From contig CM046863.1 in NCBI GenBank assembly GCA_025617745.1, forward strand, positions 9,970,935 to 10,034,934: a stretch of 64,000 nucleotides of DNA. Reading direction: 5' to 3'. Positions within the stretch are counted from its first letter, which is position 1; every line of letters starts with the position of its first letter. Shown here piece by piece: positions 1 through 64,000 of the stretch. Below the pieces are notes generated by a model. That model saw only the letters and a list, made by a program, of their open reading frames with translations. It was not told the origin of the DNA and ran no database searches. The position numbers were made by a program, and so were the translations under genes. This DNA is from Heliocidaris erythrogramma. Lineage: Eukaryota > Echinodermata > Echinoidea > Camarodonta > Echinometridae.

Positions 1-1130
1 GGGGTTTCTGCCTAGGCTTGGTTACAAAAAAAAAGACGCCCCGGCCACCTCTGGTAAAATAAACATGTTTGTATCAGTACATATTGGTAGGCTGTCCTTT
101 ACTCCATTTCTTTCCTGTGGGTTGTCGGTCTACTAAGATAATCCCATCATATTTAGTCTAGTCGGAAACATAGGGGTTCCCGTGCACCATCTACATATAT
201 TTTTAACCAAGTTTTTTGTAATGCCTGAAGTCTAAATTAATGAGTTTTTATGTTCCCATTGCCATGATTACCAAATCGTGTCCCATGAGGTTCAAAATCG
301 GCCATTTTAGGGTCCATCCGGGATTTTTGATGAAATTTCATAATTTGCATATCTGTTAAATTAGACATTATGCAAGTATAAAGAAAACAGATTTTCTGAA
401 TAACATTAGTACAGTATAATGAGTCGATTTAGAGAGTTTCTTTTGTTATTTGATTGACCTGGATTCCACAAAACTTAAAAAAGTACGAAAAAAGTGCTAA
501 AATTTTCACAAAAAATCGGCATATATCTCCATTTCGTTTTTTAATAGTAAAAATATATCGTCCTTTTATTTTTTGCTACAGTATGTTGAGAGGGATATAG
601 TCATTATTTCCATGCATAAATAAGCACTTATACTGGAATACTAGTAGTCCCAATATGGTCAGCCTAATGACGCCTTTCAGATTAGGAAATATGCCGTTTT
701 TCATGTTTATCGATGCCCAGCAAAAGGCCTAAAATCTTGAGGGTATGCACGCACCAGTTGCAAATGTTCAGCAATGATCTATAACACATGCACAGTCTAT
801 TCCAGTCAATCTAAGGTATTTTCACCATCGATCATCTTGTGAAAATAATTATCACTCTTGAGGTTTTTCTTTACCAACTGCAACATGATAATAAACTGCA
901 CAGTCATCATTTTTAAATCAAATAAGAACACATCACAAAGTGAAGGATGGATGTTCAGTCATCACCGTACTCTACCAAAGTTAGATTTTTTTTTGCTAAT
1001 TTGCCTAACATTATTTCTGATATCGTAATCATAGCTTTGAGCCCACGGCCCCAAAATCAGTAAAAAACGGAAAAGGTTCACGGGCATATCAGTGAGCAGT
1101 CGCATATTTTCATTAGGAGATAAACGAAAT
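1..1130. other. A+T-rich non-coding DNA
   Basis: I see no coding region, RNA gene or clear repeat here. The sequence is A+T-rich and interrupted by stops in all frames. Confidence 0.5.
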
Positions 1131-1139
1131 TATCAGCTG

Positions 1140-1695
1140 TAGAAATTGATCTCCTTATTTCACCATTATTAGCCGGGGTATAAAAAATACATCGACGAAG
1201 GAAGCACGGGAAAACAAAGTCATCTTCATTCTTAGATGAGGGGCGGCTCATCGTCATCTTAGATGAGGGGTGGCTCCAAGACCTGTGGGGGATATTATTT
1301 TTACCTTGAGTGATATATTTGCCAAAAAGTCCTTATTTTAAGTGGGTCAACTTTTTTAATTCGATAAAATAATCACAACATAATATGATGACATTACTAA
1401 ATTTAGTCTATAAAACGGCCATTTTTGAAGGTTCAAAATGGCTAAATCTTGGGAGCTTCAGGGGGCTCCGCCCTGTGGACCATACTCAAACAGGGGCTTT
1501 GACAATATGTGGACACATCGCTCGGGTAAAAACAATATCTCTCCCCTCCCCCCCCCCTACAGTCCTTGGTGCCACCCCTCATCTAAGGTGACGATGAGCC
1601 ACCCCATCATCAGAAATGAAAATGGCCTTGTTTTCCCGTGCTGTAATTTGACCTCGGCTAAAAATGGTAAAATTATCTAAATTACATATCTCGGT
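1140..1695. repeat. Imperfect inverted-repeat element
   Basis: About 150 bp at 1140-1300 reappears reverse-complemented at 1545-1695. Shared landmarks are 'cttagatgaggggtggc', 'ggctcatcgtca' and 'gcacgggaaaacaa'. The interior is non-coding. This layout fits a small non-autonomous foldback or MITE. No target duplication was found, so its superfamily is unknown. Confidence 0.55.
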
Positions 1696-1887
1696 ACAAC
1701 AGAAGTAAGTCTACTTTAGTTTATAGAAATTGCAAAAATAAATATATTTGTCTATGAAAATAGATACGCAAATAATTCACAGTTATAAAGTTTTAAAACA
1801 TTTTGAAATCCAAAATTGAAGTTACTTCTGATCTATTAATGTAACATAAATAACCTTCATTGAAAGAGTTTGATTCACACATGATCA

Positions 1888-2049
1888 TTTATATTCAGGG
1901 GCCTGGGAGCCGGGGGTGCAGGGTTTTTTTTTTTGTTTTGCTTGTCAGAGATTTTTGGACTAAAAGAGACACTAAAATGCTGAGGACCCTTTTTTTTTTG
2001 CTCACAGCACCCCCAGTAACAAAATCGTTCACAGGCCCCTGTTTATATT
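1888..2049. mobile_element. hAT-type MITE with 8-bp target duplication
   Basis: The element runs 1896-2041 (146 bp) and begins CAGGGGCC and ends GGCCCCTG. It is flanked on both sides by the identical octamer TTTATATT (1888-1895 and 2042-2049). Termini of the CAGGG type with 8-bp duplications are the hallmark of hAT transposons. There is no coding capacity, so it is a non-autonomous copy. The perfect duplication suggests a fairly young insertion. Confidence 0.85.
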
Positions 2050-2654
2050 CATATATATATGACATTCCTCGGGGAATTCATTGGCTGAACCATATTTTGA
2101 GGGGTGTATTGGCTCATTATCGCACGGAAGGTGGCAATTATGGATGAAATCTGACCGACGGTGCTCACTGAACCTGTTCAGTGATTCTCTAATTAACATT
2201 TCCCACGAAGTGAGCGGGTCTATAGATTTTACAACACATTGCAGCAACATTGATGAGTAAATCATTCATTGTTTGGCAAAATGCTTCAGATGTTGAAAAT
2301 TTGGATAACCTCTCTGACTGCAAAAAAAAAAGGGGGGGCTGTATAGCCCCCTTCCCCGTTTTTTTTTAGCAAACATGTTTCATATTATATATTATCACCT
2401 AGTCAGTGGCATAGCCATGATTTTTCAATAGAGGGGGGGGGGGGGGGCAGACGTGAATGATCCAACCGCGTAGCCAGGATTTCATTTTAGGGGGCGGTTG
2501 TTAGCACGCGGAGCATGCAAAATTGGTAATGAGCACGAAAAGCGAGCTCCCCAGGGAGTGGGTGCAGGGAGGGGGAGTTTTCTCAGACGTTTAGTAGCAA
2601 TTTTGAGAGAAAGGCTCTTAGGTTTTTTTAGGTTAGCTTGTGCACCTCCCTGTC
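2050..2654. other. Non-coding DNA with G-run and hAT-like debris
   Basis: Contains a long G homopolymer near 2432-2447. Phrases such as 'cagtggcatagccatga' and 'gcgtagccaggat' resemble hAT-type termini seen elsewhere in the window. No gene is visible. Confidence 0.4.
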
Positions 2655-3635
2655 TTCGCCAGTGCACCTAGTGTATTTTGAAGACAAAGTTACATATCAC
2701 TTTCCACGTACCCGAACTATTTTTGCCCAGAAAACGATTATGTTTACAGGACCAAGTTACTGGAATGCCCTCCCGTTAGAGTTAACAGAAAGTCCCTCTT
2801 TATATTCTTTCAAACGTAAACTGAAGGAACTGTTGTTTAAAGCATATCTTGATGTCAATGAATAGCTTGTACCTGCAAGCATATTGCTTGTGGCTGTCGT
2901 GCTCTCGGAAATACGTCTAAAGAAAAAAATATACAGCCCTGTAATGAATTATTAGACCAAGCTTCTGTAATAAGGGTACCATAATATGCAAACAAAATTA
3001 TAAATTGATTTGTCTTTGTATTTCATTGAATGAATACCAAATTCCAGCAATTATACCTTGCTTTTATGTAATTCTTTTTTTCTTCTTACCACAAAAGTAA
3101 CACTATCAGTAACCTTGCTTGGTCTGATGATGTTTTTCCATGGCTGTATATATAAATCGTCCTTACTTTTTTATATCCGAGAGTGCGACGGCTGACACTA
3201 TTCGGTTGTGTTCATTCCGTTATTTAAATTTACATTTGTATATGTATGTACAGATGAAGTCATTTTTTTGATAATCTGTAATGTTCATTTACCAGCTGAG
3301 CACCCATAATTGTAGAATAATTTAAGTACATTTGTATGCATTGTAAGAAAAGGAAAGGAAATACAACACCACTGCATGTTATCTTTTTTTTTTCCTTGAT
3401 TGGTCATATCCATTCATTTCCGTCCTCCATTCATTACCACAAATTATTTCACCGGGACCTACAGCTTTACAGGCTTGCTTTCACGTAGGTCCCATCATAT
3501 TTCTCTCAGTAAGATGACTAAATTATATTGACCATTTACCTTTATGTTATTTATGTATGTATCTATTTTTGAAATGTAAATGTATGTTGACGAGAAATAT
3601 GAAAATAAATTAAATGAAATGAAAATGAAACATTT
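2655..3635 (+). pseudogene. 5'-truncated LINE: end of reverse-transcriptase ORF plus 3' UTR
   Basis: The reading frame to 2865 encodes the typical C-terminal tail of a CR1/L2-like LINE ORF2. It carries a GPSYWNALPLEL block followed by SLYSFKRKLKELLF, which matches the 'WNSLP...LSSFKRKLKEYLL' signature of these proteins. Everything upstream (endonuclease, RT catalytic core) is missing, as expected from incomplete reverse transcription. Downstream lies an A+T-rich 3' UTR ending near 3635 in a short aaatg/aaat-rich tail, the usual LINE 3' terminus. The fragment is dead. The exact clade cannot be fixed without alignment. Confidence 0.75.
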
Positions 3636-3943
3636 AAATAATTATCACTTTGGTCTGCGAACAACCTCATATTAAAGTTGTAGGTTTAATAGATGCCCGA
3701 AATGTCCTAATATCCTCATATTGTGGTAGCGAGATATCAGGCAATCCTTATCTTTGGGCAGGAGGGTGCCTTTATATAATAATTTTGATGATTATCTCGT
3801 GTATTTTGATGATGAAATCATATTCTATAGACACCAAAGAGTCTTCTTTATTTTTTTAGCTTGCTCCCTCCGCTCGCTCGCAAGATTTAAAATTGGCTTG
3901 ATTTCGTGCAGCAAACAAACTCATATTCGGCAGCGAGGTTACG

Positions 3944-4370
3944 GAATATAGAATTTTAAATTATAAGTATTTTGACAAAGAAAAAAATCTAGATTAATCA
4001 TAATATTGCTTGCTTGCTTCGCTCTCTTACAAAATATAGAAACAGGATGGTTAATATTCGGCAAGCGGCGCAAGCACCTCCCCCCTCCCACTTCGAAAAA
4101 AAGCTCCGCGGCCCCTGCCTATCGCCATATGACTTAGAATACCTGAAAGAGCAACCGAATATAGAATTTTAAATTATAAGTATTTTGATGACAAAGAAAA
4201 AAATCTAGATTAATCATAATATTGCTTGCTTGCTTCGCTCTCTTACAAAATATAGAAACAGGATGGTTAATATTCGGCAAGCGGCGCAAGCACCTCCCCC
4301 CTCCCACTTCGAAAAAAAGCTCCGCGGCCCCTGCCTATCGCCATATGACTTAGAATACCTGAAAGAGCAA
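3944..4370. repeat. Tandem duplication, ~213-bp unit
   Basis: 3944-4154 is repeated at 4157-4370. The only clear difference is a 3-bp insertion (tttgacaaag versus tttgatgacaaag). The unit contains 'gcttgcttcgctctc' and 'caagcggcgcaagcacc'. It is non-coding and its near identity implies a recent event. Confidence 0.9.
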
Positions 4371-5100
4371 GATTTATGTATCACCATGCGTCGTAATTTG
4401 TGTTTATTATTTTTCACGGTAGTGAATATTATCAAGTGTTTTGGGGTTTTTTTTTACATACAGGGTTTTGCTAATTACAGAGGAGATGTCGTCATGAGAA
4501 AATATCCATTGTGTATATAAGAAATTCATCATGTTTTTCATTGCATTTTCCTTCAAGATGTGTGCAACTTTTATGCAAGTATTGTATAACGAGTGTGAAA
4601 TGAAAAATTGTGTCGAAGTATCGTACATGATACTACATGATGCTTAATGATGTTTTATAAGATTAATACAATTGAATAAGCAAATCTTTATTAAGTTTCT
4701 GGACTCAGTATTATACAAGCTTTGCATTCAAACAGGTCCAACTGTTACAAAATATTATCACTTAGGTCAATATTTGTGCATCATACTTTACTTTATGTTT
4801 CTATGAAAAACGTCATTGTTATCACAGTTGTAATTCCATTTTGTTATGTTATGCTCTGCAATATGATTATAATAAATCTAAATCTGAATAATTTGTCTTA
4901 ATGATACTGGAATTAAGCTTCGAAACTTTGAAAAATTATCTAAAGGAATTTATCTGTGTGACCCGATGTTTGCATAATATTGTTAAACAAACACTTATAA
5001 CTCACATATTCAGAAAAAAGGTTTGCGGTACAACCATGTGAGTTGGAATAACTCCACGTTCCGGTCAGAATGCTCTGGCCGTCGTCAGGAGAATAAGAAG
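4371..5100. other. Non-coding DNA
   Basis: No gene or repeat family recognised. A+T-rich, with stops in all frames. Confidence 0.45.
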
Positions 5101-5102
5101 AG

Positions 5103-5104
<2 letters not shown>

Positions 5105-5140
<36 letters not shown>
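5105..5140. repeat. (AT)n microsatellite
   Basis: An uninterrupted run of about 18 AT dinucleotides. Confidence 0.95.
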
Positions 5141-5143
<3 letters not shown>

Positions 5144-5339
5144 GCGGTAGAAATTCTACAGCTTCACAATTTGTTTGTAATGTTAGGCAATTCACTTTTA
5201 AAATGGAGGCAAACAATAACATCACGGAATTAGTATAGAAAGAAATAGTACCAATAACATCAAAGTACCTGCATTGAAAGGATGAATAACATCAAGGTAC
5301 CTGCATTGAAAGGATAAGTAACATCAAACTAATCCTGCG

Positions 5340-5880
5340 TTGAAAAAACATTGAAAACAAGTAAACAATAGGACTAAGAAACCAAGACCCCCATTTTCAC
5401 ACTCAAATTTCTGTTCCAAAGCATATCATTTTTTTCTTCTTGAGAAATATAAGAGAGAAAACCGAGATAAAGCACCGCTCTATTCTTCATTCCGTACTTC
5501 CAGCGGTTCCATGTCACCCCTGAAAATCAAACTAGTTCCAAGGCATGCAGTCCCCCCCCCCCCCCCCCAAAAAAAAATAAAATAAAAAAAAAAAAAATAA
5601 ATAAATAAAAAATAAAAAAATAATAATAATAAATAAATAAATAAAAAATAAATAAAAAAAAAAAAAAAAAAAAAAAAAAACAATCCCATATATATATATA
5701 TATATTTCAATAAAAACCAGTTCCATAGCATATTTATATTGTAATCCAGTTCCAAAGACCCTCTTTTTCCAAAATGTTGGTTCCGAAGACCATCCTTTTC
5801 ATGATACCCTAGTTGGGATGCCCCCTTTTGCTTGCTTGTGGCACATACCTCTTTTGGGTTGAGTGCCCCCCTCCCCCTCC
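5340..5880. repeat. Degenerate 'gttccaaag' repeats with poly-C and A-rich block
   Basis: Loosely repeated phrases such as 'ccagttccaaagaccc', 'tagttccaaggcat' and 'ggttccgaagacc' surround a C17 tract near 5553 and about 120 bp of A/aaat low complexity. The reverse strand stays open only because the A-rich strand reads as Phe/Ile/Leu/Tyr codons. It is not a gene. Confidence 0.6.
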
Positions 5881-6075
5881 GCCGGCAAAATTGCTTGAAT
5901 TATTCCGAATAGACAACAGAGATCATCAATAAATTTTTATGTAGGCCTATTTCTTCAATATACTCACACGACAATAATTATGAATACAGAAAACCTAGCT
6001 GTGATTATTCAGAATAGACAACAGCAAATATCACTTTTGTAATTTTTCAACATTGTCACATGACCAATTTAACAA

Positions 6076-6375
6076 CTTTTAGAAAATCCAAATAAAGAAT
6101 AAATGACTTCAAGATTTAAAAATATAAAACTTCGTCTTTTTTGTACAATTATTTTGATGATTACAATGATGAATTTCAAATGAATCCTATCACGACATTC
6201 TCATCATCAAAGACGACATCTTTCTCTTTTAGAAAATCCAAATAAAGAATAAATGACTTCAAGATTTAAAAATATAAAACTTCGTCTTTTTTGTACAATT
6301 ATTTTGATGATTACAATGATGAATTTCAAATGAATCCTATCACGACATTCTCATCATCAAAGACGACATCTTTCT
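6076..6375. repeat. Perfect 150-bp tandem duplication
   Basis: 6076-6225 is repeated base for base at 6226-6375 (starts 'cttttagaaaatcc', ends 'gacgacatctttct'). Non-coding. Perfect identity means it is very young or an assembly stutter. Confidence 0.93.
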
Positions 6376-6529
6376 CCCCAGCACGACCTTTTAGCGAATG
6401 TCGTGAGCGATGTGCTCTGGTTTTTGTCGTTTGTCGTGTCGTTTGTCGTTGGCCGTGTTCGGTGTGAATCAACCGTAAGTCTCCGCTCATTCAGTGTGTA
6501 CGCATTATTCATAGTGATTGCTATTTATA

Positions 6530-7018
6530 ATAGGAGAAGAGGGTCGCTATTCATAATCGACGAAAAGGTTCATTACTCATGAGGACCGCTATTCATAATA
6601 AGTCATAAGGGTCGCTATACATAATACAGGTACAGGGGTTGCTATTCATAATACCAATTCTGAGTCGTTAATCATAAGGGTCGCTCATAATCAAAGAAGA
6701 GGGTCGCTATTCATAATAGAAGAAGGTCGCTGTTTCTACATGTCAATATTCATAAGGGTCGCTATTCCTAAAGGTCAATATTCATAAGGGTCGCTATTCG
6801 TAATCAAGGAAGAGGGTCTCTATATCTATAACCGGAGAAGAGGGTCGCTATTCATAATCGAAGAAGAGGGTCGCTATTTATAATCGGAGAAGAGGGTCGC
6901 TATTCATAATGGAAGAAGAGGGTGCTATTCATAATGGTAGAAGAGGGTCCCTATTCATAATCGAAGAAGAGGGTCGCTATTCATAATCAAAGAAGATGGT
7001 CGCTATTCATAGTCGAAA
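6530..7018. repeat. Minisatellite, 'gagggtcgctattcataat' core
   Basis: Roughly eighteen units of a variable 20-28 bp motif. The core is agggtcgctattcataat followed by a linker such as cgaagaag or ggagaag. Units in the right half are more uniform than those on the left, as expected when an array is homogenised at one end. Non-coding. Confidence 0.9.
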
Positions 7019-7370
7019 AGAAGGGTTAGGGTTAGGATTATTTGTAAAATATTGTAATTTGATTTTTGATTGTTCAATAAAACACACGAATATGAAAACC
7101 CCCCTGAAATAAGCAAACAAAATGATAATATTGGATGGGAGACACCCCCATGGCTATAGAGGGAGGGGCGATGGAACAACAAATATCCCCCTCCCCCCTC
7201 AGTCCGACCACGCTGCGCCATTCGATCCACCTTACCTCGGTACAAGCACATACTACTGACAATTTTCGTCAAAGTAATTCAGCCTGTATGCGGGTGGGAG
7301 GGGGTGGGGGTTGCTGTAGTAGGTGTTGCCATCATGTGCTGTTCTATCATGTCCATAATCCTCCGAAAAG

Positions 7371-7640
7371 ACGAGATAGCTCAGTGGTCGAGCAGTGGCT
7401 TCGTAACTGAAGGACCCGGGTTCGAAACTAGGATGCACTCGTGTTCATTGGTAAAGCATTAACCCCAAGTCCCTCAGAGATGACGTGAAACCGTTGGTCC
7501 CATGGTTGTTTACTTACAAGCAGTATGCAATTACAGTATACCATTGGCACTGATGGAATAATCTCAGGTTGATGCTGAAGTTTAAAGACTTCGAAACATG
7601 TGCCGCTCGATAAAGTGCTATGTGTTTTGTCATGTTTGTT
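7371..7640 (+). mobile_element. tRNA-derived SINE
   Basis: The head (7371-7443) is tRNA-like. It has an A box (tagctcagtgg), a B box (gggttcgaaac) and the remains of an acceptor stem (acgag pairing with ctcgt). Internal A and B boxes form an RNA polymerase III promoter. The following 'tggtaaagcattaacccc' and 'gatgacgtgaaaccgttggtccc' form a non-tRNA body. The 3' limit is uncertain; a GT run follows. It is a mobile SINE rather than a working tRNA because the anticodon arm is poorly formed. Confidence 0.65.
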
Positions 7641-8144
7641 TGTGTGTGTGTGTGTGTAATTGGGTTTTTACAGACGTGTATGAATCAGATATGATTATTT
7701 ACGTCTGGGACCGACCTTTAACGTCACCATCCGAAAGACGTGACTCCAAAAGTTTGTAAAAGTATTTGCCCCTTTTATAGGCTATCCTTGACACTGATAT
7801 CAAGACCTAGCCTAGCTAACATTATTTGCCCTGACCCGGTGTTGACAAAAATGAAGTAGAACATAACGCATAGATATATATTTCCTATTGTAATTTGTCC
7901 CCTTGTGGGGAATCTTGCCACACCACACTGCCCCAGTCTGATCTTATCCTGGCTACGCCACTGAGACATCACGAAGAGCAAGCAGATCTATTATCATTGT
8001 CATTTAGAAACTATCAATTTTTATTCGACAATAATAATCTATGGGCCAACGTAGACCCCCTCCCCCCCCCCTTAGGCACAATTTTTTGTGATGTTTTCCT
8101 GGTAGCTAGGACCCTAGGCTATCAGAATCTGCCTGTTTGCCAAA
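7641..8144. other. Non-coding DNA
   Basis: Contains a GT run, a C-run near 8060 and a hAT-like phrase ('tggctacgccactgag') near 7951. No gene seen. Confidence 0.4.
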
Positions 8145-8380
8145 TAGTTAGTGGTGGGTGTGGCCACCAGGGCCGTTACCATGGCAACGCATCAAGGAAA
8201 TATAGGAATTTACTAAAATACCTAATATTTCTAATTCAGAAATTAGAAAAATGACCGGTAACCATCTAAATATATGTATTTTGAGTTTCCTGATTGATTG
8301 AAACCAAAATCTAGGTCATTTAAAGTCACGGTCATGTAAAAAATGGCCGTTACTATGGAAACGGTAACATAAAAAGTTTA
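8145..8380 (-). repeat. Isolated inverted unit of the ~357-bp repeat
   Basis: 'ggtggccaccagggccgtta', 'aatatatgtatttt', 'catttaaagtcac' and 'ggccgttactatggaaacgg' are the reverse complement of landmarks in the tandem family at 15780-17310. This is therefore a separate, diverged single unit about 7.5 kb away, outside the foldback transposons. Confidence 0.7.
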
Positions 8381-10148
8381 TATTTTGGAAAAATATCTAA
8401 ACTTATCAGTATAAAATGGACAGAAAGGTGTCTACACAATCCAATAAATGGATTCACCTCAGTCACAGAACCTAATGTATTCACAAGATGATAAACTTGT
8501 CGGTCTGTAGCTAAAGCTGTCTACTTGAAATAAATCTGAGAAGATTGGACTAGAATTTAGCATACTTTCCCCTAATCCTACCCATAAGAAATCTGCATGT
8601 TCATTAAGGATTAACAGCATGGCCAAGGTGTTCTAGGATTTGGACTTCATCAGAAACAGGGCCAAAGAATTGAATTTTTGGGTGCCTCATCATAGATCAA
8701 GTCCAGGACTAAAGTGTTGATACCTGCCTGGAGATTTTTATATTTGCTAGAAGGTATTCAAAAAAGTCACTGAGAAGGCCTGTGGTGCAATTGCAGCTCA
8801 GCATTCTCATGCCTTGCATGATTGGGGTACATGTATATTAGCCATGGACTTGATGTGTTGGGGACCATAAGACCTCTAAGTTTACATATTGGTTGCCCTT
8901 ACAGTTAAGCTGCAGTTCTTTTGGCTTTAGAGGAGATATGGCCTATAGTTTGTGAGATTGTTCCTCTAATACTATCTTGCCTTAAGCATGGTTGATTAAA
9001 GAATGGGGTATATTTTTGGTAGAGTTTAGTGGCTAAGTCCATAATATTTTGAAATTAGTGAACACAAGCGGGTTTGTCGATCTATCTTTTACAGCTTTAA
9101 GGCGTTCTGCAGCCTTACTTGAACTGAGTATTCTCTTATTAAAACTTGGTTGACTTTCTTACAAGTCTGATATGGTGAGGCACTCTTATCTGGCTTGAAT
9201 CACAGGCTAAGAAGGTCATGGTGAGGAGATTATCCAACCCTCCTCCGGTTTGGTTTGGCAGAATAAAGTCAGAACTCAGGATGGAGATATAGGTGTCATC
9301 TATACCTCCACCACTATGTTAGAAGAGAATACATTTTTTGCAATACTTGAGTAATGTCTCTATGGTTAGGATGAAGATGATGAGTGAATCCTCACTTCAC
9401 CCTAGAGGAAATTCAAGTTTACATAGTATAGCTTGGTATGTAGTTCTGAAGTCTGTCAGTGCCTTCTTGTATCTTGTCTTCATGATAACTCTGATGGGTA
9501 ATCCTCAACCTCATCAAAAGTAGCGGGTGTTGCTGCAAGAGGAATTCTGCTGAAAATGTTCCGTACCTCTATCCCAATGATGCTCTCTAACTTCTGATTC
9601 CTAATGGCATCCATTTATAGAACTCCTTGAAGGGGCAAAGTGGGATACAAGTAGCTCTCACTCATGTCAACTGGGTGTGGACACTTATGTACCTCAGTTA
9701 TCATTTCACAGATGACTGTGAACTCAAAACCGACACATTAATTGCAGTTAGCAGTACAGTCAGAAATTAACTTTATAAAAATATATCATTACTAACATTA
9801 TCTTTCGTGTTGTGAAATCACAGAAATATGCCACTATTTTCTAAATATAGATTTCTCGATCACAATCTGCCTTAGCAGCGACCATATTTGGATATGATCA
9901 TTGGGAATAAATGATTAACATTTTCAATGCAATCATTCAGGCTGCTTGCAATGGAGATATCTAGCATGTCTATACTGTTATATTGTTTTAAAATAATGTT
10001 CAACTAAAACAATGCCACTTTCTGAAATGCCAATATTTTAAAGATGCTTTTGGTGCTCACAGCCACAGTACAACACCTACCAAGTGGTCAAAGTTAATAC
10101 TGTAATACGACAGCACAGTAGATGAGAGTATCTCTAAGTACAGTGGTA
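8381..10148. other. Unique non-coding DNA
   Basis: No repeat family recognised. Short open stretches exist on both strands (for example about 47 codons on the minus strand near 9500-9640), but none is long or family-like enough to call. Confidence 0.4.
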
Positions 10149-10161
10149 CCTTTTTAGGTTA

Positions 10162-10590
10162 CATGTCGTTTTTCCGAAGGTTCGTATTTCCGAAGGTTCG
10201 TTTTTCCGAAGGTTCATAATTCCGAAGGTTCGTTATTCCGAAGGTTCGTTACTCCGAAGGTTCGTTTTTCCGAAGGTTCGTTTTTCCGAAGGTTCTTTTT
10301 TCCGAAAATGAAATAGGGTTCATAATTCCGAAGGTTCGTATTTCCGAAAATGAAATGAGGTTCGTATTTCCGAAAATGAAAAAGGGTTCGTATTTCCGAA
10401 AATGAAAAAGGGTTCGTATTTCCGAAAATGAAAAAGGGTTCGTATTTCCGAAAATGAAATAGGGTTCGTATTTCCGAAAATGAAAAAGGGTTCGTATTTC
10501 CGAAAATGAAATAGGGTTCGTATTTCCGAAAATGAAAAAGGGTTCGTATTTCCGAAAATGAAAAAGGGTTCGTATTTCTGAAAATGAAAA
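10162..10590 (-). repeat. Foldback arm tandem array (element I, left)
   Basis: 16-bp units at the outer end (10162-10310) change to 26-bp units 'ggttcgtatttccgaaaatgaaaaag' further in. Occasional units read 'gaaataggg' or 'ataattccg', giving at least two interspersed unit types. Long open frames over the array are by-products of the unit composition. Confidence 0.92.
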
Positions 10591-10817
10591 AAGGTTGTAA
10601 ATTCAGAGAATACGGCGTCAATCCGTATTTCGGATAGGGAGGAGGGGAAAGACGGCCAAGTGTAAAGATATTCATTTCGTACTCAATAATCATTACAATG
10701 ATGATAACAATTATAATAAAATCCAGAGAAATAGCCATTATATTATCCTAATTCCTATCAATATTATTATTATTATTATTATAATTACTATTATTATTAT
10801 CATCATTATTGTCATTA

Positions 10818-11090
10818 TTATACTTTACTTACTTTACTTTAATCCCACGATGATATAGGACGAATGCCTGTTCATCGATCGTAGCTTATTGTATCATGTG
10901 ATATATACATTTTCCATAGCATGTCATAACAAAAACGAATATGTGTCGGGAAAGGACAAAAATGTGTGAAAGATTCAAGATATTGACTCATACAGCCTAT
11001 ATTGGCTCGTAAACAAGATCATAATTTTTAGACCAGTATTTATCTAGTCTGTTCTTAAAGGAGTTTACAGAAGTTGCTGAGATAATTATT
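10818..11090 (-). pseudogene. 5'-truncated LINE 3' end inserted in foldback arm
   Basis: On the minus strand this begins with a peptide ATSVNSFKNRLDKYW, the standard C-terminal motif of many LINE reverse-transcriptase proteins. It runs through a short UTR to a tail that is a (AAAGT)n-like microsatellite (actttactt repeats on the plus strand, 10820-10845). The block is absent from the matching arm of foldback element II, so it is an insertion into element I. Only the last few tens of codons survive. Confidence 0.7.
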
Positions 11091-11977
11091 AATATTATTA
11101 TCATTATTATCATTGCTCCTATTATAATAACCAATATTTGTGAGCGAGCGTAGAGAGCGAGCGCCTCAGGAATCCATGTTTCATTTCTCATAAAATGATA
11201 TTACTTCGGTGATTAAAATACATACTGATGTATTGAAGAAAGTGAATGATCGGATTCCGGATTAAATTTGCTACAACGAAATTGGCTTGAAGTTATTTAT
11301 ATTATGTATATACCGCTTTGGAAAATGAGACACACCAAAGTTCCAAGTAGATCTTTACAAGCAGAAAATGGCCACGTAATGTTTTTGAAAGGGGGAGCTG
11401 ATGCCTCTTGGCAGAATATCATACTCCCCGTTTCTACAATTTGCAAGCGAGCGAAGCGAGTTAGAAAAAAACATAAAACCCTTTATTTTATTGTAATGGA
11501 AATGCAATTTCGCCATCAAAAGACAAATATAGAACATGTAATAATGAGCCATGAATAATATTACTTAACCCTGCTGCCGAATATGGAATATTTGGGCACT
11601 TCACTCGCCCTAATGAAGGGCGTTCCCTGTCCTAAACTATTCCGTTTCTAAATCTTACGCGCTAGTGAGCAAGTAAAAAAAAGGAGATAATTATTGTCTA
11701 TAGAATAATGATTTTGTTACCAGATAATCCAAACAACGATAACATTTTGAGTACCTTCCCGCCCACAGATAAGGATAGCCGACCATCTCGCTTCCCATAT
11801 GCAAAATAAAAGGATGTTCGGGCACCACGCTGCTGGATTCCAGCGAGCCAAACATTGACACTCTTTAAGATGTAATTACTTCGTCAACATTCAAAATAAA
11901 TTGTGATTAAAAAAGTATACTATGAAAAGTGTATACTAAAAATAAGGTGGGGGCGTCCTGCATCCCTAGCCCTCAGA

Positions 11978-12118
11978 GCCATCTATTACAGAGTTTGGCC
12001 AACTCGGCTCCATGTAGGTAGCAATATGGCGCTTGTTGCTTTGTTAGGTAAGCACTAAACAAAGGAATATACGCCATGTTGTGCCCAAATAAACCGAGTT
12101 GGCCGAAGTCTGTAATAT
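11978..12118. repeat. Short palindromic element at arm/core junction
   Basis: 'attacagagtttggccaactcgg' is mirrored by 'ccgagttggccgaagtctgtaat' about 100 bp later. In foldback II the matching sequence (22745-22868) stops inside the right half of this palindrome, so the shared arm ends within it (about 12101). Confidence 0.7.
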
Positions 12119-14024
12119 GGCTATGTAGATGACTCTACAAGCCCTCCCCTCCGGTCCCCAAAACAACAACAGCAATAAAAACAACAACATAATATTACAG
12201 AGAGTTCATAAAGGAGTCACTGCTATGTTTAATAAATAGCCTGGCAAGTAGCACAACATAATTATTATAACAAACATGATACGTATAGGCTATAGGCCAA
12301 TTATACGATCATGACAAGGGAAATAAAAGAAGCAATAGAAGAGTAACCGGTGCAATATCTAAGTCTGGTCGCATAACTCCATCCAAAATGACATTGTCAT
12401 CGTGATTCTGGGTAGTCCACTTCATAATAACAATTGTAATAATAATAACAATAATAACAACAACAACAATAATATTATCAATAATAAAAATTATAATACT
12501 GATAATATTAGTAATAATAATAATAAAAATGATAAAACAGATAATACTACTACTAATAATAATGATAATAATGATAATTATAATAATAACAATAATAATA
12601 ATACAAATAATACTAGTAATAATAATAAATAAATGAATAGATACCATAAACAACCAAAGCCGAAGAAAGATGGATCGTAACAAGTTAAAGAAGGAGTCTT
12701 ATCATCAGGCTGATATGATTATCATAAAAGGAAACCCAAAGTAAAACCAAACTATAATGCAAAATATCTTAAACAATTTATGCAGCAGGGCAGACTGAAA
12801 TCATTGAGCATGTTTTATAACCTTGCAAAAGTATTAACATTTCTTAAAACAGATTAAAATCTTAAATTGTAGAGGGAAATTAATGAAATGCAGCATAGTA
12901 TGCTGTAAGTAATGACCTTGCTTACACAACTATACAGCATTTTGTTTGCCGCATATCTGAAATGATCTATGACGCAGATAGTTTTCAAACACTTTACAAT
13001 TCCAACAGAACTTTACAAAAGCCGTGCAGCAGCTACTTCTTAAGAAAACCAAATTCAAGAAAAGAAAGATAACAAGTGAGCAACAACAAAAATGTTAAAG
13101 CCACTGCTATGTAGCACACCGCATCTGAAGAATAAAAATAACTCTTTATAGTGGCATATTATGTGTAACTATATAGGTCAGGTGCAATCGCTAATTGAAT
13201 ATATAATGATAATGATTAAAAGCAACATACAACCAAATTTGAAGAATAGTGGATCAAAATGTTAAGTTTTCTTTCAGTCGGGCTAAAATAATTATCATAC
13301 AGGGAATAATCCTAACTATCTATGCCGCATAAATAGATTAAAATCATTGAACATGTTCTTTAACTTTGCCAAAATACCATCATTTCTAAACATGGATGAA
13401 AATCTTTCATTTTATACAGCTGCTTACAGCATAATAAATTTGTACAGATTCTAATGAATTGCTTCATTTTACTGCACAGTCTGCGTTTTTAACAGTTACA
13501 ACCGCTGACATGAAGTTTGAAATAACTTTTACAAGCATAACGAATTACAAAACACTAAAAGACATTAAGAGTAAAACAATCCTCATCGTAAAAAATAGAA
13601 ATAAGGAATTACACATGGAGAAGAAAACATTCTGACCTAAATTAATGGCTTTTATCAACCAGTGCCCCGCCTTATAAGGAGTTGAAGCGATTTATTTGAA
13701 ACAATCGCAAGTTAAAATCAATCGCAACTGTGTACTTAACATAGGCCTAGGCATAGGCGTACGAGAAGGGGGCTGCTGCAGCCACCCCCCCCCCCCCCCC
13801 TCCCCCGGATTTTGAAAGTGCCGATATTCCGGCAACTCACACCTCATATTCAGGGAGTGAGGTGCCCGAATATCCTCATATTCCAGTCATTATATGCCGA
13901 AATATGTTATTTTTATGATTTTCACAACGGAAAGACACAATTATTTTTGGTCGCTAGCTTTGCGCGCTCGTAAATTAAAAAAAAGGAAATTTGCTATCAT
14001 ATTTTTTACAACAAAAAGGCCATA
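12102..14024. other. Core of foldback I, left part: no gene
   Basis: Holds an (aat)n-rich low-complexity block (12425-12632), whose long Asn or Ile frames are meaningless, and A+T-rich DNA in which phrases such as 'gattaaaatc..tgaacatgtt' recur (12795 and 13340). A C-run lies near 13788. No coding region is recognised. Confidence 0.5.
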
Positions 14025-14099
14025 GGTGCCGTAACAGGGATCAAACCCCCAACCTTCGCGTTTCCAGTCAAGCGCTGTAAACCGTTCGGCTACGACACC
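14025..14099 (-). tRNA. tRNA-like gene or tRNA-derived element
   Basis: The 75-nt minus-strand sequence starts GGTGTCG and ends CGGCACC. These form a full 7-bp acceptor stem with one G-U pair. An A-box-like TAGCCGAACGG and a B-box-like GGTTTGATCC are correctly spaced, and a T5 run (a possible Pol III terminator) lies about 8 nt beyond the 3' end. The anticodon stem has a mismatch and an enlarged loop and the T stem is weak, so no anticodon can be assigned. A decayed tRNA gene or a SINE head is more likely than a working tRNA. It lies in the core of foldback I. Confidence 0.4.
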
Positions 14100-14348
14100 T
14101 CCACACACGCACACACACACACACACACACATAAACACTTATTCGATTTTTCTAATCTCGTCCTCTTATTTTCATCTCTTTTCTCTTCTCTCTCTCTTTT
14201 ATAAACCTTCCCAGTTTTGTGTCTCCATTTCATTTTTTTATTCATTGCGGGGGTGGGGGAGGTGCTTTTCGTCGAAAAGAGATCCGCTTTTTGAAGATGG
14301 CAATTAAAACCATAATATCGTATCGTTACCCTAAATTTTCCCTTTAAC

Positions 14349-14607
14349 AGTGGCGTAGCTAGAGTCTAGCCATTGTGGGAGCACTGGCACCATTGGAGGC
14401 ACAAGTCTTTTGGAATAATCTTAAAGTTAATCTAAGACACCGCTGGTGGAAGAGGGTTGGGGGGGGGGGGGATTGCCGGAAGGGGTCCAACCGTCTTCTT
14501 TCCTATTTTCTTTTCTTTCTTTCTTTCTTATTTTTTCGCCATCCGATGAGGGAGGGGTGGGGGCGTGCACTCCCCCCCCCCCCCCCCGTTGCTACACCTC
14601 TGCTCCT
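14349..14607. mobile_element. Possible hAT-like MITE remnant
   Basis: Begins cagtggcgtagctag and ends gttgctacacctctg, which are near-complementary ends of the CAGNGGCGTAGC type common in hAT MITEs. G- and C-runs lie inside. No matching target duplication was seen, and part of it lies in the arm shared with foldback II. Confidence 0.35.
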
Positions 14608-14633
14608 GATGAATTCGCCTTTTTTTACCAGGA

Positions 14634-15152
14634 ATTATGAACCCTATTTCATTTTTCGGAAATACGAACCCTATTTCATTTTCGGAAATACGAACCTTAT
14701 TTCATTTTCGGAAATACGAACCCTATTTCATTTTCGGAAATACGAACCCTTTTTCATTTTCGGAAATACGAACCTTATTTCATTTTCGGAAATACGAACC
14801 CTTTTTCATTTTCGGAAATACGAACCTTTTTCATTTTCGGAAATACGAACCCTTTTTCATTTTCGGAAATACGAACCTTCGGAATTATGAACCCTTTTTC
14901 ATTTTCGGAAATACGAACCTTCGGAAATATGAACCCTATTTCATTTTCGGAATTATGAACCTTCGGATAAACGAACCTTCGGATAAACGAACCTTCGGAA
15001 TAACGAACCTTCGGAATAATGCAACAAATGTTCGGAATTACGAACCCTTTTTCATTTTCGGAATTATGAACCCCCAGGCATGGGAAATTAGTGTTTCGGA
15101 AATACGAACCTTCGGAAATACGAACCTTCGGAAAAACGAACCTTCGGAAAAA
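14634..15152 (+). repeat. Foldback arm tandem array (element I, right)
   Basis: 26-bp units 'ccctttttcattttcggaaatacgaa' grade into 16-bp units toward 15152. The orientation is opposite to the 10162-10590 array. Variant units (aataacgaa, attatgaa, ataaacgaa) occur in the same order as in the inverted partner at 19718-20266. Confidence 0.92.
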
Positions 15153-15547
15153 CGAGATGCCCCCCCTTTTTAATATGAATTGGCTTATAAAATACAATGA
15201 ATTTTCAGAAGCCTTGCATATCTATTTGAACATTTGCATCTTCGTTTGTCATAGCAAGTGTCCTCCCAGGCATGAACTTGAGGCCTCCAACCTGAAAAAT
15301 ATTGTTGATCTGGATTTGAACCAATACGACAGTTGCACTTGTTTATAATTCATTATTTAGATACATAAATATCCCTTTCTTAAAAATCAATATTAGCTTT
15401 CTTATCATTCTTTTCCTTTAGCAACGGCATATTTTTATATGACTGACCTAAACTAATCCGGCTTTTGATTGCAATTAAAGGCGCAGCTTCAATTGTGTAT
15501 AATTAGATGCCTACATTGTACTTGGTTACATTACAAATACACGGTGG

Positions 15548-15745
15548 AAGCACTGTGGTATATTGGTGAAGGCCTTTCGCTTTCATACAAGAGCTCTTGG
15601 ATTCGATCCTTGATCGGTGCTTACATCCCTGGGCAAGGTGTTTTGCCCACATTTGTTTTGCTTGACCCAGATGTATGAAATGTGTACAAGGCAATGATAG
15701 TTGCAGGGCAGTAATATTACTGATGTGGTTATCCTGGGTAAGTAA
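15548..15745 (+). mobile_element. tRNA-derived SINE
   Basis: 15548-15622 is tRNA-like. AAGCACT pairs with GGTGCTT over 7 bp, with one G-U pair. The B box (ggattcgatcc) is perfect and the A box (tgtggtatattgg) good. The body continues 'ccctgggcaaggtgttttgc' and 'gcttgacccagatgtatgaa', a non-tRNA domain of the type seen in metazoan SINEs. It differs from the SINE at 7371, so two families are present. Confidence 0.65.
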
Positions 15746-15779
15746 GATCAAATTTATATTATTATCTATTATTCTAAAA

Positions 15780-17310
15780 CTCTTGTTTTTTGGTGCCTTA
15801 CCATGGTAGCTACCTTGACAGTCTCACCCACAACTAACTTTGTGGCTACTAGGAAGCTTTCGATTATGATAGCTGAGGGTCCTAGCTGACAGATAAACAC
15901 CATTTTAAGCTGTATATACCACTTGTTTTTTGTTTTGTGTTGAAATATTCAATTTTTATCATATTGTTTCTATAGCAACAGCCATGTTTTGACATGACGG
16001 TGACTTCCAATGACTCTGATTCTACTTGCAATCAAACGGGCACCCCAAAATACATATAGTTATATGGGAACAATTTGTTTTTGTGATGTTGAATTACAGA
16101 TATATAGTATTTTCTAAAATTCAATTCCTTGGTGTGTTACCATGGTAACAACCCTAGTGGTCACGCCCACTACCAACTTTATGTAAATTAGGAAGAATAT
16201 GAGGGCTGAAGGTCCTAGCTCACAGAAAAAGCATGATTTAAGATTGTGCAGACAGTTGTTTTCATTTTTGTATTGATAAATCATAGATATTTTCCACAAA
16301 TAGCAGCATTTTGTGGGACCGTTTCCATAGCAACGGCCCTTTTTTGACACGCCCATGACTTCAAATGACTCAGATTGTGGTTGGAATCAGTGGGGCAGCT
16401 TAAAATACATATATTAGAGGCCTTACCATATATGTTATGCTGCTAAATGACAAATATACGGTATTTTCTAAATTCCAGTATTTCGCTATGTGTTACCATG
16501 GTAACGGCCCTAGCGGCCACGCCCACCACCACTTTGATGTCAAACAAGCAAATTATGATAGCTGAGGGTCATAACTAATATAAAAACATTATCAAAGACT
16601 GTGTAGACATTTTTTTCTTTCTATTTTGTAATGGTTAGTTATAGATTTTTTCACAAATATCAGCTTTTTGTTGGACCGTTTCCATAGCAACGGCCTTTTT
16701 TGACACGCCCATGACTTTAAATGGCTCAGATTGTCATTGCAATCTATCAGCCAGCTTGAAATACACATAATGGGATACTTACCATATATTTTATAGCTAT
16801 TGAATTACAAAGATGCAGTATTTTCTAAGAATCCAGTATTTTTGGTGTGTTACCATAGTAACGGTCCTACAGGCCACACCCACCACCAACTGTACATGAA
16901 ATAGGCAGATTATGATAGCTGAGGGTCCTAGCTAATAGAAAAACATACTTTAGGCTTGTGCATACACCCTTTTGGCTATTTCATATTTATAAGTTTGGAA
17001 AGTTGTCAAAAAACCCGCTTTTTATGGTACCGTTTCCATAGTAACGGTCATTTTTTGACACGCCCATGAGTTTAAATGGCTCTGATTATGGTTGCAATCG
17101 ATTGGGCACCTTAAAATACATATATTAGGATGCTTACCAAGTATTCTTAGATTCGTGAATTGGAATTATATGACTTTTCCTAAAATTCATATTTTTCTTG
17201 ATCCGTTACCATGGTAACGGCCCTGGTGGCCACACCCACCACCAACTTTATGGAAAACAAGCAGATTCTGATAGCTGAGGGTCCTAGCTAACATAAAAAC
17301 ATCATTTAAA
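15780..17310 (+). repeat. Tandem repeat, ~357-bp unit, about 4-5 units
   Basis: 'taccatggtaacggcccta' or variants recur at about 15803, 16140, 16496, 16853 and 17210, spaced 337-357 bp. Each unit carries in order ggccacgcccaccacc, gatagctgagggtcctagc, accgtttccatagcaacggc, gacacgcccatgac and aaaatacatata. The gccgttNccatggNaac motif appears twice per unit in opposite orientation, so each unit contains an imperfect inverted pair. Non-coding. A lone inverted unit is at 8145-8380. Confidence 0.88.
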
Positions 17311-17380
17311 AATTGTGCCTAAGGGGGGGGGGGGGGGGACCTTTTCGTTTTCTGGCCCATGGACTATAATGGGTTGGTAA

Positions 17381-17577
17381 ATGTCAAACGTGAAGGATCG
17401 ACAAAGCGATGGAGCGGAGAGACGGTATACGCACCGTGCGATCGAGTCATTTGAATCGACGGTATACAGTACAGGGGAAGATCGGCTCGGCGAGGAAATT
17501 CCATTTTTTCATCGAAATAATCGTCAAATCGTAAAATCAAAGTGCCTGCTGGATAGTTACAGCAATTCTCTTGAAAT
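17381..17577 (+). CDS. Candidate first coding exon, unknown protein
   Basis: An ATG directly after an in-frame TAA opens 65 codons that run into a consensus splice donor (GTAAGTAC at 17578). The stop at 17580 is just the intron TAA. The stretch is richer in CpG and more codon-like than its A+T-rich surroundings and encodes a charged peptide (starts MSNVKDRQSDGAERR). I recognise no domain, signal peptide or family. It lies directly after a G17 run and the 357-bp tandem repeat. No partner exon is evident within the window. It could be a real 5' exon, a transposon exon or chance. Confidence 0.25.
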
Positions 17578-17699
17578 GTAAGTACATATTTTTAACTTAA
17601 TTGCCGAAATTAAGCGATGCGACTTACCAACTAATGGGCGAGGACGACTTTGGGGTTATTTGTACCTGGAGCTTCAACGCTGCACGTAGGAGCTCCCTG

Positions 17700-18990
17700 C
17701 AGTTAAATATAAGCCTGCTATATATACACCACACAGGAAATTATTTTCAAACAATATCGCAGATGTAGACTCTCAAATCTATAATGGAATGTCTATAACC
17801 GCGAAGCGTTTTTAAATTCGAGGGACCCCTTTTTTATTTTTGCGATAGAGCGAAGCGAGCGAGCCCCCAAAACCACTTCTTACTATGAAAAAGGGTGTGC
17901 TTTAGTCATCAAAATACACTCTGGGGCACATAAGATAGTTGGATTTTTATCATCTCGCTGCAAAATATGATTCTATTCTAGCACCTCACTAGTCCATTAT
18001 TGTTTGCTGTTGGAAACTATCCTGTTCAAAATATTACGATCGAACGAAGTGACCGAGGAAAAGCATTATAGGCCTTTAAGATATCTAAATTATACTGTAG
18101 ATTCGGTCACCTCGCATTTCGTTTACCTCTCTAAACCATCCTGAGTGCAGCGAGCAAGGGAAATTAAAGACCTTTCGATAAGCCTCAAGAAATCTAAAAA
18201 GGATCTCACCTTTCTTCCAAAGATGACGCTATTTTGGCTCGTTGCTTGCGGTCCAAAACCATTCTGTTTCTACGAGCGAGCGAAGCAAGCTACCGAGAAA
18301 AGAAATTAATTTTCTTTGACAATGTGTTTAAAGGCTTAGTGATTTAAACACTTTTTATGGGGAACAATGGGTTTTGGTCATAGGCCATTATCTCATGAGA
18401 ATAGAGCTATATAGCAGAATAGACCTACTGCAATAATGCACAACATTAGACGGAGAGAAACCACTTCCCTTCATCATTCTGAATACTATCATAACCGCCA
18501 ATGACTAAGAAACTTATGCGAGTGAGCGAGCGCTTTCACGTTTTCCCTTTTTTTTTTTTTTTTTTTGTATTCCCCTTTCTTCCTTTCTCTTTCCACCTTT
18601 GTCTATTTTTAGGGGATGAACAGGGGCCATGTCATTTATTGAGGGTGAATTAATTGGGGGATGATAATACAGGCCTTCCCCCATATCCCTCTCCTGCATA
18701 TTATAACATTTATTCTTCACCCCCTATCCGAAACTCTGGCTTTAGCGAATCAATGTGTAATATGTAATGGTGGATCTACGGCGGAAGGGGGGGGGGGGGG
18801 GGGGAAGCAGGTGACCTAAGCGGTATTTAAAGGGGGCGTACAACACGCATTATAGAGAAAGAGTAAAAGAGGAGAAGATACATCACGCGCCTCCTAATCA
18901 GCAGGGTAAATGCATTACAAATAATTTTCAGTCTTTGAAATGCGAAAATCTTTCTAAAGCTCTGTGGCTTTGCTTCCTCGCGTAATCATG
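17700..18990. other. Non-coding DNA
   Basis: No gene recognised. Contains several copies of the dispersed motif 'gagcgagcgaagcgagc' (17842, 18270, 18520), a T-run near 18548 and a G-run near 18787. Confidence 0.45.
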
Positions 18991-18997
18991 GTACTCC

Positions 18998-19136
18998 AGG
19001 GGAGCGTTTCATCAAGCGTTTTGTCAGTGATTTTTACCGACAACTGTTATAAGCTACTGAAATCCTTGCATCTGATTGGCTGAGTGCAAATTTGTAGGTA
19101 AAAATCACTGACAAAACGCTTGATGAAACGCTCCCC
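18998..19136. mobile_element. MITE with ~40-bp perfect inverted ends
   Basis: 'ggggagcgtttcatcaagcg' followed by ttttgtcagtgatttttacc is repeated exactly in reverse complement at the other end (taggtaaaaatcactgac...cgctcccc). The loop is about 55 bp and includes 'tctgattggctgag'. No clear target duplication was found. The near-perfect ends imply recent activity. Confidence 0.85.
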
Positions 19137-19139
19137 AGG

Positions 19140-19699
19140 ATCACGTTATTTCGCGCCCCAGAGCAGGATATACCGTTTTGTTATAAGAAGTGTTTTTGAA
19201 GGGCTGAAATTAATAATTGTCGCTACTAGTTTGTAAATTTCATCAGCCTTTTGTTGCTAGTGGCGTAACCAGAGTTCAGCCATTGACGGGGTGCTGGCAA
19301 CATTGGGGGGGGGGGGGGGGGGGGGGGGGTCACGGTCTTACTCGGAGGCCGCAGAGTAGGGGGTTGGTGCGCGCAGAAAGGGTCCAATTATTTTCTTATT
19401 TTCTCTTTCTTTCTCTCCCCCATCTTTTCTCTCTCTTTTCTCATCTTTCATTATGTTTTCCCCATCTGATTTTCGGGGCACGTTCCCCATGTCCCCTCGT
19501 AGTTAGTACTAGTTACGCCCCAGTTTAAAAAAAAATATTTTGTCCCAGTATATGTTAAAATATAAAATCGCATTTCCAAATGTTCTATATACATTTGAAA
19601 GAAATATCAACTTTCGGTTGCCTTCCTAAATTCCTTGATTATTTCTCACTTTTTTCCGTCAGTGTTGTGCCCCTATTTGAGAAAGAAGTAAAAATGGGA
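19140..19699. other. Non-coding DNA with long G-run
   Basis: Between 'agtggcgtaaccagag' (about 19259) and 'ctagttacgcccca' (about 19510) is a likely hAT-type MITE remnant containing a G-run of about 26 (19304-19329). No gene. Confidence 0.4.
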
Positions 19700-19717
19700 C
19701 TTTTATCGGGGGCATCT

Positions 19718-20266
19718 CGTTTTTCCGAAGGTTCGTTTTTCCGAAGGTTCGTATTTCCGAAGGTTCGTATTTCCGAAACACTAATTTCCCATGCCTGGGG
19801 GTTCATAATTCCGAAAATGAAAAAGGGTTCGTAATTCCGAACATTTGTTGCATTATTCCGAAGGTTCGTTATTCCGAAGGTTCGTTTATCGACGGTTCGT
19901 TTATCCGAAGGTTCATAATTCCGAAAATGAAATAGGGTTCATATTTCCGAAGGTTCGTATTTCCGAAAATGAAAAAGGGGTCATAATTCCGAAGGTTCGT
20001 ATTTCCGAAAATGAAAAAGGGTTCGTATTTCCGAAAATGAAAAAGGGTTCGTATTTCCGAAAATGAAATAAGGTTCGTATTTCCGAAAATGAAAAAGGGT
20101 TCGTATTTCCGAAAATGAAATAGGGTTCGTATTTCCGAAAATGAAAAAGGGTTCGTATTTCCGAAAATGAAATAAGGTTCGTATTTCCGAAAATGAAAAA
20201 GGGTTCGTATTTCCGAAAATGAAATAGGGTTCGTATTTCCGAAAAATGAAATAGGGTTCATAATTC
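19718..20266 (-). repeat. Foldback arm tandem array (element II, left)
   Basis: Inverted counterpart of 14634-15152, with the same order of variant units including the landmark 'cccatgcctgggggttcat'. One unit has mutated to 'cgacggttcg' (about 19891). Confidence 0.92.
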
Positions 20267-20411
20267 CTGGGAAAAAAAAAAAAAATTCATCAGGAGCAGA
20301 GGTGTGGGGGGGGGGGGGGGGGAGGGAACGCCCCCACCCCTCCCTCATCGGATGGCGAAAAAATAAGAAAAAAAAAGAAAGAAAATGGAATAGGAAAGGA
20401 GACGGTTGGAC

Positions 20412-22744
20412 TGTACAAATGATTAATGGTTTTACTCATATACGAACCTACCATTTTTCATTGACATTTATTATATGACCTTCAAATGTTACGTAACACC
20501 ATACCCGGGAATAGGTCGCGCGGCAAGCCCTTTAAAACTATCAGCGGTGGGGGGGGGGGGGGCGCCAATTGCCCTCCAGTCCTATTTGGATTAAAGGAAT
20601 GTGAAAGAAAGATGAGTCTCGTTCGGGTCTGAGATACAAAACTGTATTTGGGCAGCCATGTTCATCGTTAATCTCATCTCAAAGTTCTTCTTTCTTCATC
20701 CTGTCGCTTTCTTCTTTGTTTTCCTTTCGCTTTTTTCAGTGTTGAAAAAAATCGGAATTAGGTTTTCTGTTTTCTTTCCTTTTTTCTTCTTTTTCTCTCT
20801 TTTTTCCCTTCTAACCTCTAATGAATCTTTTCACCTTTTTCTTTTCTCCTTTCGCTTCCCTCTCCCTCCTTTTTGCCCACATAGTGGCGCATATACTGAC
20901 AGCAATGGTGAATATGAAAGGGGGAGTGACATCCCAACACCCCACCCCTGCCCCAACCCATTTTAACAAGGCCCATGATAGGGGTGGGGTATATTTATAT
21001 ATCTTATCATAAGTCATAAGCCTGATCATGTGATCTCACATTGTGCAGTACGCAGTTATCTTTATAAAGTTCATATTATAATGGAACTTAATACAATAAC
21101 TACGTGTATTTGGGGGCCTCGTGTTTGAAAGTAGGGGGGGGGGGGCTGACACATCTTTCCCGAAAATCCACCATTATGTTTCTACATTTTCTAAATTTTA
21201 TGAGCGAGCGAAGAGAGCGAGGAAAGAATTAACCTACAATTTTATTTTGTCAAAGAAATACACGAGAAAAGTTTATGTACATGATCACCTCCTATACTTG
21301 ATATGATGCACCACGCGTTACCGCGGGTAGTGTTGTACCCGAGGTACCATAGTGTCCCTGTATTAAAGAGTTGCGACATGGACGTCTCACTTTTCTGGAA
21401 ACAAAATGCCGTTCGAATTCTTTCTATTGAGGTGCTCATCGGAATTGAATAGAAATGTTATGTAATAGTGGAAACAAAATGGCGTTCAAATCCCCAGTTG
21501 TCGCAACTCTTTAATTAATACAGGGACACTATGTTACCCCCGGGCTACAACGCTATAACCCGGGGTAACGCGTGGTGCATCATAATATTTATGTCGGATT
21601 TCGGGCAGTTTGCAACACGAATATGTGTATATTTGCTGAACGAGGCATCCAAGAAAAGTTTAAATTTTACGAACGAACGAGAAAAAAGGACACTTTATCA
21701 TCTTTAAATGCTATCAACAAAAGACACTTACAAACATTATTCTAAGAAGTATATTTGTGCACCTTAATATTTTACCTGAAATGATATATCTTAACACTCT
21801 CATTTTTACGTATAAGTTACCGATCAGGAAAATTACCCAGTTTATTTGATGACAGTCATGTTCACTCTTAATCCATCTGTGTATTCACATAATACCCGTC
21901 AATCTGTCAATCTACAATGTTTCACCAACCTAAGGTTTTCTCTACTTTAAATTCATTTGGCATTAAAGCTATGGTTTTATAGTATGGTCACAACCCACAA
22001 AATTAGCCTGCAATGGGAGTAAAATATGATGTTATGTTTTGCATAATGAATTTATATAGTCAAATAATTTTACACATTCATGCATACTAAATGAACAAAA
22101 TTACGTGTTAAAAAATTGCCTTATTTTAGTAGCCAGCCTTAGCATAATATGCTTTGGACACTATAATTTTCATTATGGATATGTAGATATTTGGATCCAC
22201 TGGATATGTGTTTTGAGGTTGACAGATATAAATAGGCCCATGGATACAAAACTTTAGTAATCATTAGGATCATTTGAATGTAATTAAGATTCTATCATCA
22301 TCTGAAAAGGAAAGTGAGTTCAGCATTATCACATTATATTACTTGTGAATAATAGACGTCATTAATAGACGTCCATATGCACTCGTCAATGTTCATCAAA
22401 AGATAATTCTTGTATGCAATGTAAATCATATCACAACTAAAAAGAGCAAAATAGGAGGTAAAGATCAGAATCCAGAACTTTAGTAACTCCCAGTGTGGGT
22501 GATAGCAGGGGCAGTGGAGCGTCTTTCAAAATGGGTGGGGGCACCAACAAAAGGGGCACTTTGGGGGCAAAGGGCACCTACAAAGGGTGAAAAAATTGCG
22601 GGAAATGCCACTTTGAGCTGAGACAATAGTATATTGCTTTTGTTGGTGTCCCCACCCATTAATACACTATCGAATATCATTTTCGACACATTATTGTTTA
22701 TGTCTTAGCATGGTTCTAGATGAAAAAAAAAAAGAAAAAAAATT
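20412..22744. other. Core of foldback II: no gene apart from one MITE
   Basis: Pyrimidine-rich DNA (20660-20880), G-runs (20548, 21136), a TA-flanked MITE (21304-21582) and A+T-rich DNA. 22500-22600 has 'aaaggggcactttggggg' phrases like the degenerate repeats at 25690 and 37130. No coding region recognised. Confidence 0.5.
21302..21584. mobile_element. Tc1/mariner-type MITE, 279 bp, TA duplication
   Basis: 21304-21582 begins tgatgcaccacgcgttaccg and ends cggggtaacgcgtggtgcatca. A second inverted pair lies inside ('agtgtccctgtattaaagag' against 'ctctttaattaatacagggacact'), giving arms of roughly 75 bp. TA flanks both sides, as expected for the IS630/Tc1/mariner group. Inserted in the core of foldback II. 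Confidence 0.85.
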
Positions 22745-23905
22745 CAACTCGGTTTATTTGGGCACAACATGGCGTATATTCCTTTGTTTAGTGCTTGCCT
22801 AACAAAGCAACAAGCGCCATATTGCTACCTACATGGAGCCGAGTTGGCCAAACTCTGTAATAGATGGCTCTGAGGGCTAGGGAAGCAGGACGCCCCCACC
22901 TTATTTTTAGTGTACACTTTTCATAGTATACTTTTTTAATCACAATTTATGTTCACGAAGTAATTACATCTTAAAGATAATAAAGTGTCAATGTTTGGCT
23001 CGCTGGAGTCCAGCAGCGTGGTGCCCGAACATCCTTTTATTTTGGGAAGCGAGATGGTCGGCTAAAATCATTATTCTATAGACAATATCTCCTTTTTTTT
23101 ACTTGCTCACTAGCGCGTAAGATTTAGAAACGGAATAGTTTGGGACAGGGAACGCCCTTCATTAGGGCGAGTGAAGTGCCCAAATATTCCATATTCGGCA
23201 GTAGGGTTCAGTAATATCATTCATGGCTCATTATTACATGTTCTATATTTGTCTTTTGATGGCGAAATTGCATTTCCATTACAATAAAAAGGGTTTTATG
23301 TTTTTTCTAACTCGCTTCGCTCGCTTGCAAATTGTACGAACGGGGAGTATGATATTCTGCCAAGAGGCATCAGCTCCCCCTTTCAAAAACATTACGTGAC
23401 CATTTTCTGCTTGTAAAGATCTACTTGGAACTTTGGTGTGTCTCATTTTCCAAAGCGGTATATACATTATATAAATAACTTCAAGCCAATTTCGTTGTAG
23501 GAAATTTAATCCGGAATCCGATAATTCACTTTCTTCAATACATCAGTATGTATTTTAGTCACCGAAGTAATATCATTTTATGAGAAATGAAACATGTATT
23601 CCTGAGGCGCTCGCTCTCCACGCTCGCTCACAGATATTGGTTATTATAATAGGAACAATTATAATAATGATAATAATATTAATAATAATAACAAAAATGA
23701 TGATGATAATAATAATAATAATTATAATAATAATGATAATATTGATAGGAATTACGATAATAATGGCTATTTCTCTGGATTTTATTATAATTGTTATCAT
23801 CATTGTTATGATTATTGAGTACGAAATGAATATCTTTACACTTGGCCGTCTTTCCCCTCCTCCCTATCCAAAATACGGATTGACGCCGTATTCTCTGAAT
23901 TTAAA

Positions 23906-24388
23906 CCCTTTTTCATTTTCGGAAATACGAACCCTTTTTCATTTTCGGAAATACGAACCCTATTTCATTTTCGGAAATACGAACCCTTTTTCATTTTCGG
24001 AAATACGAACCTTATTTCATTTTCGGAAATACGAACCCTATTTCATTTTCGGAAATACGAACCCTTTTTCATTTTCGGAAATACGAACCCTATTTCATTT
24101 TCGGAAATACGAACCCTTTTTCATTTTCGGAAATACGAACCCTTTTTCATTTTCGGAAATACGAACCCTTTTTCATTTTCGGAAATACGAACCCTTTTTC
24201 ATTTTCGGAAATACGAACCTTCGGAATTATGAACCCTATTTCATTTTCGGAAAAAAGAACCTTCGGAATAACGAACCTTCGGAAAAACGAACCTTCGGAG
24301 TAACGAACCTTCGGAATAACGAACCTTCGGAATTATGAACCTTCGGAAAAAACGAACCTTCGGAAATACGAACCTTCGGAAAAACGAC
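23906..24388 (+). repeat. Foldback arm tandem array (element II, right)
   Basis: 26-bp units 'ccctttttcattttcggaaatacgaa' from 23906 change to 16-bp units near 24240-24388. Inverted counterpart of 10162-10590. The long open frame here fuses a simple-sequence Ile/Met run to the array and is not a protein. Confidence 0.92.
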
Positions 24389-24404
24389 ATGTAACCCTTT
24401 TATC

Positions 24405-24968
24405 AATGTTCAATATTTGGATCTTGGCCTAGATCGCAGTGGTCATTTGCGAATTTTCCTTGGTACATTCGTTTGTTTGTCCCGGTGTAGGAGGAGAATA
24501 ATGTCCGCCGGTGAATCGCCACTGAATAATTTCTTTTTTCTGCCCGTAGCACCCCTAATAAAAAAGGGGAAAAATCATTCCTACGCATGTGGCAGAGCGA
24601 GATACTGTAAAGATACTATTCGGTACGGTACAGGCCATGTTAGCTTTTCTTAATGGCTGATACACATGTCAAACCAAACTACTGAATGTGAAAAGTTGAG
24701 TGATTTCTACGCTAGAAAATATATCCCTCTCAGACCCTAGCCTCCGTCGTCGCTTCACTTGGAAAGGTCCACTGTTTTTTTTTTAAGTTTGAACCCCCCT
24801 AAAAATCCCAGTTACAGGCCCGATGCATGTATACAGGTTCACACACGAATGTTAACTATTAAATTAGGCTTGGCCGACTTTAAATAGCCGAACCTAAGTT
24901 TAGAAAATACAATGAAGGGAACGAAACAAACCTGGAGTAAGCCTGACGTGAATTGTCATGGAACAATA
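24405..24968. other. Non-coding DNA
   Basis: No gene or repeat recognised. Confidence 0.4.
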
Positions 24969-25533
24969 TACAGGGTTGGAAAAAAGTTTGGAATATTTTT
25001 ATTCCAAGAATTATTTCTTGTCTTAAACATATCCCTCGTCATTTTAAGTTCTTCTTTGAGGTTCAAATAAAAGATATGTGTCCCTTTTTAACTTTAAAAG
25101 CACAACATTAAAAATCAGGCTTATCACACAGTGCAGAGGTCCACTTGGAATTCGGAAGCGTATATTTGCTGTTTTTGCAAATGTCTAACGAAAAAGTTAA
25201 ATAATCAGATACAGTTTAATTGCTATACCGAAGTCCTCAAAATGACTGCAAACTGCACGTAGCCTTTTCAAAATTCCACGTGAAGTACAGATTGTATAAC
25301 AAGATGTTCAAACACAAACAGAGCAAATCTGACAACATGTGGTTCATTGGTCAGCCATTGTAACATGTTTAACAATATTACGTAATCTTTGGTACAAGAT
25401 GGAACAGTAGACTTCATTCAACACAGTTAATCCGATTTGGATGAATTATTCATCACAATATAGTAGAAACTAGCATTTAAAATCAGACATACTCATCGCC
25501 AAAAAAATATTCCAAACTTTTTTCCAACCTGTA
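24969..25533. mobile_element. Non-autonomous Tc1/mariner-like element, 561 bp
   Basis: 24971-25531 begins cagggttggaaaaaagtttg and its reverse complement ends the element (caaacttttttccaacctg). TA flanks both ends (24969-24970, 25532-25533). The terminal repeats are about 30 bp. The interior has no transposase frame, so it is probably an internal deletion derivative. Confidence 0.88.
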
Positions 25534-27034
25534 GATATTACAGAAGAAATACTTCATTACATATGATTGCTCCCTCGCCTATTGAGTGACGACTCTGGCA
25601 TTAACATGTCGGACATTTATATTTATTTCTTTTCGGGGGGGGGGGGGTGGTGCTGAGGTGGTTTGCTTGTAGTTTAGTCTTGTCTTCAGGGGCGACCGAG
25701 TGACTTCTTAAGTGGGGGAGGGGCGCCAAGAAAACAGGGCACTTACAAGAGATTATAATAGGCACTTATAAGAATGGAAAATAGACACATATTTCAAAAG
25801 AAAATTGGGAAATTGGCAGCTGAAAAGGGGCACATGACAAAATGAACAGGACGCTTATCAGAGATCAAAAAGGGAAAGGGGCACTTTTAAAAAGTAATTC
25901 ACTTCACTCTCAAGCTTTCTTCTCTCTCTCTTGAGCGAGTCCTCCTTTCTGTATGATTTTATGCTGTTATCCTCCCTACTTTTGAATACATGGGATGTGA
26001 ACAGCCTTAGTGTGAATCAAACAAATAGTTGAATTCTTTTAAGTTGTCACTGAATAACCCAAAGTAATAGTTGATCTACATGTCATCATCAAAATGTTTA
26101 GATATGATCAATCCTGGAAATATGTTATTTTCTAACGTGTTTCTAAATCACTCAGTTTAATGTCAGCTTTAAACTATAATTGAACTTTATTGTTAAATCG
26201 TTTCTATTTATTTTTAAATTGGTGTTTGTTTGTATTTTTATCTTGTTTTTTTTGTGTTGTGTTTTTCCAAACTTTAACACTTTTCTTCAATCTAATTATT
26301 CTTAGCTGTCTTCAAATCTGGATTTGTATATACTAAATTAATTTATTTCTTGGTTAGTAATTTGTACAAGTGATTATATTCTTTTATCCGCATGTCAATA
26401 TTCAAAAATATTGTCATGTACATAGTAAATGCTGACAGGGCCGCTGTGGTAAGCAGGTCGGGTCTGTCAGGGTTATGCTGAGTACGCCTCTGGTAGCATT
26501 TTACAACACTAATTATTATTATTTTTTTTTTTTGGCAGATTATTTTCTGCATTTATTGAATGATCAATGAAGATTACAATTATATACATTAATCATAGGA
26601 AATGTACATAAGACACATTCTGCCAAAAAAAAAACAAACAAAACAAACAAACAAAAACAAGTTGAATTCATTGATTGAAGTGTAAAATGTTCCAACAGAA
26701 ACTAGGATTTTTTACATGCAGGAGACCGTCTATCATAAGCAAATAGCTTGACTGGATAGCGGCCTCAAAGGCAAAAGCTACAGGAAGCATACATAATTTT
26801 GATCATTGTTTGCAGATCGTTAAATAAATGGACAAAATAAATCTTGTACAGTCTGCAGATTATAAAACCGAAAAAAATATTTACGTACGTGCATGTGCGT
26901 GAGTGCATGGCTTAATTCTGGAAGTTTTCCGTATAAACACATTCAAAAAGAAGAGAGAAAAAAAGAAAATGGTTCTTTTAAGCTGAAGATTGTCCAGAAC
27001 TTATATTAAAAATAATACTACAACAGTCACGATG
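25534..27034. other. Non-coding DNA with degenerate 'ggggcac' repeats
   Basis: 25690-25890 holds spaced 'aggggcactt' and 'ggcacttataag' phrases, the inverse of the family at 37130-37640. From about 26600 rightward the sequence is probably the 3' UTR (minus strand) of the LINE whose last codons are at 27038-27080. No cellular gene. Confidence 0.4.
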
Positions 27035-27037
27035 ATT

Positions 27038-27080
27038 TAATGGTCATATTGTGTTAATGTGTTTTTCATTGAGGCTTTAA
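27038..27080 (-). pseudogene. Last codons of the interrupted LINE ORF2
   Basis: When read across the TTAA-flanked transposon (27081-31607), the minus-strand ORF2 frame ending at 31608 continues here for about 13 codons and then meets a TAA (27038-27040). This places the stop just after the SFK motif, the usual position for this protein family. It shows the transposon split the LINE at a TTAA site rather than the LINE ending naturally at 31.6 kb. Confidence 0.75.
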
Positions 27081-27251
27081 AGGTCCCCTTTTATGGAATT
27101 ACAAAGGAACTTCATTTAATAGACTTTTCTACTGTGAATCCAGATCTGTCAATCATATTACCTGAATTCCATTCATTAATCTGTAACCTTGAAAATAAAA
27201 AAATAACTGGGAACGCCCCTAAAAATTTTGGAAAATCGGTCCAGCGATCGA

Positions 27252-27269
27252 TGACGTCATGTGACGTCA
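27252..27269. promoter_or_regulatory. Two TGACGTCA (CRE-type) palindromes
   Basis: TGACGTCA occurs at 27252-27259 and 27262-27269, about 145 bp upstream of the first plausible ATG of the P2X7-like frame and about 170 bp inside the transposon end. This octamer is the consensus site for CREB/ATF bZIP proteins. A third copy lies symmetrically near the other end (31465). A promoter role is inferred. Confidence 0.45.
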
Positions 27270-27411
27270 CCCACAGAACGCTTGACTCACACAAGCTGGA
27301 TCGAGTATCGATGTGTGTCTTATGGCTATTGAGCTTCGTGTAGATCCCTTCGACTTCGTGCCATTTCAGCACTTCATTTTAGCTTTTTAAAGACAAAATC
27401 CTACATCAACG

Positions 27412-28650
27412 ATGGCATCATCTTCTTCAGCCAGGACACTTATTCAGGATCAGATATATCTGATTTGGAGCATCAAGTCCCAGAAGAAATTGAAGAGGAA
27501 TTAGGGGCCCGGCCGTATACTATGTTTGACTTTGAAGTTTGAGCCAGACATGGCTGATTCTGGGCAAGATTCTGATGATGACAGAGACGTCCCTGATTTT
27601 AATAACGGAGAGGATATCGACGGGAGACTTTGGAATAACAACTGGTAATTATTTTTTGATAATAAATTACCGATTAAAGTTTAATTCACGCATATCCACG
27701 TATTATGAATCTTGTTTACGCTTGCAAATTGCCCGAGCTGATACTTCGCTGATCGAGGCAGTGAGCTCGATGTGCGGCCGGGGTACCGTACACGCCGCGC
27801 CGTTTGGTTGTTCGCCTGCTGACCCTGCCTGGACTTGCGCTTGGGCAGTTTTACTGGTGCATGGGGTGGTAGCGTTTGATTCTAGTAAATTCTAACATTG
27901 ATTTCCAGAAAACTCTTAGCTCTCCTGTTATCTTGCTTGTTTTCTTTGTGCTGCTACACTAAGTAAGTGTAGGTACCGTTATAGTTGACAATAGATATGA
28001 TCTTCTTCTTCTTCTTCTCCACCCAGGGTTTCATTTCATTTCCAGAAAACTCTTAGCTCTCCTGTTATCTTGCTTGTTTTCTTTGTGCTGCTACACTAAG
28101 TAAGTGTAGGTACCGTTATAGTTGACAATAGATATGATCTTCTTCTTCTTCTTCTCCACCCAGGGTTTCATCCAGTGTGTCTGCATGGAGCGGTATGTGA
28201 TGGAAACTGCTTACTATTTGTATCGACAGCAGTATGGCGGACAGGCAAGGCAGGATGCAACTGAAAATCAGTGAGTACACCATATTTTTTGTTTTAATCC
28301 TTACTGCAGTATTCCTGTATTATAAAAGCAGTTTGGATGCAAAATGCCAATTTGGCTCCTTATGAAATTAATATTACGATATTCTATAAAAGAAAATAAT
28401 GTTTTAGCCTTAATGTAAATAGAGGAAGATTATCTTCTATTGTTTATTTGTGAAGTTCAAAGTAAAAGTTACCTCACTATCACCTACATCATAGACTACA
28501 CTGTGCATTGTTTTGAAGTTGTCTAATCATAGTTTCCTTTGTACTCTTAAAAAAAAAATCTTTTATAGGAAAGCCAGGCAGGGCAGGACGTGTTCCTCTC
28601 CCATCTTGTGCCGTGACAAGAATCCGTGCAGCATTTCCATCAGAACCATT
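27412..28650 (+). pseudogene. P2X7 C-terminal (ballast)-domain-like protein, broken
   Basis: Three exon-like blocks fit, in order, the cysteine-rich cytoplasmic C-terminal domain of P2X7 and its many invertebrate relatives. Block 1 (27412-27644) has an acidic leader, then ARPYTMF and FEPDMADSGQDSDDD, ending in NNN before a donor (gtaatt). Block 2 (28164-28270) follows a strong cttcttcttctccacccag acceptor and encodes GFIQCVCMERYVMETA, with donor gtgagt. Block 3 (28569-28650) encodes GRVPLPSC then IRAAFPSE, the family's PSC..IR..FP signature. The WC.CG.C zinc-binding segment and the AYR segment are not found. A 13-bp insertion (27529-27541, duplicating tttg) shifts the frame in block 1. Exon phases do not join, and block 3 runs into hAT-like repeat DNA. 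The family assignment is firm, but the gene is dead. Confidence 0.72.
27901..28174. repeat. 137-bp tandem duplication
   Basis: 27901-28037 is repeated at 28038-28174. The unit includes 'gctgctacactaagtaagtg' and the pyrimidine tract plus cag acceptor of P2X7-like block 2. It therefore duplicated an intron end and its splice acceptor just ahead of the exon. The copies are almost identical. Confidence 0.9.
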
Positions 28651-30780
28651 GGCGGATCCAGGGGGCACAGCCGGCCCGGTCCCCCCCCCCCCTTTTGGAA
28701 GAGAAGTATGATTTTTGTTGTTGCTTGTCAGGGAATTATGGAGGGGAAACTGGACCCCAATAACCCCTTACTGAGCGATTTTTGAAGGTTTGGCAAATTT
28801 CTTTTTTTGCCGCCCCCCCCCCCCCCCCCCCTCACTGAGCGACTTTTCGAGAAGCAGGCGAGACCAGAAAAATACGGGTCTACCTTTTGACAAACTTTCA
28901 TTTTTGTGCCCCCTCTTTTACTCAATCCTGGATCAGAACAGAACAGGGGCTTTGAAGAGGCGTAGACCTACATACAATTTTGCTGTTATCTTTTCCCCCA
29001 CCTTGTCAAGATCTATGTTTACAGAAAAATATATGTTTTACTTCCACCTTATTACTGAGATTTTTATTACTGTTCTAAGATAGATTTTCAAAGATATTTT
29101 TGGAAATATTCCCTGCATTTTACCTCTTTAGGGTATTTTCTTTTCAAAGTTTACTGTATGTATATATATTTTTTTAACCTTTGCAAAAAAAATCAAAAGG
29201 GAGGGCAGCTCTGTGGAACTTTAATTTAAGCTATGCAACCATTATTCTCATATTTTTTTTTACTGGGGCTTGGATATGACATGCACAAATCTCAACATTA
29301 TGCAAAGGTGATAGTAGAATTGAACATTTTAAAAATATTTATGTATCAGAACTGTTGTTCCATCAGTGTAAACATTTACACAAAGTCATATTTGAAAGGA
29401 AAAAATACTCAGTACTAATGACTGGCAAACATCTTTTGTTTAATCGGGTCATTCATGTGATCATCATTATTGTTGCTTCACATCATATTTCTTTTCAAAT
29501 TGACATTATTTTTTCTACAGATTTTTTTTTCTTCTTTCATTTGATTTATTGTTGTATTTATTATTATGTACTTATATATGTTGGTCTAGTTGTTAACTTG
29601 ATAACGCTTAGATAGCATATACATTTATCATGTATATAACTGTTTATAAGAAATGTTAAAAATGCTAGTACGTCATTGTTCAGTCTATCTTTTCATGATA
29701 TTTAATTCCTATACATGGATATCAGTTTCCCTGAAAGTTGGGTTTATTACATGAGGGTGTGCTACACTGACAATGTGGTAAAAATTTTATTGCTGTTTTT
29801 GCTTCAAGTATCAGAGGAAAAGAGGAGTCTAGGAGGCTTATTTTGAATATTCACTTTCACTGTCAAATAAAATTGGAATTGGGTAACTGAGTTCACATCT
29901 AAGTATTTGCCCAGAGCATTTTTTGTAATTGATGTTGTAAAGATGCATGTATCTCAGTCAAGAATGATAACTCTATTGTTAATGGCATATGAGGTCTGTT
30001 ATTTTTTATGGCATTTGTTGTTTAATTTGTTAATGAAACACACTTTGGAAGCTAATCAGTTTTGTTTGTTTTGTTTTGTTATTTTTTTTTTGGGGGGGGG
30101 GGGGGGGGTGGGCATTCTATTGAATTTTTGATGTTCAATTGTAAGACAACCATTTCCTGGATACAACATCTGTATCTACATTTTTCCAGAAGTAATAATA
30201 TATTTCAAATCAATTGAATATTTTTGTCATCTCTAGAAGAGCTCAAACACATTTACTATGCAAGGTTTGTCGTGAATGAAACTAACAATTGAAAAGAAAG
30301 GTATGAGTGCGGGAATGAGATCAAAACCAACAATTGGCAGAATGGAAAAAGAGAGATAAAAAGTTGAGAGGAGATGTGTGTAATTGGAGAATATTGGGCA
30401 AAAAGAAGGAGAAAGGGAGACAGAAAGCACAAGAGAAGAAATAGAGAGAGAGGGAATCATTGGGGGAAAAAGGGAGAGATAAAAAAGTTGAGGGAAGATG
30501 TGTGAAAGTGGAGAATTTTGGGCATAAAGAGGGAGAAAGGGAGGGAAAGCACAAGAGAAGAAATGGTGAAAGAGAGAGAGGGAATCATTGGAAAACAGAT
30601 TTTCTGTCAAATGAACTACATGTATAAGGTAGAGAAGTAGGAATCAACCTGTACCTGTGATGTATACCCCTTTTTCCTGCCGAAGGAGGGGGAGGGGGGG
30701 GGGGGGGGGTTGTAGGTTGAAAATTGCCCGTTACATTTTCACTACATTCAGGGTGGTAACAAAAATCAATATTAAATATA
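28651..30780. other. Transposon interior without coding signal
   Basis: Starts with hAT-like 'ttggcggatccagggggc' next to a C-run (28681) and a second C-run (28805). Then A+T-rich DNA with a G-run (30094) and a two-unit purine-rich repeat (about 124-bp period, 30347-30590, 'gagataaaaagttgag' and 'gaatcattgg'). No transposase exon recognised. Confidence 0.45.
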
Positions 30781-30955
30781 CGGTGGAAACTTAGTATAAC
30801 GAGGTCCTTGGGACTATTAAAATTACCTGGTTAAATCCAGAATCTCGTTATATCAGTTAAAAAAAAAAAAATATAAAGAGTTGAGACCAAAATATTGCCT
30901 TGTTATATCAGGAATATTGTTGTATCAGACCTCTTTATACTGAGTTTCCACTCTA
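30779..30955. mobile_element. Pogo/mariner-like MITE, 173 bp, TA duplication
   Basis: 30781-30953 has inverted ends ggtggaaacttagtataacg and its diverged complement (ctttatactgagtttccact), with TA on each side. The ends resemble those of Tigger/pogo-type elements. It is nested inside the TTAA transposon. Confidence 0.75.
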
Positions 30956-31122
30956 CCATGATAAACATTTTTATAACACTCTTTATGGAGAAAGATCTTT
31001 TTCTTCATCAAGAACAAAAAAAAAATCATTTTTAATAGTAAAGACCAATTGAGAGAGGTGCTTGTGAGGTAAAGCTCAGAGTCGCCAAATTTCATATTGA
31101 TACATGTATGATCAAACTTGTT

Positions 31123-31359
31123 TCAGGGACGGCCTCTTCTTGATGCCATACGCAGCCCCGTGCTATCGACGAAGTCCTCCGCACAAAAGTGCTCGGAGCA
31201 CACAACACTGTGCTCACTCGGCCCCTTCCAATGGGCGCGAGTTAATTTTACTTTTGCGGTCCATTTCCTTCTTATATTTGGGTCTTTAGGGAATAAATGT
31301 AGACTGACACCCTCCTTTGTGGTGTTACTGCAACCTGCAACAACGCAGCGTTGCGGCAT
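31123..31359 (-). CDS. THAP-domain protein, N-terminal exon
   Basis: The frame begins MPQRCVVAGCSN and reads through HLFPKDPNIRRKW to VVCSEHFCAEDF. This is the THAP zinc finger: C-X4-C at residues 5-10, the invariant tryptophan near 33, then C and H of the CSEHF motif at about 54-57. THAP is a DNA-binding domain used by P-element and Kolobok transposases and by host proteins derived from them. The final AVPTIF-type motif is absent, so the exon probably ends near a GTATGG donor after FVDSTGL, with the rest on exons not found. It sits about 250 bp inside the right end of the TTAA transposon, transcribed inward. The second genomic copy is frameshifted. Confidence 0.85.
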   Translation of the reverse strand: MPQRCVVAGCSNTTKEGVSLHLFPKDPNIRRKWTAKVKLTRAHWKGPSEHSVVCSEHFCAEDFVDSTGLRMASRRGRP

Positions 31360-31464
31360 ACTTTTTAAGAGGTGGTTTTACGAGGTGGTATACACAGCAG
31401 CAAGTTAGTTTGCACATGTAATACATAGGCAATATTGTAAACAAGCATCGGCAATGTCGGTTTG

Positions 31465-31472
31465 TGACGTCA
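31465..31472. promoter_or_regulatory. TGACGTCA (CRE-type) palindrome upstream of THAP ATG
   Basis: Lies about 105 bp upstream of the THAP start codon and about 135 bp from the transposon end, mirroring the pair at the other end. It is retained in the second copy (52841-52848). The promoter role is inferred. Confidence 0.4.
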
Positions 31473-31611
31473 CACGTCAATCATGCTCGCGGAACGAGAA
31501 TTCGGGGTTTAAAAGGGGGCGGAGCTTAAGAGACTGTTTTGATTTTTCAATTTAGATGAGATGCATGTACAAAATACCAAGAATTATAATTTCATAAAAG
31601 GGGACCTTTAA

Positions 31612-34520
31612 ATGAATGTAAGGATGACGCAGATTTTATGTTATCGGGAAGGGAGTTCCAAATGTCGGGACCGTGGTGTCTTATGGTTCTGTGGACCAGT
31701 AGGGTAATGGGGTTTACGAGATGAATATCAGATGAATGTCGTGTAGGATAGGAGTGAACATTAGTATTGTATGTGAAAGTGTGTTGAAATACCAAAGGTA
31801 ACATTTTCATTGAAAACTTAAACATAAAGATAACGGTTTGAAAAATATGAATGTCATCTATTTTCAGAGTTTTAAAATAATAAAATAGAGGGTCTGTATT
31901 CGCTAGATAATGAGAATACGAGCATATGCGCAAAGCCCTTTTCTGAAGTCGAAAGAGAGATTGAATTCTGGTCTCACTGCTATTACCCCATGCTAAATTA
32001 CAGTACGATATATGGGGGAAAATTACTGAATTGTATATTGTATATAAAGCTTTTTTTAGGAAGAAGATATTTTAATTTATACAAAATTCCTATACCTCTT
32101 GATACGGAGGTACATACATTATTAATGTGAATATTCCATGTTAAATTGGAGTCTATTGTAACTCCTAAAAATCTAGCGGCTTGTTTTTCTTTAAGTATCA
32201 AATCATCAATAACAATATTTTCTTGAAGAATAGTATGCGAATGAATATTTTTAACGTACATAAAATTAGTTTTATCAATATTTAATGATATTTTATTGCA
32301 TTTAAACCATCGAGATAATTTAGCTAACTCAAGATTAAGGATTTTAATTAGGGTATGTACATTTTCATGCGAGTAAAATATATTAGTATCGTCGGCAAAC
32401 AGAACATAGGTTAGGATTGGAGCAGAATTAATAATATCATTTATATATATCAAAAAGAGTAAAGTACCCCAAATTTACCCTTGTGGTACTCCACATTTAA
32501 CATTAGAGGTTGTTGACGTGGCAGATTTATATGCTACATATTGATGTATATTATATAAATAATCTTTAAACCATAATAAAGTATTCCCTCTAATCCCATA
32601 ATGTTGTAGTTTATAAATTAAAATCTGATGGTCTATAGTATACGCCTTCGACAAATCCATAAAAACACCTATTGTATGTTCCTTTTTAGATAGAGCGTTC
32701 GTAATTTTATCACAAAGTTGTACAATAGCATAGTCAGTCGAGTGATTTTTTCTAAAGTCAAATTGTTGTGGAATTAGTAAGTTATTAATATCTAAGAAAG
32801 AGTACAATCTTTTATAAACTATTCTTTCTAAGACTTTAGAAATACTCGATAACAAGGAGATGGGGCGATAATTAGTAATGAGGGAAGGATCATCTTTTTT
32901 GTAAATTGGAATTATTTTTGCTGTTTTTAATGAGTTTGGAAATATGCCTAAAGAAAGGGATAAATTAAAAATGTGAGATAAAGGGGCGGCTATATAATGA
33001 ATGATTTGTTTTAATAAGGATGCGCTTATTTTATCGTAGTCACTTGATTTGCTTGATTTTAATGATTTAACAATCTCTTTGATTTCGTGTATACTTGTTG
33101 GATTAAAGAATAAAGAGTTTTCTGTATTAAAAGAGAGGTATTCAGAAAAGTGTGCATTATCACAACGTATTTTAGATGCTAAGTTAGGTCCAACGTTAGT
33201 AAAATAAGTATTAAATGCACCTGCGATTTTATCTTCTTCGTTAATTCTGTCATCATTATAAATATATTCATTAATATTTTGTGTATTTTTCTGTCGTCCA
33301 AGAATTGTGTTAAGGGTTCGCCATAGTAAATCTGTATTGTTAGTATTGTTTTCGAGTTTATGCGAATAATATAAACGACGGGATAAGCGAATAATAGATG
33401 TTAGTTTATTACGATAACGAGTATATTTGGCATGATTTTCAGTAGAGGGATGGCATAATGAAATTTTATATAACTTGTTTCTTGTACGAATAGATTTAAA
33501 TATACCACTAGTAATCCATGGACGACGATTACGTTTACTATGTATTTTTGTTCGAACTAAGGGTATATTTTTATTATAGCAATCTAAAAGTTTGTTTCAA
33601 AAATTATCATAAGCTTTATTTACATCAGGTTCGCAGTAAACATCGTTCCAATCTTCACTGCTCAAATCCATTTTAAAGGAATTTATATTATCTTGAGTTT
33701 CTTTCCTGTGCATTTTAAATGTATTAGATCTATCCTGCAATAATGGGAGATCAGTTATTTTAGTAATCATAAATATTGGGAGATGATCCGAAATATCATA
33801 GTACATTATTCCGTAAGAACAATTATTGGTACAGACATTGGTGAATATATTATCAATTCTTGAATGAGTGGAATTTGTAATTCTGGTTGGCTTATTAATG
33901 TGGGATTGGAATGCATACGAAGATAAAATATTAAATAAGCGATGACTTTGATTATTAAGAGGAGTAGAAAAATCAATATTAAAATCGCCAATGAAGTAAT
34001 TATCCTTATTTTCATTGCAAATTTGTTCAAGACATTTATCCATATTATCAAAAAAAAAGAATCTACTATATTATGGGGTGGTCTATATACGACACCAATA
34101 ATTTTATTTTTAAGCTTATCATCAATAATTTCTAGAAATAAATCTTCAACCCCTATTAAGTGAATATCTGGTCTCAATTAAAATTTAAGAGTATTATGAA
34201 AATAGAGGGCTACCCCACCCCCTCTCCCATTTTCTCGATCTGCCCGAAGTAACGTATAATTTTCAATATCATTAATAAGGGGTGAATTTGAATTTAACCA
34301 GGTTTCGGTTAATGCTATTAGCGAAAATCAAAGAAAGAAAGATTTCAAAGTTATCAAAATTTTTATTTAGGCTTCTTATATTCAAGTGAAGTAAACTAAA
34401 GTCATTGCTGATATTGTTAATTAAGGATAATGGTGAATTAAACATAGGATTAAATTCATCCACCGTATAATAATTACTTTCAATACTCAAATTCTGATCA
34501 TTTAAGTTATCATTCAGCAT
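31612..34520 (-). pseudogene. CR1/L2-like LINE ORF2 (endonuclease + reverse transcriptase), decayed
   Basis: From 34520 downward the order is: an APE endonuclease start (LLHLNIRSLNKN), TETWL (in a shifted frame), GVVYRPPH, GDFNID, SRIDNIFTN and SDHLPI, the endonuclease catalytic series; then the RT with a KKDDPSLITNYRPISLLS region, motif A (FMDLSKAYTIDH), CGVPQG, and motif C FADDTNIF; then FLGVTIDSNLTW and the WNSLPDNIKSASSLHSFK C-terminus. Such proteins copy their own RNA at a nicked genomic site. Lesions: frameshifts near 34330, 34045 and 32055; stops near 34178, 33599 and 32474 (right after VPQG); a missing codon in motif A (KAFDTIDH is usual); and a DNA transposon in the last codons. ORF2 is otherwise almost full length. 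Confidence 0.88.
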
Positions 34521-34860
34521 TGATCAAATAAAAGAGCCGTTCTTAAAATCCATAGGTTCGCAATATAGTACGGTGCGTGTGTGCCGGTGCAAGTGCGCAA
34601 AAAGAAAAATAGGATACAGGATGCAGGAATGCAAACATGTATAATGATCGGACAGATTTTCGATTGGTAATAATATTAAACAGTTAACATATGAATATAA
34701 ATCCCCAAAGATCAAAGGCAGGGGCATGATGGGTCAAACAGATAGTAAATTTTCAGAATGAATGTCCGTGATTATTGTATACCGTAGTAATTATTACAGG
34801 GCGAAAAGAAAAAAAAAATAAAAATAAAAAAGGCAAGAAGCAGTAGGACTATTCGTCAAT
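34521..34860 (-). other. Probable LINE 5' region
   Basis: Directly upstream of ORF2 on the minus strand. A 67-codon open frame (34524-34727) carries no recognisable domain, and I find no ORF1 esterase or zinc-knuckle motif. It ends in an A-rich block near 34808. Confidence 0.35.
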
Positions 34861-35039
34861 AAGAACTACCAGAAAAGCTAAGTGAATCAGCAAGGATATA
34901 ATAACAATGGACGCTTGTATTGAATATGTCTAGACTGCATGTTTCATTAAATCCATTCATTATCAATAGAACATTATACAATACCAGGATCATTTGATCA
35001 TGAGTCAAGATACACTGTCCTTTTAAAAACATCCTTTGA

Positions 35040-35720
35040 TTATACCTGACGTACCGTGAATTTCGAGGTCTCACACCAGCAATGCAAAATCCAACATTTC
35101 GATGTTGTAAAAAAAAAGAACCAGAAACTGGAATATGTTTTTTTTTCTAATTCCCCTCCCACAGAGAAATGGCTTCCTTGCATTTTTTTTTAAATATTGG
35201 AAAGAAAAAAAAACATTATTCTATTCAACATTTCAATGTTGAAAGCAAGCGAACCAGACAGTGACATTTCTTTTTCGAAGTACTCTTCCCACACAGATAT
35301 ATCTTGCGTGTACTTTTTAAACATCGTTTTTCTTTGTTACTTCAAACAGCAGTTAACATAACTAAGTCTATATAAACCCAGGTATGACACTGAGACGATT
35401 GTGACTTCTCAAGTATATCATCTCTTTCCCGTTTAAGGTCGTTAACTAAAGGAAATTCTTCAATACCATGATTATGAGTGATTATACATTCTCTTTGTAG
35501 GATCATCTATTGATTTATACATGAAGTACATTGTGAATTTGGAGGTCACACATCAACAATGTAAATCCACCATTTCAATGTAGAAAAAAAAACCCGAACC
35601 AGGAACTGGAATATGTTTTTCGAAATCGGTCTCCCACGCAGGCATGACTTCATTGTACTTTTTAGCCGACCTTGTTACTTCAAACGGCAGTTGCCATAAC
35701 TGTATCAACACTGAAGTGAG
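35040..35720. repeat. Local diverged repeats around a palindromic 'caacatttcgatgttg'
   Basis: Three passages (about 35060, 35220, 35545) share in order a ctcacaccaNcaatg or caacatttcNatgttg palindrome, 'gaaccagNaactggaatatg' and 'tcccacNcagNNatgNcttc'. 'tgttacttcaaacNgcagtt' follows twice. Non-coding. Confidence 0.6.
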
Positions 35721-36012
35721 TGAAAATCATTTCTTTATTCAAGAAAATGTTCAAAATACATTACCAGGTCCACTATCCATTTGGACAGTGGCAGGTACAC
35801 ATAGAAAATACAGACTTGAGAAACATATATACATATAAACGTACACTTAAACACAGGAGATGTAACATCCATACATTAGGATCTTTAAAAGGCAAAACAA
35901 CCTAAATATCATCACGAATTAGCGATAACAATGAAATATATAGGATATACGACAGCATTGCAATATATGTGCAATAAATAAAGTATATAATAAAGAGGTC
36001 TGTGAAGTTGTT

Positions 36013-36475
36013 TTGATATTCGTTATTCGTTATTCGATATTCATTTGATATTCATTTGATATTCATTTGATATTCATTTGATATTCAAAAATGCCTAAAA
36101 TCGGATTTTTTTTTTCCACGTATGCCTGGCGCCCACGGTCCCCGATCTGATGCCATGATGACCTTGACTTTGACCCCTCAAGGTCATGGTCAAAAATGGC
36201 GCCAAATATGAATACTAGCTTTTTGACGAACTGAAAGTGGCCCAAAATCCAAAATTTTTCCACCCCCGCCTGGCGCCCACTATCCGCGATCTAATGCCAT
36301 GATGACCTTGTTGTTTTGATATTCGTTATTCGTTATTCGATATTCATTTGATATTCATTTGATATTGAAAAATGCCTAAAATCGGATTTTTTTTCGACGT
36401 ATGCCTGGCGCCCACGGTCCCCGATCTGATGCCATGATGACCTTGACCTTGACCCCTCAAGGTCATGGTCAAAAA
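36013..36475. repeat. Two-unit repeat with 'gatattcattt' array and 'tcaaggtca' motifs
   Basis: Each unit (from 36013 and 36313) starts with gttattcgttattcgatattc and several ttgatattca steps, then gcctaaaatcggattt, atgcctggcgcccacggtcc, and gatgaccttgac facing cctcaaggtcatggtc. The last two form an inverted pair. The second copy of the locus has fewer ttgatattca steps (57405-57445). Confidence 0.75.
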
Positions 36476-37127
36476 ATGAAGATAGTTGCAAACAGAGGGA
36501 AAAAAATTGATATTCTTAATATAAACGGGAGAGTTTAGTATCCTACTGCATATTATCAAATGAGCATGTATGGGGCATTGGACCATGTCTGCTCATGCCT
36601 ACTATAAAATGTAATAAACGATGCGAGCAGAGCAGCCTTACTTAAATCATTAAACATGTCATTTGGTCGTTTGTTACAGCCACACCTTGCAAGAGTTTTC
36701 TTAATCCGGGTTTTATTTTCATAATCAATAAAGCCTCTCTGTCCAACTTCAATAGCTTCATACATAGTATCAAAACCAGATTCATTTAAATCTTCAGTTA
36801 ATACTTTATACCTTTCTAACTTTCGTTTGAAAAGTATGAAAAGTCATAAAACAATACGCATGATACATATCGCATTAATACATGTACAAACTAACTAAAT
36901 TGGAGAGGTTCTCATCTAATTGAATTGTACCCCAAAACCATTGCGACTTCTCAAATATAGTTCATTTATTACATCCTGTCAGTGCTCATTACATATTATA
37001 GAACAATATATCCTGGGATAATCTCAGTAGACCGACAACCCACGGGTAGGAAATGATGAAACATATAGGACATATATGTACTGATACAAGCATGTCCCCT
37101 TTTACCAGAGGCGACCCTCGACCCTCG

Positions 37128-37640
37128 GGGGGGGGGGGGGGGGAGGGGCAGCGCCTCCCCCAATTTTTCAGGCACCCATAAAGTGCTCCTTTCTATTTTG
37201 AAAAAGTGCCCCTCTTTACTCTGATAAGTGCCCCGTTTCTCTTTTATAAGTGCTTTTCCACCCTTCTGATAAGTGCCCTTTATTCTTTCCTTAATAATGC
37301 CCTTTCCCCATCCTATTCAGTTCCCCTTTTCAAATCTGATGAGTGCTTCCTTTCCATTAAGTCCCCCTTTTACCACTTATTAAGTGCCCTATTTCAAATC
37401 TGATGAGTGCCCATTCTTTCCTTCAGAATAAGTGACAATTTCCCCTTCTTGTAAATCCCCATTTCCCATTTTTATAAGTGCCCTTTTTCAAATCTTATGG
37501 ATACCCTTTTTTTGTTTTACTTCTGACAACACATAGTGTCTCCCCCCTATTGCCATTTTCCCCTTTTGACAATTCTGCCTTTTTCAAATTTGAAGAGTTC
37601 CCCTTTTTATTTAGATTATTCCCCCTTCTGAGAAATGCCA
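37128..37640. repeat. G-run followed by degenerate ~30-bp 'tgataagtgccccttt' repeats
   Basis: After a G-run (37128-37143) comes a long series of variable units containing 'aagtgccc(c)ttt' or 'tctgatgagtgcc'. The same phrases in reverse occur at 25690-25890. Short open frames here are meaningless. Confidence 0.65.
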
Positions 37641-37699
37641 CTCACTCCTTATTTCAAGACGGTTCTATAGCCCATCTGTATAGTTGTACTTGTTCAAGT

Positions 37700-37948
37700 T
37701 TTGTTTGCCGTTATCATGATTATGTTGCTTCATGATAAACAGACTTAAAGGCCATATAAGAATATTTTCTTGTTCATTGAGTCTAATTTATACTGCATTC
37801 AATAATTATGACCTTAAAGTGTTCTTCATAGGGGTGAAATCAGAGCCATTATAAGTAGGCCACATTACTCCGACCCAGATAATTAACAGAGAATCAGGGG
37901 CGTAGTTTCATAGGCGACTGGGGGCACATTCCGCCAATCGAATATCAA

Positions 37949-37989
<41 letters not shown>

Positions 37990-38640
37990 GCAGGATAAAT
38001 GATAACACAAAAAGGGTTAATTAATATTGAATGGTGCCCCTTTCTTCTCTTGTTTATTTATGAACTTTACGTTTTCTCAGTTATTATCATCTGACAGCAC
38101 GTTAATACACGTGAAGAAGCAACCGGTGGCCTATAGCCTCTACATATGATGACGTCATCAAGTCGTCTTCTGTTTTTCGTGAGATTATTTCCGGGTTTTG
38201 ATGCTCTTGAATTCAAGCTTTCACACAATTATTTCTCCTCTGCATGACACTTTGTAAGCAAATAGTAGCAATTACTGTGTTCTGTGGCCGCTAAGCTTCA
38301 TTATTATATATGATTTATCCATTTCATTTTTCATTTCGGAGATGGTCTTTAAGTCCATTCTGGCCTTTTCTTCCTTTTCTTGCAAAATATCACCCTAAGT
38401 TTAGATAATTATGTACATATAACTTAATTATACTCCTATGTTTAAAAGCACTTGAATCGTCATAAACGGACAGGTTGTGTATGCGGACATTCGATTTAAA
38501 ACAGCCACTGAAATAAGTTTACAAGCAATACTTCTGAAATTTTCTAACACTTTTGTTGGACAATATTATAGAGAACAGAATTGATGTTGATTATACTATT
38601 TAATGAATAGGTTTTGTTGAATTAAAAGATAAAAGAGAAG
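37700..38640. other. Non-coding DNA
   Basis: Contains an (AG)n/G-run at 37958-37990 following 'caggggcgtag' (a hAT-like terminus) and a palindromic tgatgacgtcatca at 38148. No gene. Confidence 0.4.
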
Positions 38641-38849
38641 GCTTCAGTTTTGTTAGGCGTCCGGACACACGACCCCCCCCCCCCCCCCCCACACACACCT
38701 CCGGCGCCTATGAATTCATCCCAGATCTCAGTTAGGTTTAAAATGACCTCACAATTTATGGCAAGTTCCTTCGCAAAAATTGCGCCCTTCTGGAGAAAAC
38801 TAGAAGAGAAATATAAAACAAAATCATACAAACTGATAAAGGAAGGAAT

Positions 38850-39590
38850 AAGAGAAAAATACTGAAAAAAATAAAAGAAGGCAAGAGAAGAAGATGCTAG
38901 AATAAGAAAGACAGAATAGAGAAGATGATAAAAGGAAGAAACAAAGAATAAGAGATAAGGGAAAGATCAAAAGAGGAGCTGAAAGGAGATTAATGAAGAA
39001 ATACACGGTGTAGGGTAGAGCAAAAGATGATAGAGATAATAGAAGGAAATAATAAAGGAAACATAAAAGAAAAAAAGACAAGATGATGGAAGGCAAAGAA
39101 TAAAATAAAGGAAAGACAGCAAGAGAAGACAAAGAAAGGGGAAAAAGAACAAGATATGGAAAGACTGGAAGAGAAGATCCAAGAAAGATCAACATACAGA
39201 AAGAGAAGAACAAAGAAAAACCAAAACAAAAAAGAACATGAGGAAAGAAAACAAGAGAAGATGAAGAAAGATCAAAACAAAGAATAACATAAGAAAAGAC
39301 AGAAAGAGAAGATGAAAGAAAGCCCAAAACAAAGAATAACATATTAAGCAAAGAAGGAAAGAAAAAAGAAAGAAGAAAATAAAGAGAGACATAGGGAGGG
39401 ATAGAAGTAAAGATGAAGGGGGGGGGGGGGGGGGTAAGGAAAGGTAAAGACAAAATGATACTAAAACAAAGAACAACATAAAGAAAGTTAGTGAAAACAA
39501 ATGCAGAAAGATAACGCAATATTAAGTTTAGGACAAGAGAAAAGATAAAACAATGAAAATATGAATGAACATAAGGAAAAGATGTCATGG
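38850..39590. repeat. ~740-bp polypurine tract
   Basis: The plus strand is almost entirely A and G (aagaaagaagaaaataaag style), with a G18 run near 39420. The complementary pyrimidine strand reads as a 254-codon Phe/Ser/Leu frame, a composition artefact. The second copy (60190-60838) has lost about 13 and about 80 bp here, as expected from slippage. Confidence 0.85.
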
Positions 39591-39591
39591 A

Positions 39592-42170
39592 GGGGGTAGT
39601 TGTCCTGGGGTTAGTTGTCCTAGGGGGGTAGTTGACCTAAGGGGGTAGTTAGTCTGGGAGCCTGTCCCGAAATAGTCACACCATCTTACCCATAAGATTT
39701 GACCCTTTAAAGTTGCTAAGACCATCTAAGTCATGGACAAAAAGGTTGTCAGCCTGAACGTAGCCGCTGGGTTTAGCACCCAGAGCCCCCAGAAGAAGCA
39801 CCAAAGTCGGGTCGATTTCACCCCATCTCCCCCATACACCAAACTTAGTAGGAAGTAGTATGACTGGACATTACAAAACACAAACAACTGACAAAAACTT
39901 CCAAAAGAGCTATGGATGTACATTCCAAAAATATAAAAACTGACAAAATTGTCCATCGGGAAGGGGTTGTCAGACCCCTGAAATGAAAACCCAAATTGCC
40001 CTTTGACAACGTTTTGCCCCCCCCCCCCCCATGCTCTATATGTAAAGAATTTTTTCTTATTTTTCTTCTTATCTTCTGACTATGATAACTCCCCTTATAC
40101 AAAAATACCATGGTAATACTACGTATTTCATGGTATTACAGCCATAATACCACGAAAACATGGTAAATCCGTGGTACACATCGTATTGCCACAGTATTAC
40201 TACGAACAAATTGTATATTCATAGTATTTGCATCGTGTACCATGAAAAGCATGGTACATTCATAGTATTTTCATCTTGACAATGGGTAACGCAGTAAATT
40301 CATGGCACTTTCACAGTAATACCGTTCCAATTTACCGCGGTATTACCATGGTATTACCATGGTACTTTTTTGTAAGGGTCAAAAGTGTTTTATTCAATTC
40401 AATTCAAACTTTCATAACATAATTTTGAGTATAATAATCTTCTTGCCGTGCAATTTGGTGTTAATTGGTCTTTTGATTAATAAGTTATTGAATTGTGAAA
40501 CATGTATTGCTTTCTCAAAGGTAGCCAAAAAATATTGTCAGGACTTTGTAAACACACCCATTGTCAATCTGATAAGGCATACTAGAGGAGCTCGCTTGGT
40601 TTCTGTGTAATTAACGCATGAAAAGTACATTTCAGGTTGGCAGTCACATACCACAGAAACCTGAAAAGCTCTTCTATTATGTCTTTTCAAACAGGTGAAC
40701 AGGGACAATGGGTGTGTTTACATAACCCTGACAATATTTTTGAGGTACTTTGGAGAAAGCAATACATTTTCACAATTTAATTAATTATCAAAAGACCAAT
40801 AAACACCAAAAATGTAAGAAGATTATTATACTCAAAATTATGTTATGAAAGTTTGAATTGAATTGAATGAAAAACTTTTTAGTTATTATAGTCAATAGGT
40901 AAGAAAATGTTTTTTCTTTACATAGAGAGCATTTTGGGGGTCAAAGCGTTGTCAGAGGGCACTTTGGGGGTTTTCATTTCAGGGGGTCTGACACAACTTC
41001 CCGATGGACAATTTTGTCACTTTTTATATTTTTGGAATGTACATCCATAGCTCTTCCTACTGACAAAGTTTGGTGCATGGGGGAGATGGAGTGAAATCGA
41101 CCCGACTTTGGGGTCTCTTATGGGGGCTCTGGGGGCTAAACCCGGCGGTTCAGGCTGACAACCTTCTTGTAAATGACTTAGATCGTTTAAGTAAGGTAAA
41201 GTAAGGGTAAAAAGTTATAGATAAAATGGGGTGACTATTTCGGGATAGGCTCCTGCCTAAGTTGTCTGGGGGATAGTTGCCCGGGGTAGTTGTCCAGGGG
41301 GTAGTTGTCCGGATACGATATATACATGTATACCCTGCACTTTTTTCAAGAGGGGAGTTCATAAACGACGGTTCTAGTACTAGAATTTATATTTCAAATG
41401 CTATGGAAGCATGGGTGTCGATCCCGGGAGGGGGAGGATGTGTGATATATTCTCCAAATAGTTCAGGAGGCGGTTGGCCTGTATCCCCCCAATAATTCAC
41501 CTTCAGTAAATGACATGCTCAAATAATATGATCAGGAGGAGGAGGAGGAGGATTACCATGATGATTATTATTCATAGGATCACAATGGATCAACGTGGTC
41601 ATAATTTTTGTTATGATTTTTTTTTTAAATTATGATTCAGATTTTATTGCTGTTTTCAATCATATTAACATAATTTACATAATACTGTAGTGCATAACAT
41701 AATATGAATACAATAATAACAAAATATAACAATTTTTTTCCATAGACATGCACAATATTATATCAAGAAGTAAAATTTAAAAAATATGATACACAAATAT
41801 TGACCTATCAAGTGGTGTTGAAAACAGTTGGACATGTTTAAAAGCAAAACTTGTATATTACATGTCCAGAAACTCATATAACTTAATCACGAGTGGGTCG
41901 TTCAATAATATTAAATTCATAAAGATTAGGAAGACCGAAATCAGTTTTCAAAGAAAACAATGAAATTAAGCAAGTTAGTAATTCCTATGAAATCATACTC
42001 AAATGCTCTGAAAGGTGATTTTAACTCAGGGTAATTTGAATGTCCCAACAATGGGAGGGCATACTCCATTCCCACGTCCATGGCCATATTAAACAGGGGC
42101 ACACTGTAAATCATGTATTATGAAAATATTGCTACGAGGGCTTCAACTAATCTCCAGGACAACTACCCCC
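39592..42170. mobile_element. Long palindromic (foldback) element with 'gggggtagttgtcc' repeats
   Basis: An outer arm at about 39655-40056 is the inverse of 40917-41258 (for example gtcccgaaatagtcac against gtgactatttcgggat). An inner arm at about 40379-40600 is the inverse of 40690-40908. Tandem gggtagttgtcc motifs lie at 39592-39660 and 41262-41320, and an inverted copy ends at 42170. Whether the element ends at about 41320 or 42170 is unclear, and no target duplication was found. It has no coding capacity. Copied at about 60840-63420. Confidence 0.7.
40092..40378. mobile_element. MITE with 'ccatggtaat' ends, inserted in one palindrome arm
   Basis: Ends cccttatacaaaaataccat and its complement (atggtacttttttgtaaggg). 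The interior is full of 'accatggta' and 'catagtatt' phrases. The opposite palindrome arm reads straight through the equivalent site (near 40895), so this is an insertion with its own empty-site reference. Confidence 0.8.
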
Positions 42171-42410
42171 TGCGACAAGCCCCTCCCCGCGCAACTTTCC
42201 CCTCCCACAAATGGACGATTGTTGGAACTTGAGATAAAGGCTAAGGATTAAAGTCTCCACTATTAGGAATGGAGAAACGGGAGGATTTGGATGTGTGTGT
42301 GTGTGTGTGTGTGTGTACGGGGGGGGGGGGGGGTGGCGGGTCCTCTCCTCCCACGGAAGGAACTTTTTAAGTTAATGAACGGAAATCATGGTTTAGCACA
42401 TTGTAGATGT
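41330..42410. other. Non-coding DNA
   Basis: Contains a short (GAG)n run (41536), A+T-rich sequence and a (TG)n-G-run compound microsatellite (42292-42333) whose length differs in the second copy. No gene. Confidence 0.45.
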
Positions 42411-42413
42411 ATG

Positions 42414-42640
42414 AATAGGCCTGTTTACTAAGTGTATTTAAATTTATGCATGTTTCTCTCCAGAATCCTTAGCTACCAACTATTTAGTGCACCTGATATG
42501 CATAATGGCATCTCTATGGATGGAATCCATTTTGCATACATTAGATGTTGCTATGTCGGGCAAGCCTCTGGCAAGCTTTTTAGTCGTCAAGAGAAACTTT
42601 TGTTCAAGAAGTATGCATAAAATTAGTAAACAGGTCTATT
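42414..42640. mobile_element. MITE, 227 bp, 'aatagRcctgtttac' ends
   Basis: Starts aataggcctgtttactaa and ends ttagtaaacaggtctatt. A related copy lies inverted 350 bp away (42991-43227). The interior shares 'gttgctatgtcNgNcaagcc' and 'tatgcataaaatt' with that copy. Two overlapping 62-codon frames are chance. Confidence 0.8.
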
Positions 42641-42800
42641 ACGGCAAAACCATGTTTGACGCATTCACGATCTGACTAGTGGACGAGGGAGACGCCAGTG
42701 GACGGGTGAGCCCTTCTTGCACAAAGCGCGGTATACAGCTGACACAAAGCATTCCATTGTAGCTGGGAAAATCTAAGACGGCGTTCAAGTCCACACATTC
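42641..42800. repeat. Short block shared with 48938-49140, partly inverted
   Basis: 42641-42736 (acggcaaaaccatgtttgac ... cacaaagcgcggtata) is the reverse complement of 48938-49014. 42737-42800 (gctgacacaaagcNNtccat) is a direct copy of 49070-49140. The pair thus differs by an inversion of one half. The identity of the sequence is unknown. Confidence 0.65.
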
Positions 42801-42990
42801 GAAAGCTCAGTATAATGCCTTATCATATATGTAATGACGCCAATTTTACCATAACACAGTCTCTATAATTTCGACTCGCTCGCTGTGACTGTAACGTTGA
42901 TATTCGGGCATCGGCGTCATTCCCAGTGCGCATATTATGACGTAATGACAAGAATGAGAGAAAGAATTTTGAGTGCGCTGAGCCAGTTAG

Positions 42991-43227
42991 AATAGACTTG
43001 TTCACAAACATATTCAAATTTTATGCATAATTTTTAAACAAAGGTTCTTGACAACCTGAAAGCTTGTCAGAGGCTTGTCAGACATAGCAACAAGTAATGT
43101 ATGGAAATTGGATTCCAAGTATTGTAGTTCATTGATTAATAACCTGTTAATGGATACCTCGCTACTATAGGCCCCATCAGGAAAGAAACACCACAATTAT
43201 TTGAATAACTTTGTAAACAGGTCTATT
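42991..43227. mobile_element. MITE, second copy of the 42414 family
   Basis: Ends aatagacttgttcacaaa and tttgtaaacaggtctatt. Opposite in orientation to its neighbour and clearly diverged from it, so the two insertions are independent rather than one duplicated. Confidence 0.75.
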
Positions 43228-43599
43228 GAAATATTTTCTTCAACGCCAGGATCGTACTCACATCCGTGGGCCTCAATGCGACATTTTCGTAATGTATTCA
43301 ATTTATGCAGGTTTGCCTATAGTTACAATGACACGTTATAACATTCACCTGTAACAATCTTTTTCTATTCTTTTTCAAGTAGTCGGAATGCGAATTACAT
43401 GTACGAGGCGTTTTAAGGTTGAACAAGCATTTTGGCTTGCTCCAACTAGCAACATTTGATGTATGCAATCTGCATTCTGACTATTGAAATACAATGACTT
43501 GTAACAGTTGGATGTAATAGTTTATTCCTAGGAGTTTGACAGAGAGGTTAGCATTAAATTTGAACGCATTACGAAAATGGCCTATTCATAGAAATTAAA

Positions 43600-43989
43600 A
43601 ATGTGTGCGCGCGCGTGTGTGTGTGTGTGTGGTAGTGTGCTTTTACATATATGCAGGTGTGGGGTACAGAGAACAATAGAGTACAATGATGGCCTTTATT
43701 CCGTCAAGCTTGTGGGGTACAAAATACAATAGGAGAAGTACTTGCGGGGTATACAATACAATAGAAATTAATAAAGTTCCCCACAAGACCATGTATGTGA
43801 ATGTGGGCCTGTTTAGCAGTATGTCCGAGGACATTTTCGGACAGAGAACAAAAAAAATCATGAGAACAATGGTCCTCGGAAGCCGGACAATAGTCCTCGA
43901 TCGTCGAACAATGAATTTGTGCTTTATTCCGTCGACTGTCCGAGGACGAGGAACAATAGAGGAAAAATACTTGTCCTCGGAAGTAAAGC

Positions 43990-44025
<36 letters not shown>

Positions 44026-44048
44026 GGGAGTGGGGGGGGGGGGGGGCT
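43600..44048. repeat. Microsatellites and a two-unit local repeat
   Basis: 43660-43800 and 43810-43990 share 'gaacaatag', 'ctttattccgtc' and 'aagtacttg' or 'aaatacttg' in the same order. 'gtccgaggac' palindromes occur in the second unit. They are bounded by (GT)n runs (43611, 43991-44024) and a G-run (44033). Confidence 0.6.
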
Positions 44049-44213
44049 CATAATAATACGTGACCAGTCACCACAAAGCCACCAAAAGGTCGCCAGATAT
44101 GAATCTTCAGTTAAGGTCTCATTCTTTAAAGAGGAGATTCTCAACTTTAAAATGACATAAAACTCGTAAGCATTGGATGTTCCTAACCCACTGAAGAAAG
44201 AGAAGAATGCCCA

Positions 44214-44361
44214 GGGCCCTCTTGCATAAAAAAGTTGCGATTAAACGCAACTCAAAAAATTAAACGCAAGTCAAAATTACGCGATCCTGATTGGTTGAAA
44301 ATCAAGTTGCGTTTATTTTTTGAATTGTGTTTAATAGCAAATTTTTAAAGCAAGAGGGCCC
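44214..44361. mobile_element. MITE, 148 bp, 'gggccctcttgc' ends
   Basis: Inverted ends of about 37 bp: gggccctcttgcataaaaaa against the complement of the right end (gggccctcttgctttaaaaa), continuing ttgcNattaaacNcaa on both sides. 'cctgattggttgaaaa' is in the loop. No firm target duplication. Confidence 0.82.
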
Positions 44362-45539
44362 ATGCAGTCCCGCATAACTTTACTTATAAGAAATATTGAG
44401 GCTTTCTGACTTGGGATGTATTGTGCAAAGTTGACAAAAGGAGCATTAAAACTCGAAATATTCATACCTATGAAGGGATTATTAGATTTGTCCTAAAACT
44501 TGGCATACAATTTTAGCACATCCTGCTCATCATAGTGGACAAGTATCAATACAAGAGCTTACTCTGTTTTAAAGTTATTGGAGATCAAAATGAGACAAGT
44601 ATTCAGGGTCGTAAAAAAGAAAACGAATAACTAAAAATCAAAGAAGACAAATATAGGCCTATTAAAAACTGTCAAAAGTATCACTCTAAGATTGTTTGGT
44701 GTTTCCTTATTTTCAGATTACTTAGAAAAAAGTATACTGTACATGTATACTTTTGTAGGAAATACCCAAAGACTGAAATTTGCCAATGCCGACCAAAAAC
44801 GCATTTATTAAGCTTTAGCTGAAAATCACACTAAGCGACTTTTAGGTGGTTCTGTGGTGCCTATATTATCACATATTCTGTTTTGAGCATTATAAAGTTT
44901 TGCCATGTGTTCCATACAAAATGTTATAGTGATACATATTTCCTTAAATTTTGACATTGATTACTCTGAGGATATTAACCTCGGGGTCCATGCAAATTTG
45001 AGCAATTTATTCAAAACCACAAGAAAATGATTCCACTTTTATTGTGTTATGTGCTAAGGCTAACATTTGTGATTACATAGCATAAATATAACATGATCAA
45101 GAAATGATGAATAAAACACGAAGAAGAAAGATGCAGATTGGAAATTGGTCGAGAAATATTAAACATTTTGCATGATTTTTTGAACAAATTTGCATATTAA
45201 ATTAACGCATCATATGAGAGGTTTTCCATACTGTTTTGTTGATTATCTATTTTTTAATTTGGTTTCAGATAGATGTATGTGTATATTCAAAGATACCATA
45301 AGAAATCCAAGTTTCTCTTAAAATTGGCTTGATAAGATTAGTCAGCAATCTTCAAATGCAGCGGACATGTTTGCTTAATGGTTCCGAGAGTTTTTACGGC
45401 AAAATGACTCCGTGAGGTGTCATTTGCTTTGAGCAGATTGCTGGTTATTTCCGTCAAGAAAGTGAGTAGTGTATGAGAAAAACAGAATCACAATATTTTC
45501 TGTGCTAATGTAGAAATTTGAAACTGAAAGTGTATCAGC

Positions 45540-45754
45540 TACACTCTTAGAAATATTGGGCAAAATTTTACCCAAATTTTACCCAACATGAGGGTCCTTA
45601 TGAGTCCGTCCAACTTTTGGGTAAACTTTACCAATTTCATTGTTATTTTTGACCAATGTTGGGTAAATGCATGTAAAAGTTGAGCAAGATTTAACAATCC
45701 TATGCCCAATCTTCATTTACCCAGTGGCATTTACCCAACATTTCTAAGAGTGTA
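45540..45754. mobile_element. Tc1/mariner-type MITE, 211 bp, TA duplication
   Basis: 45542-45752 starts cactcttagaaatattgggc and ends gcccaac/tttctaagagtg-type complement (tttacccaacatttctaaga). It has TA on both sides. Internal 'ttgggtaaa' or 'tttacccaa' motifs recur in both orientations. Confidence 0.85.
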
Positions 45755-48700
45755 AGTGAAAGTCTTGTGCATTGGGTTTTGCGTATACATGATTAGTGCG
45801 GCTAGGTTCAGCGCGTATATTTTCTTTGGTGCAATATGTGCAAAGACAAAGATGAATTGCAATTTCAAAGTTATAAGATACACTTTCCATTCTAAATTGA
45901 CACAGAGGTTAATAAAAGAAGATAATTATTAAAACTTGTCTCAGTGTATGAAGTTATACAGAGAAAAGTATCATTTGACTTTAAACAGGAATGTAAATTA
46001 CATTCTTTGGAAATGAACACTTTCAGATATGATATTCACATTAAATAATAGGTTCAAAAGCATGAGAACAAACTTAAATATCCATGCTGACTTAAGAGTG
46101 TGAAATTAAAAGTATAAATTTAAAGCTTGAGTAAAACATAAGCATAAACGAATGACAAATATTTTCTACTCAAATTTGTAGAGACAAGAGGTTTTGAAAC
46201 ATGGATTAGTGTTGAGTTTATGAAAGGAATAAGTGTGTTATTTGAAAGATATGAACTGACCAAGTTTGGATAATCAGAATATATTGCAAAAAAGGGACAA
46301 TTCATACATTAGTCTAATTTCAGACATCTTTAATTTATGTCTATCTTAAATAATAAATAGACTATAGACATTTTATATGAAGCAAATAATGCATTGAAAA
46401 CATTGGAATTGGCTCACAAATATGCATCATTTAATGCATTTGGGAATGGTTCAGATCTTGACTATCCAACTTTGGTTTTAATTCTGAACATGTATGCAAT
46501 TAATGCCAGCTAGCTCATGAATAGTGTTTACGATTATTTTGGTGATATACCTGATACTTTATAATGAAACCATTATGTAAATACATGTCGTTGTGTGTTT
46601 AAAGTGTTTGTTTAGTCATGATGTCACAGACTTTGCATTTGGAGAGAATTTAGACAACTTTAAAGCTAAAACTAAACTAGAATGAAGACACTTGTCCAGA
46701 AATGGATGCAATTTTATTATGATAAACATCAATTTATTTGCAAGATATTGCATTTGTCAGAAAATAAATGGAAACCAGACATCATGGATTAAAAGCAAAG
46801 ACTTCAAACCTTCATAATATTATGCTATAAAGAGTTGTCAGCAAGCATTTAAAAAGCATGTGGCTTCTCAATATATTTGGAGATATTCAAACTAAAAGTA
46901 CATGCATATGCAATGATACGAATTTATGGTCATGAAACTGAGGATTGTTTCCTCTCTTCTTAAATCCATAGATTGAATAAAGATTCAGTACATCGGTTCT
47001 TCGGAGGCCAGCTCAGTCGACCATTGTGCTTATTATACAATCTCAACGGAATGTGCCAGCTATGATTCCTTCTCCTCAATGATCCACATACTATATGTTA
47101 TACATGTTATATAGAGCTTTCTTTAATAATGCACTGATATATCACCATTTTTCTTTCTCATAGAGGATAGGAACAGGGCATAATATACTACAGAGGGAAG
47201 CAAGATTGATATGATATTAATAGATCTATGTAAATATTATTGAGTTCACATTCATGTTACACTATTGTATCATTATCATCGTATCGTTCTACAGTTCTGT
47301 GTAATACAATAGAACATTTTGCTTCACTGGGACACAATATGCGAGAAACGAAGCGATCCCTCTTTTTTCATAATTAACAATAATTGTCGCAAAGAATAAG
47401 CGGCCTAGAGGTCTAGAAAATCAAGTTAGTCAAGGACGTAGAGTGAACGAGCGCTTCCAGGTTTTCAATACACACAGTATTTAGACAGTCACTGTTTATT
47501 TTCAATTCGTGTTTGCAATGTACAATGTCCCTCTCATAGGGTATGTTAAATGTAAGATCGCGCCATTGACGCAATCCTACGACAGCAAATGACGCTAATT
47601 CCTTTGCTATGGGTATGAATAAAGTAAAACAAAGTTATCGGCTAAGAAAAAAAGGAACGTCCAGACATAGTTACCCTCGGATCCGTTCTTGCAATATTGA
47701 AATAAGCGAGTAGTAAATGAAATTATCTAAATGATAACGAAGTCTTCGTAGTTCATCTAAAACAAAGATTAAACAAATGTAATATTACGCCTTCTTGAAA
47801 GAGTTTGATTCATCTATTATTGGGCATTTTGGGGAAATGTCAACATGATCAAGAGGACCTGAAATAGGTGGGTTAACAACAAAAACGAAAAATATGCACT
47901 CTCTGATTGTTTAAAAACGAGGAAACAATTCTTATTTATTGCGTAACTATGGGATATGTATACAAAAGAGGATATTCTATTATAGTTTTCGCAGAACTCG
48001 GTCAGGAAAGTGCATCGCTATATAACGAGATACAGGCGAACAGATTTTAGTGCCAAAATTAAAAAAAACTACGATGATAAACTGCCAGCATATGCCCGTT
48101 AATGTAATGGGTTTTAGTCAGCTTTCATGATAGTGACAGATGAAATTTGATAATCGGAACTAAAGGGAAAGGTCTTGAAATTTCCCTTAATGATTATGAT
48201 TTTGACACTTTAGTTTCAAGGCTAAAGCTCAAGAAATTCATCTTGCTGAGGAAGGAAATTTTCAGAACGATATCGCAATGATTTACAGAACCACTGCATA
48301 TTTTCTTTCTTTTTTCGTCGAAATTAACTGCGCATCATAAATATAAACCATTAAATATCAAAACATTTCTAAAGCTCTCCCATTTATTATTGTTCATCTT
48401 AATCTGTTTACAATCTAAAAACTAAAGTCTTAAACATGTTAAATAAACATTTAAGAGGGCAGAGGAATGACTACTTTTTCAAAATGATAGATTAACACTT
48501 GTAACTTTGGGAGAAGGGGGGGGGGGGCAGAATATATCACACTGGAAATGTGTTTTTAGAGTGTATATATCAATTTCCAGATAGATTACTTTCAGAGCAG
48601 TAGATAAGAAATCATCGATATTTCTGACCACCCTTTTCAGAATCGATCGGTTGACTGATTCGATGTAAGAGTATTCGAAAGTCTATGCTGCAAGTTATAA

Positions 48701-51700
48701 GACGGTACCCATATTTCGATGGTCAGATACGGGCACTGGACCATATATTAACCCATGTCAATCGATCGTCCAAAAAAGCTTTCGTTGGTCTGCTTCATCA
48801 TACATCAGCATCAATAATCAGAACTGTCTGTGTTTCGCTCCCGTAATTATTCAATAGTGAGTTTTCGAATGTGTCGACGTGAACGCCGTCCTAGATCCTA
48901 CCAGCTACAACGGACTGCTTTGTGTAAAGTGCATACCGCGCTTTGTGCAAGAACGGCTCACCCGTCCACTGGTCAGATCGAGAACGCGTCAAACATGGTT
49001 TTGCCGTCTTCTCAAAAACGTGAACCTCGCTTCACCCATTGTTAGCTCCATGCTTCTCCTAATTTGTATGCAGTCAACACAAAGCAGTCCATTGTCGCTG
49101 GGACGATCTATGACGGCGTTCTACTTGACATATCCGAAAACTACTTATTAAGAGCTGACAAACGACAGATACATCAGGACGGGAAAGTATGTTTTTGGTT
49201 AACGTTATTTTTCATTCTTCGATTAGGTCTTCGAAACATGACGCCATGACTTACGTTACACGGAGTTACAGTGCGATACAATCGGCAGACAATCCCCAAC
49301 ATGTACAAGCGAAAGGTGAGTTTTGTACGCTCAAACAAAAAAATAAATACATAATTACTCTATCAGCATCAATAAAGATCAAGTTTTGAATTTTCACGCT
49401 TGGGTGAGATCAAGGTCTGATTAAGAGAATTCGAAAAATAGAGCACGCTATTAGCCCTTCAAATGTTAATGAATATGAGCATTTGCAAGACATTCTTGTT
49501 CAACAATGAAAACAATGAATGAGAAACAATGACGAGGATTGAGCTCTGGATGTCAATTGTAGTGCTTCAAATATTTCTCGTATTTGTTTCCCTCATACGA
49601 GCCACTTTCTTTTTGCCGAGTCAATACATACGGTCACGAAGACCTGGGCCCCGATTCGCTGCATGAAAACAAGTTAATCCAACGAGACATACTCGAGACC
49701 GACAACAAAGTGAACAAAAAAATACGTTACTCCGAATAGCAAAGAATCAATGGGTGTGGAGTCGGCTTCTCAGTGTGTCTGAGCAGCCACCTCCCTGGTC
49801 TGGGTATTATGATGAGGGTAGTGAGCTGAGTGTAAGAGCTGTTACGTAACCTTGTCAGCGTATGTTCGTCAAGGTCCGTTATATATCAATAGTTCTTAGG
49901 GACGGAGTTATGCCCAGTTCACTTTAGTGCACAGCACTGCAGCCATGCTATAATATCGACGGAATCGGTTTCCATTGGTTGTGAGGAGCACTAGTTCGTA
50001 CACCACATATAGGGCCATCCAGGAGCATAACAAGTCCCTGAACTAAAACGGAAATATCTCATTATTTATTATACTTTTGATGGCTCTAAGTAACGGAGGC
50101 TTTATACTTTCACGTGCAGCTCTCCAAATAGGTGCATAATGTATTGAGAGGAAGCTAGTTTGCATCACAAAACCTGGTCAGTCGTAAAAGAGTGTCTGCA
50201 CTATAAGACTACCATAGGCCATATATAGCTACTCCTGACACGACCAGTAGGTAGCTGGGCTAGGCTTCTCCCAAGACAAAATGATTTTCTGTTAAAGTGT
50301 CAAATTAGGGTCTATGCTCGCAGACTAATAGGAAGCGGCCAACTCTATAATAAGACAGTTTTTTAGTTAAGAAATAAATTTTAATATTAAGAAACAATGT
50401 TTTCATCTTCATGTATTTGTGAAAGTAACTCACTGGAATCAACTGTGAAAGGCTGGTCATGTAGTACATTACTGAAAGTCACATGTGTCCAAATTTGGTC
50501 ACACCTAATCAAACGCAAAGATGTCAAAAGCTTATATATTCTTTGAAAAGGATCTTGGGAAACAATTATAGATAGATTAAGTCACGGTGGAAATTGTACA
50601 CTCTTGTTTCCAAATTTACTTTTCAGGCATTTTAGAATTCTGATTTTGGTCAATATTAGGAATTTAAAAAAATATATAATATATATTTTTCTACATTACC
50701 CATTTTAAAATTTGGAACCAAGGTTTATAGTTTTAGTCATGACATTTTCTTTCCAAAGATTTGTTTCCGAAAATCCTCACAAAATTCCCATTTTGACCAT
50801 GTAACAATTAACGTACTAACAGTAACTTGTCGTTGCTTACAAGTTTCATGAAAGAGTTAGCCGGTAACTCAAAGATTGGCGATTGATCGGGCGACCAATC
50901 AATTATTCGTTCAATCCATATTTCCATTAATGATTAGTTTTAGAAATGGCAATCAGTCGTTAAAGATCACATTGCAAGAAAATCACAAATATGGCAATTA
51001 ATGTATCACTAGAAACTGGGAAGCTTACAGATGGCAATCGTATAAGTTTTATGTCAACTGCGTATCTGATGATTATAAAAACAACATAAATAAAAGCTCT
51101 TCTTAGCATCTGGAATATCCGAGGATTCGCCAGAAATATAGCGATGTTTGATGTCGTCACACTAGGGATCGATCCTGCTTAAGCAGACGACGTCCTATAA
51201 TGAATGAACGTAATTGCAATGCAATTATTTATCAAATTATAAAGAGTTTGGTATATTTAACATGACCTTAATTCACACCATTCTAAAAGGGAAAGTGAAA
51301 CTGATTCTGATAACTAAAACCGTTTGATTGTAAATACACAGGAGAAGGGTCAATGATCAATGAAATAAATCCCATTTTCAATTGAAAAGCCCTCCGAATA
51401 ATAGCATGGACGTATTCGTTCCTCTTGAAACGCCGAACATGCCCCGGTGCAAGCAGCTGAAAATACAATGGCGTCTTATTTTGTTCACAAGTGACCGATT
51501 CCTTTATTTTTTAAACGCTGCATTTTTCATCAAAATAATACCATACACGAAGTTAAGAGTGAGGCAACAGGCTAACATTAAGACTGACGCTAGTCAAGTA
51601 AGAGAAATAAGTGAAGAGGAGATGACAAAACAGGCACTGAAAAATGTGTAAGATGTTATGGGACATCGTCTGCTTAGACAGGCCTGGCCCCTGGTGTGTC

Positions 51701-51854
51701 GTCACACATCTTCAGCTGCTATATCGGGGGCTGTATTTTACCGTTTTATAATTGATAATAATCATTACTTCAAATGTTTCCAAGCGTTGAATTTGGATAA
51801 CCTGGTTTAGTTTATGCCATATATGCAATAAAAAGTATTAAGCCAATATTTACT
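45755..51854. other. Longest unique stretch; no gene recognised
   Basis: A+T-rich DNA without evident transposons apart from the 48938-49140 block. Short frames near 48830-49390 lack any domain or splice context. This low-repeat DNA could be intron or intergenic sequence of a gene beginning near 51.9 kb, but nothing shows that directly. Confidence 0.45.
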
Positions 51855-52085
51855 TTGATGGAATTTTCTTGTAATGTGATCTTTAACATATTTTTATGTT
51901 ACGGAGCCCTGAACATCATGTGGCAGATATTCCAACTCTTGTTATTCTCAACTGTTGTGATGATGATGTCATTCGAAGATTTGGAGTTTTGTCGAAGCGG
52001 TCCGAATCCTAGTGGTCTGAATCCTACTCGGAATGGCTATCAGGACGACTGCAGTCTCACCAGCCAATCAAATGCAACGACTTCA
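51855..52085 (+). CDS. Candidate 5' exon with signal peptide, cut by gap
   Basis: An open frame runs from 51855 into the N gap. From the second in-frame ATG (51918, context aacatcATGt) the peptide starts MWQIFQLLLFSTVVMMM, a plausible signal peptide. A polar, cysteine-containing stretch with an N-glycosylation motif (NATT) follows just before the gap. This would suit the extracellular start of a secreted or membrane protein. No family is recognisable from about 56 residues, and the exon end is unknown. It lies in the least repetitive part of the window, which favours a host gene. Chance remains possible. Confidence 0.3.
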
Positions 52086-52585
52086 NNNNNNNNNNNNNNN
52101 NNNNNNNNNNNNNNNNNNNNNNNNNNNNNNNNNNNNNNNNNNNNNNNNNNNNNNNNNNNNNNNNNNNNNNNNNNNNNNNNNNNNNNNNNNNNNNNNNNNN
52201 NNNNNNNNNNNNNNNNNNNNNNNNNNNNNNNNNNNNNNNNNNNNNNNNNNNNNNNNNNNNNNNNNNNNNNNNNNNNNNNNNNNNNNNNNNNNNNNNNNNN
52301 NNNNNNNNNNNNNNNNNNNNNNNNNNNNNNNNNNNNNNNNNNNNNNNNNNNNNNNNNNNNNNNNNNNNNNNNNNNNNNNNNNNNNNNNNNNNNNNNNNNN
52401 NNNNNNNNNNNNNNNNNNNNNNNNNNNNNNNNNNNNNNNNNNNNNNNNNNNNNNNNNNNNNNNNNNNNNNNNNNNNNNNNNNNNNNNNNNNNNNNNNNNN
52501 NNNNNNNNNNNNNNNNNNNNNNNNNNNNNNNNNNNNNNNNNNNNNNNNNNNNNNNNNNNNNNNNNNNNNNNNNNNNNNNNNNNNN
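52086..52585. other. Assembly gap, 500 N
   Basis: A round-number run of N, so probably an arbitrary scaffold gap. The duplicated copy of 31.2-42.75 kb begins 13 bp after it. Confidence 0.98.
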
Positions 52586-52598
52586 ATGAAACTAACTC

Positions 52599-52983
52599 CC
52601 CCTTCCAATGGGCGCGAGTTAATTTTACTTTTGCGGTCCATTTCCTTCTTATATTTGGGTCTTTAGGAATAAATGTAGACTGACACCCTCCTTTGTGGTG
52701 TTACTGCAACCTGCAACAACGCAGCGTTGCGGCATACTTTTTAAGAGGTGGTTTTACGAGGTGGTATACAGAACAGCAAGTTAGTTTGCACATGTAATAC
52801 ATAGGCAATATTGTAAACAAGCATCGGCAATGTCGGTTTTTGACGTCACACGTCAATCATGCTCGCGGAACGAGAATTCGGGGTTTAAAAGGGGGCGGAG
52901 CTTAAGAGACTGTTTTGATTTTTCAATTTAGATGAGATGCATGTACAAAATACCAAGAATTATAATTTCATAAAAGGGGACCT
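52599..52983 (-). pseudogene. Second copy: THAP exon (frameshifted) and TTAA transposon right end
   Basis: Corresponds to 31222-31607. One G is missing in the run at 52666, shifting the THAP frame within the HLFPKDP motif, so the domain cannot be made from this copy. The transposon end (…ggggacct, 52983) is followed by TTAA (52984-52987) and the LINE, as in copy one. The N-terminal exon is otherwise cut by the gap junction at 52599. Confidence 0.85.
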
Positions 52984-52987
52984 TTAA

Positions 52988-55892
52988 ATGAATGTAAGGA
53001 TGACGCAGATTTTATGTTATCGGGAAGGGAGTTCCAAATGTCGGGACCGTGGTGTCTTATGGTTCTGTGGACCAGTAGGGTAATGGGGTTTACGAGATGA
53101 ATATCAGATGAATGTCGTGTAGGATAGGAGTGAACATTAGTATTGTATGTGAAAGTGTGTTGAAATACCAAAGTAACATTTTCATTGAAAACTTAAACAT
53201 AAAGATAACGGTTTGAAAAATATGAATGTCATCTATTTTCAGAGTTTTAAAATAATAAAATAGAGGGTCTGTATTCGCTAGATAATGAGAATACGAGCAT
53301 ATGCGCAAAGCCCTTTTCTGAAGTCGAAAGAGAGATTGAATTCTGGTCTCACTGCTATTACCCCATGCTAAATTACAGTACGATATATGGGGGAAAATTA
53401 CTGAATTGTATATTGTATATAAAGCTTTTTTTAGGAAGAAGATATTTTAATTTATACAAAATTCCTATACCTCTTGATACGGAGGTACATACATTATTAA
53501 TGTGAATATTCCATGTTAAATTGGAGTCTATTGTAACTCCTAAAAATCTAGCGGCTTGTTTTTCTTTAAGTATCAAATCATCAATAACAATATTTTCTTG
53601 AAGAATAGTATGCGAATGAATATTTTTAACGTACATAAAATTAGTTTTATCAATATTTAATGATATTTTATTGCATTTAAACCATCGAGATAATTTAGCT
53701 AACTCAAGATTAAGGATTTTAATTAGGGTATGTACATTTTCATGCGAGTAAAATATATTAGTATCGTCGGCAAACAGAACATAGGTTAGGATTGGAGCAG
53801 AATTAATAATATCATTTATATATATCAAAAAGAGTAAAGTACCCCAAATTTACCCTTGTGGTACTCCACATTTAACATTAGAGGTTGTTGACGTGGCAGA
53901 TTTATATGCTACATATTGATGTATATTATATAAATAATCTTTAAACCATAATAAAGTATTCCCTCTAATCCCATAATGTTGTAGTTTATAAATTAAAATC
54001 TGATGGTCTATAGTATACGCCTTCGACAAATCCATAAAAACACCTATTGTATGTTCCTTTTTAGATAGAGCGTTAGTAATTTTATCACAAAGTTGTACAA
54101 TAGCATAGTCAGTCGAGTGATTTTTTCTAAAGTCAAATTGTTGTGGAATTAGTAAGTTATTAATATCTAAGAAAGAGTACAATCTTTTATAAACTATTCT
54201 TTCTAAGACTTTAGAAATACTCGATAACAAGGAGATGGGGCGATAATTAGTAATGAGGGAAGGGTCATCTTTTTTGTAAATTGGAATTATTTTTGCTGTT
54301 TTTAATGAGTTTGGAAATATGCCTAAAGAAAGGGATAAATTAAAAATGTGAGATAAAGGGGCGGCTATATAATGAATGATTTGTTTTAATAAGGATGCGC
54401 TTATTTTATCGTAGTCACTTGATTTGCTTGATTTTAATGATTTAACAATCTCTTTGATTTCGTGTATACTTGTTGGATTAAAGAATAAAGAGTTTTCTGT
54501 ATTAAAAGAGAGGTATTCAGAAAAGTGTGCATTATCACAACGTATTTTAGATGCTAAGTTAGGTCCAACGTTAGTAAAATAAGTATTAAATGCACCTGCG
54601 ATTTTATCTTCTTCGTTAATTCTGTCATCATTATAAATATATTCATTAATATTTTGTGTATTTTTCTGTCGTCCAAGAATTGTGTTAAGGGTTCGTCATA
54701 GTAAATCTGTATTGTTAGTATTGTTTTCGAGTTTATGCGAATAATATAAACGACGGGATAAGCGAATAATAGATGTTAGTTTATTACGATAACGAGTATA
54801 TTTGGCATGATTTTCAGTAGAGGGATGGCATAATGAAATTTTATATAACTTGTTTCTTGTACGAATAGATTTAAATATACCACTAGTAATCCATGGACGA
54901 CGATTACGTTTACTATGTATTTTTGTTCGAACTAAGGGTATATTTTTATTATAGCAATCTAAAAGTTTGTTTCAAAAATTATCATAAGCTTTATTTACAT
55001 CAGGTTCGCAGTAAACATCGTTCCAATCTTCACTGCTCAAATCCATTTTAAAGGAATTTATATTATCTTGAGTTTCTTTCCTGTGCATTTTAAATGTATT
55101 AGATCTATCCTGCAATAATGGGAGATCAGTTATTTTAGTAATCATAAATATTGGGAGATGATCCGAAATATCATAGTACATTATTCCGTAAGAACAATTA
55201 TTGGTACAGACATTGGTGAATATATTATCAATTCTTGAATGAGTGGAATTTGTAATTCTGGTTGGCTTATTAATGTGGGATTGGAATGCATACGAAGATA
55301 AAATATTAAATAAGCGATGACTTTGATTATTAAGAGGAGTAGAAAAATCAATATTAAAATCGCCAATGAAGTAATTATCCTTTTTTCATTGCAAATTTGT
55401 TCAAGACATTTATCCATATTATCAAAAAAAAAATCTACTATATTATGGGGTGGTCTATATACGACACCAATAATTTTTTTTTAAGCTTATCATCAATAAT
55501 TTCTAGAAATAAATCTTCAACCCCTATTAAGTGAATATCTGGTCTCAATTAAAATTTAAGAGTATTATGAAAATAGAGGGCTACCCCACCCCCTCTCCCA
55601 TTTTCTCGATCTGCCCGAAGTAACGTATAATTTTCAATATCATTATATAAGGGGTGAATTTGAATTTAACCAGGTTTCGGTTAATGCTATTAGCGAAAAT
55701 CAAAGAAAGAAAGATTTCAAAGTTATCAAAATTTTTATTTAGGCTTCTTATATTCAAGTGAAGTAAACTAAAGTCATTGCTGATATTGTTAATTAAGGAT
55801 AATGGTGAATTAAACATAGGATTAAATTCATCCACCGTATAATAATTACTTTCAATACTCAAATTCTGATCATTTAAGTTATCATTCAGCAT
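52988..55892 (-). pseudogene. Second copy of the decayed LINE ORF2
   Basis: Same domain order as 31612-34520, with FADDTNIF at about 53760 and SDHLPI at about 55160. It shares the stop after CGVPQG and the KAYTIDH motif-A deletion. It has additional small indels, for example near 55383 and 55430 (A/T runs) and at 55644, which alter the endonuclease frame relative to copy one. Confidence 0.88.
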
Positions 55893-58800
55893 TGATCAAA
55901 TAAAAGAGCCGTTCTTAAAATCCATAGGTTCGCAATATAGTACGGTGCGTGTGTGCCGGTGCAAGTGCGCAAAAAGAAAAATAGGATACAGGATGCAGGA
56001 ATGCAAACATGTATAATGATCGGACAGATTTTCGATTGGTAATAATATTAAACAGTTAACATATGAATATAAATCCCCAAAGATCAAAGGCAGGGGCATG
56101 ATGGGTCAAACAGATAGTAAATTTTCAGAATGAATGTCCGTGATTATTGTATACCGTAGTAATTATTACAGGGCGAAAAGAAAAAAAAATAAAAATAAAA
56201 AAGGCAAGAAGCAGTAGGACTATTCGTCAATAAGAACTACCAGAAAAGCTAAGTGAATCAGCAAGGATATAATAACAATGGACGCTTGTATTGAATATGT
56301 CTAGACTGCATGTTTCATTAAATCCATTCATTATCAATAGAACATTATACAATACCAGGATCATTTGATCATGAGTCAAGATACACTGTCCTTTTAAAAA
56401 CATCCTTTGATTATACCTGACGTACCGTGAATTTCGAGGTCTCACACCAGCAATGCAAAATCCAACATTTCGATGTTGTAAAAAAAAAGAACCAGAAACT
56501 GGAATATGTTTTTTTTTCTAATTCCCCTCCCACAGAGAAATGGCTTCCTTGCATTTTTTTTTAAATATTGGAAAGAAAAAAAAACATTATTCTATTCAAC
56601 ATTTCAATGTTGAAAGCAAGCGAACCAGACAGTGACATTTCTTTTTCGAAGTACTCTTCCCACACAGATATATCTTGCGTGTACTTTTTAAACATCGTTT
56701 TTCTTTGTTACTTCAAACAGCAGTTAACATAACTAAGTCTATATAAACCCAGGTATGACACTGAGACGATTGTGACTTCTCAAGTATATCATCTCTTTCC
56801 CGTTTAAGGTCGTTAACTAAAGGAAATTCTTCAATACCATGATTATGAGTGATTATACATTCTCTTTGTAGGATCATCTATTGATTTATACATGAACTAC
56901 ATTGTGAATTTGGAGGTCACACATCAACAATGTAAATCCACCATTTCAATGTAGAAAAAAAAAAACCCGAACCAGGAACTGGAATATGTTTTTCGAAATC
57001 GGTCTCCCACGCAGGCATGACTTCATTGTACTTTTTAGCCGACCTTGTTACTTCAAACGGCAGTTGCCATAACTGTATCAACACTGAAGTGAGTGAAAAT
57101 CATTTCTTTATTCAAGAAAATGTTCAAAATACATTACCAGGTCCACTATCCATTTGGACAGTGGCAGGTACACATAGAAAATACAGACTTGAGAAACATA
57201 TATACATATAAACGTACACTTAAACACAGGAGATGTAACATCCATACATTAGGATCTTTAAAAGGCAAAACAACCTAAATATCATCACGAATTAGCGATA
57301 ACAATGAAATATATAGGATATACGACAGCATTGCAATATATGTGCAATAAATAAAGTATATAATAATGAGGTCTGTGAAGTTGTTTTGATATTCGTTATT
57401 CGTTATTCGTTATTCGATATTCATTTGATATTCATTTGATATTAAAAAATGCCTAAAATCGGATTTTTTTTTTCCACGTATGCCTGGCGCCCACGGTCCC
57501 CGATCTGATGCCATGATGACCTTGACTTTGACCCCTCAAGGTCATGGTCAAAAATGGCGCCAAATATGAATACTAGCTTTTTGACGAACTGAAAGTGGCC
57601 CAAAATCCAAAATTTTTCCACCCCGCCTGGCGCCCACTATCCGCGATCTAATGCCATGATGACCTTGTTGTTTTGATATTCGTTATTCGTTATTCGATAT
57701 TCATTTGATATTCATTTGATATTGAAAAATGCCTAAAATCGGATTTTTTTTCGACGTATGCCTGGCGCCCACGGTCCCCGATCTGATGCCATGATGACCT
57801 TGACCTTGACCCCTCAAGGTCATGGTCAAAAAATGAAGATAGTTGCAAACAGAGGGGAAAAAATTGATATTATTAATATAAACGGGAGAGTTTAGTATCC
57901 TACTGCATATTATCAAATGAGCATGTATGGGGCATTGGACCATGTCTGCTCATGCCTACTATAAAATGTAATAAACGATGCGAGCAGAGCAGCCTTACTT
58001 AAATCATTAAACATGTCATTTGGTCGTTTGTTACAGCCACACCTTGCAAGAGTTTTCTTAATCCGGGTTTTATTTTCATAATCAATAAAGCCTCTCTGTC
58101 CAACTTCAATAGCTTCATACATAGTATCAAAACCAGATTCATTTAAATCTTCAGTTAATACTTTATACCTTTCTAACTTTCGTTTGAAAAGTATGAAAAG
58201 TCATAAAACAATACGCATGATACATATCGCATTAATACATGTACAAACTAACTAAATTGGAGAGGTTCTCATCTAATTGAATTGTACCCCAAAACCATTG
58301 CGACTTCTCAAATATAGTTCATTTATTACATCCTGTCAGTGCTCATTACATATTATAGAACAATATATCCTGGGATAATCTCAGTAGACCGACAACCCAC
58401 GGGTAGGAAATGATGAAACATATAGGACATATATGTACTGATACAAGCATGTCCCCTTTTACCAGAGGCGACCCTCGGGGGGGGGGGGGGGGGGGGGGGC
58501 AGCGCCTCCCCCAATTTTTCAGGCACCCATAAAGTGCTCCTTTCTATTTTGAAAAAGTGCCCCTCTTTACTCTGATAAGTGCCCCGTTTCTCTTTTATAA
58601 GTGCTTTTCCACCCTTCTGATAAGTGCCCTTTATTCTTTCCTTAATAATGCCCTTTCCCCATCCTATTCAGTTCCCCTTTTCAAATCTGATGAGTGCTTC
58701 CTTTCCATTAAGTCCCCCTTTTACCACTTATTAAGTGCCCTATTTCAAATCTGATGAGTGCCCATTCTTTCCTTCAGAATAAGTGACAATTTCCCCTTCT

Positions 58801-59299
58801 TGTAAATCCCCATTTCCCATTTTTATAAGTGCCCTTTTTCAAATCTTATGGATACCCTTTTTTTGTTTTACTTCTGACAACACATAGTGTCTCCCCCCTA
58901 TTGCCATTTTCCCCTTTTGACAATTCTGCCTTTTTCAAATTTGAAGAGTTCCCCTTTTTATTTAGATTATTCCCCCTTCTGAGAAATGCCACTCACTCCT
59001 TATTTCAAGACGGTTCTATAGCCCATCTGTATAGTTGTACTTGTTCAAGTTTTGTTTGCCGTTATCATGATTATGTTACTTCATGATAAACAGACTTAAA
59101 GGCCATATAAGAATATTTTCTTGTTCATTGAGTCTAATTTATACTGCATTCAATAATTATGACCTTAAAGTGTTCTTCATAGGGGTGAAATCAGAGCCAT
59201 TATAAGTAGGCCACATTACTCCGACCCAGATAATTAACAGAGAATCAGGGGCGTAGTTTCATAGGCGACTGGGGGCACATTCCGCCAATCGAATATCAA

Positions 59300-59342
<43 letters not shown>

Positions 59343-61344
59343 GATAAATGATAACACAAAAAGGGTTAATTAATATTGAATGGTGCCCCTTTCTTCTCTT
59401 GTTTATTTATGAACTTTACGTTTTCTCAGTTATTATCATCTGACAGCACGTTAATACACGTGAAGAAGCAACCGGTGGCCTATAGCCTCTACATATGATG
59501 ACGTCATCAAGTCGTCTTCTGTTTTTCGTGAGATTATTTCCGGGTTTTGATGCTCTTGAATTCAAGCTTTCACACAATTATTTCTCCTCTGCATGACACT
59601 TTGTAAGCAAATAGTAGCAATTACTGTGTTCTGTGGCCGCTAAACTTCATTATTATATATGATTTATCCATTTCATTTTTCATTTCGGAGATGGTCTTTA
59701 AGTCCATTCTGGCCTTTTCTTCCTTTTCTTGCAAAATATCACCCTAAGTTTAGATAATTATGTACAGATAACTTAATTATACTCCTATGTTTAAAAGCAC
59801 TTGAATCGTCATAAACGGACAGGTTGTGTATGCGGACATTCGATTTAAAACAGCCACTGAAATAAGTTTACAAGCAATACTTCTGAAATTTTCTAACACT
59901 TTTGTTGGACAATATTATAGAGAACAGAATTGATGTTGATTATACTATTTAATGAATAGGTTTTGTTGAATTAAAAGATAAAAGAGAAGGCTTCAGTTTT
60001 GTTAGGCGTCCGGACACACGACCCCCCCCCCCCCCCCCACACACACCTCCGGCGCCTATGAATTCATCCCAGATCTCAGTTAGGTTTAAAATGACCTCAC
60101 AATTTATGGCAAGTTCCTTCGCAAAAATTGCGCCCTTCTGGAGAAAACTAGAAGAGAAATATAAAACAAAATCATACAAACTGATAAAGGAAGGAATAAG
60201 AGAAAAATACTGAAAAAAATAAAAGAAGGCAAGAGAAGAAGATGCTAGAATAAGAAAGACAGAATAGAGAAGATGATAAAAGGAAGAAACAAAGAATAAG
60301 AGATCAAAAGAGGAGCTGAAAGGAGATTAATGAAGAAATACACGGGGTAGGGTAGAGCAAATGATGATAGAGATAATAGAAGGAAATAATAAAGGAAACA
60401 TAAAAGAAAAAAAGACAAGAGGATGGAAGGCAAAGAATAAAATAAAGAAAAGACAGCAAGAGAAGAACAAAGAAAAACCAAAACAAAAAAGAACATGAGG
60501 AAAGAAAACAAGAGAAGATGAAGAAAGATCAAAACAAAGAATAACATAAGAAAAGACAGAAAGAGAAGATGAAAGAAAGCCCAAAACAAAGAATAACATA
60601 TTAAGCAAAGAAGGAAAGAAAAAAGAAAGAAGAAAATAAAGAGAGACATAGGGAGGGATAGAAGTAAAGATGAAGGGGGGGGGGGTAAGGAAAGGTAAAG
60701 ACAAAATGATACTAAAACAAAGAACAACATAAAGAAAGTTAGTGAAAACAAATGCAGAAAGATAACGCAATATTAAGTTTAGGACAAGAGAAAAGATAAA
60801 ACAATGAAAATATGAATGAACATAAGGAAAAGATGTCATGGAGGGGGTAGTTGTCCTGGGGTTAGTTGTCCTAGGGGGGTAGTTGACCTAAGGGGGTAGT
60901 TAGTCTGGGAGCCTGTCCCGAAATAGTCACACCATCTTACCCATAAGATTTGACCCTTTAAAGTTGCTAAGACCATCTAAGTCATGGACAAAAAGGTTGT
61001 CAGCCTGAACGTAGCCGCTGGGTTTAGCACCCAGAGCCCCCAGAAGAAGCACCAAAGTCGGGTCGATTTCACCCCATCTCCCCCATACACCAAACTTAGT
61101 AGGAAGTAGTATGACTGGACATTACAAAACACAAACAACTGACAAAAACTTCCAAAAGAGCTATGGATGTACATTCCAAAAATATAAAAACTGACAAAAT
61201 TGTCCATCGGGAAGGGGTTGTCAGACCCCTGAAATGAAAACCAAATTGCCCTTTGACAACGTTTTGCCCCCCCCCCCCCCCCCATGCTCTATATGTAAAG
61301 AATTTTTTCTTATTTTTCTTCTTATCTTCTGACTATGATAACTC

Positions 61345-61631
61345 CCCTTATACAAAAATACCATGGTAATACTACGTATTTCATGGTATTACAGCCATAA
61401 TACCACGAAAACATGGTAAATCCGTGGTACACATCGTATTGCCACAGTATTACTACGAACAAATTGTATATTCATAGTATTTGCATCGTGTACCATGAAA
61501 AGCATGGTACATTCATAGTATTTTCATCTTGACAATGGGTAACGCAGTAAATTCATGGCACTTTCACAGTAATACCGTTCCAATTTACCGCGGTATTACC
61601 ATGGTATTACCATGGTACTTTTTTGTAAGGG
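61345..61631. mobile_element. Second copy of the 'ccatggtaat' MITE
   Basis: Same insertion as 40092-40378, in the same palindrome arm, essentially identical. It predates the duplication or allele split. Confidence 0.85.
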
Positions 61632-63663
61632 TCAAAAGTGTTTTATTCAATTCAATTCAAACTTTCATAACATAATTTTGAGTATAATAATCTTCTTGCC
61701 GTGCAATTTGGTGTTAATTGGTCTTTTGATTAATAAGTTATTGAATTGTGAAACATGTATTGCTTTCTCAAAGGTAGCCAAAAAATATTGTCAGGACTTT
61801 GTAAACACACCCATTGTCAATCTGATAAGGCATACTAGAGGAGCTCGCTTGGTATCTGTGTAATTAACGCATGAAAAGTACATTTCAGGTTGGCAGTCAC
61901 ATACCACAGAAACCTGAAAAGCTCTTCTATTATGTCTTTTCAAACAGGTGAACAGGGACAATGGGTGTGTTTACATAACCCTGACAATATTTTTGAGGTA
62001 CTTTGGAGAAAGCAATACATTTTCACAATTTAATTAATTATCAAAAGACCAATAAACACCAAAAATGTAAGAAGATTATTATACTCAAAATTATGTTATG
62101 AAAGTTTGAATTGAATTGAATGAAAAACTTTTTAGTTATTATAGTCAATAGGTAAGAAAATGTTTTTTCTTTACATAGAGAGCATTTTGGGGGTCAAAGC
62201 GTTGTCAGAGGGCACTTTGGGGGTTTTCATTTCAGGGGGTCTGACACAACTTCCCGATGGACAATTTTGTCACTTTTTATATTTTTGGAATGTACATCCA
62301 TAGCTCTTCCTACTGACAAAGTTTGGTGCATGGGGGAGATGGGGTGAAATCGACCCGACTTTGGGGTCTCTTATGGGGGCTCTGGGGGCTAAACCCGGCG
62401 GTTCAGGCTGACAACCTTCTTGTAAATGACTTAGATCGTTTAAGTAAGGTAAAGTAAGGGTAAAAAGTTATAGATAAAATGGGGTGACTATTTCGGGATA
62501 GGCTCCTGCCTAAGTTGTCTGGGGGATAGTTGCCCGGGGTAGTTGTCCAGGGGGTAGTTGTCCGGATACGATATATACATGTATACCCTGCACTTTTTTC
62601 AAGAGGGGAGTTCATAAACGACGGTTCTAGTACTAGAATTTATATTTCAAATGCTATGGAAGCATGGGTGTCGATCCCGGAGGGGGAGGATGTGTGATAT
62701 ATTCTCCAAATAGTTCAGGAGGCGGTTGGCCTGTATCCCCCCAATAATTCACCTTCAGTAAATGACATGCTCAAATAATATGATCAGGAGGAGGAGGAGG
62801 AGGATTACCATGATGATTATTATTCATAGGATCACAATGGATCAACGTGGTCATAATTTTTGTTATGATTTTTTTTTTAAATTATGATTCAGATTTTATT
62901 GCTGTTTTCAATCATATTAACATAATTTACATAATACTGTAGTGCATAACATAATATGAATACAATAATAACAAAATATAACAATTTTTTTCCATAGACA
63001 TGCACAATATTATATCAAGAAGTAAAATTTAAAAAATATGATACACAAATATTGACCTATCAAGTGGTGTTGAAAACAGTTGGACATGTTTAAAAGCAAA
63101 ACTTGTATATTACATGTCCAGAAACTCATATAACTTAATCACGAGTGGGTCGTTCAATAATATTAAATTCATAAAGATTAGGAAGACCGAAATCAGTTTT
63201 CAAAGAAAACAATGAAATTAAGCAAGTTAGTAATTCCTATGAAATCATACTCAAATGCTCTGAAAGGTGATTTTAACTCAGGGTAATTTGAATGTCCCAA
63301 CAATGGGAGGGCATACTCCATTCCCACGTCCATGGCCATATTAAACAGGGGCACACTGTAAATCATGTATTATGAAAATATTGCTACGAGGGCTTCAACT
63401 AATCTCCAGGACAACTACCCCCTGCGACAAGCCCCTCCCCGCGCAACTTTCCCCTCCCACAAATGGACGATTGTTGGAACTTGAGATAAAGGCTAAGGAT
63501 TAAAGTCTCCACTATTAGGAATGGAGAAACGGGAGGATTTGGATGTGTGTGTGTGTGTGTGTGTGTGTGTACGGGGGGGGGGGTGGCGGGTCCTCTCCTC
63601 CCACGGAAGGAACTTTTTAAGTTAATGAACGGAAATCATGGTTTAGCACATTGTAGATGTATG

Positions 63664-63890
63664 AATAGGCCTGTTTACTAAGTGTATTTAAATTTATGCA
63701 TGTTTCTCTCCAGAATCCTTAGCTACCAACTATTTAGTGCACCTGATATGCATAATGGCATCTCTATGGATGGAATCCATTTTGCATACATTAGATGTTG
63801 CTATGTCGGGCAAGCCTCTGGCAAGCTTTTTAGTCGTCAAGAGAAACTTTTGTTCAAGAAGTATGCATAAAATTAGTAAACAGGTCTATT
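63664..63890. mobile_element. Second copy of the 42414 MITE
   Basis: Same insertion and same ends as 42414-42640. The adjacent (TG)n/G-run (63544-63583) differs in length from copy one. Confidence 0.85.
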
Positions 63891-64000
63891 ACGGCAAAAC
63901 CATGTTTGACGCATTCACGATCTGACTAGTGGACGAGGGAGACGCCAGTGGACGGGTGAGCCCTTCTTGCACAAAGCGCGGTATACAGCTGACACAAAGC

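Follow-up and report, generated by a model that had tools for sequence, protein, structure and literature searches.

A young non-autonomous Kolobok transposon in a sea urchin genome, with a THAP exon and remnants of the P2X7 ballast-like protein KolX

Results

The window is the whole stretch analysed, 64,000 nt of Heliocidaris erythrogramma DNA. Positions 27081-31607 form a TTAA-flanked element with inverted ends, carrying a THAP exon on the minus strand and three blocks resembling the cytoplasmic ballast of the immune receptor P2X7 on the plus strand (Table 1). Between the 29-nt arms (27076-27104 and 31584-31612), 27 of 29 positions are identical, and the termini of the element read 5'-AG...CT-3'. 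The initial annotation had described a single TTAA element with inverted ends, a THAP coding region and P2X7-like blocks, and this description holds, as the ends, the TTAA, the strings and a match to the THAP profile PF05485 were all found.

Table 1. Features of the Kolobok element in the window
Feature	Position	Strand	Basis or remark
TTAA target-site duplication, left	27077..27080		direct reading
Left terminal inverted repeat, AGGTCCCCTTTTATGGAATTACAA	27081..27104	+	repeat comparison; first 99 nt multicopy
Subterminal GACGTCA-type repeat ATGACGTCATGTGACGTCAC, partner near right end	27251..27270		direct repeat D16; sequence only
KolX exon A remnant, ...SDISDLEHQVPEEIEEELGARPYTMF / FEPDM...NNNW	27412..27644	+	ATG at 27412; donor-like GT at 27645
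137-bp tandem duplication in KolX intron	27898..28171	+	single unit in alignment of other copies
KolX exon B remnant, reduced to its 3' half, with a 4-nt insertion	28157..28270	+	compared with L033/L034
KolX exon D remnant, ...RVPLPSCAVTRIRAAFPSE	28569..28646	+	PF20478 E 0.043 alone; relatives over cut-off
Repeat of about 0.29 kb inserted within KolX exon D	28647..28933		ATCAGAAC on both sides; borders approximate
KolX exon D end, ...RGFEEA stop	28940..28965	+	matches L033/L034 FPSEEYRGFEEA
Transposase N-terminal THAP exon, MPQRCVVAGC...	31126..31359	-	PF05485; 7-nt deletion near exon end
Subterminal GACGTCA-type repeat, right	31454..31473		direct repeat D16
Right terminal inverted repeat	31584..31607	-	repeat comparison with left arm
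TTAA target-site duplication, right	31608..31611		direct reading

The first 99 nt of the element recur at 100% identity at all 40 scored genome places, one of them in the window (the first look gave 458 candidates), so the inverted ends are not a chance pairing. Twenty further copies, picked by their left end with the left TTAA as part of the search query, have the same structure as the window element and a mean substitution identity of 98.8% over the left 0.9 kb. The right-end TTAA is present in 18 of these 20 copies (altered in L027, not reached in L025), and their left flanks comprise 19 distinct 15-nt sequences. The ends, the TTAA duplication and the recent multiplication of the family are thus directly observed, and the element is a young, multicopy, non-autonomous Kolobok DNA transposon.

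The ballast-like blocks are remnants of KolX, the second gene of Kolobok. Searched against the Pfam profile P2RX7_C (PF20478, cut-off 23.5 bits), the PSC..IR..FP block of the window alone reaches 14.1 bits (E 0.043), rising to 15.5 bits with the exon of a sister copy, still below the cut-off; the other two blocks give no match to this profile. Searches of PDB with the joined window exons and with an exon D reading from a sister copy returned no match. Three less-deleted relatives, L029, L033 and L034, have nearly the same ends and a fuller KolX, and the last exons of L029 (32.1 bits, E 1.4e-7) and L034 (38.1 bits, E 2e-9) exceed the cut-off; because they do, the homology of the window blocks to the P2X7 ballast is firm. 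The three signature blocks first reported for this locus are accordingly present as strings, but two of them are frameshift products. The 'PYTMF..EPD' string straddles a 13-nt insertion, and 'GFIQCVCMERYV' arises from a 4-nt insertion relative to 'HPGFHPVCLDRYV' in L033/L034.

Comparison with these relatives also displays what the window copy has lost. The ATG of its exon A is out of frame with the rest, with the 13-nt insertion following ACTAT; L029, L033 and L034 have the ATG in frame. A single double-strand-break site was considered for the indel cluster of exon A and rejected, since the indels lie at several sites. The 5' half of exon B (CSCSGGC...CC...C), present in L033/L034, is deleted. 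By alignment, exon D lacks 47 nt (HVAYRQLVRWCWxFL) kept by all three relatives, and it is uninterrupted in L033/L034, which is the basis for reading the 0.29-kb repeat as an insertion. L033 and L034 still have the Cys-rich half of the exon as well as a last exon without breaks, with CSC..C, CC and DC(ITEHP) readable apart from small frameshifts. Their Cys-rich pieces alone have no Pfam match and are tied to other KolX proteins by a 26-aa alignment (46%) and the cysteine pattern. A search of the KolX region in the window element and its 20 copies found no Cys-rich motif, and the seven zinc cysteines of the P2X7 ballast were accordingly not found there. With the Cys-rich half gone and the frames shifted, the window copy cannot encode a ballast domain. 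The P2X7-like pieces themselves are kept in nearly all copies collected by their left end (window included, exon A in 21 of 21, the exon B remnant in 21 of 21 and exon D in 20 of 21, L025 being cut off).

On the minus strand, positions 31126-31377 match PF05485 at 54.6 bits (E 1.9e-14, cut-off 23.9). The THAP sequence also matches four THAP chains in PDB and is 64% identical to the THAP of L038 (E 2.8e-27); an NCBIfam search with the exon gave no match. A DAIP.. (AVPTIF-like) box, present in L033/L034, has been lost from the exon. Eight interior reading frames of the element gave no Pfam domain, and neither inspection by eye nor Pfam search found a DDE core or transposase domain in the window copy, which is why it is classed as a non-autonomous derivative. 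No transposase was seen in the 20 further copies and no DDE core was found by eye in L033-L035; L035, another subfamily member read over 4.8 kb, has a THAP and a right end. The 8-kb insert of L025 was rejected as an autonomous middle, as it contains no open frame of at least 130 aa and consists of unrelated repeats. Within the window's own subfamily, no copy was found that is complete and autonomous. Its deleted Cys-rich half, broken frames and missing transposase domain show that the window copy is no working two-gene element.

The transposase is found in a sister subfamily, 79% identical to the window family in KolX exon D. Sister locus C8 contains KolX exon D followed, on the opposite strand and convergent, by exons of a Mutator/Kolobok-type transposase and a THAP exon that shares 64% identity with that of the window. 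A 230-aa frame of this transposase matches PF20700 (33.6 bits, cut-off 26.5). C8 also reads 'LITDRH...HQFDVWH', on an exon of its own, and '..ALESFHNVINQFAPK', strings that may hold the catalytic residues and the C/DxxH expected in Kolobok between the second D and the E. KolX, DDE and THAP stand in this arrangement at sister loci.

Genome-wide, among the matches listed, a P2RX7_C match occurs no more than 12 kb away from at least 22 of 60 transposase loci, and all 22 pairs are convergent, compared with a mean of 0.22 and a maximum of 3 in the shifted control (of 2000). At least 19 of the 60 have a THAP upstream on the same strand among the matches listed (control mean 0.22, maximum 4), and at least 15 loci combine KolX, transposase and THAP, two of them through KolX matches from a second search. 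The linked transposases range down to about 35% identity with the order and orientation of KolX and THAP fixed. The two strongest P2RX7_C matches in the genome are convergent with a transposase, at 7.5 and 8.9 kb. Among the matches listed, 38 of the 60 transposase loci have no P2RX7_C match within 12 kb (36 after adding eight second-search matches) and 41 have no THAP; other Kolobok lineages may lack KolX. Conversely, 128 of the best 150 P2RX7_C matches do not serve as nearest partner to any transposase locus, and eight of the ten strongest have no listed transposase nearby. The protein of L030 aligns with residues 465-591 of solved P2X7 (E 1.5e-13). L030, L031 and L032 at first resembled host ballast genes, but the matches of L030 and L031 lie 7.5 and 6.3 kb from convergent transposases; that of L032 has no transposase nearby among those listed.

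Discussion

The element is very probably an internally deleted, non-autonomous Kolobok whose complete ancestors had two convergent genes. In such an ancestor, the minus strand, read from the right end, would encode a transposase that joins an N-terminal THAP zinc finger to a DDE catalytic core. The plus strand, read from the left end, would encode KolX, a short protein with zinc cysteines and the ballast signature of P2X7. The autonomous transposase would bind the terminal DNA through its THAP and would mobilise the window family in trans, by a cut-and-paste mechanism that targets TTAA. Its neighbour KolX would most likely assist within the DNA complex in a zinc-dependent way, and what the window keeps of KolX and THAP is presumably a passive leftover. 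The ballast family had been proposed to travel either as cargo or as part of the transposition machinery. The linkage of KolX to transposases at many loci means that the transposon carries the ballast-like protein as a gene of its own and not as cargo.

Features of the locus agree with the Kolobok superfamily and its Kol0 lineage with KolX, as described by Kapitonov and Jurka and in the available text of PMC9587614, in the 4-bp TTAA duplication and in termini (AG...CT) that follow the rule 5'-RR / YY-3', unlike piggyBac. THAP, which Kolobok transposases 'usually possess' (PMC6004289, available text), is present in the window and at the linked transposase loci. Kol0 encodes two proteins, a DDE transposase and a KolX similar to the P2X7 ballast (PMC9587614, same text); the same pair occurs here, with the DDE transposase at sister loci and KolX exons in L033, L034 and the transposase-linked loci. 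Unlike Kol0, the window copy cannot move by itself and its KolX is deleted and frameshifted; its placement in this lineage is a provisional one, by KolX. The Xenopus XKol / T2-MITE Kolobok elements share the TTAA target, the terminal AGG and a THAP plus DDE transposase, T2-MITEs being presumed non-autonomous Kolobok members; they differ in host, and 'KolX' does not occur in the available text of PMC6004289. The P2X7 cytoplasmic ballast (PF20478), like ZCD and Nanor (PMC7016195), resembles KolX in the zinc-cysteine signature and the AYR..W..PSC..IR..FP block; KolX differs in having no receptor part and in having a transposase gene next to its own. In PMC7016195, where 'transpos' is absent from the text, invertebrate ZCD proteins are said to come from one or a few genes per species.

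There is only a very slight chance that host THAP and ballast exons were captured as cargo by another kind of transposon and that the pair then spread. The many unpaired P2RX7_C matches, including those eight of the ten strongest, would suit such a history, as some could be host genes, but many belong to the window's own deleted family. A single recent capture would not yield the fixed order around such divergent transposases, and the convergent KolX linkage and triple loci already contradict it. A piggyBac-type element with a KolX-like C-terminal protein is hardly credible, even though piggyBac also duplicates TTAA and a few of its families have a KolX-like C-terminal part (PMC9587614, available text). 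The termini fit the Kolobok rule, a THAP is present and the sister transposase matches the Mutator-like PF20700; the relatives, moreover, keep the zinc-type cysteines mostly lacking in the piggyBac versions according to the same text.

It is rather improbable that the window family is a functional repressor derivative, whose truncated THAP protein would compete with the full transposase. The short P-element repressors are the comparison for such a truncated DNA-binding competitor. In twelve of 21 copies a single open frame still spans the THAP zinc ligands, and the available text of PMC6004289 raises the possibility that domesticated Kolobok proteins hold transposons in check through competitive binding. 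Against this, copies only about 1% apart should have open frames even in the absence of selection, the frame is broken in 8 of 21 copies (L025 not seen), and the window THAP itself has the 7-nt deletion.

KolX as a Kolobok gene similar to the P2X7 ballast, and the origin of P2X7, were reported by Kojima and Bao in 2022 (PMC9587614, available text), so the origin initially suggested here for the P2X7 tail was already published. The 22 convergent pairs, far above the shifted control, give that report independent statistical support; they bear on the KolX-ballast signature, not on which way the P2X7 fusion went. The case also shows how a single decayed copy can mislead, as the ballast domain was recognisable here only through less-deleted relatives.

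A wider possibility, which we consider unlikely, is that the P2X7-ballast proteins in this genome are largely Kolobok genes and that the ballast is at root a transposition protein. The two strongest P2RX7_C matches, each convergent with a transposase, fit this; the eight of the ten strongest with no listed transposase nearby count against it. If true, the zinc/GDP-site biochemistry of P2X7 would be left over from a role in a transposition complex, and deleted, multiplying copies would spread KolX exons with splice-site-like borders by the hundreds, continually feeding new P2X7-like exon fusions. The many near-identical loci make the role of KolX in transposition directly testable in this genome.

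Structure of the element and decay of its KolX gene

The inverted ends of the Kolobok element match at 27 of 29 positions, and the bounds placed in the initial annotation were correct to the base. Its account of a TTAA-bounded, inverted-repeat element holding a THAP domain and three P2X7-like blocks likewise stands. PDB matches of the THAP are chains of THAP2, THAP1 and THAP11. No Pfam domain was matched in 8 interior frames.

KolX, the second, P2X7-ballast-like gene of Kolobok, has decayed. The middle exon has lost its Cys-rich half and carries a 4-nt insertion in the part that follows, the last exon is missing 47 nt and is interrupted by 0.29 kb of inserted sequence, and the start codon is out of frame; because of these lesions the window copy cannot make a ballast domain. 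Remnants of exons A and B, read from sequence, are joined in differing frames.

The element sits on the edge of the degenerate reverse transcriptase frame; by eye, resembling frames lie beside or within copies L012, L016 and L021. Of two near-identical stretches in the window, the latter starts right after the gap, repeats the element's right end and flank, and probably represents a second haplotype that was left uncollapsed in assembly.

Features of the window and of the sister locus on contig C8
Feature	Position	Strand or placement	Basis
TTAA bounds on either side of Kolobok element	27077-31611		read from sequence
Three P2X7-like blocks of the initial annotation	near left end of element	plus
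THAP domain	31126-31377	minus, near right end	PF05485, 54.6 bits
Degenerate non-LTR-type reverse transcriptase frame	31592-34070	minus	RVT_1 65.2 bits within 32475-33596
Near-identical stretches	31222-42750; 52599-64000		98.8-99.5% identical
500-N gap	52086-52585
Four related tandem arrays	10166-10600; 14631-15155; 19717-20267; 23904-24387	both orientations	26-bp unit GGTTCGTATTTCCGAAAATGAAAAAG
Mutator-like transposase, 230-aa frame	C8 locus	opposite KolX	PF20700, 33.6 bits, cut-off 26.5
Further transposase-like exons	C8 locus	opposite KolX	MULE domain, E 0.0011, under cut-off
THAP exon	C8 locus	opposite KolX	49.6 bits

Copies of the window family

The element belongs to a real, young, mobile family. 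Its first 99 nt recur at 100% in at least 40 places of the host genome (1.06 Gb, 26 contigs), the window's own among them (40 of 40 scored, from 458 first-look candidates). Twenty of the 39 other places were compared; picked by left end, they are uninformative on copies with different left ends. Among them, 19 copies align end to end with the element, with insertions and deletions of various kinds. In L025 a large insert extends beyond the 10 kb read. Left flanks are distinct in 19 of the 20, and TTAA follows the right end in 18 (one altered, one not reached). Across the left 0.9 kb mean pairwise identity is 98.8%, indels excluded (21 copies). No Kolobok-transposase-like frame was seen by eye among frames of at least 130 aa inside the copies; L016 contains an inserted reverse transcriptase.

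Exon A has 9 kinds of small indel packed into about 60 bp (window about 27500-27560) in 10 of the 21 copies, which differ elsewhere by about 1%. Some of the insertions have a templated or palindromic appearance; a further indel-rich stretch lies at about 27720-27860. In L027, leucine-rich repeats next to the element copy run through a long open frame (7412-10000, read by eye), perhaps that of a Toll-like receptor.

P2X7 likeness of KolX

Against P2RX7_C (PF20478), the PSC..IR..FP block of the window scores 14.1 bits (E 0.043, cut-off 23.5) and the other two blocks give no match, so the window copy by itself hints only weakly at P2X7. The profile search suggested in the initial annotation thus fell short in this copy and succeeded in less-deleted relatives. 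L029 has nearly identical ends and retains 47 nt missing from the window copy, reading RKARHVAYRQLVRWCWSFLGRAGRVPLPSCAVTRIRAAFPSE; its last-exon frame scores 32.1 bits, and PDB chains matching it at E up to 10 are P2X7 in 4 of 4 (best E 0.1). The last exon of L034 is uninterrupted and scores 38.1 bits. By sequence likeness, these two relatives settle the last exon as P2X7-like.

In L033 and L034 the middle exon retains its Cys-rich half, with small frameshifts in each: an intron after 'NNW', then CSCSGGC...CC...DC running into HPGFHPVCLDRYVMETA. Searched alone, these pieces have no Pfam match; they show a 26-aa alignment (46%) to the L031 KolX exon, which itself scores 35.7 bits. L034 also holds a tyrosine-recombinase-like frame (4786-5449; PF00589 E 0.0022, under cut-off), presumably Crypton-like, within about 1.5 kb inserted into the Kolobok copy at the equivalent of window 29627.

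A sister locus with the missing middle

P2RX7_C exceeds its cut-off at 150 or more genome places (150 of 150 scored; 463 candidates), and no match was found in 14 control genomes. Exon D of L029 likewise matches at least 150 places (150 of 150 scored; 606 candidates), 51 of those scored being 100% identical across all 42 aa. At C8:9311259+ the match is 79% identical; 9.8 kb were read there, starting 1.4 kb downstream of exon D. The THAP exon is 64% identical to that of the window over 66 positions (E 2.8e-27). As judged from its exons, the locus has the window's layout with its missing middle in place.

Linkage of KolX and THAP to the transposase

A 190-aa transposase piece from the C8 locus matched 74 places (87 candidates, all scored); places on one strand and no more than 6 kb apart were merged, leaving 60 loci. 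At 22 of the 60, one of the P2RX7_C matches listed is no farther than 12 kb away, and all 22 pairs stand tail to tail. In 2000 trials with the matches shifted at random along their contigs, each contig being assumed to end at the largest coordinate observed, the mean was 0.22 and the maximum 3. With 8 more matches from the L029 exon D search, 24 of 60 are linked, 24 convergently. This linkage does not bear out the initial reading of the ballast-like family as cargo. A THAP match, from the best 150 of 3966 candidates, is found inside the same 12-kb range at 19 of 60 loci, in all 19 on the strand of the transposase and upstream of it (shifted control: mean 0.22, maximum 4). All three occur together at 15 loci, 2 of them via the exon D search.

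Among the matches listed, 38 of 60 transposase loci have no P2RX7_C nearby and 41 no THAP; decay, lineages without KolX, or partners outside those matches may account for them. The two strongest P2RX7_C matches of the genome are both transposase-linked; the strongest is the L030 protein, which matches P2X7 structures at E 1.5e-13 and has its transposase 7.5 kb away. Matches ranked 3-10 have no linked transposase among the 60 loci and may be host genes, or lie beside transposases too unlike the query. Short tandem arrays of P2RX7_C at C11:22196077-22202198 (4 matches) and C7:42458659-42461909 (3 matches), with no Kolobok transposase nearby among the matches listed, are possible domesticated ballast genes.

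Proposed mechanism and relation to P2X7

On the present data, read together with what has been published, a complete Kolobok copy has two convergent genes, one for a THAP-DDE transposase and the other for KolX; THAP with DDE is usual for Kolobok (PMC6004289). The transposase would cut at the element ends and insert at TTAA, with KolX probably an accessory in the DNA complex. The window family is without DDE and without half of a KolX exon, and would have to be moved in trans. That the surviving THAP frame acts as a repressor is possible but unsupported: the frame is open across the zinc ligands in 12 of 21 copies and broken in 8 (one not seen).

Stand-alone ballast proteins across animals are described in the portion of PMC7016195 consulted, among them one from Ixodes whose domain is given as 'TAHP' (presumably THAP); transposons are unnamed there. 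According to Kojima and Bao 2022 (PMC9587614), Kol0-lineage KolX is similar to the C-terminal portion of P2X7, and animal ballast-like proteins had previously not been pointed out as Kolobok parts. No earlier count of linkage of KolX or THAP with the Kolobok transposase was seen in the portions of the literature examined. The idea of a transposon-derived P2X7 tail, raised in the initial annotation, is already in PMC9587614, where the origin of P2X7 is put down to a P2X4-like gene having fused with KolX. The present data do not support a direction for this fusion; what they do support is the link between KolX and the transposase.
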